Positions 1-64,000 of a stretch of 64,000 bases of DNA are shown piece by piece (position 1 is the first letter of the stretch; every line of letters begins with the position of its first letter). Position numbers and translations under genes: made by a program. This stretch comes from Jannaschia rubra. Lineage in GTDB: Bacteria > Pseudomonadota > Alphaproteobacteria > Rhodobacterales > Rhodobacteraceae. Below the pieces are notes generated by a model. The model was not told where the DNA came from and did not search any database. It saw only the letters and a list, made by a program, of their open reading frames with translations. The stretch lies in NCBI RefSeq assembly GCF_001403735.1, contig NZ_CXPG01000021.1:372001-436000 (forward strand), in the 5' to 3' direction.

Positions 1-421
1 CGACTTCCAGGTAGTCGAGCAGTTCCGCGGCGCGTGCCTGTGCTTCGACCTTTGATTTTCCGGCGAGCGTCAGGACCAGTGCTACGTTGTCGCGAGCGCT
101 GAGGAACGGCAGCAAGTTGTGGAACTGGAAGATGAAACCGATCTTGTCGAGCCGCAGCCGCCGCAAGTCGCCGCGCAGCCACCGGCCGTCGAACACGAGC
201 TCGCCGTCCAGCGTCACGCGTCCCTGCGTGGGGTCGATGATGCATCCCAAGACATTGAGCAGCGTCGTCTTGCCTGATCCGGACGGGCCGAGCAGCGCGA
301 CCACCTCACCCTGGCGCACGGTCAGGTCGATGTCCCGCAAGGCATCGACGCGTGTATCGCCTTCACCGAAATGTTTGGAGACGCCGGAAATCTCGATCAG
401 GGGCATGCGATCGCCGTGCAT
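1..421 (-). CDS. ABC exporter ATP-binding subunit (MacB/LolD/DevA type), partial at window edge
   Basis: This is the N-terminal ~140 residues of an ABC transporter ATPase whose 3' end lies outside the window. Reading leftward from an ATG at 421, the protein shows a Walker A motif GPSGSGKTT and the Q-loop FQFHNLLP, which are typical of the LolD/MacB/DevA group that powers FtsX-type permeases at the inner membrane. It follows the permease stop by 3 bases and is therefore the last visible gene of the TetR-fusion protein-permease-ATPase operon. The ABC signature and Walker B motifs fall beyond the edge, so integrity cannot be judged. The exported substrate cannot be told from sequence. Confidence 0.9.
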   Translation of the reverse strand, partial: MHGDRMPLIEISGVSKHFGEGDTRVDALRDIDLTVRQGEVVALLGPSGSGKTTLLNVLGCIIDPTQGRVTLDGELVFDGRWLRGDLRRLRLDKIGFIFQFHNLLPFLSARDNVALVLTLAGKSKVEAQARAAELLDYLEV

Positions 422-424
422 GGC

Positions 425-1561
425 TCACCCCCCGATCGCCGTCGCCGGATCGACCTTCAACGCCGCCCGGACGCCCAGCCCGCTGGCCGCGACGCAGACC
501 ACGACGATAATGCCGGCCAACACCGCCGCATTCACGGGCTCCAGGACCACGCGCCGCGGGAAAAAGTCCTTGAACAGCAGGATGAGGATCAGACCGAAGC
601 TCCAACCGACCATACCGAGCGCGAGCGACTGCTGCACGATCAGCCCTATGATGGTGCGGTCCGGTGCCCCGATGAGCTTGAGCGTGGCGATCTGCTTCAA
701 CTTCTCCATCGTCATCGTATAGATTATGAGCGCGATCACCACGGCGGACACCGTCAACAGGATCCCCAGGAACAGGCCGATCTGTCGCTTGGCGCGATCC
801 ACGACCGAACCGATCAGGATTCCCTCCTGCTCATCCTGGGTCAGCGCGCCGAGGTGTTTCCACTGCCGCACGGTCTGCGCCACATCGCGCGGGTCCGCCG
901 CCGGTTCGAGCCGCGCGATCACGGCCGCGACAGTGTCGGCGCTTTCCAGAAGTCCCGCGCCGCGGGCGGTCTGCACGCGCTGCGCCGGAGGGGCCAGTTG
1001 CGATTGCAGGGTCTGAGCGTCGGCCAGAGTGACGAAAGCGGCGGGGTCGCCGCCCGAGTTCATCGTGTTCTCGACGAGGCCAACGACGGCGAAGCTGTCG
1101 CGTCCGAGGCGGATGCGATCGCCGAGAGCGAGGCCGGTCTTGCGATCGGCGACCAGTTCGAAGTGCGTCTGTGTGATGCCGCGCCCCTCGGCGATCGTCT
1201 GGGGTCCGCCGAGGTGGCCAGGCTGGTAGCCGATGACGTAGAGGCGCAGGGTGTCGCCGGCGTGGCTCGCCTCGACAGTCTGATAGGTGATCCCGCCCGC
1301 ATCGGCCACGCCATGCAAGCGGGCCACCGCATCGCGGGTGCTGCCGGGGATCTTCGACGCTTCGGCGAAGGGGCCCTGCGTACCGGCTTCGACGACCCAC
1401 AGGTCGGCCTGTGGCGCCTTCACGATGTTGAGCGCATCGGCGACCAGGCCGTTGTAGATGCCGATCATCGCCAGAACGACCGCCATCAGCAGGCTGAGGC
1501 CGAGGCATGTCAGCACGAAGCGGAAGAGGTTGTGGCGCACGTCCCGGTAGGCGAGGTTCAT
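425..1561 (-). CDS. ABC exporter permease, FtsX/DevC family
   Basis: This 378-residue inner-membrane permease has one N-terminal transmembrane helix (about residues 15-37), a large periplasmic domain (about 40-250) and three C-terminal helices (about 263-285, 305-325 and 345-362). That is the FtsX/MacB-like layout of DevC-type exporters. Its start codon overlaps the stop of the membrane fusion protein by 4 bases (ATGA), so the two are translationally coupled. The family moves lipids, peptides or drugs from the inner membrane or periplasm outward together with a fusion protein and an outer-membrane channel. No outer-membrane channel gene is in the window. The substrate is unknown. Confidence 0.88.
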   Translation of the reverse strand: MNLAYRDVRHNLFRFVLTCLGLSLLMAVVLAMIGIYNGLVADALNIVKAPQADLWVVEAGTQGPFAEASKIPGSTRDAVARLHGVADAGGITYQTVEASHAGDTLRLYVIGYQPGHLGGPQTIAEGRGITQTHFELVADRKTGLALGDRIRLGRDSFAVVGLVENTMNSGGDPAAFVTLADAQTLQSQLAPPAQRVQTARGAGLLESADTVAAVIARLEPAADPRDVAQTVRQWKHLGALTQDEQEGILIGSVVDRAKRQIGLFLGILLTVSAVVIALIIYTMTMEKLKQIATLKLIGAPDRTIIGLIVQQSLALGMVGWSFGLILILLFKDFFPRRVVLEPVNAAVLAGIIVVVCVAASGLGVRAALKVDPATAIGG

Positions 1562-2718
1562 TGCCCGTCCCCCGCAATGCGGGCCATCCGTCCCTCGGAC
1601 AGACTGCCGGAGGGCGCTGCGACGACCTTCGCCCCCTCCGGCACGCCGGAGACGATTTCCACCCTCGCATCCTCGGTGCGGTGGCCGAAGATGACCTCGG
1701 TGTCGACCAGCCGCCCATCTTCGACGGTCCAGACGCGGCCCTGGTGTCCGTCGAACCCGCGGACCGCGACTTCCTGCACCAGCAATGCCTCTGGCAGGGT
1801 GGCCACGGTTATCCTCACTTCGGCCTGCTCGCCCAGGTACACCTCGGCCGGGCAGCGATCGCAGGCGATCCAGACGCGCCGTTCCTCGTTCACCCGGTCG
1901 CTCTCGATGCCGATCAGGTCGACCGTGCCGCCGAACACCTCGTGCGGCAACGAGCGCAACCGCACCTCGGCCGCCTGGCCCACCGCGATCGATCCGGCGC
2001 GCGCTTCGTCGATGTACGCCTGCGTCCAGACCGTGCCCGGGTCCATCAGCGTGAAGATCGGATCGCCCGCGCGCACCACCGTGCCCGCCTCGGCGTGCCG
2101 GGCGACGACGACGGCATCGAAGGGTGCGCGCAGGACGTGATGGTCGAGAAGCGTCGTTTCGTAGAGAAGCGCCGCTTCGGCATCGGCACGCTGGGCCTCC
2201 GCGACCTTAATCTCGCTTTCGGCCACGGCGAGGTCGGCCACGGCCACGTCGACGTCCCGCTGTGCCTCCTCCGCGGTCTGCGCCGAAATCGTGCTGCGCT
2301 CGGCCAGCGCCTGCTGTCGGACATTGGCGGACCGGCGCTGCGCCAGCACGGCGCGCGCCCGCATCACGTTCGCCGCGGCCTTGACTTCATTGGCACCGGC
2401 CGCTTCGACCGCGGCCTCTGCACGCACCACACGGGCTTCCTGCTCGGCGGTATGCAGCCGCGCCAGAATCCGCCCTTTCGTGACCCTGTCGCCGATGTCG
2501 ACCTCGAGGTCGGCCAAGGCCGCATCAGCCTCGAAGCCGATCCGCGAAACGATGCGCGCCTCCACCGTGCCAAGCCCATAAATACGGACGGGCACGTCCT
2601 TCTGAACCGCTGCCACCGGGACCGTGATCGGACGTTCGGCGAAGAACAGATACACCAGGACTCCAATCGCAACGGCACCCGCCAAGACGAGGAACCAGAA
2701 CTTCCGACCGTTCTTCAT
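1558..2718 (-). CDS. HlyD/DevB-family membrane fusion protein of ABC exporter
   Basis: This 386-residue periplasmic adaptor has an N-terminal membrane anchor (about residues 8-26), a biotinyl-lipoyl half domain around 60-90, a long alanine-rich alpha-helical hairpin (about 105-195), the second lipoyl half near 200-230, and beta-barrel and proximal domains to the C terminus. In this family the protein bridges the inner-membrane ABC permease to an outer-membrane channel. A GGGAGG ribosome binding site precedes the ATG, and the first bases overlap the stop of the tetR gene. It sits between the regulator and the permease in one operon, so it almost certainly works with them. Confidence 0.88.
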   Translation of the reverse strand: MKNGRKFWFLVLAGAVAIGVLVYLFFAERPITVPVAAVQKDVPVRIYGLGTVEARIVSRIGFEADAALADLEVDIGDRVTKGRILARLHTAEQEARVVRAEAAVEAAGANEVKAAANVMRARAVLAQRRSANVRQQALAERSTISAQTAEEAQRDVDVAVADLAVAESEIKVAEAQRADAEAALLYETTLLDHHVLRAPFDAVVVARHAEAGTVVRAGDPIFTLMDPGTVWTQAYIDEARAGSIAVGQAAEVRLRSLPHEVFGGTVDLIGIESDRVNEERRVWIACDRCPAEVYLGEQAEVRITVATLPEALLVQEVAVRGFDGHQGRVWTVEDGRLVDTEVIFGHRTEDARVEIVSGVPEGAKVVAAPSGSLSEGRMARIAGDGQ

Positions 2719-3329
2719 GATCCGGCCTCCCGTGTCGCTGGGGCGCGGAACAATGCCAGTTGAGCGCCGAGGAGGCGCGTTCCCTCCGGCCCGAGCGCGA
2801 AGGATCGGTTGCCGAGAGCCCAGCGGATCGCCAATCCCTGCACCAGCGAGATGAGCAGAACCGCAGCGTCGTCCGGATCCAGGTCGGAGCGGATCAGGCC
2901 CGCGTCGCGTGCGGCCATCAGTTCCGCCCGCAGCAAGCCTTGAAAGCGCATCATCAGCGCACGGAAGCGCTGCCGCAGGTCGGCGTTCTCGGTCTGAAGC
3001 TCCCGCGAATGCAGGATGGCGGGGATGGCAGGGTTCCCTTCGATTTGACGTAACTGCGTCTCAATCAGCAACGCAAGCCGCTCGAGCGGCGCGCGGCCCT
3101 CGGCAAGGGTCATTTCCCAAGCCTCGGTCATCGTCTCGTCAATCGTTTCGGCGACAGCCTGCCAGAGGGCCTGTTTGGTTGGAAAATGCCGGAAGATCGC
3201 CGGTTGCGTCAGTCCGACCGCATTGGCGACGGCCTGTATGGTCAATCGGTCGGGCCCCAGTTCATCGGCCAGCCGCATCGTCGTGACGACGATCTCGGCC
3301 TTGCGGGTTGTGGAAGTCTTGCGAGCCAT
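2715..3329 (-). CDS. TetR-family transcriptional regulator of the exporter operon
   Basis: This 204-residue protein has a TetR-type N-terminal helix-turn-helix (about residues 12-58; recognition region VGLTQPAIFRHFPTK) and an all-helical C-terminal ligand-binding domain. It is the first gene of the exporter operon and overlaps the fusion-protein gene by 4 bases. A perfect 9-base inverted repeat begins at its own start codon, so it probably represses its operon and releases it when an exported compound binds. The inducer cannot be predicted. Confidence 0.9.
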   Translation of the reverse strand: MARKTSTTRKAEIVVTTMRLADELGPDRLTIQAVANAVGLTQPAIFRHFPTKQALWQAVAETIDETMTEAWEMTLAEGRAPLERLALLIETQLRQIEGNPAIPAILHSRELQTENADLRQRFRALMMRFQGLLRAELMAARDAGLIRSDLDPDDAAVLLISLVQGLAIRWALGNRSFALGPEGTRLLGAQLALFRAPATREAGS

Positions 3330-3358
3330 AACCGATATTCCCGGTGAGTTATCGGTTA
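3329..3358. promoter_or_regulatory. Probable TetR operator (9-bp perfect inverted repeat)
   Basis: TAACCGATA at 3329-3337 and its exact reverse complement TATCGGTTA at 3350-3358 are separated by 12 bases and abut the start codon of the tetR gene. Placement and symmetry suit autoregulation of the exporter operon. The remaining ~215 bases up to 3574 should hold the promoter; I see no gene in them. Confidence 0.65.
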
Positions 3359-3574
3359 CTAACTATTCTTGCCTGCGCGGAAGGTCAAGATGCATAGGGC
3401 TATGTTTGATCCGCGATGTCCTTAAGGTTCGTTCTGCGCTTGAGTCGCCGAAAGAGGCTGATCCCCGCCGTCCGGCCAGGATCACGACTTGCATCCCCAA
3501 AAGTGTGCGGGAGTGGCAGAGCCGCAGCGACGGGCATCAAACCCTTTTTTTCGTGTACTATTTAACCTGTTGCA

Positions 3575-3991
3575 TCAGCGGCCTGATCCCATCTGTCGGC
3601 ATCGCAATGTAGGAGCAACCTGGAAATGTGCGTCGGACCCCGCCCTTTGTGATCTACCCCGCGCGAAGCCGGGGAATCCGACCTTCCGTGCCGCGGCCTC
3701 GAACTCCACCAGATCGTGATTCACCACGGCGATGTCGAAGGCGGCGCCGTCGAAGTGCTTGGAGCGGGTCGCGTCGCCTACGGCGCGGTCGTGCTCGGGG
3801 CTGCGATAGGCGGGGCTGACGATCAGAGGCCTGCCTATGCGGTCGCGCAGCGCCAGCAGCTCATCGAAGGCAGGTTCATTGACGAGCAGCTTGCCGGTGC
3901 CCCGGCAGGCAATCTCTGCCAGGTCAGAATTCGGCCAGCGCCAAGTGCGCTCGGACGCCCTGTTGCAGCGCTCGTAGACCGTTGTGGACAT
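3575..3991 (-). pseudogene. Damaged phage-type peptidase M15 (D-Ala-D-Ala carboxypeptidase-like endolysin)
   Basis: The first ~108 residues match phage M15_3 peptidases: a DLAEIACRGTG segment, then AYRSPEHDRAVG and SKHFDGAAFDI, which contains the first zinc-ligand His and Asp of the family. After GFPGF (near residue 110) the expected tail, which should end in an H-x-D-x-G zinc-binding segment, is missing. The tail instead reads DAHFQVAP, so the last ligand region is absent or altered. Length (138 residues) is near normal, but I judge the enzyme probably inactive. It lies downstream of a broken DUF6127-like gene in the same direction, the usual neighbourhood in Rhodobacterales prophage lysis modules. 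Confidence 0.6.
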
Positions 3992-4008
3992 GGAGGCTTC
4001 CAGAAACG

Positions 4009-4029
4009 AAAAACCCGCCTCAAGGGCGG
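4009..4029 (-). terminator. Short hairpin with T-run between the relic lysis genes
   Basis: On the minus strand a 5-bp GC stem (CCGCC/GGCGG, loop CTTGA) is followed by GTTTTT. It lies between the DUF6127-like relic and the M15 relic. The stem is short, so termination strength is uncertain. Confidence 0.5.
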
Positions 4030-4065
4030 ATCATTGCGAGCTGATGAGTAGGGGATTGGGCTTGG

Positions 4066-4323
4066 CTACGGGCTGCTGCCGAGGTTCTTCAGCTTGATGA
4101 CGATGCTCGCCGGCAGCGCCAGCATGATGCCGGTTGTGATCATGTGGACGGCGATCTGCACCGCGGTGCAGCGTACCGGCCGGATGCAGTCCACCAAGGA
4201 GCGCAGGTCGCGGATGTCGGGCGTGGCCTCGTCGCCGGCGAGGCCCACATCGGCCAGCGCACGCTACGCGCCTTCCTCGGCCGCCCGGATCAGGATAACC
4301 GACCATTCCACGGCCGTCTCGCC
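4066..4323 (-). pseudogene. DUF6127-like phage lysis/holin-type membrane protein with internal TAG
   Basis: The minus-strand frame reads ETAVEWSVILIRAAEEGA, then a TAG stop (complement of 4264-4266), then continues in the same frame through RALADVGLAGDEATPDIRDL and a hydrophobic segment MITTGIMLALPASIVIKL to a stop at 4066. Both halves resemble the small DUF6127 membrane protein found beside M15 endopeptidases in alphaproteobacterial prophages; the family assignment is from memory. One nonsense codon breaks the gene, so it is a remnant. No convincing start codon is visible upstream. Confidence 0.6.
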
Positions 4324-4441
4324 TGCAAAGAATGCCGAAGTCCTGCGCCTGCTGAAAGCTGAGAAGGCCACCCGGAACACTCAAACTGTAAACGAGGAGT
4401 GATCGACAACGATGCGGATCACGTAAGCCACTGAAAGTTAT

Positions 4442-4515
4442 TGGAGGCGAGTACCGGAATCGAACCGGTGTGCACGGATTTGCAATCCGCTGCGTAACCA
4501 CTCCGCCAACTCGCC
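4442..4515 (-). tRNA. tRNA-Cys (GCA)
   Basis: The minus strand from 4515 gives acceptor stem GGCGAGT paired with ACTCGCC, a D-arm, an anticodon stem-loop CGGATTGCAAATCCG with anticodon GCA, and a T-arm GGTTCGATTCC, followed by an encoded CCA (74 nt in all). There is no variable-arm expansion. Mobile-element relics on both sides suggest the locus has been an insertion point. Confidence 0.95.
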
Positions 4516-4562
4516 GGAAAGTTCTGTTGGGTTAGGCGCGGACGAAGGAAGGGTCAAGGGGT

Positions 4563-5920
4563 TCAAAGTATCGTATCCCGCTGACCGGTGTATCTGGCCT
4601 TGAGGATCGCCATGACGTCCGGCGCGGGTGTGCCTGATCGGCGTGCTGCGACGGGCAGGCTGACGATGGCATCTTCGCTCGAAGGGTCCATGGGTTCCAG
4701 TGTCACGTACCGCCCCCTGCTGGACCGCCCATTCATCGTCCTGTTCGAGGAGCGGCGGGCCGACGAGGCGGAGGATGGCATCGTCATCAGGAAGACGCCG
4801 ACGCCTCTGGTGCGCCGCCCGGATCTCGCCGTTCGGACGCTCGATCGGAGTCGCGGAGCGCGGCCCGGCACGATGCTCCCTCGGAAAGGTCATGCAGGTC
4901 GGGACGTCGTGCCCGGCGTCATCCATGACGTCCGCCAGCTTCGGCACCTCGGGACGAAGCCGATCGGCGACGGCACGCCAACGGGTGCTCGCGGCTTTGG
5001 CGGTGTCCTGAGCGAAGGCGGTGGCGATGAAGGCCGGGCAACCCGCCTGCCGCTCTTGCCCGCGTGGGCCGGAACGTTTCGCTGGAAACGGACCCGGCAG
5101 CGCTGCCATGTGGCGCACAGCATCTTTGTCGCGGCTGCCTCGATGCCTTTATGGGGTGGAGGAGGGTCAGCCAGACAGCCCGGGGGACTGTTTGCCCGAC
5201 GGACGAGATCACGAGCTTCACTCCCCGCAAACCGCGCCGCGTCAGCCTGCGCAGAAACTCGGTCCGGACCGGTTCTGCCTCGGATGTCCCTGTTTCCATG
5301 CCCAGGACCTCGCGGCGCCCGTTCGTGTCGACGCCTGCGGCGATGATGACGGCGACCCACGCGATCCGTCCGCCGCGGCGAACCTCGCGGCAGGTGGCGC
5401 CGATCCAGGGGCAAGGCCGATCACCTTCGACCGGGCGGTCGAGAGACGCCTTCGCCTTGCCATCGATCTCGCCGCAGGGCCGTGACGCCTGGCTCTTCGG
5501 GGTGCCGCTCATGCCCCCTTTCGGCAGCATGCCGCACACGCGCCTGCCGGGCAGGGCATGGCCTTCGCGAGGTCGTCGACGAAGCGCGTGGGGATGCCCT
5601 GATACAGGCTTCCCGGATCACGGCAGTCCGCGCCTTCTCGGCCATCCGGCGCGGCTCGAGACGGCCGGGAAAGGTGCCGCGGGCACGCCCTTCCAAAGCT
5701 TCGGAACGCACAGTCCGACCGTTCCGGACCGAGCCTCCCGGTCCCGGTCCCGGTCGCGATAGCCGTTGCGCCGCGCCTGTCGGGCCGGGTCCTTCCGGTC
5801 ATAAGCCCCGCCAGTGGCGGCACCGACCTTTCTTTCCATCAGGCGCCCGGCTGCACAGCCGGCCATCTCGCGCAAAAGGTCAGCATCCGGGGCCTTCTCG
5901 ACAAGGTCGCGCAAGTCCAT
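4563..5920 (-). pseudogene. IS256-family (Mutator-type) transposase, multiply frameshifted
   Basis: Successive minus-strand frames spell out pieces of one IS256-type DDE transposase. The N terminus begins MDLRDLVEKAPDADLL (ATG at 5920) and runs through RNGYRDRDRD and LCVPKL; then LEPRRMAEKARTAVI; then GRREVLGMETG, LTRRGLRGVKLVIS; then ATWQRCRVRFQRN and HAGKSGRRV; then IERPNGEIRA and, near 4600-4700, the C-terminal RYVTLEP. At least four frame changes and one short insertion between VKLVIS and the expected DAHEGIKAA segment are needed to join them, so the gene is dead. No other gene fits this interval. I did not locate the terminal inverted repeats. Confidence 0.8.
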
Positions 5921-6289
5921 CGCGTCAACGGCCGTCGGTGGTCTCTCCGGTCCAGGCCGGCGCCAACAACCAGACCCTGCCGGAACATCGCCGGTGACCA
6001 CCTCAACCAGAACCCACACGACGCGGCGGGACAGGATCCGACACGGCCGATCGCCCGAAGTCGGAAAACCGCGCAAATGCCGATTGCAAAGGGGGACAGC
6101 TTGATGCCGCAGAACTTTCATGGAGGCTATAGCTCCCACGATGCCGCGCCCTACGTCCCCTGTATGAAGATCGGCTCCGGCGAAATTTCCCGGTGAGCGG
6201 CGAGTGACGCGCGAAGCCATCGTTCGGGCAGCCGAAGACCGTTGGGCCAACGGCGGCAACCTCCGTTTGCCAACCAGGAGACCAGCGAC
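5921..6289. other. Gap between dead transposase and fnr-type gene
   Basis: This stretch holds no convincing gene. A 30-codon plus-strand ORF starting at 6103 has no recognisable family. The right part must contain the promoter of the regulator gene at 6290; an AGGAGA ribosome binding site sits just before that start. I found no TTGAT-N4-ATCAA-type FNR box here. Confidence 0.5.
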
Positions 6290-7006
6290 ATGCGAAAGGA
6301 CATCCACAGTTCCGCGATCCCGGTCATCTGCAGGGAATGCGAAGCGCGGCATGGCGGGATATGCAGCGTTCTCGAACCCGATGAGCTTCTGCGGTTGGGA
6401 CGACAGGCGAGGCGCCGCGAGGTGCCGGCAGGAACGGAACTCATATCGGCCGGCGTTCCGGTAGATACATTCGCAAACATCCTGAGCGGTGTGGTCAAGC
6501 TGACGAAGCTTCTGCCGGACGGCCGGCAGCAGATCGTCGGGCTCAAGTTCGCCCCCGACTTCCTGGGTCGCCCTTTCGCGGAAGCCAGCAATGTGAGTGC
6601 CGTCGCGGCCAGCACGGTCCGTCTTTGCGTCTTCCCCCGCAGCGACCTGGAGGACATGGCACAGCGGTCCCATGCGTTCGAGCATCGCCTACATACACAA
6701 TCCTTGCGGGAACTGGACGATGCGCGGGAATGGCTGATGATCCTGGGACAGAAATCGGCGTCGCAGAAGCTGGCGTCCTTTCTGCTGCTGCTGGGAACGC
6801 ATATCGATCCGAGGGTCGCAGGCTTTTCCAACGTCATCGACCTGCCATGGACCCGATCCGACATCGCGGAATTTCTCGGGCTGACGATGGAGACCGTGAG
6901 CCGGCAACTTGCCCACTTGCGGAACGCGGAGGTCATTTCGATCGAGAAGAACCGACATGTCACCGTGCTCGACCAAGCAGCACTAAGGGCCGAGGCGGGC
7001 CTCTGA
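6290..7006 (+). CDS. CRP/FNR-family oxygen-responsive regulator (FnrL-like)
   Basis: This 238-residue cytoplasmic activator has an N-terminal cysteine cluster C-x2-C-x7-C (ICRECEARHGGIC), a further cysteine near residue 110 (VRLCVFP), a cyclic-nucleotide-binding-type beta roll (about 30-135), a dimerisation helix, and a C-terminal winged helix with the FNR-like reading helix LTMETVSRQLAHLR. Four such cysteines would hold an oxygen-labile [4Fe-4S] cluster, so the protein probably activates anaerobic genes when oxygen is low. The ATG at 6290 was chosen over 6242 because AGGAGA lies at the right distance. An FNR box 540 bases downstream, between the hemerythrin-like gene and narK, fits control of nitrate respiration. 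FnrL or a nitrate-dedicated paralogue (NarR/Nnr type) cannot be separated with certainty; the cysteines favour the former. Confidence 0.85.
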   Translation: MRKDIHSSAIPVICRECEARHGGICSVLEPDELLRLGRQARRREVPAGTELISAGVPVDTFANILSGVVKLTKLLPDGRQQIVGLKFAPDFLGRPFAEASNVSAVAASTVRLCVFPRSDLEDMAQRSHAFEHRLHTQSLRELDDAREWLMILGQKSASQKLASFLLLLGTHIDPRVAGFSNVIDLPWTRSDIAEFLGLTMETVSRQLAHLRNAEVISIEKNRHVTVLDQAALRAEAGL

Positions 7007-7011
7007 ATCCG

Positions 7012-7473
7012 TCAGCGTTCACACGCCCTGAGGTAGAGCGGCAGGATATAGTCGCGGTCGAAAGCCAGGTGTCGCCGGAGCGAGGTGAACAGGCACCGCA
7101 ACATGTATCCCTCTTCGTTGGCATGGAGGCGAACGGGGTTCCGGGCGAATGCCGTCACGGAATCGCAGACGTCGCGCGCATGGTGAATGTCCTCGACATG
7201 CTCATGCCTGAGCCGCTCCACGATCAGCTCGACCTGCGGTTTCGATCGCGTGACGACCGGAAAGACGACGGTTTCCTCGAACTGCTGACAGTACGACAAC
7301 GTCGGGTGCAGTTGCTCGACCAGCTGGGTCGCGGCGAGCGTGTCGACGTTCGATGGCAGGGAATCGGCCAGAGCCTCGAGCGCGGCACACAAGGCGAATT
7401 GACGGGTCAGGCAATCGTCGAAGCTGGCCGGCGCTGCCCGTCCCCCGCCTGCCAAATATCGCGGCGTTTCCAT
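7012..7473 (-). CDS. Hemerythrin-like (HHE) domain protein
   Basis: This 153-residue soluble four-helix protein has spaced His and Glu residues expected for a di-iron hemerythrin fold: HPTLSYCQQFEE, RLRHEHVEDIHHA, HANEE and RRHLAFDRDYILP. Related bacterial proteins bind or sense oxygen or nitric oxide, or aid iron-sulfur repair, which suits a place beside nitrate respiration genes. I chose the ATG at 7473 because a GGAG site lies 8 bases upstream; longer starts (7506, 7569) would run over the FNR box at 7549-7562. It converges on the fnr-type gene (5 bases apart) and diverges from narK. The exact role is inferred. Confidence 0.7.
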   Translation of the reverse strand: METPRYLAGGGRAAPASFDDCLTRQFALCAALEALADSLPSNVDTLAATQLVEQLHPTLSYCQQFEETVVFPVVTRSKPQVELIVERLRHEHVEDIHHARDVCDSVTAFARNPVRLHANEEGYMLRCLFTSLRRHLAFDRDYILPLYLRACER

Positions 7474-7548
7474 CTCCGATGCTCCGGCCCAACGCAAAAG
7501 CGGCATCCGTCGTCGATGGAGCGTATCCCGGACGCAATTTTGGAAACA

Positions 7549-7562
7549 TTGATATATGTCAA
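7549..7562. promoter_or_regulatory. FNR box between hemerythrin-like gene and narK
   Basis: TTGATATATGTCAA matches the FNR/FnrL consensus half-sites TTGAT-N4-(A/G)TCAA. If centred at -41.5 it places a narK start near 7597, just after a TACGAT -10-like element at 7586-7591; the opposite direction works similarly for the hemerythrin-like gene. One box may therefore serve two divergent promoters under low oxygen. Confidence 0.75.
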
Positions 7563-7641
7563 ATCGCACTGTTGCGCCCGCGTCATACGATGAGACCTGC
7601 AGTGTGATAATTATAGTCGAAGGTCACGCGAGGGGCGCGTC

Positions 7642-10371
7642 ATGCAGGATGTCGGAGCTGGAACGGGCGAACAAACACGGGCTCTGACGCTCAGCACCGT
7701 CGCTTTCACGGCCTGTTTCGCTGTCTGGACGATCTTCTCGATCATCGGTGTCGCGATAAAAGAGGAGCTCGGACTGTCCGAGTTCCAGTTCGGCCTTCTG
7801 GTCGCAACCCCAATTCTGACCGGCTCGGTCACGCGGCTGTTCCTTGGCGTCTGGACCGAGAAGTACGGCGGCCGGATCATGTTCCCGGTCCAGATGTTGC
7901 TGACGGCGGCGGCGACCTGGGCCCTCACCTTTGCGGACAGCTATCTGGTCTATCTGATCGCGGCGCTTGGCATCGGCCTTGCCGGCGGGTCGTTCATCAT
8001 CGGCGTGGCCTATGTGTCGCGCTGGTACGACGCCGGCCACCAGGGCACGGCGCTCGGCATCTTCGGCGCGGGCAACGTCGGCGCCGCCGTGACCAAGTTC
8101 GTCGCTCCCTTCATCATGGTCGCCTATGGCTGGGAGGGGGTCGCGCACGTCTGGGCCGTTGCGCTCGCGCTGATGGCCGTGGCGTTCTTCGTCTTCGCCA
8201 AGGACGACCCGCAGCTGGTCGCCCGGCGAAAGTCCGGAGACAGTGGCCCGACATTCGCCAGCCAGTTCGCGCCGCTGAGAAACCTGCAGGTCTGGCGCTT
8301 CTCACTCTACTATTTCTTCGTCTTCGGCGCGTTCGTGGCGCTGGCTCTCTGGCTTCCGCACTATCTCATCGACGTCTACGGGACGGATGTGCGGACCGCC
8401 GGCATGGCCGCCGCCAGCTTCTCGCTCTCGGCTTCGCTGTTCCGTGCCTACGGCGGGCATCTTTCCGACCGGTTCGGCGCGCGGGCGGTCATGTACTGGA
8501 CCTTCGGCTTTTCGCTGGTTTTCTTGTTCATGCTGTCCTATCCGCCGACGGATTACGTGATCCAGGGCAAGGATGGCCCGATCACCTTCTCGACGGAAAT
8601 GGGCTTCTGGCCCTTCGTCGCCACGATCTTCGGGCTCGGGTTCTTCATGAGCCTCGGCAAGGCTGCCGTCTTCAAGCATATCCCCGTCTACTATCCGAAC
8701 CATGTCGGTTCGGTCGGCGGGCTGGTCGGCATGATCGGCGGTCTCGGCGGCTTTGTCCTGCCCATCGCCTTCGGCGCGCTTCTCGATCTGACCGGCATCT
8801 ATACGAGCTGCTTCCTGCTTCTGTTCTTCCTCGTCTGCATCGCGTTCGTCTGGATGCACGTCTCGATCCGGGTGATGGAGCGCGAAGCGCAGGGCACCGC
8901 CCTGTCGGACCTGCCGGAACTGCCCGAGATGCAGGCGATCCACCGTCCCGGCCAGGACGCGCGTCCGCGGGGCATCGAGGACTGGCGCCCCGACGATCCT
9001 GTCTTCTGGCGCGAGAAGGGTCGCCGCATCGCACAGCGCAACCTGTGGATCTCGATCCCTGCCCTCCTGCTGGCATTTGCGGTATGGATGGTGTGGTCGG
9101 TGGTCGTCGCGCGTCTTCCGGCGATCGGCTTCGACTTCACGCCCTCGCAGCTGTTCTGGCTCGCGGCGCTGCCGGGCCTGTCGGGCGCCACCTTGCGGAT
9201 CTTCTACAGCTTCATGGTCCCCATCTTCGGCGGACGGCTCTGGACGACCCTTTCCACGGGCTCGCTGCTCCTACCCGCCCTGGGGATTGGCTATGCCGTT
9301 CAGAATCCCGAGACGCCGTACCTCATCTTCCTCGTGCTGGCGCTGCTCTGTGGGCTTGGCGGCGGCAATTTCGCATCCTCGATGGCGAACATAGCGTTCT
9401 TCTTTCCCAAGTCGGAAAAGGGCAATGCGCTGGCGCTGAATGCCGGGCTTGGCAATCTCGGCGTGTCGGTCATGCAGTTCCTGGTGCCGATCGTGATCAC
9501 GGCCGGGGTCTTCGGGGCATTGAGTGGCCAGCCGCAGGAAATGAGCGACGGCGGGCAGCTCTGGATGCAGAACGCGGGCTTTGTCTGGGTGCCGTTCATC
9601 GTGGTCGCGACCATAGCCGCTTGGGTCGGCATGCACGACATCGCGGATGCCCGGGCAAGTTTCCGCGAACAGGCCGTGATCTTCACGCGCAAGCACAACT
9701 GGCTGATGTGCATCCTCTATACCGGGACTTTCGGCAGCTTCATCGGTTATTCGGCGGGCTTCCCGCTTCTGACACGGATCATGTTCCCCGAGGTGAACGC
9801 GCTGCAGTTCGTCTTCCTCGGCCCGCTCGTCGGCGCGCTCAGCCGCGCGGGAACGGGATGGGTCAGCGACCGTTTCGGCGGCGGACGGGTCACCTTCTGG
9901 ACCTTCATCGGCATGATCGTCGCCGTCTTCGGGGTCATCACCTTTCTGCCCGGTGACGGCACGGATGGAAGCTTCCTGGGCTTCTTCGCGTGCTTCATGG
10001 CCCTGTTCTTCCTGACCGGCGTCGGCAACGCCTCGACCTTCCAGATGATCCCCATCATCATGGGCCGCGAGGTGCCGCGCCTGATGCCGGAGCTGGCCGC
10101 CGAGGAACGTCGCCGCCAGGCCGACCGGGAGAGCGCCGCCATCGTCGCCTTCACGAGCGCCATCGCCGCCTATGGCGCGTTCTTCATCCCCAAGGCCTAC
10201 GGAACATCGCTCAACATGACTGGAAGTCCGGTCGCCGCGCTGTGGGCCTTCCTGATCTTCTACGTAATCTGTCTCGGCATCACCTGGGCCTACTACACCC
10301 GCCGGGGCGGCCTTCTGCACGACATCGAACGCGGTTCTGGCCGCAACACGGCAAGCGGCCAGCCCGCATGA
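7642..10371 (+). CDS. narK: NarK1-NarK2 fused nitrate/nitrite transporter
   Basis: This 909-residue inner-membrane protein is two complete MFS transporters in one chain, about twice the usual NarK length. The first half (about 15-420) starts with VAFTACFAVWTIFSIIGVAI and resembles NarK1 nitrate-proton symporters. A hydrophilic linker (about 420-465) leads into a second half (about 467-900) with the nitrate-signature-like AALPGLSGATLRIFYSF and GLGGGNFASSMANI segments of NarK2 nitrate/nitrite antiporters. Such fusions are known from Paracoccus and related denitrifiers, where both halves are needed for normal anaerobic nitrate uptake and nitrite export. It lies downstream of an FNR box and upstream of narG. 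A GAGGGG ribosome binding site supports this start. Confidence 0.95.
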   Translation: MQDVGAGTGEQTRALTLSTVAFTACFAVWTIFSIIGVAIKEELGLSEFQFGLLVATPILTGSVTRLFLGVWTEKYGGRIMFPVQMLLTAAATWALTFADSYLVYLIAALGIGLAGGSFIIGVAYVSRWYDAGHQGTALGIFGAGNVGAAVTKFVAPFIMVAYGWEGVAHVWAVALALMAVAFFVFAKDDPQLVARRKSGDSGPTFASQFAPLRNLQVWRFSLYYFFVFGAFVALALWLPHYLIDVYGTDVRTAGMAAASFSLSASLFRAYGGHLSDRFGARAVMYWTFGFSLVFLFMLSYPPTDYVIQGKDGPITFSTEMGFWPFVATIFGLGFFMSLGKAAVFKHIPVYYPNHVGSVGGLVGMIGGLGGFVLPIAFGALLDLTGIYTSCFLLLFFLVCIAFVWMHVSIRVMEREAQGTALSDLPELPEMQAIHRPGQDARPRGIEDWRPDDPVFWREKGRRIAQRNLWISIPALLLAFAVWMVWSVVVARLPAIGFDFTPSQLFWLAALPGLSGATLRIFYSFMVPIFGGRLWTTLSTGSLLLPALGIGYAVQNPETPYLIFLVLALLCGLGGGNFASSMANIAFFFPKSEKGNALALNAGLGNLGVSVMQFLVPIVITAGVFGALSGQPQEMSDGGQLWMQNAGFVWVPFIVVATIAAWVGMHDIADARASFREQAVIFTRKHNWLMCILYTGTFGSFIGYSAGFPLLTRIMFPEVNALQFVFLGPLVGALSRAGTGWVSDRFGGGRVTFWTFIGMIVAVFGVITFLPGDGTDGSFLGFFACFMALFFLTGVGNASTFQMIPIIMGREVPRLMPELAAEERRRQADRESAAIVAFTSAIAAYGAFFIPKAYGTSLNMTGSPVAALWAFLIFYVICLGITWAYYTRRGGLLHDIERGSGRNTASGQPA

Positions 10372-10669
10372 AGATCGACCGCCCGGACCGATGCAGATCG
10401 CGATGGGCGCCAAAGTCACAACGTTGCAGAGGACGCCGCAGAATGCTGGCCAATCCCACCACACGGAATGCCGAAAGATCGGCGCGCATGACCCGGCACC
10501 GGCCCGGCGGTTTCGGCCGGCCCCTCTTGTGCGGGATGCCCGGGGACTGTCCGGCGAACTGCGCGGACAATCGGGTGCCGCTCATAGTCAGGCCTCGCAG
10601 GGCGGCTTCGGCGCCGACCGGAACTTCGGACCGATCCGCGGAAACGCGGCATAGAACCAGGAGAACAAT
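10372..10669. other. narK-narG intergenic region
   Basis: About 300 bases with no recognisable gene, FNR box or clear terminator. Either narG is read through from narK or it has its own promoter here. The AGGAG site directly before 10670 belongs to narG. Confidence 0.5.
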
Positions 10670-13600
10670 ATGAGCCACTTTGTTGATCGGCTGACGTTTT
10701 TCCGCGCCAAGCGCGAGAAGTACTCCGAGGGGCACGGCATCACGACGAACGAAAGCCGCGCTTGGGAGGACGCCTATCGGAAGCGTTGGGCCGCCGACAA
10801 GATCGTGCGATCCACGCACGGCGTGAACTGCACGGGCTCCTGTTCCTGGAAGATCTACGTCAAGGGCGGGATCGTGACCTGGGAAACTCAGCAGACGGAT
10901 TATCCGCGGACGCGCCCGGACCTGCCCAATCACGAACCGCGCGGCTGCCCCAGGGGCGCCAGCTACTCTTGGTACCTCTATTCCGGCACGCGGGTGAAAT
11001 ACCCCCTCGTCCGCGCCCGCATGATCCGCCACTGGCGCGAGGCGCGCGCCTCCATGAGCCCGGTCGCGGCATGGCGCGCGATTGCCGAGGATCCGCAGAA
11101 GCGCCACGACTGGGTGTCGAGGCGCGGCCGCGGCGGGTTCGTGCGCGTCAGCTGGGACGAGATCAACGAACTGATCGCGGCGGCCAACGCCTACACCATC
11201 CGCGAATACGGACCGGACCGGGTCGTCGGTTTCTCACCCATCCCGGCGATGTCGATGATCTCATACGCCGCCGGCAGCCGCTATCTGTCGCTGCTGGGGT
11301 CCGTCTGTCTTTCGTTCTATGACTGGTACTGCGACTTGCCGCCGGCGTCGCCGCAGACCTGGGGCGAACAGACGGACGTCCCCGAAAGCGCCGACTGGTA
11401 CAATGCCGGCTTTCTTCTGGTCTGGGGCTCGAACGTTCCGATGACGCGGGCACCCGACGCGCATTTCTATGCAGAGGTGCGCTATCGCGGCGCGAAGTCG
11501 GCCGTGATCGCCCCGGACTACAACGAGGCGGCCAAGTTCTCCGATATCTGGCTGCATCCGAAGCAGGGCACCGACGCCGCCCTGGCCCTGGCCTTCGGCC
11601 ATGTGGCCTTGCGGGAGTTCTATCTTGACCGGCAGTCGGAGTATTTCACCGACTACGCGCGCAAATATTCCGATTTTCCCCTGCTCGTCACGCTGACCGA
11701 TCGGGAGGGACAGCTCGTTCCCGACCGGATGCTGCGCGCTGCCGATCTGCCCGGCAATCTGGGTGAGGAGAACAACCCCGACTGGAAGGCCATCGGCTTC
11801 GACGAGACGACGGGGGATCTGGTCGCTCCGCTCGGGTCGTCCGGGCATCGGTGGGGCGATGCCGGCAAGTGGAACCTTGAGCAAAAGGACGGCAAGGGCC
11901 GCGATATCCGTCTTCGCATGACGCTGGCCGATCATCACGACGCCATCGCGCCGGTCGCCTTTCCGTATTTCGGCGGTTCAGCGGCCCACGACTGGACGGC
12001 CACCGATCACGAACGCATCCTGATGCGGAACATCCCCGTCCGTGAAATCGCCACCGCCGACGGCGGGACGATCAAGGTGGCCACGGTCTTCGACCTCTAC
12101 TGCGCCAACTACGGGCTCGACCGGGGATTCGGTGGCGCGAACGTTGCGACCGACTACGACGATGACGTGCCTTTCACCCCGGCCTGGGCCGAGAAGGTCA
12201 CGGGAGTGAAGCGCGAGGCGATCATCCAGATCGCCCGCGAATTCGCGCAGAACGCCGAGACGACGAAAGGGCGGTCGATGGTGATCCTCGGCGCGGGGCT
12301 CAACCACTGGTATCACATGGACATGAGCTATCGTGGCATTATCCAGCTTCTGGTGATGTGCGGCTGCATCGGCAAGTCGGGCGGTGGCTGGGCGCATTAC
12401 GTAGGCCAAGAGAAGCTGCGCCCGCAGACCGGCTGGCTGCCGCTGGCCTTCGCGCTCGACTGGACGCGGCCGCCGCGTCAGATGAACGGGACGAGCTTTT
12501 TCTACGCCCACACCGACCAATGGCGTTACGAGTCGATGCAGGTCTCGGAACTGCTGTCGCCCACGGCCCCCGAGGGCGACTGGTCGGGCGCGATGATCGA
12601 CTACAACGTGCGGGCCGAAAGGATGGGCTGGCTGCCCTCCGCGCCCCAGCTTCTGCAGAACCCGCTGGACGTCGGCGCGGCACTGGCCGAAAGCGGCGGC
12701 AACCCGGGCGAGGCCGTCGCGTCGAAGCTGAAATCCGGCGAACTGACCTTCGCCAACGCCGATCCGGACGATCCGCGCAACTGGCCGCGCAACATGTTCT
12801 TCTGGCGCTCGAATGTGCTGGGCGCCAGCGGTAAGGGGCACGAATACTTCCTCAAGCACTTCGTCGGTTCGCTTCACGGTGTCATCGGCACCGACGATGC
12901 AGAGGGCCTCGTGCGGCCGCAGGAAGTCGCCTGGCACGACGAAGCGCCGGTGGGCAAGCTGGACCTGATGGTGAACATCGACTTCCGCATGTCGACGACC
13001 AGTCTCTATTCCGACATCGTGCTGCCCACGGCGACCTGGTACGAAAAGCACGACCTGAACACCACGGACATGCACCCGTTCATCCATCCGCTGACGGCTG
13101 CCGTGGACCCGTCGTGGGAGGCGCGCAGCGACTGGAACATCTTCCGGGGGATCGCCAAGGCATTCTCCGAAGTCGCCCCCGAGGTGCTCGGAATCGAGCA
13201 GGACGTGGTGCTGACCCCGATCCAGCACGACAGTCCGGGCGAGATCGCCCAGCCCTATGCCCCGCAGGACTGGGGCCGCGGCGAATGCGATCCGATACCG
13301 GGCAAGACGATGCCCTCGGTCGCGCTGGTGGAACGCAACTACCCGGAGGTCTTCGCGCGCTTCACCTCGCTCGGCCCCGCGCTCGAAAAGCTGGGCAACG
13401 GGTCCAAGGGATTGAACTGGGACACCGCGCATGAGGTCGAACTTCTGGGCAAGCTGAACGGCACCGTCCTCGACGGGACGACAAAGGGGCGCCCGAAGAT
13501 CGATGCCGACATAGATGCCTGCGAAACGATCCTGATGCTGGCACCCGAAACCAACGGCGAGGTCGCCGTCAAGGCATGGCAGGCGCTGTCCAAGTCCACG

Positions 13601-14437
13601 GGCCGCGAGCATGCCCATCTGGCCGAGGGAAAGGAGGAGGAGAAGATCCGCTTCCGCGACGTGGTCAGTCAGCCCCGGAAGATTATTTCCAGCCCGACCT
13701 GGTCGGGCATCGAGAGCGAGAGCGTCTGCTATAACGCCGGCTGGACCAACGTGCACGAGCTGATCCCCTGGCGCACGCTGACGGGTCGTCAGCAGCTCTA
13801 CCAGGATCACCACTGGATGCGCGCCTTCGGCGAGGCCTTCGTGACATGGAAGCCGCCGATCGACACCCGCAGCATCGCCGCGGCGCTGGGCAAGCTTCCC
13901 AACGGCAACAAGGAAATCCAGCTTAACTTCCTGACGCCCCACCAGAAATGGGGGATCCACTCGACCTATACCGAGAACCTCATCATGCTCAGCCTGAACC
14001 GCGGCGGCCCCGCCGTCTGGATCAGCGAGGATGACGCAAGGGAGGCCGGGATCGTGGACAACGACTGGATCGAGGCGTTCAACGTCAACGGTGCGCTGAC
14101 CGCACGGGCCATCGTCAGCCAACGGATCATGCCGGGATCCTGCATCATGTATCACGCGCAGGAAAAGCTGGTGAACACCGTCGGGTCCGAGATGACCGGC
14201 CAACGCGGCGGCATCCACAACTCGGTCACGCGGATCAACATGAAGCCCACCCACATGATCGGCGGCTACGTCCAGCTGGCTTATGGCTTCAACTACTACG
14301 GAACGGTCGGGGCCAACCGGGACGAGATCGTGATCCTGCGCAAGATGAGCAAGGTGAACTGGTTCGACAAAGCGGCCGACGAAACCGGGACATCGGATGC
14401 GTCCATAGGCACCACCCGCAGGGAGGCGGCAGAATAA
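10670..14437 (+). CDS. narG: Membrane-bound respiratory nitrate reductase, alpha subunit
   Basis: This 1255-residue subunit has the normal length of NarG and holds the Mo-bis-MGD site that reduces nitrate to nitrite on the cytoplasmic face of the membrane. The FS0 iron-sulfur ligands are visible as H50, C54, C58 and C93 (STHGVNCTGSC, then RGCPRGAS). The ESADWYN segment carries the family's molybdenum-ligand aspartate. The N terminus keeps the Tat-like remnant of NarG but no cleavable signal. A GGAG site 8 bases upstream fixes the start. The stop overlaps the start of narH, so the reductase subunits are coupled. Confidence 0.98.
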   Translation: MSHFVDRLTFFRAKREKYSEGHGITTNESRAWEDAYRKRWAADKIVRSTHGVNCTGSCSWKIYVKGGIVTWETQQTDYPRTRPDLPNHEPRGCPRGASYSWYLYSGTRVKYPLVRARMIRHWREARASMSPVAAWRAIAEDPQKRHDWVSRRGRGGFVRVSWDEINELIAAANAYTIREYGPDRVVGFSPIPAMSMISYAAGSRYLSLLGSVCLSFYDWYCDLPPASPQTWGEQTDVPESADWYNAGFLLVWGSNVPMTRAPDAHFYAEVRYRGAKSAVIAPDYNEAAKFSDIWLHPKQGTDAALALAFGHVALREFYLDRQSEYFTDYARKYSDFPLLVTLTDREGQLVPDRMLRAADLPGNLGEENNPDWKAIGFDETTGDLVAPLGSSGHRWGDAGKWNLEQKDGKGRDIRLRMTLADHHDAIAPVAFPYFGGSAAHDWTATDHERILMRNIPVREIATADGGTIKVATVFDLYCANYGLDRGFGGANVATDYDDDVPFTPAWAEKVTGVKREAIIQIAREFAQNAETTKGRSMVILGAGLNHWYHMDMSYRGIIQLLVMCGCIGKSGGGWAHYVGQEKLRPQTGWLPLAFALDWTRPPRQMNGTSFFYAHTDQWRYESMQVSELLSPTAPEGDWSGAMIDYNVRAERMGWLPSAPQLLQNPLDVGAALAESGGNPGEAVASKLKSGELTFANADPDDPRNWPRNMFFWRSNVLGASGKGHEYFLKHFVGSLHGVIGTDDAEGLVRPQEVAWHDEAPVGKLDLMVNIDFRMSTTSLYSDIVLPTATWYEKHDLNTTDMHPFIHPLTAAVDPSWEARSDWNIFRGIAKAFSEVAPEVLGIEQDVVLTPIQHDSPGEIAQPYAPQDWGRGECDPIPGKTMPSVALVERNYPEVFARFTSLGPALEKLGNGSKGLNWDTAHEVELLGKLNGTVLDGTTKGRPKIDADIDACETILMLAPETNGEVAVKAWQALSKSTGREHAHLAEGKEEEKIRFRDVVSQPRKIISSPTWSGIESESVCYNAGWTNVHELIPWRTLTGRQQLYQDHHWMRAFGEAFVTWKPPIDTRSIAAALGKLPNGNKEIQLNFLTPHQKWGIHSTYTENLIMLSLNRGGPAVWISEDDAREAGIVDNDWIEAFNVNGALTARAIVSQRIMPGSCIMYHAQEKLVNTVGSEMTGQRGGIHNSVTRINMKPTHMIGGYVQLAYGFNYYGTVGANRDEIVILRKMSKVNWFDKAADETGTSDASIGTTRREAAE

Positions 14438-15963
14438 TGAGGATACGCGCGCAAATCTCGATGGTGCTGAATCTCGACAAGTGCATCGGCTGCCACACCT
14501 GTTCGATCACCTGCAAGAACGTCTGGACGAACCGCGAGGGCGTTGAATACGTCTGGTTCAACAACGTCGAGACCAAGCCCGGTATCGGCTATCCCAAGGA
14601 TTGGGAGAACCAGGACCGCTGGCAGGGTGGTTGGACGCGAAAGGCCAATGGCCGGATCATTCCCCGGCAAGGCTCCAAATGGCGGATCCTGGCCAAGATC
14701 TTCGCCAACCCGCACCTGCCCGAGATCGACGATTTCTATGAGCCCTATACGTTCGAGTACGAGTGGCTGCAGAAGGCGCCAGAGTTGCAGGCCCAGCCGT
14801 CCGCAAAGCCGCGTTCGCTGCTGACGGGCGAGGTCATCAACAAGATCGAATGGTCCGGCAACTGGGAGGACATGCTAGGCGGCGAGTTCTCCAGCCGTGG
14901 GCGCGACTACAACTTCGAAGGGGTCGAGAAGGAAATCTACGGCCAGTTCGAAGAGACCTTCATGATGTATCTGCCGCGCCTCTGCGAGCATTGCCTCAAC
15001 CCGTCGTGCCTTGCCTCCTGCCCCTCGGGCGCGATCTACAAGCGCGAGGAGGACGGGATCGTCCTCATCGACCAGGAAAAGTGCCGCGGCTGGCGGATGT
15101 GTGTGTCGGGGTGCCCCTACAAGAAGATCTACTACAACTGGTCGACCGGCAAATCCGAGAAGTGCATCTTCTGCTATCCGCGGATCGAGACGGGTCAGCC
15201 CACGGTCTGCTCGGAAACCTGCGTCGGCCGTATCCGCTATCTCGGCGTCGTGCTCTATGACGCCGACAAGATCGAGGCGGCCGCGTCGGTCGAGGATCCC
15301 AAGGACCTCTATCCCGCACAGCTCGGCGTCTTTCTCAACCCCCACGACCCGGAGATCCAGGCCGAGGCCCGCGCGCAGGGCATCCCCGACCAGTGGATCG
15401 AGGCAGCGGTCCGCTCGCCCATCTGGAAGATGGCGATGGACTGGAAGATCGCTTTCCCGCTGCACCCCGAATACCGCACCCTGCCGATGGTGTGGTACGT
15501 CCCGCCATTGTCGCCCATCCAGTCCGCGCACGAGGCGGGCAAGATCAGCGCCAAGGACGGGATGCCCGACGTGCGGTCCCTGCGGATCCCGATGCGGTAT
15601 CTTGCCAACCTGCTCACCGCGGGCGACGAGGCGCCGGTGGCGTCGGCGCTGGAACGGATGCTGGCGATGCGGTCCTACATGCGCGCCAAGACGGTCGAGG
15701 GGCGGATCGATCCGTCGATCGCCGAGCGTGTGGGCCTGACCCAGCCGATGATCGAGGACATGTACAAGACGATGGCGCTGGCGGCCTATGAAGACCGCTA
15801 CGTCATCCCGACCACCCACCGCGAGATCGAGGAGGACGCCTACGAGATGCGTGGCTCGGCCGGGTTCGCCTTTCGCGAAGGCTCGGGTGGGGACAGCAAG
15901 ACCAACCTCTTCGGCGGCACCAAGCGGACGCCCAAGAAACCCTACATGGATGTGCCGACATGA
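14437..15963 (+). CDS. narH: Respiratory nitrate reductase, beta (iron-sulfur) subunit
   Basis: This 508-residue electron-transfer subunit carries four cysteine clusters: CIGCHTCSITCKN near the N terminus; CEHCLNPSCLASCP; CRGWRMCVSGCP, where a tryptophan replaces one cysteine as in other NarH proteins and marks the [3Fe-4S] cluster; and CIFCYPR with CSETCVG. It passes electrons from the haem b subunit NarI to NarG. Start and stop both overlap neighbouring genes (narG and narJ). Confidence 0.98.
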   Translation: MRIRAQISMVLNLDKCIGCHTCSITCKNVWTNREGVEYVWFNNVETKPGIGYPKDWENQDRWQGGWTRKANGRIIPRQGSKWRILAKIFANPHLPEIDDFYEPYTFEYEWLQKAPELQAQPSAKPRSLLTGEVINKIEWSGNWEDMLGGEFSSRGRDYNFEGVEKEIYGQFEETFMMYLPRLCEHCLNPSCLASCPSGAIYKREEDGIVLIDQEKCRGWRMCVSGCPYKKIYYNWSTGKSEKCIFCYPRIETGQPTVCSETCVGRIRYLGVVLYDADKIEAAASVEDPKDLYPAQLGVFLNPHDPEIQAEARAQGIPDQWIEAAVRSPIWKMAMDWKIAFPLHPEYRTLPMVWYVPPLSPIQSAHEAGKISAKDGMPDVRSLRIPMRYLANLLTAGDEAPVASALERMLAMRSYMRAKTVEGRIDPSIAERVGLTQPMIEDMYKTMALAAYEDRYVIPTTHREIEEDAYEMRGSAGFAFREGSGGDSKTNLFGGTKRTPKKPYMDVPT

Positions 15964-16658
15964 AGCTGATGTTGCGTACTCTCGCGGCCATGATGGGCTA
16001 CCCTTCCGGGGAATTGCGGGCGCATGTCGCCGAGTTGCGTGCAGTGGTGGAGGACGAGAAGGCACTCGGGCCCCACGTCCGCCGGCGGCTCGGCGTCCTT
16101 CTCGACCGGCTGGAACGCGAGGAGACGATCGACGCGCAGGCCACCTACACGGACCTGTTCGATCGCTCCCGCGCGTTGTCGCTGCATCTGTTCGAGCATG
16201 TTCACGGCGACAACCGGGAACGGGGGCAGGCCATGCTGGACCTGGCGGAGCAGTACATGCAGGCGGGCCTTCTGCTCGAGTCGCAGGAGCTTCCGGACTA
16301 CATCCCGGTCTTCCTCGAATACGCCTCCTGCCTGCCCCCGGCCGAGGCTCGGGAGACATTGGCCCAGCCCGCCCACGTCTTCGCGGCGCTGGAGCAGCGT
16401 CTGCGCGAACGCGACTCCGACTACGCAGCCGTGTTCGCGGCCATCCTGACACTTTCCGGGGCGCGGCCGGACCACGACGCAATCGACCAGCTTCAGAAGA
16501 ACGCCCCCTCGGACGACCCGGCGCGGATCGACGAGGAATGGGAGGAAAAGGAAGTAACCTTCACCGGAGCCCATGAGATGGGCGGGCCGACGGGCATCGT
16601 CGCCCGTTTGCGCGCCAAGGGAAAGGCGATGACAGCCGCTCGCGGCACCAAAGGTTAG
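15960..16658 (+). CDS. narJ: Nitrate reductase molybdenum cofactor assembly chaperone
   Basis: This 232-residue all-helical protein belongs to the NarJ/TorD chaperone family (recognisable segments YTDLFDRSRALSLHLFEHVHG and DYIPVFLEYAS). It binds apo-NarG so that the Mo cofactor and FS0 are inserted before membrane attachment. Its start overlaps the narH stop by 4 bases. The C-terminal ~60 residues are charged and probably flexible. Confidence 0.95.
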   Translation: MKLMLRTLAAMMGYPSGELRAHVAELRAVVEDEKALGPHVRRRLGVLLDRLEREETIDAQATYTDLFDRSRALSLHLFEHVHGDNRERGQAMLDLAEQYMQAGLLLESQELPDYIPVFLEYASCLPPAEARETLAQPAHVFAALEQRLRERDSDYAAVFAAILTLSGARPDHDAIDQLQKNAPSDDPARIDEEWEEKEVTFTGAHEMGGPTGIVARLRAKGKAMTAARGTKG

Positions 16659-16667
16659 GAGGAAACG

Positions 16668-17453
16668 ATGAGTGACTTGCTGAACCAACTGGCCTTCGGC
16701 TGGTTTCCATACTTCGCCATCACCGTGCTGATCGTCGGTTCGATCCTGCGGTTCGACGCGGATCAGTATTCCTGGCGCTCGCAGTCCAGCCAGTTTTTGC
16801 GTCGACGCCAGATGACGATCGGCTCCAACCTGTTTCACATGGGGCTTCTGGTCTTGTTCGTGGGGCATTTCATCGGCCTTCTGACTCCCGTCGGTGTCTT
16901 CGATGCGGTGGGCGTCACCCACAGCTTCAAGCAGATCACGGCCATGGTGGTGGGGGGCATCGCCGGTGTGATGGCGCTGGTCGGTGCGACCCTTCTGCTG
17001 CACCGGCGCCTGTTCGATGATCGGATCCGACGCAGCTCCTCGGTGGGCGACATCGCGGTGCTGGTCCTGCTCTGGTTGCAGCTCGTCTTCGGCGTCGCGT
17101 CGATCTGGTGGACGGCCCAGCATCTCGACGGCAGCGAGATGGTGCAGTTGATGGGATGGGCGAACGCCATCGTCGTCTTCGACGCCGCCGCACCGGGCCA
17201 GCTGGCCGAGGTCGCCTGGATCTACAAGTTGCATATCATCCTCGGCCTGATCCTGTTCACGATCACGCCGTTCACGCGCCTCGTGCATATCTGGAGCGTG
17301 CCGATCTGGTTCCTGTTCCGGCCGGGCTATCAGATCGTGCGCAGCCGCCATCCGATCGGCAAGCGACGCGACATTCCGGCCGGACCCTCGCTCCCGGGCG
17401 GCGGACAGACGGTGGCGCGACAGGCGTCGGAAAGCGGAGGGTCGGGCGCATGA
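16668..17453 (+). CDS. narI: Respiratory nitrate reductase, gamma (cytochrome b) subunit
   Basis: This 261-residue membrane subunit has five predicted helices (about residues 8-25, 45-70, 88-108, 125-148 and 183-205) and histidines placed for two b haems. It oxidises quinol at the periplasmic side and hands electrons to NarH. A strong AGGAGG site precedes the ATG. The C-terminal ~40 residues are a polar tail. The stop overlaps the start of the parvulin gene (ATGA), extending the operon. Confidence 0.97.
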   Translation: MSDLLNQLAFGWFPYFAITVLIVGSILRFDADQYSWRSQSSQFLRRRQMTIGSNLFHMGLLVLFVGHFIGLLTPVGVFDAVGVTHSFKQITAMVVGGIAGVMALVGATLLLHRRLFDDRIRRSSSVGDIAVLVLLWLQLVFGVASIWWTAQHLDGSEMVQLMGWANAIVVFDAAAPGQLAEVAWIYKLHIILGLILFTITPFTRLVHIWSVPIWFLFRPGYQIVRSRHPIGKRRDIPAGPSLPGGGQTVARQASESGGSGA

Positions 17454-18343
17454 CCAGGCATGAAGTTCCCCGGCTCAAGCCAGAGCCTCGACCAGCGCCG
17501 CAGATGATGAACGCCTGCCAGTCCGGCGGCTGCGGCGGCGGTGCACCCGCGCCACAAAAGGCGCCGCCGGTCTTTTCGACGGTTCGCGTCAACGGGGTGG
17601 AGATCGATCCCGATGCCATCGCGCAGGAAATGCAGCACCATCCGGCATCGGACGCCGATGCAGCCTGGCGCGGGGCCGCCCGCGCCCTCGCCGTCCGCGA
17701 ACTGCTGCTGCAGGAGGCGCGGCGGCTGGACATGGCTTCACCGGCCGCGGGAGACGAGATGGATGAGGATGCGCTGATCTCGGACCTGCTGGAGTCAGGG
17801 GTCGTCCCCGAGGAAGCCGGCGACGAGGAGTGCCGCCGCTACTACGAGGCGAACCGCCAGCGGTTCCGGACACCGGACCTGTTCGAGGCATCCCACATCC
17901 TGATCGAGCCGGACGGAGACGGGGTCGAGGCATGGTCAACCGCAGGCATCCAGGCGCGGCGGATCGCGACGGAGGTGGGCGACGATCCTACGGCCTTCGC
18001 GGCCGCGGCGCGCGAGTATTCCGGCTGCCCTTCGGCGCAACAGGACGGATCCCTTGGCCAAGTGCGGCGCGGCGAACTGGTGGCCGAGGTGCAGCAGGCC
18101 ATCGAGGCGCTGTCTCCCGGCGAGACATGCCGCCGGCCCATCCGCTCCGGGTTCGGCTGGCACGTGATCCGCCTCGCCCGCTGCATCGAGGGGCAGATCC
18201 TGCCTTTCGAAGCGGTCCACGAAAAGATCGCCGACATGATGGCGGCCCGCGCCTGGACGATGGGGGCGGCCCGATACGTGGCAGATCTGGCTCAACGGTC
18301 CGAGGTCGAGGGGATCGTCATCGAACCGGAGGTCGGATCATGA
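17450..18343 (+). CDS. Parvulin-type peptidyl-prolyl isomerase of the nar operon
   Basis: This 297-residue protein has a C-terminal PpiC/parvulin domain (about residues 140-240: ASHILIEPDGD, SGCPSAQQDGSLGQV, GFGWHVIRLARC) after a helical N-terminal region. There is no signal peptide, so it probably acts in the cytoplasm; the N terminus carries a CQSGGCGGG stretch that could bind metal. Similar genes follow narI in other denitrifying alphaproteobacteria, and coupling to narI by a 4-base overlap points to a role in folding or assembly of the nitrate reductase. The longer upstream frame is not used; the ATG at 17450 gives the coupled start. Confidence 0.85.
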   Translation: MTRHEVPRLKPEPRPAPQMMNACQSGGCGGGAPAPQKAPPVFSTVRVNGVEIDPDAIAQEMQHHPASDADAAWRGAARALAVRELLLQEARRLDMASPAAGDEMDEDALISDLLESGVVPEEAGDEECRRYYEANRQRFRTPDLFEASHILIEPDGDGVEAWSTAGIQARRIATEVGDDPTAFAAAAREYSGCPSAQQDGSLGQVRRGELVAEVQQAIEALSPGETCRRPIRSGFGWHVIRLARCIEGQILPFEAVHEKIADMMAARAWTMGAARYVADLAQRSEVEGIVIEPEVGS

Positions 18344-18657
18344 TGCTGGGCGACGTGCTGGCCGCCGCGCAGCGGTCAGGCGCGGATATCGAGACATGGC
18401 TGAAACCGGCCGATCCCGACCTCTGGCAGACGTTGAATGCCCAGGCTGCGGCCGGCCGGGAGGACGCCGTCACCTTCGCCCGCGCCGCCATAGCCGATTT
18501 CTCGAACCGGGCGGGTGAGGAGGATTGGGCTATGCTGGTATCCAGGATGCGCGACGCCGACGATCCGGGCCGTGCCCTCCTGATCACGATGATACGGTGG
18601 CGCCTGGGCATCATCCGAAAGGAGACGTCGGGTGCAAACGAGGAGATGACGCCATGA
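18340..18657 (+). CDS. Small conserved protein of the nar operon
   Basis: This 105-residue soluble, helix-rich protein overlaps the parvulin gene by 4 bases and the next gene by 4 bases. It has no membrane segment or metal-binding motif. I do not recognise a characterised family. Strict coupling within the nar operon suggests a role in reductase assembly or regulation. Confidence 0.75.
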   Translation: MMLGDVLAAAQRSGADIETWLKPADPDLWQTLNAQAAAGREDAVTFARAAIADFSNRAGEEDWAMLVSRMRDADDPGRALLITMIRWRLGIIRKETSGANEEMTP

Positions 18658-18866
18658 ACGATCCCGTCGGCAAGAATACGGAACGCAGCGGCCTGAACCC
18701 GAAGCTGAAGTCCGTCGAAAACACCTCTCGGGATACCGAGACCTCGACACGCCCGCCGGCCGAGAGCGCGTCCGTTCAGCATGACGACAGCCGGGCTTGG
18801 CCGATCATCTGGATCGTGGTCACGGTCATCTGCGTCCTCGTCGCGGCATATCTCCTGCTTTGGTAG
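18654..18866 (+). CDS. Small single-span membrane protein, last gene of nar operon
   Basis: This 70-residue protein has a polar, Thr/Ser-rich N-terminal ~45 residues and one C-terminal transmembrane helix (WPIIWIVVTVICVLVAAYLL). Its ATG overlaps the previous stop. No family is recognised. It may be a small helper or anchor protein of the nitrate reductase, but that is only inferred from position. Confidence 0.7.
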   Translation: MNDPVGKNTERSGLNPKLKSVENTSRDTETSTRPPAESASVQHDDSRAWPIIWIVVTVICVLVAAYLLLW

Positions 18867-19050
18867 GCAGCCGGGAAACCCTTCGGGTCGATGACACGGC
18901 CCGGGGTGTTGGCAGCGACTACGATGGTCGTCGCCCGCGCGCCCCGGGGAAGTGCGCTTCTGCCCATGCCTTCGACAGGACTACTTCGACCATCTTCCCG
19001 TGGCGACACCTCGCGTTCAAGGCCAGCGGACCGCAGAGGTATCTCCAGGC

Positions 19051-19995
19051 TCAGCCGTAGTAGCGGTCCAACGCGTCGCGAACGGCAGTTTGGTCCTCTG
19101 GCGGCATCTTCTCAAGGCTCTGAATGCAGAACGACGCGAAAGCGCCGGATTCCAGCGCCGCCAAGGTGGCCGCGAGCGCGCGCCCCGTTGGGCGCCCGGG
19201 TCTGACGTATCCGACGTCGCGGGGCGGTATCACGCGCGCCCCGAGTTCGAGTTCGAGATGATGGGTGAGCCCGATGGGCGAGACCTGTTCCGGCATGCGG
19301 AACCGATGGCCGGCCTGCGCGCGCAGCGCTTCCGCATTGCCATCATAAAAGGCGGCAAGGGTCGAACGCCGCATCGGGTGCGGTTGATGTTCAACCAGGA
19401 GGTAAGTCTTCCGTCGCCCGACCCGCCGCGCCGCAGAACGCTGGGCGGCGCCGTAGCCCGGCCGCCGGCCTCCGAAGGTCTCCTTCAGCCATTGCAGAGC
19501 CGGGGCCGGCAGAGGCTTCATCGCTCCCCGCAATACCGGGATCGGTCCATTGAAATAGTCTTCCGGCTCCATCTCGCGGCCCACGAAGATGTCGTCGTTG
19601 AGATAGATGAACCGCTCCGCCAGACCCGGAATGCGGTGCATCATGGTCTCGATGGAGCGCGAGGAGAAGACCGGCAGCAGGTCGGCATGGGCGCCGAACG
19701 CATCCGCGTGATCCACAACGCGGACTTTGCCGGACGGGTCGGACAGGGCATCGAGCGCTGCCGGCCGCTGACGGTCGGTCAGGACGTGGATGTGTCGCAG
19801 GAACGGGCAGAACCGCAGAAGCGAGGCGAGCGCATAGCGGATTTCGCCGGAACTGGTGAAGCGGACCGGCCCGGCGGCGTCGGCATGGGCCGCCGGATCG
19901 CGGTATTGCGCGCGCCGGGCCGCGTGGGCCGGGTCTGCGCCATCGACCCAGGTCACCACCGCGTCGATGGCGTCGGCGGGCGCTTCTTTCGTCAC
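19051..19995 (-). CDS. Stealth-family sugar-phosphate transferase
   Basis: This 314-residue cytoplasmic enzyme shows the Stealth conserved regions: CR1 near residue 10 (DAVVTWVDGADP), and CR2 with RFIYLNDDIFVG preceded by FSSRSIETMMHRIPG. Stealth proteins transfer hexose-1-phosphate units in capsule or exopolysaccharide synthesis. It overlaps the glycosyltransferase gene upstream by 4 bases, so the two form an operon for a surface glycan. The 184 bases between its stop and the nar operon contain no gene that I can support. Confidence 0.88.
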   Translation of the reverse strand: MTKEAPADAIDAVVTWVDGADPAHAARRAQYRDPAAHADAAGPVRFTSSGEIRYALASLLRFCPFLRHIHVLTDRQRPAALDALSDPSGKVRVVDHADAFGAHADLLPVFSSRSIETMMHRIPGLAERFIYLNDDIFVGREMEPEDYFNGPIPVLRGAMKPLPAPALQWLKETFGGRRPGYGAAQRSAARRVGRRKTYLLVEHQPHPMRRSTLAAFYDGNAEALRAQAGHRFRMPEQVSPIGLTHHLELELGARVIPPRDVGYVRPGRPTGRALAATLAALESGAFASFCIQSLEKMPPEDQTAVRDALDRYYG

Positions 19996-21152
19996 CGCGC
20001 TCCCTCCTCCGCGAGCAAGGTCCGGTAGATCGCGATCAGCGCCTCCGCCTCTCGCTCCAGCGAGAAATCATCGACGACATGCGTCCGCGCAGCCGCCGAC
20101 CAGCGCTCCAGCATCGTCGGGTCCGACAGCGCATCGTCGAGCGCCTGCGTCATCGCCGGCGTGTCGTCGCGGTCCACCAACCGGCCGGTTTCACCGTCGA
20201 CCAGCAGTTCCTCGAACGCGCCGACGCGAGTGGCCAGCACGGGAACGCCGCACGCCATGGCTTCGAGCGGAGTCAGCCCGAACCCCTCCCAGCGTTGGGG
20301 CGCGACGAACAGGTCGAGCGCGCGATACCAGTCGGCTACCTCGTCCACCGGAACCTCTCCACAGAACCGGATGCGGTCCGACAGGCCGGCAGCGTCGATC
20401 CGGTCGCGCAACTCCCGCTCGAACCCGCGATGCGCGTCCGTCGCGCGGCCAAGGACCATGCCGGTGACATCGTCGTGCCGGGCGACGGCGGCGAGCATCG
20501 CGTCCACGAAGACGTCCGTCCCCTTCTGGTGCCGGATGCGCCCGAAACACCCAACCAATCGCCCGTCGGGCAGACCGAGCCGCGCGCGCAGGGCAGCACG
20601 GGCCGCATCGTCGCCGGGCGGCGCGAAACGGTCGGTGTCGATGCCATGATGGATGACGGTCGCCGGCACCTCAAGGTACCTCGCGCCGCGCGCCGAGGTC
20701 GCCACCACCGCATCCATCCGCGCAATCAGAGCGCGGGTGTAGCCCGAATGGGCCCGCTGCGAGGCGGAGGTGAACATCAGCGCCAGGTTCTTGCGCAGCA
20801 CTCCCCGCAAGAGCAGCCCCAGCAGCATCTCGGTGTTGCGCCGCGCGTGCCAGACCCGCCGCGTCCGCCGCGGAAGGAGCGCGACACGCCAAAGCGGCAG
20901 ATGCGGCGTCGACGCCGGCAGGCCCGGCCCCGTCGCGCGGATCGCGATGGACCGCGCCTGCAAGGGGACAAGCCGCGCAATGGTCGCTGTCACCCCCGAC
21001 AGCCGCCGCTTGAGGTTCGGGGCGAGGACGCTGGGCCCATCCGAGGGCACGGGAAGTGGCGGCACGGGGTCGGACGATGGCACGGACGGACCTCGCGGGG
21101 GCAGGAGCGGAAAGCGTGACCGCCAGATAACGCAAGGCCCCTCCCCATGCAA
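19992..21152 (-). CDS. GT4-type glycosyltransferase (GT-B fold)
   Basis: The C-terminal half carries the family 1/4 glycosyltransferase signature: VIHHGIDTDRF, GCFGRIRHQKGTDVFVDA, then the nucleotide-sugar binding EGFGLTPLEAMACGVPVLAT. It probably adds a sugar to a surface polysaccharide or lipid-linked precursor at the inner face of the membrane. The first ~40 residues are proline-rich and poorly convincing; family-like sequence begins near SVLAPNLKRRLSG, so a GTG start near 21083 or 21050 is possible. It is coupled to the Stealth gene downstream. Confidence 0.88.
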   Translation of the reverse strand: MHGEGPCVIWRSRFPLLPPRGPSVPSSDPVPPLPVPSDGPSVLAPNLKRRLSGVTATIARLVPLQARSIAIRATGPGLPASTPHLPLWRVALLPRRTRRVWHARRNTEMLLGLLLRGVLRKNLALMFTSASQRAHSGYTRALIARMDAVVATSARGARYLEVPATVIHHGIDTDRFAPPGDDAARAALRARLGLPDGRLVGCFGRIRHQKGTDVFVDAMLAAVARHDDVTGMVLGRATDAHRGFERELRDRIDAAGLSDRIRFCGEVPVDEVADWYRALDLFVAPQRWEGFGLTPLEAMACGVPVLATRVGAFEELLVDGETGRLVDRDDTPAMTQALDDALSDPTMLERWSAAARTHVVDDFSLEREAEALIAIYRTLLAEEGAR

Positions 21153-21229
21153 AGCCCCGCCGCCGCGCCTGAACAGGTTCGCCCTTGCCCAAAGGCGTGA
21201 TAGGAGCGGCCAGCAGGACAGGACGGACC

Positions 21230-22069
21230 ATGGACAAGCAGATCATTTGCATCAACTGGGGCACCCGCTACGGCGCGCGCTACATCAACAACCTCCATGC
21301 GATGGTGGCCCGCAACATCACGCCCCCCTTCCGCTTCCATTGCTTCACCGACGTCCGCGAAGGGGTCCACCCGGACGTCGTCTGCCACGATCTGCCGCCG
21401 ATGCCGGGCGCTGTCCCGCGCAAGTCGCGGGGCAAGTGGCAGAAGGCGCGGCTCTGGGCTTCCGATTTGGGCGGGCTGTCGGGTCAGGTGCTGTTTCTCG
21501 ACCTCGACGTGGTGGTGACGGGGTCGCTCGATCCGTTCTTCACGTTCGGCAATCCGGACGACGTCGTTCTGGCGCGGAACATGGCCAAACCCCTGCACCG
21601 CCTCGGCCAGACGTCGATCTACCGCATGCCGGTCGGGAAGCTCGCCCCCCTGCAGGAGATGTTCGCCGCCGACCCGGAGGGCGTCGCGGCCGAATACATC
21701 TATGAGCAGCATTTCGTGACGCGGAACGCGCCCGGCGGCATCGTCTTCTGGCCCCGCAGTTGGGTGCGGCACTTCCGCATCGAGTGCATCCGCAACTTCC
21801 CGCTGAACTACGTCCTTCAGGCCCGGAAACCCAAAGACGCTCGGGTCGTGATCTTCGCTGGCAAGGTCAATCCGCCCGATGCGATCCTGGGGCAATACGA
21901 CGACAAGACCCCGCACCTGTCCCGCCGCGCCCATATCGCCCGCGCCCTGCGCAGCAAGCGGAAGCTGACCGCGCTGCGGTCCTATCTGCTGCCGACCGAC
22001 TGGGTGCGCGAGGCGTGGCAGATGGACGAGCCGGACAGCACGCCGACCAACGGCTCCGGCACCGACTGA
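21230..22069 (+). CDS. Glycosyltransferase-like protein (GT-A, DxD motif)
   Basis: This 279-residue protein has a GT-A-like core: an N-terminal IICINWGTRYG strand, and a metal-binding FLDLDVVV motif near residue 90 typical of GT8/GT2-like enzymes, followed by SIYRMPVG and GGIVFWPRSWVRHF. I chose the ATG at 21230 rather than 21185 because the family-like sequence begins there and an AGGACA site precedes it. It diverges from the two glycosyltransferase genes on the other strand; together they probably build one surface glycan. Confidence 0.8.
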   Translation: MDKQIICINWGTRYGARYINNLHAMVARNITPPFRFHCFTDVREGVHPDVVCHDLPPMPGAVPRKSRGKWQKARLWASDLGGLSGQVLFLDLDVVVTGSLDPFFTFGNPDDVVLARNMAKPLHRLGQTSIYRMPVGKLAPLQEMFAADPEGVAAEYIYEQHFVTRNAPGGIVFWPRSWVRHFRIECIRNFPLNYVLQARKPKDARVVIFAGKVNPPDAILGQYDDKTPHLSRRAHIARALRSKRKLTALRSYLLPTDWVREAWQMDEPDSTPTNGSGTD

Positions 22070-22088
22070 GGGCGGCCCGGCCCTCAGT
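22065..22088. terminator. Hairpin spanning the two convergent stop codons
   Basis: A perfect 9-bp stem (ACTGAGGGC/GCCCTCAGT) with a 6-base loop includes the TGA of the glycosyltransferase gene and the TGA of hyuB on the other strand. It has no T-run, so it may work as a bidirectional hairpin or processing end rather than as a classical intrinsic terminator. Confidence 0.5.
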
Positions 22089-23799
22089 CCACCCAGCGCC
22101 CTTCGTGCACGGCCGCCTCGACCTCCGCGACGTCCTCCGCGCTCATGCCGTAGTCGCGGACGGCGGCATCCGCGTCGATATAGCCGCGCGCCAGGTCGCG
22201 CCGCACCAGCGCGGGGTCGCGGTCGGCTGCCGCGCCATAGCCCGCCCCGCCCGGCAGGCCCAGCATCACGCGCCGGCCGTGGGGCACGAACTGCTTGCCC
22301 TTGCCGCGCATGGGCGTGCCGTCGTCTTGTCCGATGGTCGTGGCGCCGCCCGCCGCCCCACCGCGCCGGCCCCGGGCCGGATGGTCCACCCGGTCGAACA
22401 TGGCCTGGAAATCGAACTCATGCCCCTCGCGCGCGCCGACTTCCATGAACTGCCCCAGTCCGCCGCGTCGCTCGCCCGCGCCCCCCGATCCGGGCCGCAG
22501 CTCCTTGCGCCAGATGACGACGGGGCCCGCATGTTCCGTGGCCTCGACAGGCATGGTCATTACCCCCGACGGAAACGCCGTCGCATTCAGGCCGTCATGC
22601 GCGGGCCGGGCCCCTGCCCCGCCCGAATTGAAGATCAGCACCTCGGCTCGCCGCGCGCCGTTCGGCGCCGGCGCGTCGGTCCGGGGCCGCAGCGAAAGCT
22701 GGAAGTTGCACAGGCACCCCGCCCCTTCGGCCGGCACGACGCCCGGCAGGATCTTGTCGAGCGCATCGTAGACTGCATCCGGCACGAAATGCCCGATGAT
22801 ATGGCGCAACGCCACGGGCGCAGGGTGGACGGCGTTGACGATCGTGCCCTCGGGCGCGCTGATCCGGAAGGGCGCGAGGGAGGCCGCATTGTTGGGGATC
22901 TCCGGCGCGATGGCGCATTTCAGGGCATAGCAGGCATAGGCCTTGGCGTAGACCAGCGGGCAGTTGATGCCTTTCGGGTCCACGCCGGACGTGCCCGCGA
23001 AGTCGGTCAGGATGTGGTCCTCGGCCACGGTCAGCCGCACCTTCAGCGTGATCGGCGTGTCGAAGCCGTCGACCGTCATCGACCCCTCGGCCGACATCCG
23101 CGGCAGGGCGGCGATCCGCTCCAGCGTGGCGCGGTGCGAATTGTCGAGGATGAACTCCGCGATCCCGCTCAGGTCATCTAGCTCGAACTCCTCCATCATC
23201 GCGCTCAGGCGACGATGGCCGATGTCGTTACAGGCCGCGAGCGCATACATGTCGCCCACGAGCTGGTCGGGTTCGCGCACATTGCCGCGCACGATCCGCA
23301 GCAGGGTTTGGTCGACCTCGCCCCGGTCGGCGAACTTCATGATGGGCAGATACAGCCCTTCCTCATAGACGCTGGCCCCGTCCGCGCCGAAGCCCCGCCC
23401 GCCGATGTCGACCACATGCGCGGTGCAGGCGAAGAAGCCGACATGCCGGCCTTTGTGGAAAGACGGCGTCACCATGGTGATGTCGTGCAGGTGGCCCGTC
23501 CCTTCCCAAGGGTCGTTCGTGATGTAGACGTCGCCTTCGTGGATGTTGTCGCGTCCGATCCGGCGGATGAAATGCGCGACGGCGTCGGCCATGGCATTGA
23601 CGTGCCCCGGCGTGCCCGTGACCGCCTGCGCCAGCATCCGGCCATCGGCATCGTAGACCCCCGCCGACAGGTCGCCCGCCTCGCGCACCGAGGTGGAGAA
23701 TGCCGTCCGCACCAGCGCCTGCGCCTGTTCCTCGACCACCGAGATCAGGCGGTTCCACATCACCTGATAGGCGACGTTCGACGGTTTCACGGATGTCAT
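22084..23799 (-). CDS. hyuB: Hydantoinase B / oxoprolinase family protein (HyuB)
   Basis: This 571-residue protein is the usual length for the HyuB subunit of ATP-dependent N-methylhydantoinase or 5-oxoprolinase-type enzymes. Family segments include VREAGDLSAGVYDADGR, ITNDPWEGTGHLHD, and CTAHVVDIGGRG. It partners HyuA to open a cyclic amide ring (hydantoin or oxoproline derivative) using ATP in the cytoplasm. Its ATG overlaps the hyuA stop by 4 bases. The true substrate is not known. Confidence 0.92.
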   Translation of the reverse strand: MTSVKPSNVAYQVMWNRLISVVEEQAQALVRTAFSTSVREAGDLSAGVYDADGRMLAQAVTGTPGHVNAMADAVAHFIRRIGRDNIHEGDVYITNDPWEGTGHLHDITMVTPSFHKGRHVGFFACTAHVVDIGGRGFGADGASVYEEGLYLPIMKFADRGEVDQTLLRIVRGNVREPDQLVGDMYALAACNDIGHRRLSAMMEEFELDDLSGIAEFILDNSHRATLERIAALPRMSAEGSMTVDGFDTPITLKVRLTVAEDHILTDFAGTSGVDPKGINCPLVYAKAYACYALKCAIAPEIPNNAASLAPFRISAPEGTIVNAVHPAPVALRHIIGHFVPDAVYDALDKILPGVVPAEGAGCLCNFQLSLRPRTDAPAPNGARRAEVLIFNSGGAGARPAHDGLNATAFPSGVMTMPVEATEHAGPVVIWRKELRPGSGGAGERRGGLGQFMEVGAREGHEFDFQAMFDRVDHPARGRRGGAAGGATTIGQDDGTPMRGKGKQFVPHGRRVMLGLPGGAGYGAAADRDPALVRRDLARGYIDADAAVRDYGMSAEDVAEVEAAVHEGRWVD

Positions 23800-25880
23800 G
23801 GCGCGTCCTTCCGGGTGATGTCGATGCAGCCGTCCGATTGCCTGAGCGCGCAGCGGCTGGATGGGACGATGATCGTGGTCTCGTCTTCGGTGATGGCGGC
23901 GGGTCCCTCGACGGTGTCGCCGTCGGTCAGACCGGCGCGGGCGATGACCGTGGCATCCACCCTCCGCGCCAAGGCAGGGTCGAACAGGGAGCGTTGCGCG
24001 GTGGAGCGCGCGGGCTCCCCCGCGCCGACCGGCTCGATCCGCGCGACCGTCTCGGGCGGGGTCGTCGCGTTCACGGACCAGACCGTGATCTCGACGTCGA
24101 GCCCGGCGACGGTGCGGCTGAACAGGCGGGCGTAATCCGCCTCGAACAGTGCCAGGAAGCTGGCTGCATCAGGCGCCATGGCCTGCGCTTCGGTCAGGGT
24201 CACGGGGATTTCCCAGCCCTGCCCGGTATAGCGCATGTAGACCTTGAACTCCGACAGGATCTCGCTGTCGGCGTCGCAGGTCCGCACGAAGCCCGTCGCC
24301 TCGTCTCGCAGGTCGGACAGAAGCGCCTTTATGGCGTCCGGATCGAAATCCGAGAGCCGCATGTAGACCGACCGCGTCGCCTCGAACGAAAACGGTGCGC
24401 GCAGGAAACCGATGGCCGAGCCCACGCCCGCGCCGGGCGGAACCAGCAGGCGGTCGATCCCCAACTTTTCGCAGAGGCGACCGGCGTGGAGCGGCGCCGC
24501 GCCGCCGAAGGCGATCATGGTGTAGCCCGCAAGGTCCTCGCCATTCTCGACCGCGTGGACACGGGCGGCATTGGCCATGTTCTCGTCCACCACCTCGGCC
24601 AGCCCGAAGGCTGCCTCGGTCGCGTCCATGTCCAGCGGCTCGCCCAGAACCCGCGTCAGCGTCCCGATCGACGCCTCGGGGGAAAGGCGGATCGACCCGC
24701 CCGCGAACCCCTCGGGGTCGAGACGGCCCAGCGTCAGGTCGGCATCGGTCACGGCAGGCCGATCGCCGCCGCGACCGTAACAGGCAGGCCCCGGCTCCGA
24801 CCCGGCGCTCTCGGGGCCGACACGGATCTGGCGCATCGCGTCGACATGGGCCAGCGATCCGCCGCCCGCCCCGATCTCGACCATGTCGATCACGGGGATC
24901 GAGATCGGCATCCCCGACCCCTTCTTGAAGCGATATGTCCGCGCCACCTCGAACACGCGCGCGGTCTTGGGCGTGCGGTCGCGGATGAGGCAGATCTTGG
25001 CCGTCGTCCCCCCCATGTCGAACGACAGCACCCGGTCGAGCCCGTGGCGCGCGGCGATGTCTGCGGCGAATACCGCGCCGCCCGCCGGCCCAGACTCGAC
25101 CAGCCGGACGGGAAACTCCGCCGCGCTTTCCAGCGATATGATCCCCCCGCCCGAGTGCATCAGGAACACCGGACATTCCGCCCCCTGTTCGGCTAACCGC
25201 CCGCGCAGCCGTCCCAGGTAGGATTTCATCAGCGGCTTGATATAGGCGTTGGCGACGGTGGTGTTGAAGCGCTCGTATTCCCGCATTTGCGGCGATACTT
25301 CGCAGGAGAGCGAGACGGTCACGTCGGCCAGACGCTCGGCCAGCACATCGCGGATCATGCGTTCGTGGGTGTCGTTGAGATAGGAGTGCAGCAGTCCCAC
25401 CGCGACGCTCTCGACGCCCATCGCGGCGATCCGGTCGGCCAGCGCCTCGACCTCCGCGCGGTCGAGCGGGATGAGGACGTTGCCACCCGCATCGACCCGT
25501 TCACGCAGGGTCAGACGCATCTGCCGCGGCAGCAGCGGCTCCGGCAGTTCCAGGTTCAGGTCGTATTGCTCGAACCGCGACTCGGTCCGCATCTCGATCA
25601 CATCGCGAAACCCCTCGGTGGTGATGAGGGCGGTCTTCGCGCCCCGCCGCTCGATGAGGGCATTGGTGGCCAGCGTTGTTCCGTGGATGATCTGGTGAAT
25701 GTCCGCAGGCACGATCCCGGCGCGGTCGCAGACCTGCCGCATCCCCTCCAGGATCGCGTCCTCGGGCGCGGCATAGGTCGTCAGCACCTTGGTCGAGACG
25801 CGCTGGCCGTGACATTCGAGCACGACGTCGGTGAAGGTGCCACCGATGTCGACGCCCATGCGAATGGAATCCCGTTTCAT
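23796..25880 (-). CDS. hyuA: Hydantoinase A / oxoprolinase family protein (HyuA)
   Basis: This 694-residue ATP-binding partner has the actin-like N-terminal phosphate motif GVDIGGTFTDVVLE, followed by HGTTLATNALIERRGAKTALITT and, near the middle, SFDMGGTTAKICLI, all typical of HyuA/oxoprolinase. It is full length and precedes hyuB in one operon. A LysR-type gene lies 93 bases upstream in the same direction and may control it. Confidence 0.93.
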   Translation of the reverse strand: MKRDSIRMGVDIGGTFTDVVLECHGQRVSTKVLTTYAAPEDAILEGMRQVCDRAGIVPADIHQIIHGTTLATNALIERRGAKTALITTEGFRDVIEMRTESRFEQYDLNLELPEPLLPRQMRLTLRERVDAGGNVLIPLDRAEVEALADRIAAMGVESVAVGLLHSYLNDTHERMIRDVLAERLADVTVSLSCEVSPQMREYERFNTTVANAYIKPLMKSYLGRLRGRLAEQGAECPVFLMHSGGGIISLESAAEFPVRLVESGPAGGAVFAADIAARHGLDRVLSFDMGGTTAKICLIRDRTPKTARVFEVARTYRFKKGSGMPISIPVIDMVEIGAGGGSLAHVDAMRQIRVGPESAGSEPGPACYGRGGDRPAVTDADLTLGRLDPEGFAGGSIRLSPEASIGTLTRVLGEPLDMDATEAAFGLAEVVDENMANAARVHAVENGEDLAGYTMIAFGGAAPLHAGRLCEKLGIDRLLVPPGAGVGSAIGFLRAPFSFEATRSVYMRLSDFDPDAIKALLSDLRDEATGFVRTCDADSEILSEFKVYMRYTGQGWEIPVTLTEAQAMAPDAASFLALFEADYARLFSRTVAGLDVEITVWSVNATTPPETVARIEPVGAGEPARSTAQRSLFDPALARRVDATVIARAGLTDGDTVEGPAAITEDETTIIVPSSRCALRQSDGCIDITRKDAP

Positions 25881-25973
25881 CGCGTCCCTCGTCCTGCTGC
25901 TGGGCGGAGCCTAGTCCGCACGCGGCGTCCCGCGCCAATCGTTTGACGCGATGGGGGCGATAAACCGGTGCGT

Positions 25974-26867
25974 TCAGCCGACCATCGTCAGGGCCAGCCG
26001 CGCAGCCTGCGCAACGTGGGGAGCGGCACGACCTTCATGGAACCGCGCGGCGAGCGACAGCGGCGCAGGCAGCCAGCCGGTGTCGAGCGCGACCAGTTCG
26101 CCCGCCGCAATGTGACGCGCCGCGATGGGCTGTGGCAACAGCGCCACGCCGAGTCCGTCGACCACCATCTGCAGGCAGGAGGCCATGCTGCTCGACGGGA
26201 CAAGCCGTGCGGCCGGGACCCCGAGCTTTGCCGCCTGCGCCGAAAGTTGCGCGAAAGCTTCGGTATGCCGGGCATGGGTCAGGATAGGCTCGGCCGCGAG
26301 TGAGATCAGGTCGGGCCGGTCGGGAAGGCCTGCGGCGGCAGAAGGTGCGGCGAGCCAGACATAGGGTGCCTGCCCGAGGTCGATCACCCCGGTCGTGTCC
26401 GTGGCGAAGGGCGCGGTCTGGATCGTCAGGTCCAGGGCCCCCGCCGCCAGATCGCGGTCCAGAACGCGCGACAGGTCGACCGTCAGTTCGACGCTGAGCG
26501 ACGGCCACCCGTCCTTGAGCGCGCGCAGGTAACGGTGGAGCCAGGTGCAGGCGACCAGTTCGGTCACGCCCAGCCGCAGCCGGCCTTCCACAAGATCGGG
26601 GCGTTCCGCGACGTCGATGAGCGTCTCGGCTTCGGCCAGGATGCGCCGTGCGGCCGCCAGCACGGCCTCGCCGCGCGCCGTCATCCGTACCGAACCCGCA
26701 TCTCGCAGCATCAGGACATGGCCGAGCGTCTCCTCCAGCCCGGCGATGCGCGACGAGATATTGGGTTGCGTGGTGTTCAGATGCTCGGCCGCGCGACGGA
26801 ACCCGCCGAGATCAGCGACGGTGACAAGCGCCTCGATCTGCTTCAGGGTGAAGGCGTTACCGATCAT
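25974..26867 (-). CDS. LysR-family transcriptional regulator
   Basis: This 297-residue protein starts with the LysR winged helix (FTLKQIEALVTVADLGGFRRAAEHLNTTQPNISSRIAGLEE, residues about 5-60, quoted in part as LNTTQPNISSRI) and continues into a periplasmic-binding-like effector domain (about 90-290). It probably regulates the hyuAB genes next to it, in response to a substrate of that pathway. It is transcribed in the same direction as hyuA rather than divergently, which is less common for LysR genes. Confidence 0.9.
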   Translation of the reverse strand: MIGNAFTLKQIEALVTVADLGGFRRAAEHLNTTQPNISSRIAGLEETLGHVLMLRDAGSVRMTARGEAVLAAARRILAEAETLIDVAERPDLVEGRLRLGVTELVACTWLHRYLRALKDGWPSLSVELTVDLSRVLDRDLAAGALDLTIQTAPFATDTTGVIDLGQAPYVWLAAPSAAAGLPDRPDLISLAAEPILTHARHTEAFAQLSAQAAKLGVPAARLVPSSSMASCLQMVVDGLGVALLPQPIAARHIAAGELVALDTGWLPAPLSLAARFHEGRAAPHVAQAARLALTMVG

Positions 26868-26938
26868 GGGCGGTCGTCCCCGGTGCGACTGCGTCGGGTC
26901 GGTGTATCTTGGCCGGCCTTCGCGCTCAACCGGTCGCG

Positions 26939-27487
26939 TCAGACCACTGTCGATTGCCGCATGGACGACATCAACGTGACCTCACCCATGGCGGTGCCGG
27001 GATAGGTAATCCGAAGATCGCCGGATGTCGGGTCGAACAATACCCGCCGGGGCCGCTGACCGCCCAGATCACTGCCCGCAACCGGAATGGAAAGCGTCGA
27101 AAGATGCCGCATGCAGGCCGCCGCGATCTCACCCCCCACATCACGGCCGCGTCCAAGGGTGCGCGCCCCGCCGGCGGCCTGCGCGATCAGATCCCGCTGG
27201 GCGACGCCCATGCGGGCCATGGAAGCCACGAGGCGGTCGATCTCCGCCGTCACCGCATGACTGCCCGCCGGGCCGGCGTCGACGGATTGGAAAATGTGGT
27301 TCATACCCCCAATGCGGGCTGCCGGGGCGTGCAGGAAGATCGCCACGCAGGACCCCAGCGTCGCCGCAAGTCGCAGATCCGCCCGATCCGAGACGAAATG
27401 GGCACCCTGTCCCACCTCCCGCCACGGCGCGCGGTCGACGGTCGGAAATTGCCGGGTCATCCACACCGCCTGTCCCTGATCCTTCAT
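26939..27487 (-). CDS. cheD: CheD-like chemoreceptor glutamine deamidase
   Basis: This 182-residue protein contains the CheD catalytic features: the nucleophile Cys in LAATLGSCVAIFL (about residue 46), the His in GGMNHIF (about 63) and a downstream TLGRG/DVGG loop. CheD deamidates glutamines in methyl-accepting chemotaxis proteins and, in some bacteria, binds CheC or CheY. No other chemotaxis gene is in the window, so it is an orphan here. An AAAGG-like site precedes the ATG. Confidence 0.85.
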   Translation of the reverse strand: MKDQGQAVWMTRQFPTVDRAPWREVGQGAHFVSDRADLRLAATLGSCVAIFLHAPAARIGGMNHIFQSVDAGPAGSHAVTAEIDRLVASMARMGVAQRDLIAQAAGGARTLGRGRDVGGEIAAACMRHLSTLSIPVAGSDLGGQRPRRVLFDPTSGDLRITYPGTAMGEVTLMSSMRQSTVV

Positions 27488-27614
27488 TCACGACGCCTTT
27501 CATCCGGTCCCGGGCAGGATGGCACTCGAAACCTCACCAAAGTCCTAAAGGGCGTGACCCCATCCTGACTTCCCCGACGGCAAGCGCAGACCGGGATCGC
27601 GACCGGAGGCGCCG

Positions 27615-28148
27615 ATGCGGGATGGGACGACACCGACCGGCCGGCGATTGCCGATCGTCGCGACCGGCGCCACGGCGGGCGCTGTGGCCGGCATGATTGC
27701 CATGCGGGGGTCCGACGAACGGATTTGCATCGGAATTTCCGACGGTGCGATGCTCCTGGACATGCGGCGAAAGGACTTCACCGCCGAACCGTCGCGGCTG
27801 ATGGGCGGGGATCTGTCCCGACCCGTCGCCCTGATCCGCGACGCCGGTGGGCGGTCGCAACGGCTGGCGGCGCGCCTTGCCTGCGCCGGGTTCAAGGGGG
27901 TGACCGACGTGCCGGAGGGGATGTCAGGCTCCGCCGCCGGGGCGGCGTGGCTGGCGCGGGGCCTGCCGGTTGGGCCAGCCCCTACTCGGCCGGCCGTGCC
28001 GTCAGGCTCGACTTCAGTTCCGCCCGCCACTGTGCGGCGCGTTTGGCCACAAGGGGTGCGCGCACCTCCTGCGGAGTGGCCATGGTGCCCGGCAGGACGA
28101 TCCCCGACAGGCGCGACAGCGGCGCGGCCATCGCGAGACTCAGCATGA
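27615..28148 (+). CDS. Degenerate rhodanese-like ORF, probably non-functional
   Basis: Residues about 45-118 resemble the second half of a rhodanese domain (LDMRRKDF, RPVALIRDAGGRSQRLAARL, GVTDVPEGM, WLARGLPV). The position of the catalytic cysteine (usual C-x-x-G-x-R-S) is filled by Asp in RDAGGRS, and the first half of the domain is missing. A GGAGG site before the ATG at 27615 is good. After GLPVGPAP the frame runs on for ~55 residues antisense to the end of opgH, with unlikely composition, suggesting that the original stop was lost. It is either a pseudogene or a non-catalytic remnant. Confidence 0.5.
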   Translation: MRDGTTPTGRRLPIVATGATAGAVAGMIAMRGSDERICIGISDGAMLLDMRRKDFTAEPSRLMGGDLSRPVALIRDAGGRSQRLAARLACAGFKGVTDVPEGMSGSAAGAAWLARGLPVGPAPTRPAVPSGSTSVPPATVRRVWPQGVRAPPAEWPWCPAGRSPTGATAARPSRDSA

Positions 28149-29832
28149 TGGGCAGGAGCCAGAGCGAGACATAGCCCGTCGCCATGCCAAGCAGGAGCAG
28201 GGCACCCAGCCCCGTTTCGAGTGCATGGAAGCGCAAGACGGTGGACCAGTCCTGCATCGCCCCCTCGCGCGTCTGGGGGGCCCAATCGAACTTGCGCCCG
28301 GTCAGTGCGGCGAAGACGGCGATGGTCTGCTGCACCATGAGGACGGGCGCATAGGCGATGCTGACCGCAATCTCGAACAAGAGCGAGCCAGCGAAACGTC
28401 CCCAGCCGCCCAGCCGCGATACCGGCATCCCGGCGGCGACCAGCGCCAGCGCGCCGACGATCTTGGGCGCGAGCAGCAGGCCGTACATGATGACCATCAG
28501 CCAGATGTGGTTGACCGACGACATCTCGGGCCAGTTGGGAACCGTGGGATTGTCAGGCGAGAAGTAGTTGATGACCGACCTGTCCTTGCTGACTCCGATC
28601 ACCGCCCAGAGCGTGAGCAGCAGGAACCACAAGGGCGACAGCAGATAGCCGATGGCCCCGTGGAACATGTGGAACCGCGACAGGGTGTGCAGGCCCGAGG
28701 TGCCCAGAAGGCCCAGATGCTGCAGGTTGCCCCGGCACCAGCGGCGGTCGCGCAGGACGTGGTCGATCAGCGTCGGCGGCGTCTCCTCGTAGCTGCCGCG
28801 CAGGCGGGGCAGGAAACGCACGGACCAGCCGGCACGGCGCAGGAGGCCCGCCTCGACGAAGTCATGCGAGAGGATCAGGTTGTCGCGGCTGCGGAAGCCG
28901 CGCACATGAGGCAGGCCTGCGCTGGCGGCGAAGGCCTGTGTGCGGATGATGGCGTTGTGACCCCAGTAGTTGCCCTCGCGCCCTGTCCAGCGGGCAAGCC
29001 CTTCGGCCAGGGCGACGCCATAGATGGCGTTCGCGAACTGCTGGCTGCGTGCGAACAGGGTGCGCGCGCCGATGAGTTGCGGAAACGACTGGATCAGCCC
29101 GGCGGAGCCGTCGCGCCCCATGGCATCGGCCAGCGACCGGATCGCCTGCGCCGACATCAGGCTGTCGGCGTCGAGCACCACCATGGCGTCATGCGCGCCG
29201 CCCCAGTGTTCGACCCATTGCGCCAGGTTTCCGACCTTGCGGTCGGTGTTCTGCACCCGCCGGCGATACCAGATGGCGAGGTCGGGCAGCCGCGCGCGCA
29301 GGGCGTCGAAGGCGGCCTCCTCCTGCGCCGCCCGGTCCGGGTTGCGTGTGTCTGAGAGGATATAGAGCGACCAGCGGTGCGCGCCCGGCGCGGCGGCCAG
29401 GCGTTCCATCATCGCCGCGGCGTTTCCGAAGACGTCCCAGGGCGCCTCCTCATGCACGGGGATCAGCAGGGCCACGTCCAGCGGTCGGACGGGTCCGGTT
29501 TCGGGGGCCACCCGGCGGAACATGGCGCCCGCCCCGGCAAGCACGGTGGCGAAGGTCAGCGCGACCCAGAAGAAGCCGATTCCGATGAGCAGGGTCAGCA
29601 ACCCCTCGGCCCAGGTCGTGCCATTCGTGGCGAACCACGACAGGAATCCCCAAAGCAGCGCGCCGGTGCCGAGCGCGGCAGGCAGGAACGTGCCCGCCCG
29701 CCAGACGGCGGCCCCGCGATCCGGCGACACGCCCGGCGCGGAGTCGTCGCGGAACCGGCGCGACAGATCCTGTCGCGGATGGGCCAGCGGCGCATGCGGG
29801 GGCATGGAGGTAGGCGTGCGTTCATGCGTCAT
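27982..29832 (-). CDS. opgH: Glucans biosynthesis glucosyltransferase H
   Basis: This 616-residue inner-membrane GT2 enzyme makes the linear beta-1,2 backbone of osmoregulated periplasmic glucans from UDP-glucose. It has N-terminal helices (about 50-75 and 80-105), a glycosyltransferase domain with LDADSLMS (DxD) and RRWCRGNLQHL (the RxxRW-type motif, here DRRWCRGN), and several C-terminal helices. The ATG at 29832 overlaps the opgG end by 11 bases; a longer frame upstream is antisense to nothing useful and overlaps opgG. It is shorter than enterobacterial OpgH (~850 residues) but normal for Rhodobacterales. Confidence 0.93.
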   Translation of the reverse strand: MTHERTPTSMPPHAPLAHPRQDLSRRFRDDSAPGVSPDRGAAVWRAGTFLPAALGTGALLWGFLSWFATNGTTWAEGLLTLLIGIGFFWVALTFATVLAGAGAMFRRVAPETGPVRPLDVALLIPVHEEAPWDVFGNAAAMMERLAAAPGAHRWSLYILSDTRNPDRAAQEEAAFDALRARLPDLAIWYRRRVQNTDRKVGNLAQWVEHWGGAHDAMVVLDADSLMSAQAIRSLADAMGRDGSAGLIQSFPQLIGARTLFARSQQFANAIYGVALAEGLARWTGREGNYWGHNAIIRTQAFAASAGLPHVRGFRSRDNLILSHDFVEAGLLRRAGWSVRFLPRLRGSYEETPPTLIDHVLRDRRWCRGNLQHLGLLGTSGLHTLSRFHMFHGAIGYLLSPLWFLLLTLWAVIGVSKDRSVINYFSPDNPTVPNWPEMSSVNHIWLMVIMYGLLLAPKIVGALALVAAGMPVSRLGGWGRFAGSLLFEIAVSIAYAPVLMVQQTIAVFAALTGRKFDWAPQTREGAMQDWSTVLRFHALETGLGALLLLGMATGYVSLWLLPIMLSLAMAAPLSRLSGIVLPGTMATPQEVRAPLVAKRAAQWRAELKSSLTARPAE

Positions 29833-31372
29833 GAGATGTCCACCGATAAAGCCAGGCTTCGGAGAGGGCGGCGCCATCGCGGAAAAGCTGTGCGCGCAGT
29901 TCGACCGTCCGGGAGTCGCCGGGATCGAAGGTGAACGCGAGCCTCGCCCCTCCGGTTTCAGGGTTGCGCTGGAGGATTCCCGCCGACGTCTCGGCCTGCC
30001 CGGAGGCGACGTAGACGGCGATGCCGTCCAGCTGTCCCTCAAGCTCCGGCACGTCGAGCGCCGGATGGGCCGCGAAGTCGATTGCCACGATGGTGCGGTC
30101 GCGGTCGAAGTTCTGTCCGATGTGCGTGTCGATCACGCGGGCCACGTCCTGCCGGCGTGGGGGCGGCACCGAGGACACCTCGTCGGTCCAGATCATGCGA
30201 TAGGCGAAGCGGTGCTCGCTTCCTGCGGCCAGCACGGCGTGGGGGCGCCAGTAGGCGACGATGTTGTCGTAGATTTCCTTGTCCGACGGGATCTCGACCA
30301 GACGCACGACGCCCGGACCCCAGTCGCCTTCCGGCTCGATCCAGAGGCTGGGACGGTCCTGATAATGCGCTTCCAGATCGGCGAAATCCGACAGGCGGCG
30401 GGCGCGCTGCATCAGGCCGAAACCGCGCGGGCCCTCGTCGACGAAGCTGCTGACCTGAAGCTCGGTCGGGTTGGCAAGCTGACGCCACAGCATCTCGCCC
30501 GCGCCGTTCCAGATGAGCAGGCCGTCGCTGTCGTGGATCGCGGGACGGAAATCGTCGAACCGGGGGCGGTTGGTTTGATCGTAAAGGAACATCGACGTAA
30601 GCGGCGCGATGCCCACGTGATCCAGATCCACGCGGGGGAACAGCGTCGCGTCTACCCGCATCTCGGCGGCAAGACCGGGCGTGATCTGGAACCGGAACGC
30701 GCCGGTGACGGAGGGGCTGTCCATCAAGGCGTGAACGGTTATGTCGGGGTCGCCGGGAGCGGGCCGGACCACCCAGTAGCGGATGAACTCGGGAAACTCC
30801 TCGCCATCCGGGTCGCCCGTCCGCAAGGCGAGGCCACGCGCAGAAAGGCCGTAGGCCTGCGCAGCGCCGATGGCCCGGAAATAGCTCGCCCCCTGGAAGA
30901 CGGCGAACTCCCGCTGCTTCGTCTCGCCCTCGAACTGGTGACGCAGGCGCAGGCCCGAATAGCCCATCGTCTCGTCCACAGCCAGTTTCGGCGCATCGTC
31001 GGTGCCGGTGAACAGGTCGATATCGAAGGCCAGCCGATGCGCCTGCCCGTCTTCGACCACGTCGATCTCGACCGGGCGGGGGAAGTAGAGACCGGGATGG
31101 AACAGATCCATCTGGAACGGCAGGTCGGTGCCCGACCAGACGGCGTTGTCCACGTCGAACCAGATCTTGCGGTATTCGTCGTAGGTCAGGTTCAGCCAGG
31201 GCTCGGGCACCTTGGCGCGGGCCGTGAACTCCTGCGCCGCAAGGTCGCGCGCCAGATCGTGCACGGTATCGGGGCCGAAGGACGTGCTTTCAAGATAACG
31301 GGGCGTCACGGCACCCGCAGCGGCAGTCATCGCCAGAAGCGAGACGCCCGCAAGAAATCCACGACGTGTCAT
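29822..31372 (-). CDS. opgG: Periplasmic glucan biosynthesis protein G
   Basis: This 516-residue protein belongs to the MdoG/OpgG family and acts in the periplasm on the glucan backbone. It starts with a Tat-like signal (MTRRGFLAGVSLLAMTAAAGA) and contains family segments YDEYRKIWFD, FHPGLYFPRPVEID and SYFRAIGAAQAYGLSARGLA. A GGAGGG site precedes the ATG, which overlaps the opgC stop by 4 bases. It is one gene of the opgC-opgG-opgH operon. Confidence 0.93.
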   Translation of the reverse strand: MTRRGFLAGVSLLAMTAAAGAVTPRYLESTSFGPDTVHDLARDLAAQEFTARAKVPEPWLNLTYDEYRKIWFDVDNAVWSGTDLPFQMDLFHPGLYFPRPVEIDVVEDGQAHRLAFDIDLFTGTDDAPKLAVDETMGYSGLRLRHQFEGETKQREFAVFQGASYFRAIGAAQAYGLSARGLALRTGDPDGEEFPEFIRYWVVRPAPGDPDITVHALMDSPSVTGAFRFQITPGLAAEMRVDATLFPRVDLDHVGIAPLTSMFLYDQTNRPRFDDFRPAIHDSDGLLIWNGAGEMLWRQLANPTELQVSSFVDEGPRGFGLMQRARRLSDFADLEAHYQDRPSLWIEPEGDWGPGVVRLVEIPSDKEIYDNIVAYWRPHAVLAAGSEHRFAYRMIWTDEVSSVPPPRRQDVARVIDTHIGQNFDRDRTIVAIDFAAHPALDVPELEGQLDGIAVYVASGQAETSAGILQRNPETGGARLAFTFDPGDSRTVELRAQLFRDGAALSEAWLYRWTSHDA

Positions 31373-32598
31373 CGCTGCGCCCTCCAGGGTTGGGATTTGA
31401 ACCAGCCGACGCAGAAGGCGCAGGCCACAAGAAGGCCGAAGCCTGTCAGGTTGACCAATGTCCAGGTCATGGCGTTCCTGCCGATGACGTCGAGGATGTA
31501 GCCATTCACCCGCGCCAGCGCCATGGAGAACACGAAAACGGCGAGACTCTGCTGACCGACCGTCATGACGATCTGCACCGTCTCGTCCCAGAGGCGCGCG
31601 GCGACCCCCTGCCCAGTGGCGATCAGGCGGTGCCCCCGCTCGCCCGCGGCGGCCCAAGCGAGGTAGGCGAGCGACAGGAAATCGACGTAGCGCAGGATGG
31701 CGAAGTCCGACTTGTCGAACCAGGCGCCGTTGGCCTGCCGCCATTCGATGGCGAAGCCGAAGGCCCGTGCGCCGACGTTCGAGTGAACCGCGCTGAGCAC
31801 GACCACGGCGAGCGTCAGCGCGACGAGCCACGGCGTGACCGGCGGCGCGGGTATCCATCCCCGCATCAGCGCGAACCCGGTGAAGAACACCAACTGCCAG
31901 CCGAATGGGTTGAAGAACCACTGCCGGTCGGACCACGGCTCGGCCGGAAGCGACAGGTGCAGCGCGGAAAGCCCCAGCCACGACAGCAGCGCCTCTTGCG
32001 CCAGAAGCCAGACGCCGATCAGAACCGCCCCCAGCAACGGCAGCGACACGCGCGACAGGGCCATTACGAAGGGCATCATGGCCAGCACCGCCATGTACAT
32101 GGGCAGAACGTCGAAGTAATTCGGCACATAGGTCAGCGTCATCAACCCGATGAGCTGCGGCGCAGGGTCGATGAAGAACTTCCAGAGGTTCAGCGACCCG
32201 ATGTAGTCGCGGTCTGGGTACCAACCCGATGCGTCGATGGCCGCCATGATCGTGACGATGGCCACGAACAGGCAGATATGGGCCCAGTAGATCTGCCAGA
32301 CGCGGTAGGCCACGCGCGCCGCGCCGAGCAGCCACCCGGCGCGGTCGAAGGTGCGTCCGAAGGCGATGGCGGAGGCCATGCCCGAGCAGAACACGAAGAT
32401 TTCGGTCGCGTCCGAAAAGCCCCAGCGGGCCGGGAAGATCCACAGCGTCCAGGCATTGCCCGGCGTGTGCGCGACCAGGATCATGAACATCGCGAAGCCG
32501 CGGAAGAAGTCGAGCCGGGGATCGCGGATCGCCTTTCCGGCCGTGGCCATGGTCGGACTGCGCATGACGAGGTCGATGTCGGTTGACGTGGATGTCAT
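31369..32598 (-). CDS. opgC: OpgC-type acyltransferase for periplasmic glucan succinylation
   Basis: This 409-residue integral membrane protein has about ten predicted helices and the OpgC/acyltransferase-3-like start RDPRLDFFRGFAMFMILVAH. In Rhodobacter sphaeroides OpgC adds succinyl groups to periplasmic glucans. The ATG at 32598 gives the normal N terminus; there is no clear ribosome binding site. It heads the opgCGH operon, with the TPR gene 31 bases upstream in the same direction. Confidence 0.88.
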   Translation of the reverse strand: MTSTSTDIDLVMRSPTMATAGKAIRDPRLDFFRGFAMFMILVAHTPGNAWTLWIFPARWGFSDATEIFVFCSGMASAIAFGRTFDRAGWLLGAARVAYRVWQIYWAHICLFVAIVTIMAAIDASGWYPDRDYIGSLNLWKFFIDPAPQLIGLMTLTYVPNYFDVLPMYMAVLAMMPFVMALSRVSLPLLGAVLIGVWLLAQEALLSWLGLSALHLSLPAEPWSDRQWFFNPFGWQLVFFTGFALMRGWIPAPPVTPWLVALTLAVVVLSAVHSNVGARAFGFAIEWRQANGAWFDKSDFAILRYVDFLSLAYLAWAAAGERGHRLIATGQGVAARLWDETVQIVMTVGQQSLAVFVFSMALARVNGYILDVIGRNAMTWTLVNLTGFGLLVACAFCVGWFKSQPWRAQR

Positions 32599-32629
32599 TG
32601 AGGGAGGTCTCTGGAGGTGCCGGCGCAAA

Positions 32630-33979
32630 TTAGGCAGTCGCGCTCCGCGAACAAGGGAAATTCGCTGCACCGGCGATGAATGCGCGCCGCACCGCCGCAT
32701 ATCGGTCTTCACAGCCGCCCCGCCGGGCGGTTCTGTCGTCCAGAAAGGCGCCGGCTTGAGTCAGAAGGCCAGCCCGGATGCCCGAATCGATGGTGATCCG
32801 TTCGAACACGTCGCGCTGTGCATGGCTTCCGCCAATGTCCTGCATGTGGGGCCGAGCGGCGGACAGCGCTGCGAAAGCCGCTGCGTGATCGCCCGCGGCG
32901 AAGGCGGCCAGTCCCCGCGCGGCGGCCGGCCCCGGCCCGTGGCGACCCTCCGGCGGCCGTGCCGTATCGGCCAGACGCGAGACGATGCGCCCCGCCGCCG
33001 CATCCCGCCCGTCCCCGGTCAGCGCGAGAAGATAGTGCAAGTCGGCGAACACGAGACACCCGTCGGCCGTCCGCGCGTCGGCCAGATCGGCCAGTTCGGA
33101 CCAGCGATGCCCTACGTCGATGCCCTCCAGCTCAAGTCGCAGCAATAGCGACGTGGCGTTCGCGATGTCGCGGTAATCGTCCGTCCGCTCCGCCCGGACA
33201 TGCTCGTCGTAGCAAGCCAGCGCCGCATCCATCCGCCCCAGGTCCAGAAGCATCAGCGCGCGGTGCCACCAGACATGGAAGCGGAAGTTGTTACAGTGGC
33301 CCCAGGCCGCCTGCCGCCGGTCGATCCAGTCGAGCCCACCCGCCGCATCGGCCGTCATATCGTGGACATGCGCGACGGCGTGCAGGCCCCAGGCGTCATC
33401 AGGCGCAAGATCGAGGGCCGCGTGTCCGGCGGCGGTCGCGGCGGCATAGTCGCCCGTCTCCTCCAGCGCGAAGGCGTGGCAACCGAGCAGATACCCGTGC
33501 CCCGCATGTTCAGAACCGTAGCACGGCAGCACTCGTTCAATAGACCGGCGCATCCCGGCGGCGTCCCCCGTTACGAACCGCAGCGCATGGCCCAGCTTCA
33601 TGGCGAGCGTATCGGTCGGCGCGCGTCTCAAGGTCGTCTCGAGCGCCGTCATGGCGGCTTTCGGTGATCCGTCGAGCAGATGCCGCAGCGCCAGCATGAG
33701 ATCCCGTTCCCGCAGGTTCGCGTCGGCCTCATATTCCTTGGCCCGCGCGAGGGCGGCGCGCGCATCGGCCAAAAGTTCCCGCCGGCCGAGGAGCACCAAA
33801 AACAGCCCCTTCAGCGCATGTGCACCCCCGTAATCGGGCGCAAGGTCCAGCAGCCTGGCAAGGTGGTCGGGGGTCGAGGCGCCGTGCGCCAGAAACGCGC
33901 CGGCCATCGCGTTCCATTCCGCCACCGCGACCGCGCTGTCCAGCGACACCGGCTGATCGAAGTGGTCGTGGCGTGACAT
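32630..33979 (-). CDS. TTC38-like tetratricopeptide repeat protein
   Basis: This 449-residue soluble protein is built of helical TPR-like repeats with segments typical of the TTC38 family (HALKGLFLVLLGRRE, GHGYLLGCHAFALEETGDYAAA, WGLHAVAHVHDM, FHVWWHRALMLLDLG). The biochemical role of TTC38 proteins is unknown. A GAGGA site supports the start. It lies just upstream of opgC in the same direction, but a functional link is unproven. Confidence 0.82.
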   Translation of the reverse strand: MSRHDHFDQPVSLDSAVAVAEWNAMAGAFLAHGASTPDHLARLLDLAPDYGGAHALKGLFLVLLGRRELLADARAALARAKEYEADANLRERDLMLALRHLLDGSPKAAMTALETTLRRAPTDTLAMKLGHALRFVTGDAAGMRRSIERVLPCYGSEHAGHGYLLGCHAFALEETGDYAAATAAGHAALDLAPDDAWGLHAVAHVHDMTADAAGGLDWIDRRQAAWGHCNNFRFHVWWHRALMLLDLGRMDAALACYDEHVRAERTDDYRDIANATSLLLRLELEGIDVGHRWSELADLADARTADGCLVFADLHYLLALTGDGRDAAAGRIVSRLADTARPPEGRHGPGPAAARGLAAFAAGDHAAAFAALSAARPHMQDIGGSHAQRDVFERITIDSGIRAGLLTQAGAFLDDRTARRGGCEDRYAAVRRAFIAGAANFPCSRSATA

Positions 33980-34124
33980 GGCGATCCTCGCAAGGGCGTC
34001 GTCACATCCTTTAAGGCGAAGCCGTGCAGTTCCCTATAGTGCGGGCCGCCACATGACGGACACGTGACGGTCCGTCATCGCCCGTAGCGGCCCGTCCAGC
34101 GTCCACTTCGCCGCGTCCCGCCGA

Positions 34125-35327
34125 TCAGTCGTCCGCGAAAGGATCCGGCCGGTCGAGCCGGTCCGTATCCGCCCCGAACCGCGGAGGAGCATGCCGATAG
34201 GTCACGGGCGTCGCCGAAAGCTTGAGCGGATTGCCGATCAGCGGCATGTGCAGGCCGTCCCGCTCCATGTCGACGAGCATCTCGCGCGCCTCGACCTGGT
34301 CGGACGCGAATACCTGCGGAAGGGTCTGCACGGGGCCGACGGGCACCGATGCGCCCTCCAGCCCCGCGATCACGCTTTCCGTCGTGCGCGCACGAATGAC
34401 CGGGATGAGGTGCTCCGCAAGCGTCTCGCGGTTCGCCATTCGCGCCGGATTGATGGCGAACCGCGCATCCGTCGGCAGATCGTCCAACCCCAGCACGGCG
34501 CAGAACCGGCCGAACTGCCGGTCGTTGCCCACCGCCACGATGACGTGGCCGTCCGACGTCTCATAGACCCCGTAGGGAACGATGTTCGGATGCCCGTTGC
34601 CCCGTCGCCGTGGCGCCTCGCCCGACAGGCGGGTGTTCACCCCCTCGTTGATGAGCCAGGCGACCTGACTGTCGACCAGCGCCACGTCGACCTGCTGCCC
34701 TTCGCCCGTGGCCTCCGCATGGCGCAGGGCGGCCAGGATGCCGACGGCCGCATACATCCCGCACATCACGTCGGCGATGCCCACGCCGACCTTCATCGGC
34801 TGACCCTCCGGCTCGCCGGTCAGGGACATGATGCCGCCGTATCCCTGCGCCATCAGGTCGTACCCGGGCTTGGCCGCGTTGGGCCCGGTCTGCCCGTAGC
34901 CCGAGACGGAGCCATAGACGAGCCGCGGGTTCACAGCCCTGATCGACGCATAGTCCAGCCCGTATTTCGCCAGCCCGCCGGGTTTGAAGTTTTCGAGCAG
35001 GACGTCCGCCATTCCGGCCAGCCGCCGGATCTGCGCCTGCCCCTCGGACGTGGCGATATCGATGGCGACGGAAAGCTTGTTTCGGTTGGCGCACATGAAA
35101 TATGCCGACAGGTCCGTGTCTTCCGCGCCGTCCTTCACATACGGCGGGCCCCATTGCCGCGTGTCGTCGCCGCCTGTGAGCGGGTTCTCGATCTTCAGGA
35201 CGGTGGCCCCCAGGTCGCCAAGAAGCTGCGAGCAGGTAGGCCCGGCCAAGATGCGCGAGAGGTCAAGAACGCGTACGCCGGCCAAAGGCCCGGCGGATTT
35301 CGATGTCGGGTTGGAAGCGTCCGCCAT
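34125..35327 (-). CDS. CaiB/BaiF-family (class III) CoA transferase
   Basis: This 400-residue cytoplasmic enzyme has the class III CoA-transferase N terminus (GVRVLDLSRILAGPTCSQLLGDLGA) and the catalytic-aspartate segment GVGIADVMCGMYAA near residue 180. The family moves CoA between acids such as formate, oxalate, succinate or carnitine derivatives through an aspartyl-CoA thioester. No pathway genes adjoin it, so the substrate is unknown. It is full length. Confidence 0.92.
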   Translation of the reverse strand: MADASNPTSKSAGPLAGVRVLDLSRILAGPTCSQLLGDLGATVLKIENPLTGGDDTRQWGPPYVKDGAEDTDLSAYFMCANRNKLSVAIDIATSEGQAQIRRLAGMADVLLENFKPGGLAKYGLDYASIRAVNPRLVYGSVSGYGQTGPNAAKPGYDLMAQGYGGIMSLTGEPEGQPMKVGVGIADVMCGMYAAVGILAALRHAEATGEGQQVDVALVDSQVAWLINEGVNTRLSGEAPRRRGNGHPNIVPYGVYETSDGHVIVAVGNDRQFGRFCAVLGLDDLPTDARFAINPARMANRETLAEHLIPVIRARTTESVIAGLEGASVPVGPVQTLPQVFASDQVEAREMLVDMERDGLHMPLIGNPLKLSATPVTYRHAPPRFGADTDRLDRPDPFADD

Positions 35328-35434
35328 GGTCTATCCAGTCTGTTCCGCAAGTCGTCAGGGATGGGACGGCTACCCTGCGGCGGCGTCCAAGGCGGACATA
35401 TCAGCCCCGCACCGCCCGTCAAAGGCATCGCGCA

Positions 35435-35908
35435 TCATTGCGTCGCGGCGTCGGCAACCTTGGCGAAGGCGTCGTCGAGTTCGGCGCCAATGGGTTCCAG
35501 GTCCGGCGCATCAGCCACGTAGGACGCAAGAACCTCGGAAGGCAGCCTGTAGCTGAGCGTCGCGGTGCCGTCCGCGTTCTCCGTCACATAGACACGCATC
35601 GGCGCCTCGATCATCGCCGGCGTGCTCAGCCGCAGGATCCGCACGGCATAGTCGTTGTTGAACAATCCGATCACGCGGTTGCCCGGTATGTCGATGCCCC
35701 GCGCGACGGCAGCTTCCGTCGGCCCCGCCATCGTCACGACGGCAAGGCCGCCCGCCCCCGCCGCCTGCCGCGCATCCTCGATCAGGTCGTCGAACGGCTT
35801 GGCGGTCGGCGTCACCGACCAGCCATCGCGCGACGCCATGTCGGCCACCTCCTGCGCGCCGAGCGGCGTGGAGAGAAGAACCAGCAGGGTCGTTGCACGG
35901 ATAAGCAT
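35435..35908 (-). CDS. Exported DUF302-domain protein
   Basis: This 157-residue protein has a signal peptide (MLIRATTLLVLLSTPLGAQ) and a DUF302 domain over the rest (TAKPFDDLIEDARQAA, NRVIGLFNNDYAVRIL, LSYRLPSEVLASY). The function of DUF302 is not established. The ATG at 35908 has a GGGAGG site 8 bases upstream; a longer upstream frame is rejected because it would remove the signal peptide from the N terminus. Confidence 0.85.
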   Translation of the reverse strand: MLIRATTLLVLLSTPLGAQEVADMASRDGWSVTPTAKPFDDLIEDARQAAGAGGLAVVTMAGPTEAAVARGIDIPGNRVIGLFNNDYAVRILRLSTPAMIEAPMRVYVTENADGTATLSYRLPSEVLASYVADAPDLEPIGAELDDAFAKVADAATQ

Positions 35909-36036
35909 GACGGCGCCTCCCGACTGTCTCGCGACAGAGACCACGTGTGCCGCGCAGATTGCAAGCGCCTGTCGTTGAAAATGCCGTCGGTTCCGCTCTT
36001 GCACCCCACTGCCCGCGTGTCATAAACGACGCCCAC

Positions 36037-36126
36037 GGACAGGTGGCCGAGTGGTCGAAGGCGCACGCCTGGAAAGTGTGTAGGCGGGAGACCGTCTCCA
36101 GGGTTCGAATCCCTGTCTGTCCGCCA
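36037..36126 (+). tRNA. tRNA-Ser (GGA)
   Basis: A 90-nt class II tRNA with acceptor stem GGACAGG pairing with TCTGTCC, anticodon stem-loop CGCCTGGAAAGTGTG (anticodon GGA), a long variable arm, T-arm GGGTTCGAATCCC and an encoded CCA. The gene is intact. Foreign-looking DNA begins within ~400 bases downstream, so its 3' end is a likely attachment site for a genomic island. Confidence 0.96.
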
Positions 36127-36152
36127 CTTGCCCCCGCGAAAGCGTTCTCCCG

Positions 36153-36174
36153 ATCCGGCTGCGGCCGGATTTTT
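36153..36174 (+). terminator. Intrinsic terminator of tRNA-Ser
   Basis: A 7-bp GC-rich stem (ATCCGGC/GCCGGAT, loop TGCG) is followed at once by a run of five T residues. It lies 26 bases after the tRNA and would end its transcript. Confidence 0.8.
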
Positions 36175-36540
36175 CCGTTGTATTCGAGGGTTATGCGGGT
36201 GGGGCTGAGCACTGCCCCTGCTGCCAGGAGGCCCGGAAGCGGTCTCTCCGGGCCGATATTCTCCGGACCTCATGACTGCGCCCGTTTGGTGAATTTCTTA
36301 TAAGCCCTTGTAAGATAGCAAGAAAATCCAGCGTCCGAAATTGCTTGGATTGGAGTCGCGTTTGCGTCTGCCGCGACCGGGTTCGGAAGTTCTCTGTCGA
36401 CGGCGTCCATTGGATTCCAAGCTCGCCTGTGAGAGCGAACTGTCGGCGTGGAGACAACGTTAGCCCCTAGATTTCGGTGTTTACGGCAGCTGGAACCGTA
36501 GATATCGTGGACCAGACCTTTAGAGAGACAGATTCAAGAT
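36175..36540. other. Leader region of the defence-like operon
   Basis: About 365 bases without a gene. From about 36290 the DNA becomes more AT-rich than the chromosome to the left (for example ATTTCTTATAAG and TTGTAAGATAGCAAGAAAA), with TTTCTT and AAGAAA arms around 36293-36320. The promoter of the six-gene operon should be here, but I cannot place a -35/-10 pair with confidence, and no strong ribosome binding site stands before 36541. Confidence 0.5.
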
Positions 36541-37701
36541 ATGCCGGCATGGGGGGAAACGCACGACGTTGCAGTGGCCGAGGCTCTCAGAGAGGGGCGC
36601 CGGGCATCGTCGCCCATCTACCAAACCAACTTGGGTTCGGCCTATTGCGGCGACTCTCTGAAGGTGCTCGGTAGCAAGCCGTTTTCGGTACACAAGGGTA
36701 TGGTACAACTAGCGTTTACTTCGCCACCGTTCCCCCTGAATACGAAGAAGAGCTACGGAAACCTGCAGGGTGAAGACTACGTCCGGTGGTTCGCCAAGTT
36801 CGCCCCCCTCCTTCGTGACATGGTGACCGAGGACGGTTCCATCGTCATCGAAATCGGCAACGCGTGGATGCCAGGTCAACCGACCATGTCCACCCACGTG
36901 CTCGAGGCGTTCTTGCGGTTCCTCAAGAAGGGCGATCTGCACCTGTGTCAGGAGTTTATCTGGTATAACCCGGCGAGGCTGCCGTCGCCGATCGAGTGGG
37001 TCAACAAGGAGCGTTCAAGGGTCAAGGACGCATTCACCCGTATATGGTGGATGTCGCCGACCCCACGCCCGAAGGCGGACAACCGGAAGGTACTGCGGGA
37101 ATACAGTCCGAGCATGAAGCGCCTCATCGAGACCGGCAAGTACAACGCCGGCGTGCGCCCATCAGAGCATCATATCGGCGCCGAAAGCTTCAAAGCCAAC
37201 AACAATGGTGCAATTCCGCCCAATGTCGGTGGCGTGGACGCGCTACCCTCCATGGACGGTGTCATCACTCCGAAGGGTTTCGCAGAGTACCTTGAACAAA
37301 CCGCTAATCTACTCAAGGCAGCCAATACTCTGTCTAGCGACTGCTATCGCAAATTCTGCCTAGAACGGGGTGCTCCAATTCATCCAGCCCGAATGCCTTC
37401 CACACTCGTCGAGTTCTTTGTCAAGTTCCTGACTGACGAAGGCGATGTTGTGCTTGACCCGTTCGCGGGAAGCAACACGACGGGGGCAGTTGCGCAGGAC
37501 CTAGGCCGGCGATGGCTCTCCATTGAGGCAGACTGGAATTATGCCGCCCACTCCATCGGACGCTTCGACCCCACGGCACTCACATCGACCTGCGAAGGAC
37601 TTGAGGTCAACGAGATCGAGCAGAACGAGGAACTAGGCGACCGGAGTTATAATGCTAAAGCGCCGCCGACTGCATCGTCCTCTGAGATGCTTCTGAAATA
37701 G
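36541..37701 (+). CDS. Site-specific DNA methyltransferase, beta class, probably N4-cytosine
   Basis: This 386-residue enzyme carries motif IV as TSPPF (residues 60-64) before motif I as DPFAGSNTT (306-314), the circularly permuted beta-class order. TSPP(Y/F) at motif IV is typical of N4-methylcytosine enzymes, whereas DPPY is more usual for N6-adenine; the product is therefore probably m4C but not certain. The region between (about 110-290) would hold target recognition. Its TAG stop is followed directly by the ATG of the helicase gene, so the two are coupled. It is the first gene of a six-gene operon and would mark host DNA as self. The start codon is uncertain because no clear ribosome binding site is present. 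Confidence 0.85.
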   Translation: MPAWGETHDVAVAEALREGRRASSPIYQTNLGSAYCGDSLKVLGSKPFSVHKGMVQLAFTSPPFPLNTKKSYGNLQGEDYVRWFAKFAPLLRDMVTEDGSIVIEIGNAWMPGQPTMSTHVLEAFLRFLKKGDLHLCQEFIWYNPARLPSPIEWVNKERSRVKDAFTRIWWMSPTPRPKADNRKVLREYSPSMKRLIETGKYNAGVRPSEHHIGAESFKANNNGAIPPNVGGVDALPSMDGVITPKGFAEYLEQTANLLKAANTLSSDCYRKFCLERGAPIHPARMPSTLVEFFVKFLTDEGDVVLDPFAGSNTTGAVAQDLGRRWLSIEADWNYAAHSIGRFDPTALTSTCEGLEVNEIEQNEELGDRSYNAKAPPTASSSEMLLK

Positions 37702-39852
37702 ATGCTGAATATGTCGCAGCCAAGAGATGAAGAACGGGCGCGAGTGAGCAGCGATGGCGCAATGCGCGATGCGCGACCGTTTCTGGGGGATCTAACGGTG
37801 CTCGACCTTAAGACAGAGTACCGCTCCCTAAAGGAAAATCCTGTCAGAGATTTCTACAGGCCGTGTCTGCTGAACTCCATTATCTACAAGCGAGCGGTCG
37901 GGTACTTTCGATCAACAGTTTATAACGTGATAGGTGCGTCATCTATTGAATTCGCTCGCCGTGGAGGTCGGACTGAACTTATTTGCTCCCCTGAGATGTC
38001 TGAGGAAGATGTCGACAGTATTGCCCTTGGATATGCCAGAAAGAGCGAAGTTATAGCTCAAAGGCTGACACAACAAATCGACTTCTTAATGTCTTCCGAA
38101 GAAACAGCTTTCAATACGCGACTTCTAGCTACACTCGTTTCGCTCGGCGCTTTGGAGATCAAAGTCGCCGTTCGCGCCGACCGGAAGGGCCTATATCACG
38201 AGAAGATCGGCATTTTTCTGGATGGTATCGGCAATTCTGTCAGCTTCAAGGGTTCAGCCAATGAAACTTGGAGCGGATGGCATCGGCAGGGAAACTTCGA
38301 GTCTGTAGAAGTATTCTGCAGTTGGCGAGAGGGATTGGAAGCGGAGCGCGTCAGAAACCACACGGCACACTTCGATGCGCTGTGGTCCGAGGACGATCCG
38401 GATATCGAGGTATTTTCGTTTCCAGATGGAGTGGTGGCTCATCTCAAGAAGGCAGCATTTAAGGACTTGGACGCCGTGGATCCGAAAGACGCAACGTCCC
38501 ATGAAAAGCGGCGGACACCGCTACCTCACCAGGATGCAGCCGTGAGTGAATGGTTGTCTCGGGGCGGAAGGGGGATCTTTGAACATGCCACTGGTAGCGG
38601 CAAAACATTCACAGCGTTGATGGCAATTCGCCGCCAGGCAGAGTGCGGAAAGCCGACGTTGGTGGTTGTGCCGAGTAGACTGCTACTTGACCAATGGGCC
38701 TCCGAGATAAGGGACGAAATTCCGGAAGCGGCGTTGTTACTTGCCGGCGGCGGGAACAACGCATGGCGGGCGCCCCATCGTCTCAAGGGCATGACGGGCG
38801 CCGATACGGCGCATGGCGGCCGAATCGTTCTTACCACCATGCAAACCGCCTCCATGGACGCATTCCGCCATGCGGTTATCGACGGCGAACATCTCCTACT
38901 GGTCGCAGACGAAGTGCACCAGATCGGTAGTCCGCAGCACGCCCGCATCATGACGCTCAATGCCGGGTCGAGGCTTGGGCTAAGCGCAACGCCCATTCGC
39001 TACGGCGACCCTGAAGGCACCCGGCAGATATTTGAGTATTTCGGCGGTGTCATACCCCCGCCAATAACCTTAGCGGACGCAATCGAGGCTGGCCGTCTTG
39101 TTCCATACGAGTATCAGCCGCATGCGCTCAACTTAACCGCTGACGAAGCGGACGCTTGGCGAAACTATACCGATCGGATACGGCGCGAGATAGTGCAGCA
39201 GAAAGCAGACGAAGCGGGCGCACGCCCTCTTTCCGACAAGGCAAAGATGCTGCTTATACAAAGGTCCCGAATTGCCAAAAAGGCTGCGTCCAAGGTTCGG
39301 CTCGCATGCGATGTGCTCAAAGCGCATTTCGAGAAGGGGCAAAGCTGGCTCGTTTATTGCGAAGACGCTGACCAGCTCGCGCAAGTTCTCACTATATTGC
39401 GACAAGAGGGTATGGACCCTGTCGAATATCATTCGAAGATGGACGGGGATCGCGCCGCCACAATGTTATGGTTCCGCTCCTTCGGTGGCATCTTGGTGTC
39501 CATCCGCTGTCTCGATGAGGGCGTTGACATCCCGGACGTATCCCACGCCCTCATTCTCGCGTCATCGCAGAATCCGCGCCAGTTCATTCAACGCCGTGGC
39601 CGCGTCCTGCGGCGCGCACCTGACAAACAGGTCGCAGTCCTCCATGATGCCATAGTCGTACCGGTCAGCGCCGAAGACGAGCCCGATCAAATCAGCTTGC
39701 TGAAGTCGGAACTGGTGCGGGCGATTGAGTTTGCCGACCACGCGATCAACAAGGGCGCTGGTGCCGAACTCCGCGATATTGCGACCAGTATGGGTATTGA
39801 CCCCGAGGGCCTGCTCAACAGCGGGCTTGAGGAGGACGAGGAGGAAGCCTGA
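37702..39852 (+). CDS. PLD-family nuclease/DEAD-box helicase fusion
   Basis: This 716-residue protein joins an N-terminal phospholipase D-like module (HEK at 166-168 and GSANET at 184-189, one HxK(x)n-GSxN active-site half) to a superfamily 2 helicase. The helicase has Walker A ATGSGKT (296-302), DEVH (403-406), LSATP (about 424-428) and motif VI QRRGR (630-634). A single PLD half would need dimerisation to make an active nuclease site. The acidic C terminus (EEDEEEA) is unusual. It starts directly after the methyltransferase stop and overlaps the next gene by 1 base. It resembles the translocating nuclease part of restriction-like systems; the substrate is inferred to be foreign or unmarked DNA. 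Confidence 0.85.
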   Translation: MLNMSQPRDEERARVSSDGAMRDARPFLGDLTVLDLKTEYRSLKENPVRDFYRPCLLNSIIYKRAVGYFRSTVYNVIGASSIEFARRGGRTELICSPEMSEEDVDSIALGYARKSEVIAQRLTQQIDFLMSSEETAFNTRLLATLVSLGALEIKVAVRADRKGLYHEKIGIFLDGIGNSVSFKGSANETWSGWHRQGNFESVEVFCSWREGLEAERVRNHTAHFDALWSEDDPDIEVFSFPDGVVAHLKKAAFKDLDAVDPKDATSHEKRRTPLPHQDAAVSEWLSRGGRGIFEHATGSGKTFTALMAIRRQAECGKPTLVVVPSRLLLDQWASEIRDEIPEAALLLAGGGNNAWRAPHRLKGMTGADTAHGGRIVLTTMQTASMDAFRHAVIDGEHLLLVADEVHQIGSPQHARIMTLNAGSRLGLSATPIRYGDPEGTRQIFEYFGGVIPPPITLADAIEAGRLVPYEYQPHALNLTADEADAWRNYTDRIRREIVQQKADEAGARPLSDKAKMLLIQRSRIAKKAASKVRLACDVLKAHFEKGQSWLVYCEDADQLAQVLTILRQEGMDPVEYHSKMDGDRAATMLWFRSFGGILVSIRCLDEGVDIPDVSHALILASSQNPRQFIQRRGRVLRRAPDKQVAVLHDAIVVPVSAEDEPDQISLLKSELVRAIEFADHAINKGAGAELRDIATSMGIDPEGLLNSGLEEDEEEA

Positions 39853-40067
39853 TGTCGGATGATAATGAACTTGGCCTGGAAACGCTTCTTGCCGTGAAAG
39901 CTCAGCTGGGCCTCGATTTGGACGATGATTTTCTGGAAGCGTGCTTCGCGATCCAAAAGAAGTACCAATTTAATCATGATAGGACGCTGTCCACACAGGC
40001 AATGGACCGCCTCATCGAGGACCGTGTCGAAAAAACCGATGTAAAGCAAACCGAGGGCGGGGCCTGA
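39852..40067 (+). CDS. Small acidic protein of the defence-like operon
   Basis: This 71-residue acidic, helical protein has a conserved-looking core LLAVKAQLGLDLDDDFLEACFAIQ followed by a basic-acidic tail (quoted core in part: LDLDDDFLEACFAI). Its ATG shares a base with the helicase stop and its own stop lies 4 bases before the ATPase gene. From memory, not checked, small proteins of this type are recorded next to DndD-like ATPases in DNA-modification systems; they may be adaptors between helicase and ATPase. No catalytic residues are visible. Confidence 0.7.
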   Translation: MSDDNELGLETLLAVKAQLGLDLDDDFLEACFAIQKKYQFNHDRTLSTQAMDRLIEDRVEKTDVKQTEGGA

Positions 40068-40071
40068 CAGG

Positions 40072-42057
40072 ATGAAGCTTCATAGTCTCAGAGCCCGAAA
40101 TTTCATGCCCTACAAAGGCGAGATGGAACTGGCGTTTCCGCAGGACGAGCAGCGCAACGTCATGATTGTCTTCGGCGACAACATGCGCGGCAAGACAAGC
40201 ATCCTGAACGCAATGCGCTGGGCCTTCTATGGTGAAGCACTAGGCCGCCACTCGCGGCCAATCCCGCTGCAGGAGATCGTCAACAAGGACGCGGCCTTGG
40301 TGGACGATTGGAGGGTGGAAGTTCACGTCAAGTTCGACGCTAACGGCCATGCATATGATCTGCGCCGGGTTGCCGAGCGCAGAAACATGGTCGCCAAACC
40401 TTCCAGACCTGAAGACTTCATTCGGTCGATTCACCTAACTCGCGATGGCTCCGCGGTATCTGGGGACCAAGTTGAAGCCGAGATTGGATTGATTGCGCCA
40501 AAGCAAATATCGCGTTTCTTCTTATTTGATGGGGAATTACTACAAGAATATGAAACGCTGCTGATCGAAGATAGCCAGCAAGGCCAGCAAATAAAAGAAG
40601 CCATTGAGCAGGTGCTTGGCGTGCCAGCGCTTACAAATGGTCGTGTTGATATTCAGACAATCCTTAAGCAGGCGCAAAAGCGGCAGAACTCCGATCTTAA
40701 GCAGATTGCCGGACTCGAAAAACAAGCGGAACGGCACGCGGAGTTGACCGGAAAGATTGATGCAATCGACCGAGACCTTGAGGATTTGAATTTAAGACTG
40801 AAGAAAGTTCGTGAAGAACGCACCGCGCTCGACGACGAAGTTGAAGCGGCACAGTCTGTGATCAGCGCAAAAGCGACGTTGGACGCAAAAGTCGGAGAGC
40901 GAAAGGTTGTGATTGATGATTGCGACAGGAAGGAAGGGGAGCGGCTCGATCTAATTTCTGGGGCGTGGAAAGATCTGATCGATGGGCAGCTCCAGATTAG
41001 GCGCGACCAGCTCGAAAGGCGGCGTAGAGAGTTGGTTGACTCGATCAAGAAGCGAAGCGCCCTAGCGCAGAAAGTCTCCGATCTGAAGCAGTTGCTTGAC
41101 ACGCGAGAATGTCCGACCTGTGAGCAAGAATTGAGTGACGAACGGCGGTTTCAGATTGGTCAGGCATTGGGCAAGGCCGAGACTGACTTGCGATCCATTG
41201 ATGACAGCAGCTCCGCGCTACAGGACATATCGGGGCAGCTCGACGCGCTGTCGAAAATCCGAGGCATTAATGCCAAAGACCGGCTCAGGCAGGTAGAAAA
41301 AGATCTCCAGGGCTATAACGTGCGCCTGACGCAGATCGAAAATGACATAGAAAGGCTGCGCGACGAGATCGCTGGATACGATACGGCGGAGATTGCACGT
41401 AAGAGAGTATTGCTGAGCGAAAAAATTAAGGAAGAAGGTCGTTTGCAGGGCGACATTCAGGACCAGAACTCCGAGCGCAAGAAACTGGTAGACGAACTTG
41501 CAGTTTCGCAGAAGGCAATCGAGGGCCTGACCAAGGATCGCACGCAGCGCAGTACGCGCAAGGTATCGCTCTGCTCCGATCTTGAAAGGGTGTTTTCTGA
41601 GAGCATTGAGCAGCTAAGAAGCAAGTTACGCAAACGTGTCGAAGAACGTGCGAACGACGCTTTCAAACATATGACCACACAAAAAAGTTATCGCGGTCTT
41701 GCGATCAACGAGAATTATGGCCTGCAGATCGTCGATCCGTCCGGTCGTCACGTAGCCGTGCGAAGCGCAGGCGCGGAACAGATCGTGGCGCTGTCCCTCA
41801 TCGACGGTCTGAACCGGACCGGGCGCGCCGCCGGACCAGTAATCATGGATACGCCGTTCGGCCGCCTCGACCTGAATCACCGCGACAACATTCTCAGCTA
41901 CTTGCCTTCGGTAACGAGCCAGTTCGTGCTGCTGGTTCATAGTGGCGAGATCAGGAAGGAAACAGATCTTGCCATCATCGCCGAAAGAATTGGCGCTGTA
42001 TACGAGATCAGGGAGATCAGCTCCACACAATCGCGGCTGGAAAGGACCACACTTTGA
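40072..42057 (+). CDS. DndD/Rad50-like SMC-type ATPase with zinc hook
   Basis: This 661-residue ATPase has an N-terminal Walker A GDNMRGKTS (35-43), two long coiled-coil arms (about 185-330 and 365-545), a Rad50-type zinc-hook CPTC (347-350) between them, and a C-terminal half with an ABC signature-like SAGAEQIVALS and Walker B VIMDTPFGRLD. The architecture is that of DndD of DNA phosphorothioation systems and of other SMC-like defence ATPases. No DndA or DndC sulfur-incorporating enzymes are nearby, so phosphorothioation itself is unlikely; the ATPase probably senses or tethers DNA in the context of the methyl mark. It overlaps the next gene by 4 bases. Confidence 0.88.
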   Translation: MKLHSLRARNFMPYKGEMELAFPQDEQRNVMIVFGDNMRGKTSILNAMRWAFYGEALGRHSRPIPLQEIVNKDAALVDDWRVEVHVKFDANGHAYDLRRVAERRNMVAKPSRPEDFIRSIHLTRDGSAVSGDQVEAEIGLIAPKQISRFFLFDGELLQEYETLLIEDSQQGQQIKEAIEQVLGVPALTNGRVDIQTILKQAQKRQNSDLKQIAGLEKQAERHAELTGKIDAIDRDLEDLNLRLKKVREERTALDDEVEAAQSVISAKATLDAKVGERKVVIDDCDRKEGERLDLISGAWKDLIDGQLQIRRDQLERRRRELVDSIKKRSALAQKVSDLKQLLDTRECPTCEQELSDERRFQIGQALGKAETDLRSIDDSSSALQDISGQLDALSKIRGINAKDRLRQVEKDLQGYNVRLTQIENDIERLRDEIAGYDTAEIARKRVLLSEKIKEEGRLQGDIQDQNSERKKLVDELAVSQKAIEGLTKDRTQRSTRKVSLCSDLERVFSESIEQLRSKLRKRVEERANDAFKHMTTQKSYRGLAINENYGLQIVDPSGRHVAVRSAGAEQIVALSLIDGLNRTGRAAGPVIMDTPFGRLDLNHRDNILSYLPSVTSQFVLLVHSGEIRKETDLAIIAERIGAVYEIREISSTQSRLERTTL

Positions 42058-42440
42058 GCATTGCGGAACCTACCACAATCGGCCTGTCGGAGGGCGCTCA
42101 CGAAAAGCTGAAGCGACTCCAGGAGGAACGGCAATTCCGAGATCTCCTCGATGGATATCGCTTTGCCATAGGACTTGCGCTTGCGCAGGGAGTTGAGCCG
42201 CCCGAAGTCCAGAAGCGAACAACGATCTTTAACGTAGGGACCGTTGATCCCGACCAATCCCTTAAGCGCTCAATCGAAGCGCTGATGGGAGATCGGGTTC
42301 AGGGTGCTTCGATATACAAAATGGCTGAGCGACTTGCGGAATGGGGCGTGAACGAACTTTCTGCCCAGGCGGAGGTCGGCAGTCTTGACTTTGTTAGCTT
42401 GCTCGACCTTGCAGGCGAAAAGGAGGCCGCCGATACATGA
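42054..42440 (+). CDS. Small DndE-like protein
   Basis: This 128-residue protein has an N-terminal ~60-residue part (IGLSEGAHEKLKRLQEE, DGYRFAIGLALAQGVEPP) whose pattern resembles DndE, the small DNA-binding partner of DndD: a ribbon-helix-helix-like start followed by a helix with large aromatic residues. The C-terminal half is helical and lacks known motifs. It overlaps both neighbours by 4 bases. The DndE relationship is a distant pattern match made by eye; a structure comparison would decide it. Confidence 0.55.
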   Translation: MSIAEPTTIGLSEGAHEKLKRLQEERQFRDLLDGYRFAIGLALAQGVEPPEVQKRTTIFNVGTVDPDQSLKRSIEALMGDRVQGASIYKMAERLAEWGVNELSAQAEVGSLDFVSLLDLAGEKEAADT

Positions 42441-44974
42441 CGGAGGCTCCCCTTCGTGCCTTCCTCATGGTGCGTTCGATTGACGGAACTTGGACAGTCA
42501 CGGTTTGCCGCGACCTCGGTACCGTCGTACGCACATGGAGAGCGCGGAAGGAGCCGAACTTGGACGTGGCCGTGCTGCACGTTGGCTTCGATCGCCCGCC
42601 ATCGCATAGCTTTAATGAAGTCGTAGATGCGTATCCTGGTCGCCTGCTTCTGACCACAGCGGCGAAGCATGTCGTGCCGACCACGTTCATTTCGTCCGCT
42701 GCCCCAGTAGGCACTGCAGAGAACACGGACGTGTTCATCGGGTTGCAAGGCTGGGGATACAAACTTGAAGACCCGACAGCGGGAACAGGCCATATTGAAC
42801 CGCCACACGCGGAAGCCGCGTCCCGTGAACCGCAGGGTTGGGTTGCTTCGTTTCTGAACCAGCATCCTACGGATGCACAAGAGTTGTCGGAGCACGGAAT
42901 ATTCGACGACAGTACTTATCTTGACCGAGAAGTGGAACTGGAACGAAACGTTCGTCACCGCACTGGGCGGTTTCGCCTACATCACATCGTTGGCGCGAAT
43001 TGCGATGACCCCTGCAAACTTGCCTGCGCCGCGCCGCCGTGGCTGGCAGCGCGGAATCTGATCTCCTTGAATTTGCCTGTGCGGGCCGCCAACGTCTTCC
43101 AGGTCAGCGGCATTGAGACGGTGCGCGATCTCGCCGAGTTTTCGATCGAGGCTCTTTTGAACCAAAAGAACTTCGGGCGAAAATCATTGGGAGATACGTT
43201 ACAAGCATTGCTCGTCGCTCTTAACGATGGTCCGCCTCGGATGGCGACAGCGGAATCTCTTCCTGAATCAAGCCATTTTCTGACAGAGGTGCGGAGGTCG
43301 CTGCTCACATTTTCCGTCCGCGAGCGCGACGTGCTGATACGCCGCCTTGGCTTCGAAACAACCCCGGAGACACTACAGGAAGTTGCGGACGACTACGGCT
43401 TAACGCGCGAGCGCATAAGGCAGATCGAGGCGAGCGCTACCAAGAGGTGGATCCGCGAGTCATCCTGGGATGACATACTCGAACAGAAGATCTCCCAACT
43501 CATGATCGGCCGAAGCTTTCCCCTCCCGGTTGCTGGCATAGAAGCCATAGACGCGTGGTTTGAAGGTGTATCGGTACACAGGGTGTTTTTTAGAAACTTG
43601 GTGCAGACCGTATGCAGTGACCGCATTCATACGCTTCACATCGATGGCCTTTACTACTTCAGCCTCATGGCGCAGGAGATTTGGGGGCGCACGGTTTCTG
43701 AGGCCTCCGGGCTGTTGTCCTCTGGAGCGGGAAGGGAATGGAGTGAAGACTACGCCCGCTCGCTGGTGCACGGCTTACTGCCAGACAACGCAAAAGAATT
43801 CGGGACGATACTGTGGGATAAATCGTCCCGGCTCTGCCACTTCAGCACCAGCCCGGACGGTTTGCGCGTTCTCACCAGTTATGGTCGCGGGGCGGATCAA
43901 GTGGTTGAAGCAATTCTAGCCGAGTCTGATACACCGCTGCACTACACGGAAATTGCCGAGCGCGCAAAAATGCGGGATGGAAGAAGCCTGGATGTTAGAA
44001 GGGCGCATAGCGCTGCCGCAAACATAGGTTTCTTGTTCGCGCGCGGGACTTACGGACTTGCACGGCATGTGCCGCTATCCGACGAACAGATCACTCATGT
44101 TCGCACTGAAGCCGAAGATATCGTTTGCTCCGAAGCACCTGGTAGACAATGGCACACTTCGGAGATCTTATCAGAGATATCGGAGCGTATGGATGGAGGT
44201 ATTGAGAGCCTGGACAAGTATCTGCTGGATATCGCACTCTTGAAATCGAGCATGCTTAGGCCTCTGGGAAAGATGACTTGGATCGCAGCCGGCGTTGACA
44301 CCGAAGATCAATCCCGTATCGACGTTCATCAGGCTGTCGTCGCGATCGTTCAGTCGGCAGGCTGCCCGCTGAACACCAGCGAGATAAAGGAACGCCTTAC
44401 CGCTGTGAGGGGCGTCAACGAGTTTTTCCAGATTTCCCTTGTAGATCCTCTTATTCGGGTGCAGCCCGGCTTGTGGGGCATAAACGACAGGGACGTGCCT
44501 TTTTCTCGTGAAGAACAACGCGAGCTTATCGAGCAGCTCGTACGCCTGCTTGAAGAGAAGCAATCAGGCATTCATGGAAGCGAACTGTCCGGTGTTCTTC
44601 CCCTACTAGACTGTCCGACCGATGCATTTCTATCAATTGCCTCACAGGACGATCGGTTAAAAATCGCGCAGGGTCGATATGTTTATCTCGCGCAATGGGG
44701 CAACCCAAGGCGCGAAACGATCGGTCACGCGGTTTCGGCCGTCCTTGAAGGAGCCGGCACCCCACTTACTCTTGAGAGAATTACTGGATTGGTCGAGAGC
44801 CGAATTGGCAGGAGGATCGACAAGCCAGTTATATCAGGTGCTTTGCAGGCTCTCGAAGCGATGTTCGATAGTGCAACAGGACAATGGAGCCTAACCATTT
44901 TGTCACCAGATGATGACGAAGACCTAGTGGAAACTAGCGATTACCATTCAGTCAATGCAAGGTCGGCTCTCTGA
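42437..44974 (+). CDS. Multi-domain DNA-binding protein with alpha-CTD-like, sigma region 4-like and winged-helix (HARE-type) modules
   Basis: This 845-residue protein is the last and largest gene of the operon. Residues ~1-200 are of unknown fold. About 207-262 resemble the RNA polymerase alpha C-terminal domain (LNLPVRAANVF, GIETVRDLAEFS, NFGRKSLGDTL). About 296-338 resemble sigma-70 region 4 (RERDVLIRRLGF, YGLTRERIRQIEASATKRW). The rest contains several winged-helix segments of HARE-HTH type (for example ADQVVEAILAESDTPLHYTEIA near 485-510, VAIVQSAGCPLNTSEIKERL near 635-655, and IGHAVSAVLEGAGTPLTLERI near 755-785, quoted in part). No catalytic motif is visible. It could bind DNA or RNA polymerase and thus shut off or reprogramme transcription, or read modified DNA. 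Coupled to the DndE-like gene by 4 bases. Confidence 0.75.
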   Translation: MTEAPLRAFLMVRSIDGTWTVTVCRDLGTVVRTWRARKEPNLDVAVLHVGFDRPPSHSFNEVVDAYPGRLLLTTAAKHVVPTTFISSAAPVGTAENTDVFIGLQGWGYKLEDPTAGTGHIEPPHAEAASREPQGWVASFLNQHPTDAQELSEHGIFDDSTYLDREVELERNVRHRTGRFRLHHIVGANCDDPCKLACAAPPWLAARNLISLNLPVRAANVFQVSGIETVRDLAEFSIEALLNQKNFGRKSLGDTLQALLVALNDGPPRMATAESLPESSHFLTEVRRSLLTFSVRERDVLIRRLGFETTPETLQEVADDYGLTRERIRQIEASATKRWIRESSWDDILEQKISQLMIGRSFPLPVAGIEAIDAWFEGVSVHRVFFRNLVQTVCSDRIHTLHIDGLYYFSLMAQEIWGRTVSEASGLLSSGAGREWSEDYARSLVHGLLPDNAKEFGTILWDKSSRLCHFSTSPDGLRVLTSYGRGADQVVEAILAESDTPLHYTEIAERAKMRDGRSLDVRRAHSAAANIGFLFARGTYGLARHVPLSDEQITHVRTEAEDIVCSEAPGRQWHTSEILSEISERMDGGIESLDKYLLDIALLKSSMLRPLGKMTWIAAGVDTEDQSRIDVHQAVVAIVQSAGCPLNTSEIKERLTAVRGVNEFFQISLVDPLIRVQPGLWGINDRDVPFSREEQRELIEQLVRLLEEKQSGIHGSELSGVLPLLDCPTDAFLSIASQDDRLKIAQGRYVYLAQWGNPRRETIGHAVSAVLEGAGTPLTLERITGLVESRIGRRIDKPVISGALQALEAMFDSATGQWSLTILSPDDDEDLVETSDYHSVNARSAL

Positions 44975-45062
44975 CTAGCTCACGCGCAGGAATTCATAGT
45001 CATGCCAATGCTCGATTATCGAGTTTGTATGGCCCAATCTCGTAGTCCGGTGGGTGTGATGC

Positions 45063-45482
45063 CTAACTTTTTTCAGGTCTCTCTTGCAGTGCGGTCTTTG
45101 TGACTTTGCCAGTTTTTTGCTCCCTCCACTCCACTGGAAATGGCTCCAGCACCCGCGCCAGCGTAACCTCCGGCCCCTGCTTCCCGTCCAGGATCGCCTT
45201 GACGATGTCCGGCGCAAGCAGCGTCATACGAAGGACGCGGGTCATGTAGGAGGGCGCGATCCCCTCGCGCTCGGCCAGTTCGGCGATGGTGGCGAACTCG
45301 CCCGACTCCAGCATACGCTTCCACCGAAACGCGCGCGCCAGCGCCTTGACCAGCGCGCTGTCTGTGCGCCGCGGCTGCGCGGCTCCTTCGGGCAGTCGCA
45401 TCTCCTTGCGGCCGCCACGTTTCACGATGCGGAACGGGACATGGAGCGTCATGGTTTCGGAAATCTGGGTGCCGCGGGTCAT
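45063..45482 (-). CDS. Recombinase-associated helix-turn-helix protein
   Basis: This 139-residue basic protein has a helix-turn-helix-like region (TIAELAEREGIAPSYMTRVLR, residues about 65-86, quoted in part as AEREGIAPSYMTRVL). It overlaps the serine recombinase gene by 4 bases and is the last gene of that operon. Similar small genes accompany serine recombinases in alphaproteobacterial prophages; it may be a recombination directionality factor or regulator, but I do not recognise a characterised family. The 88 bases between its stop and the defence operon hold no gene and may include an attachment site. Confidence 0.7.
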   Translation of the reverse strand: MTRGTQISETMTLHVPFRIVKRGGRKEMRLPEGAAQPRRTDSALVKALARAFRWKRMLESGEFATIAELAEREGIAPSYMTRVLRMTLLAPDIVKAILDGKQGPEVTLARVLEPFPVEWREQKTGKVTKTALQERPEKS

Positions 45483-46804
45483 GCGGCCGCCACCATGTCT
45501 TCCGCCAGCATTTCGCGCGCGAGACCGCCGAGGCCATCAACACGGAGTCTGACGTTGAACCCCTCGGTTCCGATATCGACGCGCTCGACCAGCAGCGCCA
45601 CGATGCGCGCCTGCTCGGCGGGGAACAGTTCGTCCCACAATTGGTCGAGCTGCTGCAGTGCGGTGCATGCGTCGGCTTCGGTGATGTTGGCGGCATGGGC
45701 GCGCGCGGCCTTGCAGGTCCCCGCGACGATCTCGGGCTGGCGGAACACGACGCGGAGTTGATCGATGACGGCGGCCTCGATCTCGCCTGCGGGCACGCGG
45801 CCGACCGGGCACGACCCACCGCCATGCTTCAGCACCGTCTGGCTGACATAGTAGCGGTAGAGCCTGTCGCCCTTGCGGGTATGCGTCGGCGAGAAGGCCG
45901 CGCCATCTGGGCCGAACAGTAGCCTCTTCAGCAGCGCGGGCGTGTCCGAGCGGGTGCGCGCGGCGCGCTCGCGCGGGCTCTCCTGCAGGATGGTGTGAAC
46001 CTTGTCCCACGTCTCGCGGTCGATGATGGCGTCGTGCTCGCCGGGGTAGCTGTCGCCCTTGTGCACCGCCTCGCCGATGTAGGCGCGGTTGCTCAGCATC
46101 CGGTAGATGTATTTCTTGTCGATCCGGTTGCCGCGCGGCGTCCGGATGCCGAGTTTCGTGATCTCTCTCGCCACCTCCGTGCCCGACCCGATCTCGAGGA
46201 AGTGGGCGAAGATCCAGCGGACGTGCGCGGCGGCTTCCTCGTCCACCAGCAGTTTGCGGTTTTCCACCCGGTAGCCGTAGGGCGGCACGCCCCCCATCCA
46301 CATGCCCTTCTTCCGACTGGCGGCGACCTTGTCGCGGATGCGCTCGGCCGTGACCTCGCGCTCGAACTGCGCGAACGACAGCAGGATGTTCAGCGTTAGT
46401 CGGCCCATGGAGGTGGTCGTGTTGAACGACTGGGTGACGGAGACGAAGGTCACCCCGTTCCGGTCGAACACCTCCACCAGCTTGGCGAAATCGGCGAGCG
46501 AGCGGCTGAGACGGTCGATCTTGTAGACCACCACCACGTCGACCAGCCCGTCCTCGATGTCCTCCAGCAGCCGCTTCAGGCCGGGTCGTTCCAGCGTGCC
46601 GCCCGAGATGCCGCCGTCGTCATACTGATCGCGGACCAGCACCCATCCCTCGGACCGCTGACTGGCGATGTAGGCTTCGCATGCCTCGCGCTGGGCGTGC
46701 AGGCTGTTGAATTCCTGTTCCAGCCCTTCCTCGGAGGATTTTCGGGTGTAGACCGCACAGCGCAGCTTGCGGACGACCTTCGATTTCTCGGGCGGCTTCG
46801 TCAT
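45479..46804 (-). CDS. Large serine recombinase (phage-type integrase)
   Basis: This 441-residue recombinase begins with a resolvase catalytic domain (CAVYTRKSSEEGLEQE with the nucleophile Ser near residue 21; DGGISGGTLERPGLKRLL; VVVYKIDRLSRS; SFAQFEREVTAERIRDK), followed by a recombinase domain (GGVPPYGYRV to about residue 290) and a zinc-ribbon/coiled-coil region. Such enzymes insert and excise phages and integrative elements at specific att sites. The ATG at 46804 overlaps the DUF2924 gene; the frame continues upstream but the family N terminus is near here. It defines a left end of the mobile element lying to the right. Confidence 0.92.
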   Translation of the reverse strand: MTKPPEKSKVVRKLRCAVYTRKSSEEGLEQEFNSLHAQREACEAYIASQRSEGWVLVRDQYDDGGISGGTLERPGLKRLLEDIEDGLVDVVVVYKIDRLSRSLADFAKLVEVFDRNGVTFVSVTQSFNTTTSMGRLTLNILLSFAQFEREVTAERIRDKVAASRKKGMWMGGVPPYGYRVENRKLLVDEEAAAHVRWIFAHFLEIGSGTEVAREITKLGIRTPRGNRIDKKYIYRMLSNRAYIGEAVHKGDSYPGEHDAIIDRETWDKVHTILQESPRERAARTRSDTPALLKRLLFGPDGAAFSPTHTRKGDRLYRYYVSQTVLKHGGGSCPVGRVPAGEIEAAVIDQLRVVFRQPEIVAGTCKAARAHAANITEADACTALQQLDQLWDELFPAEQARIVALLVERVDIGTEGFNVRLRVDGLGGLAREMLAEDMVAAA

Positions 46805-47256
46805 GTCCGCCCCCTGTGGTTCTTGAGCCCGAAGAATACCCAGCCGTTCCAGCGCGTGCCGATAATCGCGCGGGCGATGGCGGACAGCGACTTGTACGGC
46901 CGACCTTGCCACTCGAAGCCGTCGGTGGTGACGGTGACGACCTGCTCGACACCCTGCCATTCGCGCAGCAGCCGCGTGCCGGTGATCGGGCGGTCACGGT
47001 CGGCGCGCATGCCGCGCTTCTTCCTGTCGGCGCCGTCCAGTTCCTCGCCCAGCCGTTCGAGGTGCCGGATCGTCTCGGGCTTCAGCCCGCCGTAGACAAG
47101 TTCCTGGATGCGGTATGCCAGGCGGGACTCGAGGTAGCGGCGGTTGAACGGCAGCGGCTCGCTGTCGAACAAGTCGCGCCATTGCGCCTTCAGCTCCGGC
47201 GTCGTCGCGGTCTTCAGCGCGGCCAGGCGCGCGGGGATGGGATCGTGAGTCATCAT
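46801..47256 (-). CDS. DUF2924 family protein
   Basis: This 151-residue protein matches the DUF2924 family found beside serine recombinases in alphaproteobacterial prophages (ELKAQWRDLFDSEPLPFNRRYLESRLAYRIQEL and FEWQGRPYKSLSAIARAITG-like sequence, given here in part as LESRLAYRIQELVYGGL). It overlaps the recombinase gene by 4 bases. A GGAG site precedes the double ATG at 47256. The function is unknown, perhaps in recombination. Confidence 0.88.
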   Translation of the reverse strand: MMTHDPIPARLAALKTATTPELKAQWRDLFDSEPLPFNRRYLESRLAYRIQELVYGGLKPETIRHLERLGEELDGADRKKRGMRADRDRPITGTRLLREWQGVEQVVTVTTDGFEWQGRPYKSLSAIARAIIGTRWNGWVFFGLKNHRGRT

Positions 47257-47456
47257 GCAGTTCTCCGGTGAGTTGGAGTTGCATGACGGCATTGGTCGGG
47301 CGGATAGTGTAGGCAACGTTCTCCAGTCTCGTCAGATACTTCGCCCTTCTCCCGCATGCGCAGCCGAACCAGCCCGAGCGCCAGCAGGCCGCACAGCTCA
47401 GTGCGGCGCTCTGCGGGCGTCATCTGGTCGGGCGGGAGCGGATTGGGGCGTTTCAT
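47253..47456 (-). CDS. Small conserved protein of the recombinase operon
   Basis: This 67-residue protein has a central helix LCGLLALGLVRLRMR and no other motif. It overlaps the DUF2924 gene by 4 bases and is the first gene of the four-gene recombinase operon. Similar small ORFs open the same operon in related prophages, from memory. The function is unknown. Confidence 0.7.
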   Translation of the reverse strand: MKRPNPLPPDQMTPAERRTELCGLLALGLVRLRMREKGEVSDETGERCLHYPPDQCRHATPTHRRTA

Positions 47457-47579
47457 GCGGGCCTCGGAGCGGTCGTCTCCTCTGGCCTCTACTCACCGTG
47501 ATCGCGAACCGTCCCACGGCCGCTGGAAGTGCACGGACCGCGCCCATCCGGACTCGACTCAGGGTTGTTCGGAATGATA

Positions 47580-47594
47580 GAACATAGAGGGAAC
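47580..47594 (+). promoter_or_regulatory. Probable LexA (SOS) box, GAAC-N7-GAAC
   Basis: GAACATAGAGGGAAC fits the alphaproteobacterial LexA motif GTTC-N7-GTTC read from the other strand. It is in the divergent intergenic region, 28 bases before the TTG start at 47623. A partly symmetric GTTC...GAAC pair overlaps its left end (GTTCGGAATGATAGAAC). Both suit damage-inducible control of the element. Confidence 0.55.
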
Positions 47595-47622
47595 AATCAA
47601 GCTTGAAAGGAAAGGGATTCCG

Positions 47623-48858
47623 TTGGGCTCCGACATCAAGAAATTCGTCAATCCGAAGTTTCTCAACAGCATCGATGTCGTGCTCATGCGCGATCTCTTC
47701 GCGCGTCATTTCAAGGAAGATAAGCTTCCCCTCGCATTCGACGGTGACATTGCCGAAGTTCGCAAGCGGATGGCGGAGTATTTCGCGACGCCGATCACCG
47801 ACTGGTCGGAAGGGCTGATCGCGGATCTTCATCGGGTCGCCGAACTCGGAACGGGCGAAGGGATGCAACTCATCCTGAACGAGGCGCGCCGCCGCAGCGT
47901 GATCCTCTTTCCCGCGACCGACGCGGAAGATGCCGGGTCCGCGCCGGTGAAGCACGAGGCCAAGCATGTGGCGCTGCACGCCTACCTGCATCATCATCAG
48001 ATCTTCGAGGCTGCGGCCGATTTCCAGGCGCTGAGGGCGCCGACCGCAATGGCGGAGTTTCGCGGTCCGGAGCGCGATGTCGGGGCCGATCTGACGGAGG
48101 AAGCGTCGGCGGCATTCAAGGCCGCCATCGTCAAGCTGTTCGCGCAGGATCTGCAGGGCGATTACTGCCGTCTCGGCCCGTACGAGGAAGATGGCGAAAT
48201 CAACCTCGTCGTCAGCCATGGCGCGCCTGTCACGACCACGCCGGTCGTGGCCGGCGACCGCGAACAGATCATCACCCTGCGCGCGGTGAAATATGCGGCG
48301 CTGCGCTACGCACCGAACGAAGGGCTCCTGCGCATCGGCGGAGTGCCAAGGGCGCAGCAGGCCGAAGTGGCGGCGATCTTCGCCGAACACATCCTCGGGC
48401 GACCCGGTTTCTTCGCCGGCAAGGACGCGCGCGATCTCTACACCCTCGATCCCATCACGGCTTTCGGCCCGGACTTCGCATTCCAGCATGCGTTCGACGA
48501 GAGGATCCTCGAGGTTCGGATCGTGGCGGCAGCGGCCGATTTCTTCGCCGAGGACGAGGATGGCGCATGGCGCTATATACGCAGTTGGGAATCGAAGGAC
48601 GCATCCGGCGCGGCACTCCGGCATTTCAAGGCAAGCGAGGTGCGGTTCGGCCGCGGGTGGCGTCTGGGAGAAATCACGTTCCGGGTGTTTTTCAAGAGCG
48701 ATGCGAAACAGCCCGCCAAGGTGACCGTGCGTTTGAAGCCGCCCGGCACGCTCGCCTTCCGTCGCACCAGGTTCGAGAAGGCGATTCACGCGCTGGTCGC
48801 GCGCAACGGGCTCGAAAAGGATCGCGATGCTGACCTGGTTGTGGAAGCGGCTGAGTAA
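47623..48858 (+). CDS. Conserved hypothetical protein, first gene of the element's early operon
   Basis: This 411-residue protein has no family that I recognise. It is soluble, with an N-terminal helical region (about 1-60), a mixed domain with a histidine cluster LHAYLHHHQIFEA (about 115-130) and a C-terminal part rich in beta-strand-like segments. The start is TTG at 47623, preceded by AAAGGAAAGGG. It is the first rightward gene after the possible LexA box and overlaps the next gene by 32 bases. Confidence 0.75.
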   Translation: MGSDIKKFVNPKFLNSIDVVLMRDLFARHFKEDKLPLAFDGDIAEVRKRMAEYFATPITDWSEGLIADLHRVAELGTGEGMQLILNEARRRSVILFPATDAEDAGSAPVKHEAKHVALHAYLHHHQIFEAAADFQALRAPTAMAEFRGPERDVGADLTEEASAAFKAAIVKLFAQDLQGDYCRLGPYEEDGEINLVVSHGAPVTTTPVVAGDREQIITLRAVKYAALRYAPNEGLLRIGGVPRAQQAEVAAIFAEHILGRPGFFAGKDARDLYTLDPITAFGPDFAFQHAFDERILEVRIVAAAADFFAEDEDGAWRYIRSWESKDASGAALRHFKASEVRFGRGWRLGEITFRVFFKSDAKQPAKVTVRLKPPGTLAFRRTRFEKAIHALVARNGLEKDRDADLVVEAAE

Positions 48859-49768
48859 CGGCGGAGCGGAGGCCAGTGTCTCCGGCCGGGCGCTGCGCCG
48901 CTTCCCCGAGCGGGAGGTCGAAGGGCTGCTTCGGGCGCGGGTTCTGATCGAGCAGCGGAAGGCCGACAGCTGGTCCGTCTGCACGCATCGCGACTGCGGG
49001 CTCGACGCACGCCCGATCCGTAACGTCGGAGAACAACTCCTAGCCTGCTGTCCGCGCGACGTCGCGGCGGACGAGATGCTGGAGCCGGACGACCTTCGCC
49101 GGTTCGGGATCGATGTCGACAAGCTGATCTCGGCCATTGCGGCATCGGGCGGGTTGCAGGCGGCAGCCACCGTCGTTGCGGACGGGCTGTGGCTGCTGGG
49201 ACGGTTGCCGACGGGTATCTGCGTCTTTCTCTGCCGCGACACGAATGTGCTGATGGCTCCTGCCACCATCCTCGCGACCAGGATGGCCGCTGGATCGGCA
49301 CCCATCACCATCATCACCATCGAACTCGACCCGGCAACCGAACTGCAGTTGCGTGCGGCCGGTATCGAAGCCCGCTCGCTCACCGAGTGCGTCCTGGTGG
49401 ACGATCACGGCACGGAACATCTTGCGCTTGACCGACTCTCGCTGATCGCCGTCACCGCGCCCCGCCTTGTCCTGAGCCGGAGCCGCCAGTCGGCAATGTT
49501 CGACGGACGCCGCCTCGATCTCACGCCGCAGATGTTCGCACTGATCCGGCTTTTCGCTGAACAGGCCGGGCAGCGCGACCCCGTGCTACGCAAGGAGGCC
49601 ATCGACGCGCAGACCGGGCGTCCGGCGAACGAGATCGTGCGGGATCTGCGCAAGGCTCTGGTCGGATGCGGCCTGTCGCGGGCGGCCGCCGACGCCCTGA
49701 TCGTGACCGTGCGTGGCTACGGCTATCGCCTCGGCATCGCTCCCGCAGAGGTGGCCGTCGAGGACTGA
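48827..49768 (+). CDS. Conserved protein with C-terminal OmpR-like winged helix
   Basis: This 313-residue protein has a unique N-terminal ~200 residues with cysteine pairs (VCTHRDCG, LACCPRD) and a C-terminal ~90-residue segment that resembles an OmpR/ToxR-type DNA-binding domain (LDLTPQMFALIRLFAEQAG, EIVRDLRKAL, VTVRGYGYRLG). It overlaps the gene before it by 32 bases. It may be the element's transcription regulator. No receiver domain is visible, so it is not a normal response regulator. Confidence 0.7.
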   Translation: MLTWLWKRLSNGGAEASVSGRALRRFPEREVEGLLRARVLIEQRKADSWSVCTHRDCGLDARPIRNVGEQLLACCPRDVAADEMLEPDDLRRFGIDVDKLISAIAASGGLQAAATVVADGLWLLGRLPTGICVFLCRDTNVLMAPATILATRMAAGSAPITIITIELDPATELQLRAAGIEARSLTECVLVDDHGTEHLALDRLSLIAVTAPRLVLSRSRQSAMFDGRRLDLTPQMFALIRLFAEQAGQRDPVLRKEAIDAQTGRPANEIVRDLRKALVGCGLSRAAADALIVTVRGYGYRLGIAPAEVAVED

Positions 49769-49876
49769 GTCCTCCGCACACAATCCACACACAACAAGCA
49801 CACGCCAAACACACCGAAAGCCTCGGTGGGTCCGGCAGTCTTGGAACAACAGCAATGACGTTCCGAGGCTCCCACC

Positions 49877-50470
49877 ATGCATCCACCAATTACCCCCGCC
49901 GACCTTTCCACGCTGATCGCTGAAGCCGATGTCGCCGCGCGCCGTCTGCGCCGCAAGCTGTTCTTGCCCGCGGCCGATCATGACGATCTCCGTCAGGACC
50001 TCCTGGTCGACCTGATCTGCCGCCTGCCTGGCTTCGACGCGCGGCGTGGGAGCATCGGCGCCTTCGCAAACATCGTCCTGCGCAACCAGTCCTCGCGCAT
50101 CGCGATGCGTCACTACCGCCAGCGCCGTGCGCAGGGTGGGTCGCTGCTCTCGCTCGAGGTGCCGCTGGCCGGAACCCGCGAGCCGGTCGGCGACACGCTG
50201 ACCGAGGACGACGGGCTTGCCGCCTGGCACGGCCAGACATGTTGCGCGGCGGCCGTCACCGAACTTCACCACGCCCTGCAGGCCGCCCTCGCGCGGCTCC
50301 CGGCCGAGGATCGCCGCTTCTGCGCGGCGCTGGCGCATCGCCCGGTCACCGCGCTCGCGGCCGAGGGTTTCGTGAGCCGGTCCACGCTCTACCGCCGCCT
50401 CGCCGATCTCCGTCACGTCCTCACCGCCCACGGTCTCGGTCCCGCCTGGGACGATCTCGCGGCGGCCTGA
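49877..50470 (+). CDS. Sigma-70-like protein of the element
   Basis: This 197-residue protein resembles a small sigma factor: region 2-like sequence near the N terminus (DHDDLRQDLLVDLICRLPGFDARRGSIGAFANIVLRN, quoted in part as HDDLRQDLLVDLI) and a C-terminal helix-turn-helix-like region (VSRSTLYRRLADLRHVL). The spacing is shorter than in standard sigma factors. Related proteins occur in alphaproteobacterial prophages ahead of the recombination genes. A GAGG site precedes the ATG. It may direct transcription of the downstream module. Confidence 0.72.
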   Translation: MHPPITPADLSTLIAEADVAARRLRRKLFLPAADHDDLRQDLLVDLICRLPGFDARRGSIGAFANIVLRNQSSRIAMRHYRQRRAQGGSLLSLEVPLAGTREPVGDTLTEDDGLAAWHGQTCCAAAVTELHHALQAALARLPAEDRRFCAALAHRPVTALAAEGFVSRSTLYRRLADLRHVLTAHGLGPAWDDLAAA

Positions 50471-50492
50471 GTAGAGGCGAAAGGAGGAGATC

Positions 50493-50882
50493 ATGTTCAT
50501 GGGCACCACCGACTTCATCACGGTCCGCGCCCGCCGACCGCTCACCGAGATCGAGTTCTGCGCCTGGGTGGCGCAGGCCGTGCCGGGTGACCGGCTGGAG
50601 TACCATCGCGGCTTTCTGGTTCTCGACATCTTCCCGATGTTCGCCCGGCTCCCGGATCAGCAACGCGCGGAACTGGCCCGGCTCGGGTCGCGCGCCTTCT
50701 GGGCAGCCGAACAGGGTCTCGTGCACCTGGTGCAGGAGCGCACGGGCCCCGACCAGTTCGCCTACATCGCCGTCGCCCGCCCCAAGCCGAAGGCCGCAGC
50801 CGTCTCGCTGTCCGCGCTTCTGCTCGCCGAGCAGGGGCAGCCCGACCACGCCACCGGTTCGAGTGGTCGGGCTGCCGCGTGA
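50493..50882 (+). CDS. Conserved hypothetical phage/plasmid protein
   Basis: This 129-residue soluble protein has a core VRARRPLTEIEFCAWVAQAV and EYHRGFLVLD, seen from memory in the same place in related elements; no function is known. An AGGAGAT site precedes the ATG. Confidence 0.65.
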   Translation: MFMGTTDFITVRARRPLTEIEFCAWVAQAVPGDRLEYHRGFLVLDIFPMFARLPDQQRAELARLGSRAFWAAEQGLVHLVQERTGPDQFAYIAVARPKPKAAAVSLSALLLAEQGQPDHATGSSGRAAA

Positions 50883-50926
50883 TGACCGCCTTCCAATCCC
50901 TTTTTGCCGATCATGGAGACCCTTAC

Positions 50927-51412
50927 ATGCCGTTCCCCGCGAACACCCCCACCGTCGACGACCTGCCGGGCCTCGGCCTGCAGGACATAGCCCAGCTGCC
51001 CGTCGAACTGCTGGCCATCCTGCAGCGCGATGTCGATGAGCGCATCAAGCGGGACAAGGCCGCGAAGGCCCGCCTCGATGGCGCGCTGACCGTCCGCTAC
51101 GCTACCCGCGTCGCCGAGGAGCGGCAGGCCGCTCGCAAGGACACCGGCACGATCCACTTCGACGACGGAGATTTCACCGTGGTCGCCGATCTGCCGAAGC
51201 GGGTTGATTGGGATCAGGATCGTCTCGCCGCCATGGTCGAGCGCATCCGCGCCGCCGGGGACGATCCCGCGCAGTATGTCGACGTCGCCTTCAAGGTGCC
51301 CGAGCGCAAATACGCCGCCTGGCCCGATGCGATCCGCGCCGGTTTCGAGCCCGCGCGTACCGTCCGGCCCGGGACGCCGAAGATCGAGATCGTCCCGCAG
51401 GGAGGCGATTAA
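50927..51412 (+). CDS. Conserved hypothetical protein of the element
   Basis: This 161-residue protein is charged and helical over its first half and has no recognised motif. I chose the ATG at 50927 because GGAG lies 8 bases upstream and the sequence typical of this protein (MPFPANTPTVDDLP) starts there; an in-frame ATG at 50879 would overlap the previous stop and is the alternative. It precedes the HNH endonuclease gene by a 1-base overlap. Confidence 0.65.
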   Translation: MPFPANTPTVDDLPGLGLQDIAQLPVELLAILQRDVDERIKRDKAAKARLDGALTVRYATRVAEERQAARKDTGTIHFDDGDFTVVADLPKRVDWDQDRLAAMVERIRAAGDDPAQYVDVAFKVPERKYAAWPDAIRAGFEPARTVRPGTPKIEIVPQGGD

Positions 51413-51930
51413 TGACGGACAAGCTGCAGACGCCGATCGGCATGCGTTTCATCCGGCACGTTCACTTCTGCGATTCCGGCTGCTGGGATTGGACGGGTGC
51501 CAGGAACGAACACGGTTACGGCGTGATCGGCCGGGGACGGCGTGGCGAAGGAAACATCAAGGCCCACAGGCTGTCCTTCGAGATCTTCAACGCAGTGCAG
51601 CTGAACCCGGAACAGGTCATCTGCCACCGTTGCGAAAACCCGGCCTGCGTCAATCCCGATCACCTCTTCGTCGGCACCCAGCAGGACAATCTGGCCGACA
51701 TGGCCCGCAAGGATCGGGGATCCATGCCGCCGCTGTTGCGCGGCGCCGAAAATCCGAAGGCCAAGCTGAACGAACACCTGGTCAGGCGGGCGTTCCAGCT
51801 TCGGGAGGATGGCCTGTCCACATACCGCATCGCCCATGAACTCCGCGTCAGTCGCCCGGCCATCTGCTCGGTTCTCAACAGAAAAACATGGAGGCATGTC
51901 GATGTCCGGACTTCCAAGCATATCGGCTGA
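51412..51930 (+). CDS. HNH endonuclease with C-terminal helix-turn-helix, homing-type
   Basis: This 172-residue protein has an HNH_3 nuclease core (ICHRCENPACVNPDHLFVGT with adjacent KAHRLSFE) in the first two thirds and a resolvase-like helix-turn-helix (DGLSTYRIAHELRVSRPAI) near the C terminus. That is the layout of free-standing homing endonucleases in phages. It sits between two conserved phage genes with a 1-base overlap upstream, and its end overlaps the next start by 29 bases. It may be a selfish insertion in the operon. Confidence 0.82.
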   Translation: MTDKLQTPIGMRFIRHVHFCDSGCWDWTGARNEHGYGVIGRGRRGEGNIKAHRLSFEIFNAVQLNPEQVICHRCENPACVNPDHLFVGTQQDNLADMARKDRGSMPPLLRGAENPKAKLNEHLVRRAFQLREDGLSTYRIAHELRVSRPAICSVLNRKTWRHVDVRTSKHIG

Positions 51931-52780
51931 TCAACGGCTTGCCGAACCACGCGGCATCAAGGACTGCATCTTCGGGGTCAGCGGAATTGGCAAAACGTCA
52001 CTGCTCTGGACCCTCGATCCCAAGCGCACGCTGTTCATGGATCTCGAGGCGGGCGATCTCGCCATCGAGGGCTGGGCGGGGGACAGCATCCGGCCGCGAA
52101 CCTGGACGGAATGCCGGGATTTCGCGGTGTTCATCGGCGGACCGAACCCGGCCTTGCGCGACGAGCAGCCCTACAGCCCGGCGCACTACAGGGCTGTCTG
52201 CGACCGCTTCGGCGATCCGACAGCACTCGACCGCTACGACACGATCTTCGTGGACTCGATCACCGTAGCGGGGCGGCTGTGCTTCGGCTGGTGCAAGGGC
52301 CAGCCCGAGGCGCTGTCGGAGAAGACCGGCAAGCCGGATGTGCGCGGGGCCTACGGGCTGCATGGCCGCGAGATGATCGGCTGGCTCACGCATCTGCAGC
52401 ACACGCGGGCCAAGAACGTCTGGTTCGTCGGGATCCTCGACGAGAAGCTCGACGACTTCAATCGCAAGGTTTTCCAGCCCCAGATCGACGGCTCGAAGAC
52501 CGGGTTGGAGCTGCCGGGGATCGTCGACGAGGTGATCACCATGGCGGAGCTGAAGGCCGGTGGCGGCGATCCCTATCGCGCCTTCGTCTGCCAGACGATC
52601 AACCCCTGGGGCTTTCCGGCCAAGGACCGCTCGGGGCGTCTGGATCAGGTCGAGGAGCCTCACCTCGGCCGTCTGATGACGAAGATCCGCGCCCCAGTCG
52701 CGCCAGCGCCCAAGCGCCTGACCTACACCCCGCCACCCGCCGATCCGGCGGCTGACGCCCAATCCCAACCGCAATCCTGA
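51902..52780 (+). CDS. RecA/Sak4-like ATP-binding protein
   Basis: This 292-residue ATPase has Walker A GVSGIGKTS (about residues 22-30) and a Walker B-like segment DTIFVDSITVAG. The fold resembles Sak4/RecA-like phage recombinases, which act with an ssDNA-binding protein (encoded next). The ATG at 51902 follows GGAGG by 7 bases, better than 51896. The C-terminal ~25 residues are a proline/glutamine tail. Confidence 0.82.
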   Translation: MSGLPSISADQRLAEPRGIKDCIFGVSGIGKTSLLWTLDPKRTLFMDLEAGDLAIEGWAGDSIRPRTWTECRDFAVFIGGPNPALRDEQPYSPAHYRAVCDRFGDPTALDRYDTIFVDSITVAGRLCFGWCKGQPEALSEKTGKPDVRGAYGLHGREMIGWLTHLQHTRAKNVWFVGILDEKLDDFNRKVFQPQIDGSKTGLELPGIVDEVITMAELKAGGGDPYRAFVCQTINPWGFPAKDRSGRLDQVEEPHLGRLMTKIRAPVAPAPKRLTYTPPPADPAADAQSQPQS

Positions 52781-52799
52781 TCAGAAAAGGAGGTTCCCC

Positions 52800-53429
52800 A
52801 TGGGTTCCTGGACCGATTTCAACGACGCGCAAAGCAACACCAACCTGATCCCGAAGGGCACGCTGGCCAAGGTGCGCCTGACCATCCGCCCCGGCGGTTT
52901 CGACGATGCCTCGCAGGGCTGGACCGGCGGCTATGCGACGCGCGGCTCGACCGGCGCGGTCTATCTGAACGGCGAGTTCACGGTGACCGAGGGGCAGTAC
53001 GCCCGGCGCAAGATCTTCACCCTGATCGGGCTCTACGGCCCCAAGGGGCCGGACTGGGCGAACATGGGCCGCAGCCTCGTGCGCGGCATGCTGAACTCGG
53101 CCCGCGGGATTTCCGACAAGGACATGTCGGCCGAGGCGCAGGCGGCACGGCGCATCAGCGGCTTCGCTGATCTCGATGGGATCGAGTTCATCGCCCGCAT
53201 CGACATCGGCACCGACGCCAGCGGCGACGACAAGAACGAGATCCGCAGCGCAGTCACGCCGGATCATCGCGATTACGCGCAGGTCATGGGGGCGGCTGGG
53301 CTGCAGTTCGGCGGACAGGGTGCAGCAGGACATGCCCCGCAGCAGACCACCCCTGCGGCACCGGCACATCAGCCCAGCCAGCCCGCTTCCGCCCCCGGGT
53401 TCGCCGGTCGGCCGAGCTGGGCGCAGTAA
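52800..53429 (+). CDS. Probable single-strand DNA-binding/annealing partner protein
   Basis: This 209-residue protein has a compact N-terminal ~160 residues with mixed beta-strand pattern and a disordered proline/glutamine/alanine tail ending FAGRPSWAQ, a layout like SSB proteins whose tail recruits partners. It follows the RecA-like ATPase and is preceded by AAAGGAGG. It lacks a clear OB-fold signature that I can see, so the function is inferred from position and tail. Confidence 0.6.
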   Translation: MGSWTDFNDAQSNTNLIPKGTLAKVRLTIRPGGFDDASQGWTGGYATRGSTGAVYLNGEFTVTEGQYARRKIFTLIGLYGPKGPDWANMGRSLVRGMLNSARGISDKDMSAEAQAARRISGFADLDGIEFIARIDIGTDASGDDKNEIRSAVTPDHRDYAQVMGAAGLQFGGQGAAGHAPQQTTPAAPAHQPSQPASAPGFAGRPSWAQ

Positions 53430-53443
53430 GGGGGAGACCGGCC

Positions 53444-55108
53444 ATGCGCCTTCGCCCCCGCCAGAAGACCTTCGTCGAGCGCAGCGTGGCTGCGCTCGCC
53501 TCCCGCGGCAACACGCTGGGCGTGGCGCCCACTGGCGCGGGCAAGACCATCATGCTCTCGGCGGTCACCGGCGAGATGATCGGCGACGGCGCCAAGGCTT
53601 GCGTGCTCGCCCATCGCGACGAGTTGACGGAGCAGAACCGCGCCAAGTTCCAGCGCGTGGTGCCGGGCGTCGCCACCTCGGTCATCGACGCCACGGAGAA
53701 GTCCTGGGGCGGTCAGGTCGCCTTCGCCATGGTGCCGACGCTGGCGCGGACATCGAACCTTGCCGACATGCCACGTCTCGACCTGCTGGTCGTGGATGAG
53801 GCGCACCATGCCGTCGCCGACAGCTACCGCCGCATCATCGACCGGGTGCGCGAGGCCAATCCCGATGCCCGCATCTTCGGGATCACCGCCACGCCGAACC
53901 GGGGCGACAGGAAGGGCCTGCGCGACGTCTTCGACAATGTCGCCGACCAGGTGCGGCTGGGCGAGTTGATCGCCTCGGGCCATCTCGTGCTGCCCCGCAC
54001 CTTCGTCATCGACGTGGGCGTGCAGGACGAACTGCGCTCGGTCCGCAAGACCATGTCGGATTTCGACATGGCGGAGGTGGCGGGCATCATGGACCGCGCC
54101 CCCGTCACCGACGAGGTGATCCGCCACTGGAAGGAAAAGGCGGGCGACCGGCAGACCGTGGTGTTCTGCTCCACCGTCGCCCACGCCGAGCACGTCACCG
54201 AAGCGTTCCGGGCGGCGGGCGTTTCCGCCGCGCTGATCCATGGCGATCTGGCGGCCGAGACCCGCAAGGCGATCCTCGCCGACTATGCGGCGGGCAGCAT
54301 CCGCGTCGTGGTCAACGTGGCGGTGCTGACCGAGGGCTGGGACCATCCGCCCACCTCCTGCGTCGTGCTGCTGCGCCCCAGCTCCTACAAGTCCACCATG
54401 ATCCAGATGGTCGGGCGCGGCCTGCGCATCGTCGATCCCGAGGAATACCCCGGTGTCGTGAAAACCGACTGCATTGTACTGGACTTCGGGACGTCGAGTC
54501 TCACGCACGGCACGCTGGAACAGGATGTCGATCTCGACGGGCGCGTTCCGACGCCGGGGGAAGCCCCCACGAAACTCTGCCCCGAATGCAAGGCCGAGAT
54601 CCCGATCGCGGTCACCGAATGCCCGATATGCGGGTGCGAGCTGCCGCGCGAAGGCGCGGAGCCCATCGACAGTTTCGTCATGACCGAGCTCGACCTTCTC
54701 GAGCAATCGAGTTTCGCGTGGGTGGACCTGTTCGGCGACGACGCGGCGCTGATGGCCAACGGCTTTCACGCCTGGGGCGGCGTGTTCTTCCTCGAGGGCC
54801 GATGGCACGCGGTCGGGGGCGCCAAGGGCAAGGCGACGCGGCTCCTGAGCGTGGGCGAGCGCATCGTCTGTCTCGCGCAGGCCGACGACTGGCTGAACAC
54901 CCATGAGACCGACGAGAGCGCCTTCAAGTCGAAGCGCTGGCTGAAGCAGGACGCGACGGAAAAGCAGCTGAACTGCCTGCCGCCCGAGTTCCGGCGCGAC
55001 TACGGCCTTACCAGATATCGCGCCTCCGCGCTGATCTCGTTCCAGTTCAACAAGCGCGACATCCGGCGCCTCGTCACGGCGGCCGAGCCCGAGCGGAGGG
55101 CGGCGTGA
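53444..55108 (+). CDS. DEAD/DEAH-box helicase with zinc ribbon
   Basis: This 554-residue superfamily 2 helicase has Walker A APTGAGKT (about residues 25-32), DEAHH (about 113), ITATP, and motif VI QMVGRGLR (about 321-328). A zinc ribbon (LCPECKAEIP and CPICGCEL, about 380-402) follows the helicase core. It resembles phage DEAD helicases of the SSL2/DinG-like group. It is in the replication/recombination operon and its stop overlaps the next GTG start. Confidence 0.9.
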   Translation: MRLRPRQKTFVERSVAALASRGNTLGVAPTGAGKTIMLSAVTGEMIGDGAKACVLAHRDELTEQNRAKFQRVVPGVATSVIDATEKSWGGQVAFAMVPTLARTSNLADMPRLDLLVVDEAHHAVADSYRRIIDRVREANPDARIFGITATPNRGDRKGLRDVFDNVADQVRLGELIASGHLVLPRTFVIDVGVQDELRSVRKTMSDFDMAEVAGIMDRAPVTDEVIRHWKEKAGDRQTVVFCSTVAHAEHVTEAFRAAGVSAALIHGDLAAETRKAILADYAAGSIRVVVNVAVLTEGWDHPPTSCVVLLRPSSYKSTMIQMVGRGLRIVDPEEYPGVVKTDCIVLDFGTSSLTHGTLEQDVDLDGRVPTPGEAPTKLCPECKAEIPIAVTECPICGCELPREGAEPIDSFVMTELDLLEQSSFAWVDLFGDDAALMANGFHAWGGVFFLEGRWHAVGGAKGKATRLLSVGERIVCLAQADDWLNTHETDESAFKSKRWLKQDATEKQLNCLPPEFRRDYGLTRYRASALISFQFNKRDIRRLVTAAEPERRAA

Positions 55109-55530
55109 ATCATGTCGCGCAACTCCCATCCCCGCCCGCAGCGCCTGCGGATTGCCCGGAGCGTATTCGGCTCTGGCACCCGCGCCTCAAGCCTTGCGCC
55201 GTCTGTCTGCGCCCCGCGCGCGGCTTCGGTTTCTTCAACCCCAACAAACCCCGCCCCCGTGAACACCGCTGGTTCTGCTCGATGCACTGCCAGGCGTTCT
55301 TCGCGGCGCGCCACCGGAAAGGACTGACCATGCAGGGAACGACCGATGAAGAACGCCTCGCCATAGCGATGGTGATGAAACGGCTGGGCCAGACAATGGA
55401 CCTGATCGGCTGGGACAAACGGCTGCGCGATCTCACCGAAACCGATGTCACCGCCCTGATCGAGGAGGTTCTGGAGGGCTATGGCGCCGAGATGTCGCGC
55501 ATCGCCGCCAAGGGCGAGGTGCCGTTCTGA
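55105..55530 (+). CDS. Zinc-ribbon phage protein (DUF6511-like)
   Basis: This 141-residue protein starts at GTG, overlapping the helicase stop, with GGAGGG upstream. An N-terminal four-cysteine ribbon (CAVCLRP ... CSMHC) is followed by a helical domain. From memory it resembles the DUF6511 family of alphaproteobacterial phages. Function unknown; its position suggests a part in replication. Confidence 0.7.
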   Translation: MNHVAQLPSPPAAPADCPERIRLWHPRLKPCAVCLRPARGFGFFNPNKPRPREHRWFCSMHCQAFFAARHRKGLTMQGTTDEERLAIAMVMKRLGQTMDLIGWDKRLRDLTETDVTALIEEVLEGYGAEMSRIAAKGEVPF

Positions 55531-56297
55531 TGCTGGATTTCAACCCGCGCCCCTCCATGGCCGAGCGGATCAACGCGCTGGTCGACGTGGCACTCATCGC
55601 CGAGCGGAAGGCCACGCCGCGCCGGACCTATCTCGGCGCGTCCCGTCTGGGGCATGCCTGCGAACGCGCGCTGCAGTTCGAGTTCGCGGGCGCGCCCAAG
55701 GATGAGGGCTCGGACTTTGGCGGGCAGACCCTGCGGATTTTCGAGATCGGTCACCAGCTCGAGGACCTGGCGATCCGCTGGCTGCGGGCGGCCGGGCTGG
55801 ACCTCTACACCCGCAAGGGCAACCGCCCCGATGGGGAACAGTTCAGCTTCTCCGTCGCGGGCGGCCGCATCCGTGGCCATGTCGACGGGGTGATCGCCGC
55901 GGCCCCGGCCGCGCTCGGTCTGCGCACCCCGGCGCTCTGGGAATGCAAGACGATGAACGCGAAGAACTGGCGGGCCTGCGTCAAGGACGGGGTCGCCGTC
56001 TCCAAGCCCGTCTATGCCGCCCAGATCGCGATCTACCAGGCTTACATGGAGCCGTCGGTGCCAGGCATTTCCTCGGCCCCGGCACTGTTCACGGCGATCA
56101 ACAAGGACACGGCCGAACTGCATCACGAGCAGGTCGCCTTCGATGCCGACCTCGCGCAGCGCATGTCCGACCGCGCGGTGCGGATCCTGCAGGCCACCGA
56201 CGCGGGCGAGCTGCTGCCCCGCATCGCTGCCAACCGCGACTTCTTCGAGTGCCGGTTCTGCGTTCATGCCGAGCGGTGTTGGAGTCTGGCTGCATGA
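55530..56297 (+). CDS. PD-(D/E)XK nuclease (Cas4/RecB exonuclease-like)
   Basis: This 255-residue nuclease has the PD-(D/E)XK core visible as GHVDGVI (metal-binding Asp) and ALWECKTMN (E-x-K), followed by a QIAIYQAYM helix, and a C-terminal cysteine pattern FECRFCVHAERC that, with an earlier cysteine (GHACERAL), suits a Cas4/AddB-like [4Fe-4S] cluster. It is coupled to neighbours at both ends. It probably processes DNA ends for phage recombination. Confidence 0.85.
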   Translation: MLDFNPRPSMAERINALVDVALIAERKATPRRTYLGASRLGHACERALQFEFAGAPKDEGSDFGGQTLRIFEIGHQLEDLAIRWLRAAGLDLYTRKGNRPDGEQFSFSVAGGRIRGHVDGVIAAAPAALGLRTPALWECKTMNAKNWRACVKDGVAVSKPVYAAQIAIYQAYMEPSVPGISSAPALFTAINKDTAELHHEQVAFDADLAQRMSDRAVRILQATDAGELLPRIAANRDFFECRFCVHAERCWSLAA

Positions 56298-58660
56298 GCG
56301 ACGAGCCCACCGAGCCATCCGATCCCGACCAGGAGCCAGCCATGCGCGACGACACCACGCCCGATGAGCCCAAGGAAAACATTGTCCATTTCAACCCATG
56401 GCGCGACTTCAACGACGCCGCGCCGCAGATCGACGTCTTCGGCGACGAGCCCGACCCTGCGCAGATCGCGCAATTCATGCAGCTCGTCTTCGGGTATTGC
56501 GACGGGCTGATCCCGGTCCGCAGCTTCATCGACAAGGGCCAAGGCATCGACGGCCGCCCGCATAACATCTGGCTGGAGGCGGATCATTCCGCCCCGGAAA
56601 AGATGGCGACCTTCGCGACATGGGCCTCGCGCGAGGGGGCGGCGGTCTATGTGATCCCCGGCACCGTGGCCGCGCCCGGTCAGGCCAAGGCGGCCGACAT
56701 CCTGCAGATGCAGACGGTGGTGGTCGATCTCGACACCGGTGACATCGCCGCCAAGCGCGCGCACCTCGAGCGCCACCTTGGCGCTCCCAGCATGGTGGTG
56801 GAGAGCGGCGGCGTCACGGCCGAGGGGCAGCGCAAGTGCCATGTCTGGTGGGCGCTGACCGAACCCGCCGAGGGCGACGACATCGCGCGTGTCTGCCGTC
56901 TGCGCGGCGACATCGCCGCAAAGGTCGGCGGCGACATGCATTTCCGCTCCGCCCATCAGCCGATCCGGGTGGCGGGCAGCGTCTATTACAAGAACAACCT
57001 CAAGACGCAGGTGCGGATCGTCGAACTGAACGCCGACCGCGAACGCGATCTGGCCGAATTCATCGAAGCCGTCACCGACATGCCGCCCGCGCCGGGCGTG
57101 TCCCTGCAGCCCGCGTTCACCCATCCCGACAAGCCCAACCTGGACAATGTGCTGGTCACGCCGGTGCGCGAAGGGGCGCAGGACGACTGGTCCCGCTTCG
57201 AAGGTGCGTCCGCCGCGATCGGGCATTTCATCCGCATGGTCCACGAGGGCCGGATGACAAAGGACGAGGGCTGGATCGGCATCTGCGGCTACAACGCCGC
57301 GATGCTGCGACCCCAGTGGCCCGTCGAGCGGCTCAAGCGGGAATCCGAGCGGCTCTGGGAACGGCATGTCGAGAAATACGGCCCGCCGCTGATCCGGCTG
57401 GACTCCGGCGCACCGGGACCGGTCGAGATGCCCGCCTTCACGTTGGGCGCGCTGCTGGACGATCAGAGCCCGATGCCGGAGGACATCATCGCGCCCCGGG
57501 TGCTGACGCCGGGCGGACTGCTGGTGCTGGGCGGTGCGCCCAAGGTGGGCAAGAGCGACCTGCTGATTTCCTGGCTCGTCCACATGGCCGCTGGCGTGCC
57601 GTTCCTCGGCTTCACGCCGCCAAGGCCGCTGCGGATCTTCTACCTGCAGGCCGAGATCCAATATCACTATCTGCGGGAGCGACTGAAGCAGATCGCCCTG
57701 CCGTCCGACGTGCTGGCCGCCGCGCGCGACACCTTCGTCGCCACACCCAAGCTGAAAATGCTGCTCGACAACGAGGGCAGCGTGCGGGTCGCCCGTGCGA
57801 TCCGGACGGCATTCCCGGATGCGCCGCCCGACATCTTCTGCGTCGACCCGATCCGGAACCTATTCGATGGCGGACCCGATGGCGGTGGCGAGAACGACAA
57901 CACCGCCATGATGTTCTTCCTAAAGGAGCGGGTCGAGGTTTTGCGCGACCACATCGACCCGGACTGCGGGGTCATCCTGATCCACCACACCAAGAAGCTC
58001 AACAAGCACCAGGTGAAGGAGGATCCATTCCTCGCGCTTTCGGGCGCCAGCGCCCTGCGGAGCTTCTACACCTCCGGCCTCATCCTGCACCGCCCCGACG
58101 AGGACGCGTCAGAGCGCAAGCTGGAGATCGAGCTGCGCAACGGCCCCGCGCTGCCCTCGAAGCTGATCGACAAGGTTCGCGGCCAATGGGTCGAGATCAA
58201 CCCGATGAACGAGCGCCTCGTGCGTCAGGACATCGGCGCCAGACACGATGCCGAGCGGGATCGGAAAAACCAGGTCGTCCTGGGGATGATCTTCGACGAG
58301 GCGGCCGAGGGTCGGCTCTACACCGCCACGCAGTTCGCGGAGGCGTTCGAGAACCAGCACGATCTCGGCGGGCGCTACAGCATCCGTGAGCGGCTGTCGG
58401 TGCTCGCCACAAAGGGCCTGATCAAGTTCCGCCGGAGTTTCACGGAGCACGGGTATGCCGGGACGCAATCACATTTCGGATATCTCGTGATCAGGGACAT
58501 GCGCTTCGGCCGCGATCCCGTGATCGACACGGACACCGGAGAGGTCCTTGCCGAAGGCGTCGCGGTGCTGCCGACCCACTACAAATGCCCCCATTCCGGC
58601 CGCGCGCGAGAGGTCGAGAACCCCTCCGTCTGGGTCTATCCGGAGGAGGCCCATGACTGA
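56294..58660 (+). CDS. RepA-like primase/helicase ATPase
   Basis: This 788-residue protein has an N-terminal primase-polymerase-like region (about 40-330; VVDLDTGD and ESGGVTAEGQRKCHVWW, with FRSAHQPIRVAGSVYYK) followed by a RepA/DnaB-like hexameric helicase domain (Walker A GGAPKVGKSD near 412-421, FYLQAEIQYHYL, VILIHHTKK) and a C-terminal winged-helix-like tail. The ATG at 56294 overlaps the nuclease stop by 4 bases. Such AAA-type proteins start replication of phages and plasmids, and a repeat cluster lies directly downstream. Confidence 0.87.
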   Translation: MSDEPTEPSDPDQEPAMRDDTTPDEPKENIVHFNPWRDFNDAAPQIDVFGDEPDPAQIAQFMQLVFGYCDGLIPVRSFIDKGQGIDGRPHNIWLEADHSAPEKMATFATWASREGAAVYVIPGTVAAPGQAKAADILQMQTVVVDLDTGDIAAKRAHLERHLGAPSMVVESGGVTAEGQRKCHVWWALTEPAEGDDIARVCRLRGDIAAKVGGDMHFRSAHQPIRVAGSVYYKNNLKTQVRIVELNADRERDLAEFIEAVTDMPPAPGVSLQPAFTHPDKPNLDNVLVTPVREGAQDDWSRFEGASAAIGHFIRMVHEGRMTKDEGWIGICGYNAAMLRPQWPVERLKRESERLWERHVEKYGPPLIRLDSGAPGPVEMPAFTLGALLDDQSPMPEDIIAPRVLTPGGLLVLGGAPKVGKSDLLISWLVHMAAGVPFLGFTPPRPLRIFYLQAEIQYHYLRERLKQIALPSDVLAAARDTFVATPKLKMLLDNEGSVRVARAIRTAFPDAPPDIFCVDPIRNLFDGGPDGGGENDNTAMMFFLKERVEVLRDHIDPDCGVILIHHTKKLNKHQVKEDPFLALSGASALRSFYTSGLILHRPDEDASERKLEIELRNGPALPSKLIDKVRGQWVEINPMNERLVRQDIGARHDAERDRKNQVVLGMIFDEAAEGRLYTATQFAEAFENQHDLGGRYSIRERLSVLATKGLIKFRRSFTEHGYAGTQSHFGYLVIRDMRFGRDPVIDTDTGEVLAEGVAVLPTHYKCPHSGRAREVENPSVWVYPEEAHD

Positions 58661-58663
58661 CTT

Positions 58664-58826
58664 CCTCATCATGAGCGCGACCTGCCTCATTCTCATCCCT
58701 TCCTCATGGTCCAATGAAATCAATGGGTTGGCGATGAGGATGAGAAAGGCCTTCCTCATCGACCCGCCTCATCCCTTGAGTCGTGAAAAATCAACGGGAA
58801 CAGAGTCTTGCAGCCATAACATGAGG
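58664..58826. repeat. Iteron-like CCTCAT repeat cluster (probable origin)
   Basis: CCTCAT occurs five times on the plus strand (from 58664, 58685, 58702, 58754 and 58767) and twice as ATGAGG (from 58734 and 58821) within 163 bases. Two copies are extended to a 10-base direct repeat CTTCCTCATC (58661-58670 and 58751-58760). Fewer than one copy would be expected by chance. The cluster stands after the primase/helicase gene in a non-coding gap, as iterons do at phage and plasmid origins. Confidence 0.6.
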
Positions 58827-58839
58827 CGAGTGGGCAAGC

Positions 58840-58881
58840 CCCCATACTATGTATGGGGAGGCCAACCGGCAGGTTTGGCCT
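58840..58881. repeat. Two adjacent hairpins downstream of the iterons
   Basis: The first is CCCCATAC-TAT-GTATGGGG (8-bp stem, 58840-58858). The second is AGGCCAA/TTGGCCT (58859-58865 with 58875-58881, 9-base loop). Such stems could be single-strand initiation sites, a DNA-unwinding structure, or a transcription attenuator before the resolvase gene. Confidence 0.5.
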
Positions 58882-59024
58882 CGCCTCCCATACGTCGAGG
58901 GTGTCCGCGCGCGGGCTCCGACGCTCCCTGCACATTCCGATCCGACGACGGCGGCCCCGTACCGCCAAGCAACAGACCGCCGTCGTCTTCCACCCGAGCA
59001 GCCAACCAGAAGAGGAGACCACCC

Positions 59025-59561
59025 ATGGCTGACCTGACTCTCGCCACCTCCAGCCGCGCGGCAATCCCCGATCTGCGGCCCGTCGTCCACGCCAACCGGG
59101 TGATGCTGGCGCTCGACCTCGGCACCGCAACGGGATGGGCGCTGCACGGCATCGACGGGCTGATCACCTCCGGCACGGCGTCGTTCCGCCCCGGCCGGTT
59201 CGACGGTGGCGGCATGCGGTATCTCCGCTTCACCAACTGGCTCACCGAAATCTACCGGCTGTCGGGCCCCGTCGCCGCCATCTGGTTCGAGGAGGTCCGC
59301 CGCCATGCCGCGACCGACGCCGCCCATGTCTACGGCGGGCTGATGGCCACGCCGACGGCATGGGCCGAACTGCGCGGCATCCCCTACGAGGGTGTCCCGG
59401 TCGGCACCATCAAACGCCACGCCACCGGCAAGGGCAACGCGAACAAGGACGCCATGATGGCCGCTGCCCGGGCGCGCGGCTTCTCGCCCGCCGACGACAA
59501 CGAGGCCGACGCCATCGCGATTCTGCTCTGGGCGCTGGAAACGCGCGGAGGTGTGCAATGA
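59025..59561 (+). CDS. RuvC-like Holliday junction resolvase
   Basis: This 178-residue protein has the RNase H-like RuvC fold: a first catalytic Asp in MLALDLGTATGWAL, a Glu in IWFEEVRRH, and a C-terminal DDNEADAIAILLWA. It would cut branched DNA during phage replication and packaging. AGGAGACC precedes the ATG. Its stop overlaps the next start by 4 bases. Confidence 0.85.
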   Translation: MADLTLATSSRAAIPDLRPVVHANRVMLALDLGTATGWALHGIDGLITSGTASFRPGRFDGGGMRYLRFTNWLTEIYRLSGPVAAIWFEEVRRHAATDAAHVYGGLMATPTAWAELRGIPYEGVPVGTIKRHATGKGNANKDAMMAAARARGFSPADDNEADAIAILLWALETRGGVQ

Positions 59562-59761
59562 GCGGGATGCGGTTCACGCCCAAGGGCTACGGCGGCCATC
59601 GCCGCAATCCCGACGAGGTCAAGCGCGACGGCTGGAAGGAACAGGGCCTGTTGGCCGTCGCCATCGACGACGACCGCCTGGCCTGGCCGGAGCGCGAGTT
59701 GGTCCGTCAGCTCGGCGAGCGGCTCTACGGCAAGCGGGAACGGGAGGCGCGTCATGGGTGA
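59558..59761 (+). CDS. Small conserved phage protein
   Basis: This 67-residue basic protein (MRFTPKGYGGHRRN start, ERELVRQLGERLYG end) overlaps genes on both sides. It has no recognised domain; its neighbours suggest a role in phage DNA metabolism or regulation. Confidence 0.65.
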   Translation: MSGMRFTPKGYGGHRRNPDEVKRDGWKEQGLLAVAIDDDRLAWPERELVRQLGERLYGKREREARHG

Positions 59762-60200
59762 GTGGACCACAGCGCAGGTGCAGGACCGGCTGGAACTTGC
59801 GGCGGGCGTCATGCGGCAGATGCCGGGCGTCATGCCACAGGGCTTCTTCAACGCGTGGCCTGAGTATTTCCACAGCTTCGCCGACAAGGTCGGCCAGGAG
59901 CCGCAGATGCGTCGCCCGAGGCCCAGCCCGCGTCAGATCACGCAGGCCGAGGAAGCGATGCTCTGGCTGCGCTGGCTCGAGCCCGAGGATGGGCGCCTGG
60001 TCTGGGCCCGCGCCGACGGCATGGCGTGGAAGCCGATCTGCTGGCAGTTCGGCCTGTCGCGCACGGCCGCGACCAAGCGCTGGCAATACGGCCTTGCGGT
60101 GATCACCTGGCGGCTGAACGGTCGCGTGCCGTCGTCCCGGCGCTCGCAGCAGTTCGTCATCGAAAACGCCAATCGGCTGTCAAGAAAAATCGTCCTCTGA
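59754..60200 (+). CDS. DUF6362-like phage protein
   Basis: This 148-residue protein has a C-terminal helix-turn-helix-like region (KPICWQFGLSRTAATKRWQYGL) that could bind DNA, and resembles, from memory, the DUF6362 family of alphaproteobacterial phages. It overlaps the previous gene by 8 bases. It may control late genes. Confidence 0.7.
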   Translation: MGEWTTAQVQDRLELAAGVMRQMPGVMPQGFFNAWPEYFHSFADKVGQEPQMRRPRPSPRQITQAEEAMLWLRWLEPEDGRLVWARADGMAWKPICWQFGLSRTAATKRWQYGLAVITWRLNGRVPSSRRSQQFVIENANRLSRKIVL

Positions 60201-60605
60201 GGAAATTTTCGGGTGTACATCGCGGGCCCTTACACATTTCGTCGGGGCCGTTAGAAAACGAATATGCTCGGGAGAGGAGCGGGCAGGCAAACGCCGCGCC
60301 GCTGGCTTCCGGGGTCCAGCGAAAGGTCCGGCCGGGGTCCAATGGGCTAACCCATTGAGTTCTTGGTTCCTTCCTGGCGATATTCGTATGCTGGCGGGCG
60401 AAGCGCGGGACATCGCCAGCGACAAGGCCGGATTTTTGGGAAGCCACCCGGAAGCCGGACCCGCTCATGCCCCGCTCAAACACCAATGAACGCTGGCCTT
60501 CCGACCGGACACCGCTGGTAGCCGCTGGACCCCGCTTGGAGTCCGGCCCGGCATCCGGAGTCCGGAAGCCACCGGCATCCACCCGACCGAGGAACCTTGC
60601 CCACC
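60201..60605. other. Non-coding region before the methyltransferase genes
   Basis: About 400 bases without a convincing gene. A hairpin CAATGGG-CTAA-CCCATTG lies at 60340-60357 and could be an operator or attenuator; no T-run follows it. Short GTCCGG and CCGCTGG repeats occur between 60460 and 60580. A GAGGA site precedes the next gene. A promoter for the methyltransferase pair is likely here. Confidence 0.45.
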
Positions 60606-61982
60606 ATGACGCTGAGCTTCGCCCCGGACGCGATCGAGACGTGGCCGCTGGCCAAGCTCCAGCCCTACGCGAAGAACGCGAAGGCGCATGGCGCGGACCA
60701 AGTGGCGAAGATCGCCGCCAGCATGGCCGAGTTCGGCTGGACCGTGCCATGCCTCGTGGCCGAGGACGGGGAACTGATCGCGGGGCACGGGCGCGTGCTG
60801 GCGGCAACCCAGCTGGGACTGAACGAAGCGCCGGTCATCGTGCTCGGGCATCTGACCGAGGCGCAGCGCCGGGCGTACCGCATCGCCGACAACAAGCTGA
60901 CCGAACTCGGCACCTGGGACGAGGCGCTGCTGTCGGCGGAACTGAACAATCTGCTGGCCGAAGACTTCGACCTGTCGCTGGTCGGGTTTTCCGATGGCGA
61001 ACTGGACAAGCTGCTGGCCTACGTCGCGGAAGACGACGGTGAAGAAGGTGGCGCCGGGGGCTCCGTGCCGCCGGTGACCATCCCCGAACCGCCGCGCAAT
61101 CCTGCCTCGCGCACCGGCGATCTGTGGATCCTCGGCGACCACCGCCTGCTCTGCGGTGACAGCACCAGCGCTGCCGATGTGCGCCTCCTGATGAACGGCG
61201 AGCGGGCGATCCTGTTCGCGACCGACCCGCCGTATCTGGTGGATTACGACGGCTCGAACCATCCGACGCGGAACAAGGACTGGTCGGCGTCCTACGGCAC
61301 GACCTGGGACGACAGTTCGCAGGGCGCGGAACTCTACGACGGCTTCATCGCGGCCGCCGTGGCGGAGGCCATCGCCGAGGACGCCGCTTGGTACTGCTGG
61401 CACGCCTCGCGTCGCCAGGCGATGCTCGAGGCCTGCTGGGAGAAGGCCGGGGCCTTCGTCCATCGGCAGATCATCTGGGTGAAGGACCGCAGGGTCCTGA
61501 CCCGCTCGCATTACCTCTGGAAGCACGAGCCCTGCTTCATGGGCTGGCGCCGCCCGAACCGCCCACCCAAGGTCGCCGAGCAGACGCTGCCCTCGACCTG
61601 GGAAATGGCGTCCTTCGCCAAGGACGAGCGCCCGGACCACCCGACGCCGAAACCGCTGGACGCTTTCGGCATCCCGATGCGCCAGCACGTCGCCCGTGGC
61701 GGCCTCTGCTACGAGCCCTTCTCGGGCTCCGGCTCGCAGATCATGGCGGGCGAGGCCAACGGCCGTCGCGTCTTCGCGATGGAGATCAGCCCGGCCTACG
61801 TCGATGTCGCCGTGGAACGCTGGCAGGCCGAGACCGGCCGCGACGCGATCCGTGACGGCGACGGTCGGACCTTCGCGCAGGTGAGGACCGAGCGGCTGGG
61901 CGACGACGCCGAGGCCCGGGCCGATACGCCGGACCCGGACGCCGCCCCAGAACCCGCGCGAAAGCGCAAGACCGCCGCGTGA
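60606..61982 (+). CDS. ParB-domain/DNA methyltransferase fusion (N6-adenine type)
   Basis: This 458-residue protein has an N-terminal ParB-like nuclease domain (PLAKLQPYAKNAKAHGADQV, EFGWTVPCLV, GELIAGHGRVLAA; about residues 15-130) and a beta-class methyltransferase (DPPY near residue 206, FSGSGSQ near 375, with IIWVKDRRVLTR between). DPPY points to N6-adenine or N4-cytosine. Such fusions are common in phages and may protect phage DNA from restriction. I chose the ATG at 60606; a TTG at 60597 is the alternative. The stop overlaps a GTG that opens the next region. Confidence 0.9.
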   Translation: MTLSFAPDAIETWPLAKLQPYAKNAKAHGADQVAKIAASMAEFGWTVPCLVAEDGELIAGHGRVLAATQLGLNEAPVIVLGHLTEAQRRAYRIADNKLTELGTWDEALLSAELNNLLAEDFDLSLVGFSDGELDKLLAYVAEDDGEEGGAGGSVPPVTIPEPPRNPASRTGDLWILGDHRLLCGDSTSAADVRLLMNGERAILFATDPPYLVDYDGSNHPTRNKDWSASYGTTWDDSSQGAELYDGFIAAAVAEAIAEDAAWYCWHASRRQAMLEACWEKAGAFVHRQIIWVKDRRVLTRSHYLWKHEPCFMGWRRPNRPPKVAEQTLPSTWEMASFAKDERPDHPTPKPLDAFGIPMRQHVARGGLCYEPFSGSGSQIMAGEANGRRVFAMEISPAYVDVAVERWQAETGRDAIRDGDGRTFAQVRTERLGDDAEARADTPDPDAAPEPARKRKTAA

Positions 61983-61983
61983 C

Positions 61984-63165
61984 ATGCATGACCTGGCTTT
62001 ACCTTCCGCCGGACGCGCTTCCGGAGCCGGAGACGCATGCCTCTTCGGCCTCTCGCTCTGTTCCGGCGCAGGTGGTCTCGACCTCGGGCTCACCATCGCC
62101 ATCCCCGGATATCGTGCTGTGGGCCATGTCGAACGGGAAACCTTCGCCGCAGCCACTCTCGTGGCGCGGATGGAAGACGCGTCCCTGGATCAGGCTGTTG
62201 TCTGGGACGACGTGGGAACCTTCGACGGCCGCCCTTGGCGCGGCGCGGTGGACATCGTCACTGCGGGCTATCCGTGCCAGCCGTTCTCAGTCGCAGGCCG
62301 ACGGCTCGGTGCCGATGATCCACGCCACCTTTGGCCGCATGTCGCCCGCATCATCGGGGAATGCGAGCCGCCCTTCGTCTTCCTCGAGAATGTCGCCCAT
62401 CATCTCCGCCTCGGCTTCCCCGAAGTCGCCGCAGGACTGGTCGGCATGGGCTACCGCCTTGCGGCAGGCCTCTTCACGGCGGCGGAAGTCGGCGCGCCCC
62501 AAAAGCGCGAGCGGCTGTTCATCCTCGCCATCCGCGAGGGGGACGAATTGGCCGACCCCGCGCGCCTGCTCTGGCACCCGGTCGAGTGGCGGGAACCGGA
62601 CAGAACTGCTGCGGCTGTGGCCGACGCAGAAGGCGAGCGCCAACGAGAACCGGCAAACGAAGCCGACGCCGTCGCAGGAAGCGGGCCAGCACGGCATGAA
62701 CCTCGCGACGACGGCAGCCCTATGGCCGACGCCGCAGATCGACAGTTTCCGCAGCCGGGGTGGCGAGCGGAAGGACGAGAAGGGTCTGGACCGCATGGCG
62801 CGGGACTGGCCGACGCCGATGGCGAACGACGGCTGCAAGCCGAGCGCGGGCAACCGCAGGAGTGCCGACCTGACCCACGCGGCCGGGATGTGGATGACGC
62901 CGACGGCGCGGGACCACAAGGATGGGGCGACGACACTGGCGAACACGCCGGTCAACGGCCTGCTTGGCCGCCAGGTCCTGGTGACGCCGATGGCTGGGAC
63001 GAATACCTCCGATGCGCGCCGGACCTTGAACCCGCTGTTCGTCGAGGCGCTGATGGGCTGGCCCACCGGGTGGACCGGCTTCGCCTCTGTGGCAACGGCG
63101 TGGTCCCCTTGGTTGCGGCGCATGCGCTGCGAACTCTGGCGGCTGAACTGCTGGCCGATGGATGA
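61984..63165 (+). CDS. DNA (cytosine-5)-methyltransferase
   Basis: This 393-residue enzyme has C5-methyltransferase motifs: I (FGLSLCSGAGGLDLGL), IV (AGYPCQPFSVAG with catalytic Cys), VI (FLENVAH), VIII (QKRERLFILA) and IX/X (RLCGNGVVPLVAAHA). The variable region between VIII and IX (about residues 185-340) contains repeated (V/M/L)ADA units that a +1 frame reads as WPTP units. The whole span is also open in that other frame from a GTG at 61979 to 63178, which is coupled to the upstream stop and encodes LNPLFVEALMGWP near its end, so which frame ends the protein is not certain. The enzyme probably protects phage DNA. Confidence 0.85.
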   Translation: MHDLALPSAGRASGAGDACLFGLSLCSGAGGLDLGLTIAIPGYRAVGHVERETFAAATLVARMEDASLDQAVVWDDVGTFDGRPWRGAVDIVTAGYPCQPFSVAGRRLGADDPRHLWPHVARIIGECEPPFVFLENVAHHLRLGFPEVAAGLVGMGYRLAAGLFTAAEVGAPQKRERLFILAIREGDELADPARLLWHPVEWREPDRTAAAVADAEGERQREPANEADAVAGSGPARHEPRDDGSPMADAADRQFPQPGWRAEGREGSGPHGAGLADADGERRLQAERGQPQECRPDPRGRDVDDADGAGPQGWGDDTGEHAGQRPAWPPGPGDADGWDEYLRCAPDLEPAVRRGADGLAHRVDRLRLCGNGVVPLVAAHALRTLAAELLADG

Positions 63166-63186
63166 GGCAGCCGCCTAATGCGTCAG

Positions 63187-64000
63187 TCAAGCGGCCAGTT
63201 TGAAGTTTTCGCGGAAGGGCTCCCGGCTTCGGAGAATGGCCCAGAGCACGTTCACGCGCCGTCTTGCCAGGGCGATGACGGCCTGGTGGTGACGTTTTCC
63301 TTCGGCGCGTTTGCGGTCGTAGAAGGCGCGGCTGTCAGGACGGCCGAGGGAGGTGAAGGCGGCCTGGTAGAAGAGGCGCTTGAGGGCCTTGTCGCCGCCG
63401 GCGGCGCGGCGCAGGAAGCTTGTCTTGCCGGACTGGCGCAGCACCGGGGCGAGGCCTGCGGCCGCGGCGAGGGCATCGGCGCTGTCGAAGCGGCCGATGC
63501 GGCCGACGAGCGCGATGAACTCGGCGGTGAGCGTGGCCCCCATCCCCGGCATCGAGAGGATGAGGGCCGCGTCAGGGTGGTTTGCAAGCCGCTCCCGGAT
63601 CGCCTGATCGGTGGCCTTGAGCCGGTCGAGGGCGACGAGCGCCTCGCGGGCGATATCGGCGATGATCTCTGCCTGCAGGCGCCCGCCCGGAATCGCGACG
63701 GTCTGCGCCTGAGCGGCCCGGACGGCGTCCTCGGCCAGCGCCTCGAGGCCGCGCAGGCCGGTCGCGGCCTTGGTGAGCCTTCGGACGATGCGCTTCGCCC
63801 CGGCGGCGCGGATATCTTCGGGCGCGGCATAGTGGCTGAGAAACATCAGGCCGGTGCCGGTCGTGGGGTCGATGCGCCGCTCCAGCGCCGGAAAGAGACC
63901 GGAAAGCAGGTCGCGCAGACGCGCCGCGCGCCGGGTCTGCTCGGTGACGAGCTCGCGGCGGCGTCCGACCAGGAGGCGGATCTCGGCGTCGAGCCGGTCG
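63187..64000 (-). mobile_element. IS110-family transposase, partial at window edge
   Basis: The minus-strand frame is open from a stop at 63187 to the window edge and beyond the internal ATG at 63846. It encodes the C-terminal part of an IS110 transposase: a coiled-coil-like linker (RRELVTEQTRRAARLRDLL), then the Transposase_20 domain (LSMPGMGATLTAEFIAL, DSADALAAAAGLAPVLRQSGK) with the family's C-terminal catalytic serine region. The DEDD N-terminal catalytic half is outside the window. The gene ends 8 bases after the methyltransferase alternative frame stop, so it has inserted at the end of, or cut, the phage operon. Confidence 0.88.

Follow-up and report, generated by a model that had tools for sequence, protein, structure and literature searches.

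A window of 64,000 nucleotides from the Jannaschia rubra genome holds a six-gene operon that we read, with a probability of about two in three, as a prophage-borne, methylation-coupled defense system of the PbeABCD (CxC-ABC ATPase) kind, equipped with a frequent extra subunit. We coined the label SIG for this subunit, the 845-aa product of the sixth gene. On our best reading, the operon would be a phage-borne, restriction-modification-like defense in which SIG acts as a promoter-type DNA reader. The support lies in the gene set, its recurrence in other genomes, the intact motifs, the prophage location and a genome in which neither DndC nor a second DndD was found.

A coupled operon of six genes

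The operon consists of six ORFs on the + strand, spanning 36541-44974:

36541..37701, +, N4-cytosine-type DNA methyltransferase, M.PvuII-like, 386 aa (PF01555; M.PvuII 1boo)
37702..39852, +, PbeA, PLD/HKD nuclease half-site and SF2 helicase, 716 aa (PADLOC PbeA)
39852..40067, +, PbeB-type small protein, 71 aa (Pfam Sp-DndD, PF20306)
40072..42057, +, PbeC, CxC-clade ABC ATPase with CPTC hook, 661 aa (PADLOC PbeC)
42054..42440, +, protein at the PbeD position (possibly DndE-like), 128 aa, TTG start, without family match
42437..44974, +, SIG, alpha-CTD/sigma region 4/winged-helix repeat protein, 845 aa (RNA_pol_A_CTD, Sigma70_r4)

An earlier note on this DNA had described six coupled same-strand genes, less GC-rich than their surroundings and close to a tRNA-Ser, and all of this holds. 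The successive junctions are a 0-base gap, a 1-base overlap, a 4-base gap and two 4-base overlaps, and GC is 0.553 across the operon versus 0.677 (26541-36036) and 0.664 (45063-55000) in the flanks. Family matches also bear out its parts list for a likely defense or modification operon. Judged by its predicted proteins, the operon is a methylation-coupled form of the known CxC-ABC-ATPase/PbeABCD kind, with four genes that match and a fifth at the place of PbeD.

PbeA matches the PADLOC PbeA profile (E 3.4e-218) and shows the fusion of an HKD nuclease to an SF2 helicase that is found in PbeABCD and CxC-ABC-DndE systems. Its PLDc_2 match (E 5.8e-5) lies under Pfam's cut-off; HxKx5D and GSxN are present in 12 of 12 aligned sequences, the window included. 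The PbeA of the window also carries GSGKT, DEVH and QRRGRVLR. The 71-aa protein, which matches Sp-DndD with an E of 6.7e-11, sits between pbeA and pbeC, as a PbeB-type small protein does in PbeABCD. PbeC matches its PADLOC profile with 1024 bits (E 0) and is an ABC ATPase with Zn-hook cysteines, the hook being CPTC at residue 347, followed by SAGAEQ at 565 and MDTP at 592.

As for the 128-aa protein, family scans gave no match, and its predicted model is poor (pLDDT 53; AlphaFold, three-sequence alignment). Identity is 48-84% among relatives of the cassette and drops to a weak 29-30% with the proteins of two divergent loci, L056 and L057 (E 3.7e-7 and 8e-6). The "DndE-like" of the earlier note thus stands on position, size and these two weak matches, but not on profile comparison (hhalign), which was negative against other PbeD/DndE proteins, and an identity as PbeD/DndE is tentative.

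The cassette recurs in other genomes

The earlier note would have given up its reading had the six genes never co-occurred elsewhere. The same order is present in four other loci, L054, L055, L031 (an Aurantiacibacter plasmid) and L062, although SIG is broken by IS3 in L031 and L062 is a decayed copy. In two further loci, L032 and L033, the set is complete as well, but its methylase has moved downstream, onto the other strand. A methylase accompanies the cassette in 6/6 recurrences. Recurrence of the set in other genomes, with protein identities of 36-89%, shows that the operon is not a chance assembly. For five of its genes, dN/dS between the window and L054 is 0.03-0.11, values that are rough because dS is saturated and that suggest, as roughly, purifying selection; the 71-aa protein was not measurable.

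SIG looks like a frequent, little-noticed partner of Pbe systems. Among 295 genomes of the family, Pbe was found in 9 (E<=1e-30), a SIG-like gene in 6 (E<=1e-12) and both in 5 (hypergeometric p 4e-8). Where dnd genes are part of the locus (L060, L065, L068, L069, L070 and the Arthrobacter locus L072), pbeA is directly preceded by a more divergent SIG relative. SIG proteins range from 732 to 1041 aa. Outside sigma-4, the link between SIGs of the window clade and of the dnd type is modest, with second-domain E-values of 1.4e-5 (L060), 2.9e-4 (L065) and 0.0041 (L068), and 0.065 for the window SIG against the dnd-type profile; in the Rhizobium and Arthrobacter relatives, likeness is confined to the alpha-CTD/sigma-4 part. 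A SIG-like gene occurs in 10 of 24 loci in which PbeC was found and is absent from many Pbe loci, and SIG is therefore not universally needed. One shorter relative (G484/L138, 637 aa) lacks the N-terminal region, and the 15.9 kb of its locus contain no Pbe gene.

PbeC also matched in 24 plasmid records, 12 of which were retrieved. In viral contigs, neither a SIG nor a PbeC relative was found with two short patterns each, which makes this a weak absence. A TFB beside pbe in Natrinema (L073) was considered as an archaeal counterpart of SIG and dropped, no TFB being annotated near pbe in four other archaeal loci.

The operon sits at the left end of a prophage

By sequence, the operon belongs to a prophage of ~57 kb, where it is flanked on one side by an attL at the tRNA-Ser and on the other by a serine integrase, in a setting with the following features:

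36037..36126, +, tRNA-Ser (GGA) (ARAGORN)
36120..36290, +, conserved non-coding left end of the prophage (attL block), with a second copy 57 kb away
45063..45482, -, small HTH (weakly ParB-like) protein of the integrase module (weak matches)
45479..46960, -, large serine recombinase, candidate prophage integrase (Resolvase, Recombinase and zinc ribbon; phrog_95 integrase, E 8.4e-113)
46801..47316, -, DUF2924 protein of the integrase module (PF11149, E 3.5e-50)

The 3' end of the tRNA-Ser, TCCGCCA, is the putative left attachment core, and the same junction at a tRNA-Ser is seen in L032 (TGA), L033 (GGA) and L054 (GCT), the three loci in which the small HTH protein is also conserved next to the integrase. 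Between 34 and 50 kb of the window, no direct repeat matching the 3' end of the tRNA was found; its partner is 57 kb away, where a second copy of the attL block, in the same orientation, lies outside the window (G000:C21:465066-465229). With up to two places counted in each genome, the block is matched at E<=0.001 in 115 of the 295 family genomes. An integrase, which the earlier note had proposed to look for beside the cassette, is indeed close by. A tyrosine integrase as the mover was rejected, as PF00589 has no match at C21:408-465 kb. With att repeats, integrase, terminase, portal and tail genes, the element has by sequence the parts of a temperate phage. A search of literature listings for the prophage slot returned nothing on the phage family concerned.

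Such a location would also suit an operon that benefits the prophage and not the host cell, its methylase shielding phage DNA from host restriction and its Pbe proteins excluding competitors or stabilizing the lysogen. In four of six related elements scanned, the slot between attL and integrase is occupied by R and M genes of type I, which is in line with this explanation and, as the mark of a defense slot, also with the one that we favor. The presence of the same six genes on the plasmid L031, however, means that they are not tied to the phage of the window, and superinfection exclusion is itself defense, so that this explanation, unlikely in our estimate, partly overlaps with the defense system that we favor.

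SIG combines two promoter-type modules with putative winged helices

Three regions are recognizable in SIG:

43055..43207, +, alpha-CTD-like domain, residues 207-257 (PF03118, RNA_pol_A_CTD, E 1.1e-11)
43319..43444, +, sigma-70 region 4, residues 295-336 (PF04545, Sigma70_r4, E 3e-9)
43892..44905, +, internal repeat, residues 486-823, read as tandem winged helices (hhalign self-comparison)

At promoters, alpha-CTD and sigma-4 are neighbors, one on the UP element and the other on the -35 box. R265, N268, N294, G296, K298 and S299 of E. coli alpha are positions that read the UP element. In 6/6 aligned SIGs, the window's included, R265, N268, N294, G296 and S299 are kept, and K298 in 2/6, while RERIRQ of sigma-4 is also kept in 6/6, a conservation that could reflect folding as well as reading of the -35 box. 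Five UP-element and six -35 positions are invariant, in an alignment where 81 of 409 columns are. The repeat is supported by the comparison of residues 486-686 with 630-823 (hhalign probability 92, E 5.2e-7); the predicted model of SIG is poor (pLDDT 44; AlphaFold, three-sequence alignment). A Pfam scan matched sigma region 4 only and not region 2, and SIG is therefore not a full sigma factor. Our best reading is that SIG is a putative promoter-type DNA reader.

The same modules would serve a transcription factor that regulates the pbe operon, or else genes of the prophage, by binding the -35/UP half of promoters and stays outside the attacking complex. In favor of this explanation, the domains are transcription modules with conserved promoter-reading residues, and the SIG gene runs in the direction of the operon and overlaps it here, while in the dnd-gene loci it directly precedes pbeA. 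On the other hand, SIG proteins, with their internal winged-helix repeat in the window, are large for a local regulator, sigma region 2 is missing, and a simple scan of 36000-36700 found no sigma-70-type promoter, a weak test since host promoters may differ. We regard such a role as a serious but improbable contender.

SIG might otherwise read the modification, its HARE-like winged helices telling marked from unmarked DNA and licensing PbeA. The repeats and a weak HARE-HTH match would fit; HARE-HTH is said to recognize modified-base DNA, and an MTaX1 discriminator gene is named for methylase-bearing CxC systems, in the portion of Rakesh, Aravind and Krishnan (2024, PMC10853773) used here. The match (E 0.0025), however, scores 18.6 bits against a Pfam cut-off of 25.9, and related SIG architectures occur in both phosphorothioation and methylation loci, which makes specificity for one mark unlikely. 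We consider modification reading rather doubtful.

Methylation as the probable mark

The 386-aa methyltransferase matches N6_N4_Mtase (PF01555, E 3.4e-31), and its closest solved relative is M.PvuII (1boo, E 1.4e-72), in agreement with the m4C enzyme of the earlier note. Of its motifs, TSPPF comes first, at residue 60, and DPFAG follows at 306. A predicted cytosine methylase within the operon is what characterizes methylation-coupled CxC systems.

DndC has 0 profile matches in the genome, which is scored 100% complete, and no canonical or second DndD was found genome-wide: the PbeC and DndD profiles match solely the operon's own PbeC, the latter below its cut-off. An SspD search gave a weak match (E 2.6e-9) to a PAPS-reductase-domain protein and also matches in 7 of 14 control genomes. 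This weak SspD candidate has a RES-domain gene as its neighbor, on a different contig from the operon, and 0/8 ORFs scanned there are Dnd or Ssp (Pfam). Beyond this match, the genome-wide profiles, which covered DndC, DndD and SspD, did not reveal the phosphorothioation genes of a DndCDEA-PbeABCD system. Since neither DndC nor a canonical DndD was found, phosphorothioation is probably not the mark. That the operon is instead an inactive PbeABCD remnant, stranded without the phosphorothioate partner on which the tested system depends (Xiong et al. 2019, PMC6459918, in the part used here), is highly improbable given intact motifs, purifying selection and a methylase in all six recurrences.

Proposed mechanism and relation to known systems

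By analogy with published relatives, the M.PvuII-like enzyme would mark host and prophage DNA with N4-methylcytosine, PbeC and the small 128-aa protein would form an SMC-like DNA-scanning complex, PbeA would halt or cut DNA that bears no mark, through its helicase and HKD active site, and the 71-aa PbeB-type protein would act as regulator. SIG could then bind DNA via its alpha-CTD and sigma-4 pair, with the winged helices as a platform, and promoter-like DNA would be the site where the complex is loaded or from which it is triggered; this last step, for which conserved residues are the basis, is tentative and somewhat likelier wrong than right. In a bolder version, the fused alpha-CTD and sigma-4 of SIG would recognize the UP/-35 half of a promoter independently of RNA polymerase, a Pbe complex would load where incoming DNA has its promoters (or block polymerase there), and the DNA mark would decide on attack; this is speculative and has the odds well against it. 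If true, promoter architecture would direct a restriction-like system, in methylation- and phosphorothioate-type Pbe alike. SIG offers a concrete handle on how Pbe systems find targets or get switched on, and the phage-borne cassette is a compact set for asking whether base methylation replaces the sulfur mark.

Most of the set is of a described kind, PbeABCD (PMC6459918) or CxC-ABC/DndE with cytosine methylases (PMC10853773), and in this respect the interpretation of the earlier note was incomplete. In DndCDEA-PbeABCD, PbeA, PbeB and PbeC are arranged as their homologues are here, with a small protein in fourth place; the operon differs by its methylase lead, its added SIG, a genome in which DndC was not found and a 128-aa protein that is only tentatively PbeD. 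According to the same part of Xiong et al., PbeABCD stops replication without cleavage of viral DNA, which weighs against the mechanism proposed above, dndCD is absent within 10 kb for 320 of 553 PbeAC pairs, and a pairing of solitary PbeAC with methylases (155/320) was already proposed (PMC6459918). The CxC ABC-ATPase/DndE-anchored systems have the HKD-SF2 helicase, a small protein, the CxC ATPase and a permuted N4-cytosine methylase, and methylation is proposed there as a replacement for phosphorothioation; in the main text, to which our comparison was limited, the sole "sigma" concerns a DndH variant, "HARE" refers to a nuclease fusion, and MTaX1 is named instead of SIG (PMC10853773). No description of SIG with Pbe or phosphorothioation was found in the literature searched, which comprised listings and passages of PMC12839542 and PMC11705971.

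Other likenesses are partial. M.PvuII belongs to the same N4-cytosine methyltransferase family, but family scans found no stand-alone PvuII-type endonuclease among the six genes. PglW (BREX type 2) weakly matches SIG at residues 205-347 (E 7.8e-5), its alpha-CTD/sigma-4 part, and MzaA of the MZA system (NCBIfam) at 278-350 (E 1.2e-12), a likeness confined to sigma-4 and weak as well; the operon holds no other BREX or MZA gene. Proviruses with PbeA/PbeC (PMC11705971) are, in contrast to the window operon, archaeal and accompanied by dnd genes, in a passage that does not mention SIG; they resemble it in that Pbe genes are carried on an integrated virus.

Composition of the operon

36037-36126, tRNA-Ser
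36120-36290, attL block, the left end of a prophage of about 57 kb
36541-44974, + strand, six-gene operon

Re-reading of the window confirmed the six coupled ORFs, the lower GC and the adjoining tRNA-Ser described in the earlier note, with gene junctions of, in order, 0, -1, +4, -4 and -4 bases. The 716-aa protein is PbeA (PADLOC, E 3.4e-218), the 661-aa protein is PbeC (PADLOC, 1024 bits), and the 71-aa protein, which matches Pfam Sp-DndD (E 6.7e-11), occupies the PbeB position. The helicase motifs of PbeA are intact, and its HxKx5D half-site and GSxN are present in 12 of 12 aligned sequences. The canonical HKD spacing, HxKx4D, is one residue shorter, and the Pfam PLD match of PbeA falls below the cut-off. 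In PbeC, the CPTC hook and ABC motifs are intact. The first gene was rightly read as an N4-cytosine-type methylase, its nearest solved relative being M.PvuII, an N4-cytosine enzyme (E 1.4e-72); its motif order is permuted, with TSPPF upstream of DPFAG. The 128-aa protein, previously called DndE-like, does sit in the PbeD/DndE position, but it has no family match, profile comparison was negative and its predicted structure model is poor.

Recurrence of the cassette

The six genes, taken in the earlier note to form one system, do recur jointly, with all six in matching order at four of the following fetched loci (L numbers; G numbers are genomes).

L054 (G408): six genes, same order, 70-89% identity
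L055 (G436): six genes, same order, 39-56% identity
L031 (Aurantiacibacter atlanticus plasmid): six genes, same order, 36-59% identity, SIG interrupted by an IS3 element
L062:5511-13613 (G376): six genes, same order, copies with stops and frameshifts
L032 (Rhodobacteraceae MAG): five genes in order, methylase downstream on the opposite strand
L033 (Salipiger bermudensis): five genes in order, methylase downstream on the opposite strand

L032 and L033 were found with SIG, the 845-aa product of the sixth gene, as query, L054, L055 and L062 with PbeC, and L031 with both. The stops and frameshifts in L062 reflect either decay or poor sequence. Since the methylase of L032 and L033 is 70% identical to that of the window, against 38-57% for the remaining genes, it seems to have been exchanged separately.

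Pairing of Pbe with a methylase is already known. Base-modifying genes lie near 155 of 320 solitary PbeAC (Xiong et al., PMC6459918), and cytosine methylases are described in CxC-ABC/DndE systems (Rakesh et al., PMC10853773). It is the recurrent alpha-CTD/sigma-4 partner that merits further study; no description of it turned up in the literature searched, some key papers not being covered.

SIG and its relatives

Residues 207-257, alpha-CTD domain of SIG
Residues 295-336, sigma-70 region 4 of SIG

No match to sigma region 2 was found in SIG, and its C-terminal half is an internal repeat (486-686 versus 630-823) with a sub-threshold HARE-HTH match. An alignment of six SIGs (window, L031, L032, L033, L054 and L055) shows no variation at the sites equivalent to E. 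coli alpha R265, N268, N294, G296 and S299 and sigma RERIRQ (584-589), 81 of 409 ungapped columns being invariant overall; two of the six retain alpha K298. In E. coli, these alpha and sigma residues contact UP-element and -35 DNA. Between the window and its nearest relative, L054, SIG is the fastest-evolving of the five operon genes with measurable dN/dS (0.111, versus 0.033-0.072 for the others, with dS saturated), its least conserved segments being 81-160, 201-240 and 601-640.

A SIG relative of 732-1041 aa lies immediately upstream of pbeA in the following loci with dnd genes.

L060, L065 (Ruegeria), L068 (Pontibrevibacter): dnd-type relatives, profile versus window clade, columns 287-702, E 2.3e-16
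L069, L070 (Rhizobium): match limited to the alpha-CTD/sigma-4 part, E 3.9e-13
L072 (Arthrobacter): SIG relative preceding pbeA

Taken singly, the proteins of L060, L065 and L068 match modestly outside sigma-4 (E 1.4e-5 to 0.004), while the window SIG itself matches the dnd type there with E 0.065. Both Rhizobium loci were retrieved with the SIG query, and in L070 an annotated 55-aa ORF separates the relative from pbeA. L059 holds the C-terminal part of a SIG-like gene, truncated by the contig end.

Altogether, a SIG-like gene is present in 10 of 24 PbeC-found loci (window, L031, L054, L055, L059, L060, L062, L065, L068 and L072), a set made up of 12 fetched genome loci, counting the window, plus 12 hand-picked records out of 24 from plasmids; L057 is not judgeable, its contig beginning within pbeC, and the match in L061, L063 and L064 may be DndD. 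Across 295 family genomes, Pbe occurs in 9, a SIG-like protein in 6 and both in 5 (p 4e-8, genomes taken as independent). The SIG-like protein without Pbe, in G484 (L138:9639-11552), is a 637-aa SIG core with alpha-CTD and sigma-4 that lacks the N-terminal region, and the 15.9 kb of L138 contain no Pbe genes; upstream of this core are two ORFs (231 and 217 aa) that match no family. Among the matches listed for 289 genomes sampled across the class, a full-length SIG came from the window's own genome alone; the next best had E 5.4e-8, and the other matches listed are short and confined to sigma region 4. Scanning 84,980 genomes with two short patterns returned eight loci, two of them full SIG relatives (L032 and L033).

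Other neighbors were seen at Pbe and related loci. On a plasmid of Lactiplantibacillus plantarum A8, the SIG position immediately upstream of pbeA is taken by a hypothetical protein of 1141 aa (L074:3053-6478), which matched none of three SIG profiles. A large PglX-like methylase pair (L056:14287-18094) and one 1302-aa large methylase (L063:10625-14533) lie beside PbeC-type loci. On a Natrinema plasmid, a TFIIB-family gene (L073:11396-12319) lies two genes past the PbeD position; it suggested an archaeal counterpart of SIG, a reading that was dropped, since TFB is annotated near pbe in none of the four other archaeal loci viewed. In a Roseomonas sp. OT10 plasmid (L071:5089-12119), a large helicase comes after a 374-aa sigma-70-like protein and is succeeded by a hypothetical protein and then a cytosine methyltransferase, the cluster adjoining vsr and an HNH endonuclease; this looks like another defense cluster with a sigma-type module.

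Marks and the role of SIG

If the operon works as published Pbe and CxC systems are described to, its methylase would mark self DNA, the ATPase complex would scan DNA, and PbeA would act on unmarked DNA. As for a sulfur mark, no DndC was found in the genome, where the sole match to PbeC and DndD profiles is the operon's own PbeC. A weak SspD match (C27:35180-35806, E 2.6e-9) is to a PAPS-reductase-domain protein, and the equivalent search was positive in 7 of 14 control genomes. That protein, of 348 aa (G000:C27:34817-35863; L139:3818-4864), is encoded near a RES-domain gene. Since SIG-like proteins occur beside both sulfur- and methyl-marking genes, SIG is less likely to read a single mark than to have a common role, such as promoter-type DNA recognition or expression control, of which we modestly favor the former.

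Prophage context

A conserved block of ~160 bases lies directly 3' of the tRNA-Ser 3' end TCCGCCA, and beside the cassette it occurs at tRNA-Ser genes of three anticodons (GGA in the window and L033, TGA in L032 and GCT in L054). It is found in 115 of 295 family genomes, often at two places per genome; of 19 further sites read, one being the genome's own second copy, 11 follow a tRNA-Ser. This second copy lies 57 kb downstream in the same orientation, preceded by the remnant CTCCGCCA. Sharing of this prophage end points to a host within Rhodobacteraceae. The interval between the two copies encodes a large serine recombinase (integrase by phrog match, E 8.4e-113), a helicase and a primase/helicase, along with terminase, portal, minor tail, tape measure and tail genes, with no match to a tyrosine integrase. 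A second N6_N4-type DNA methylase is also encoded in the prophage region (window 60597-61982).

The same serine integrase lies within the sequence read at 8 of the 19 block sites. When slots were scanned (ten proteins, six of the eight integrase-bearing slots, E 1e-20), type I restriction and modification genes were present in four of six, and the slot proteins of L126 and L127 had no match at this threshold. Because it is located between attL and the integrase, and type I genes fill four of six slots, the operon looks like defense-slot cargo. The end-block elements are a widespread family with a cargo slot beside a serine integrase. Near attR, outside the window, there is a second defense-like cassette (G000:C21:458511-463328; L132:4512-9329), consisting of PDC-S14 and a PLD-helicase that is divided between two ORFs, of which the first has a part resembling DUF1156 methylases.
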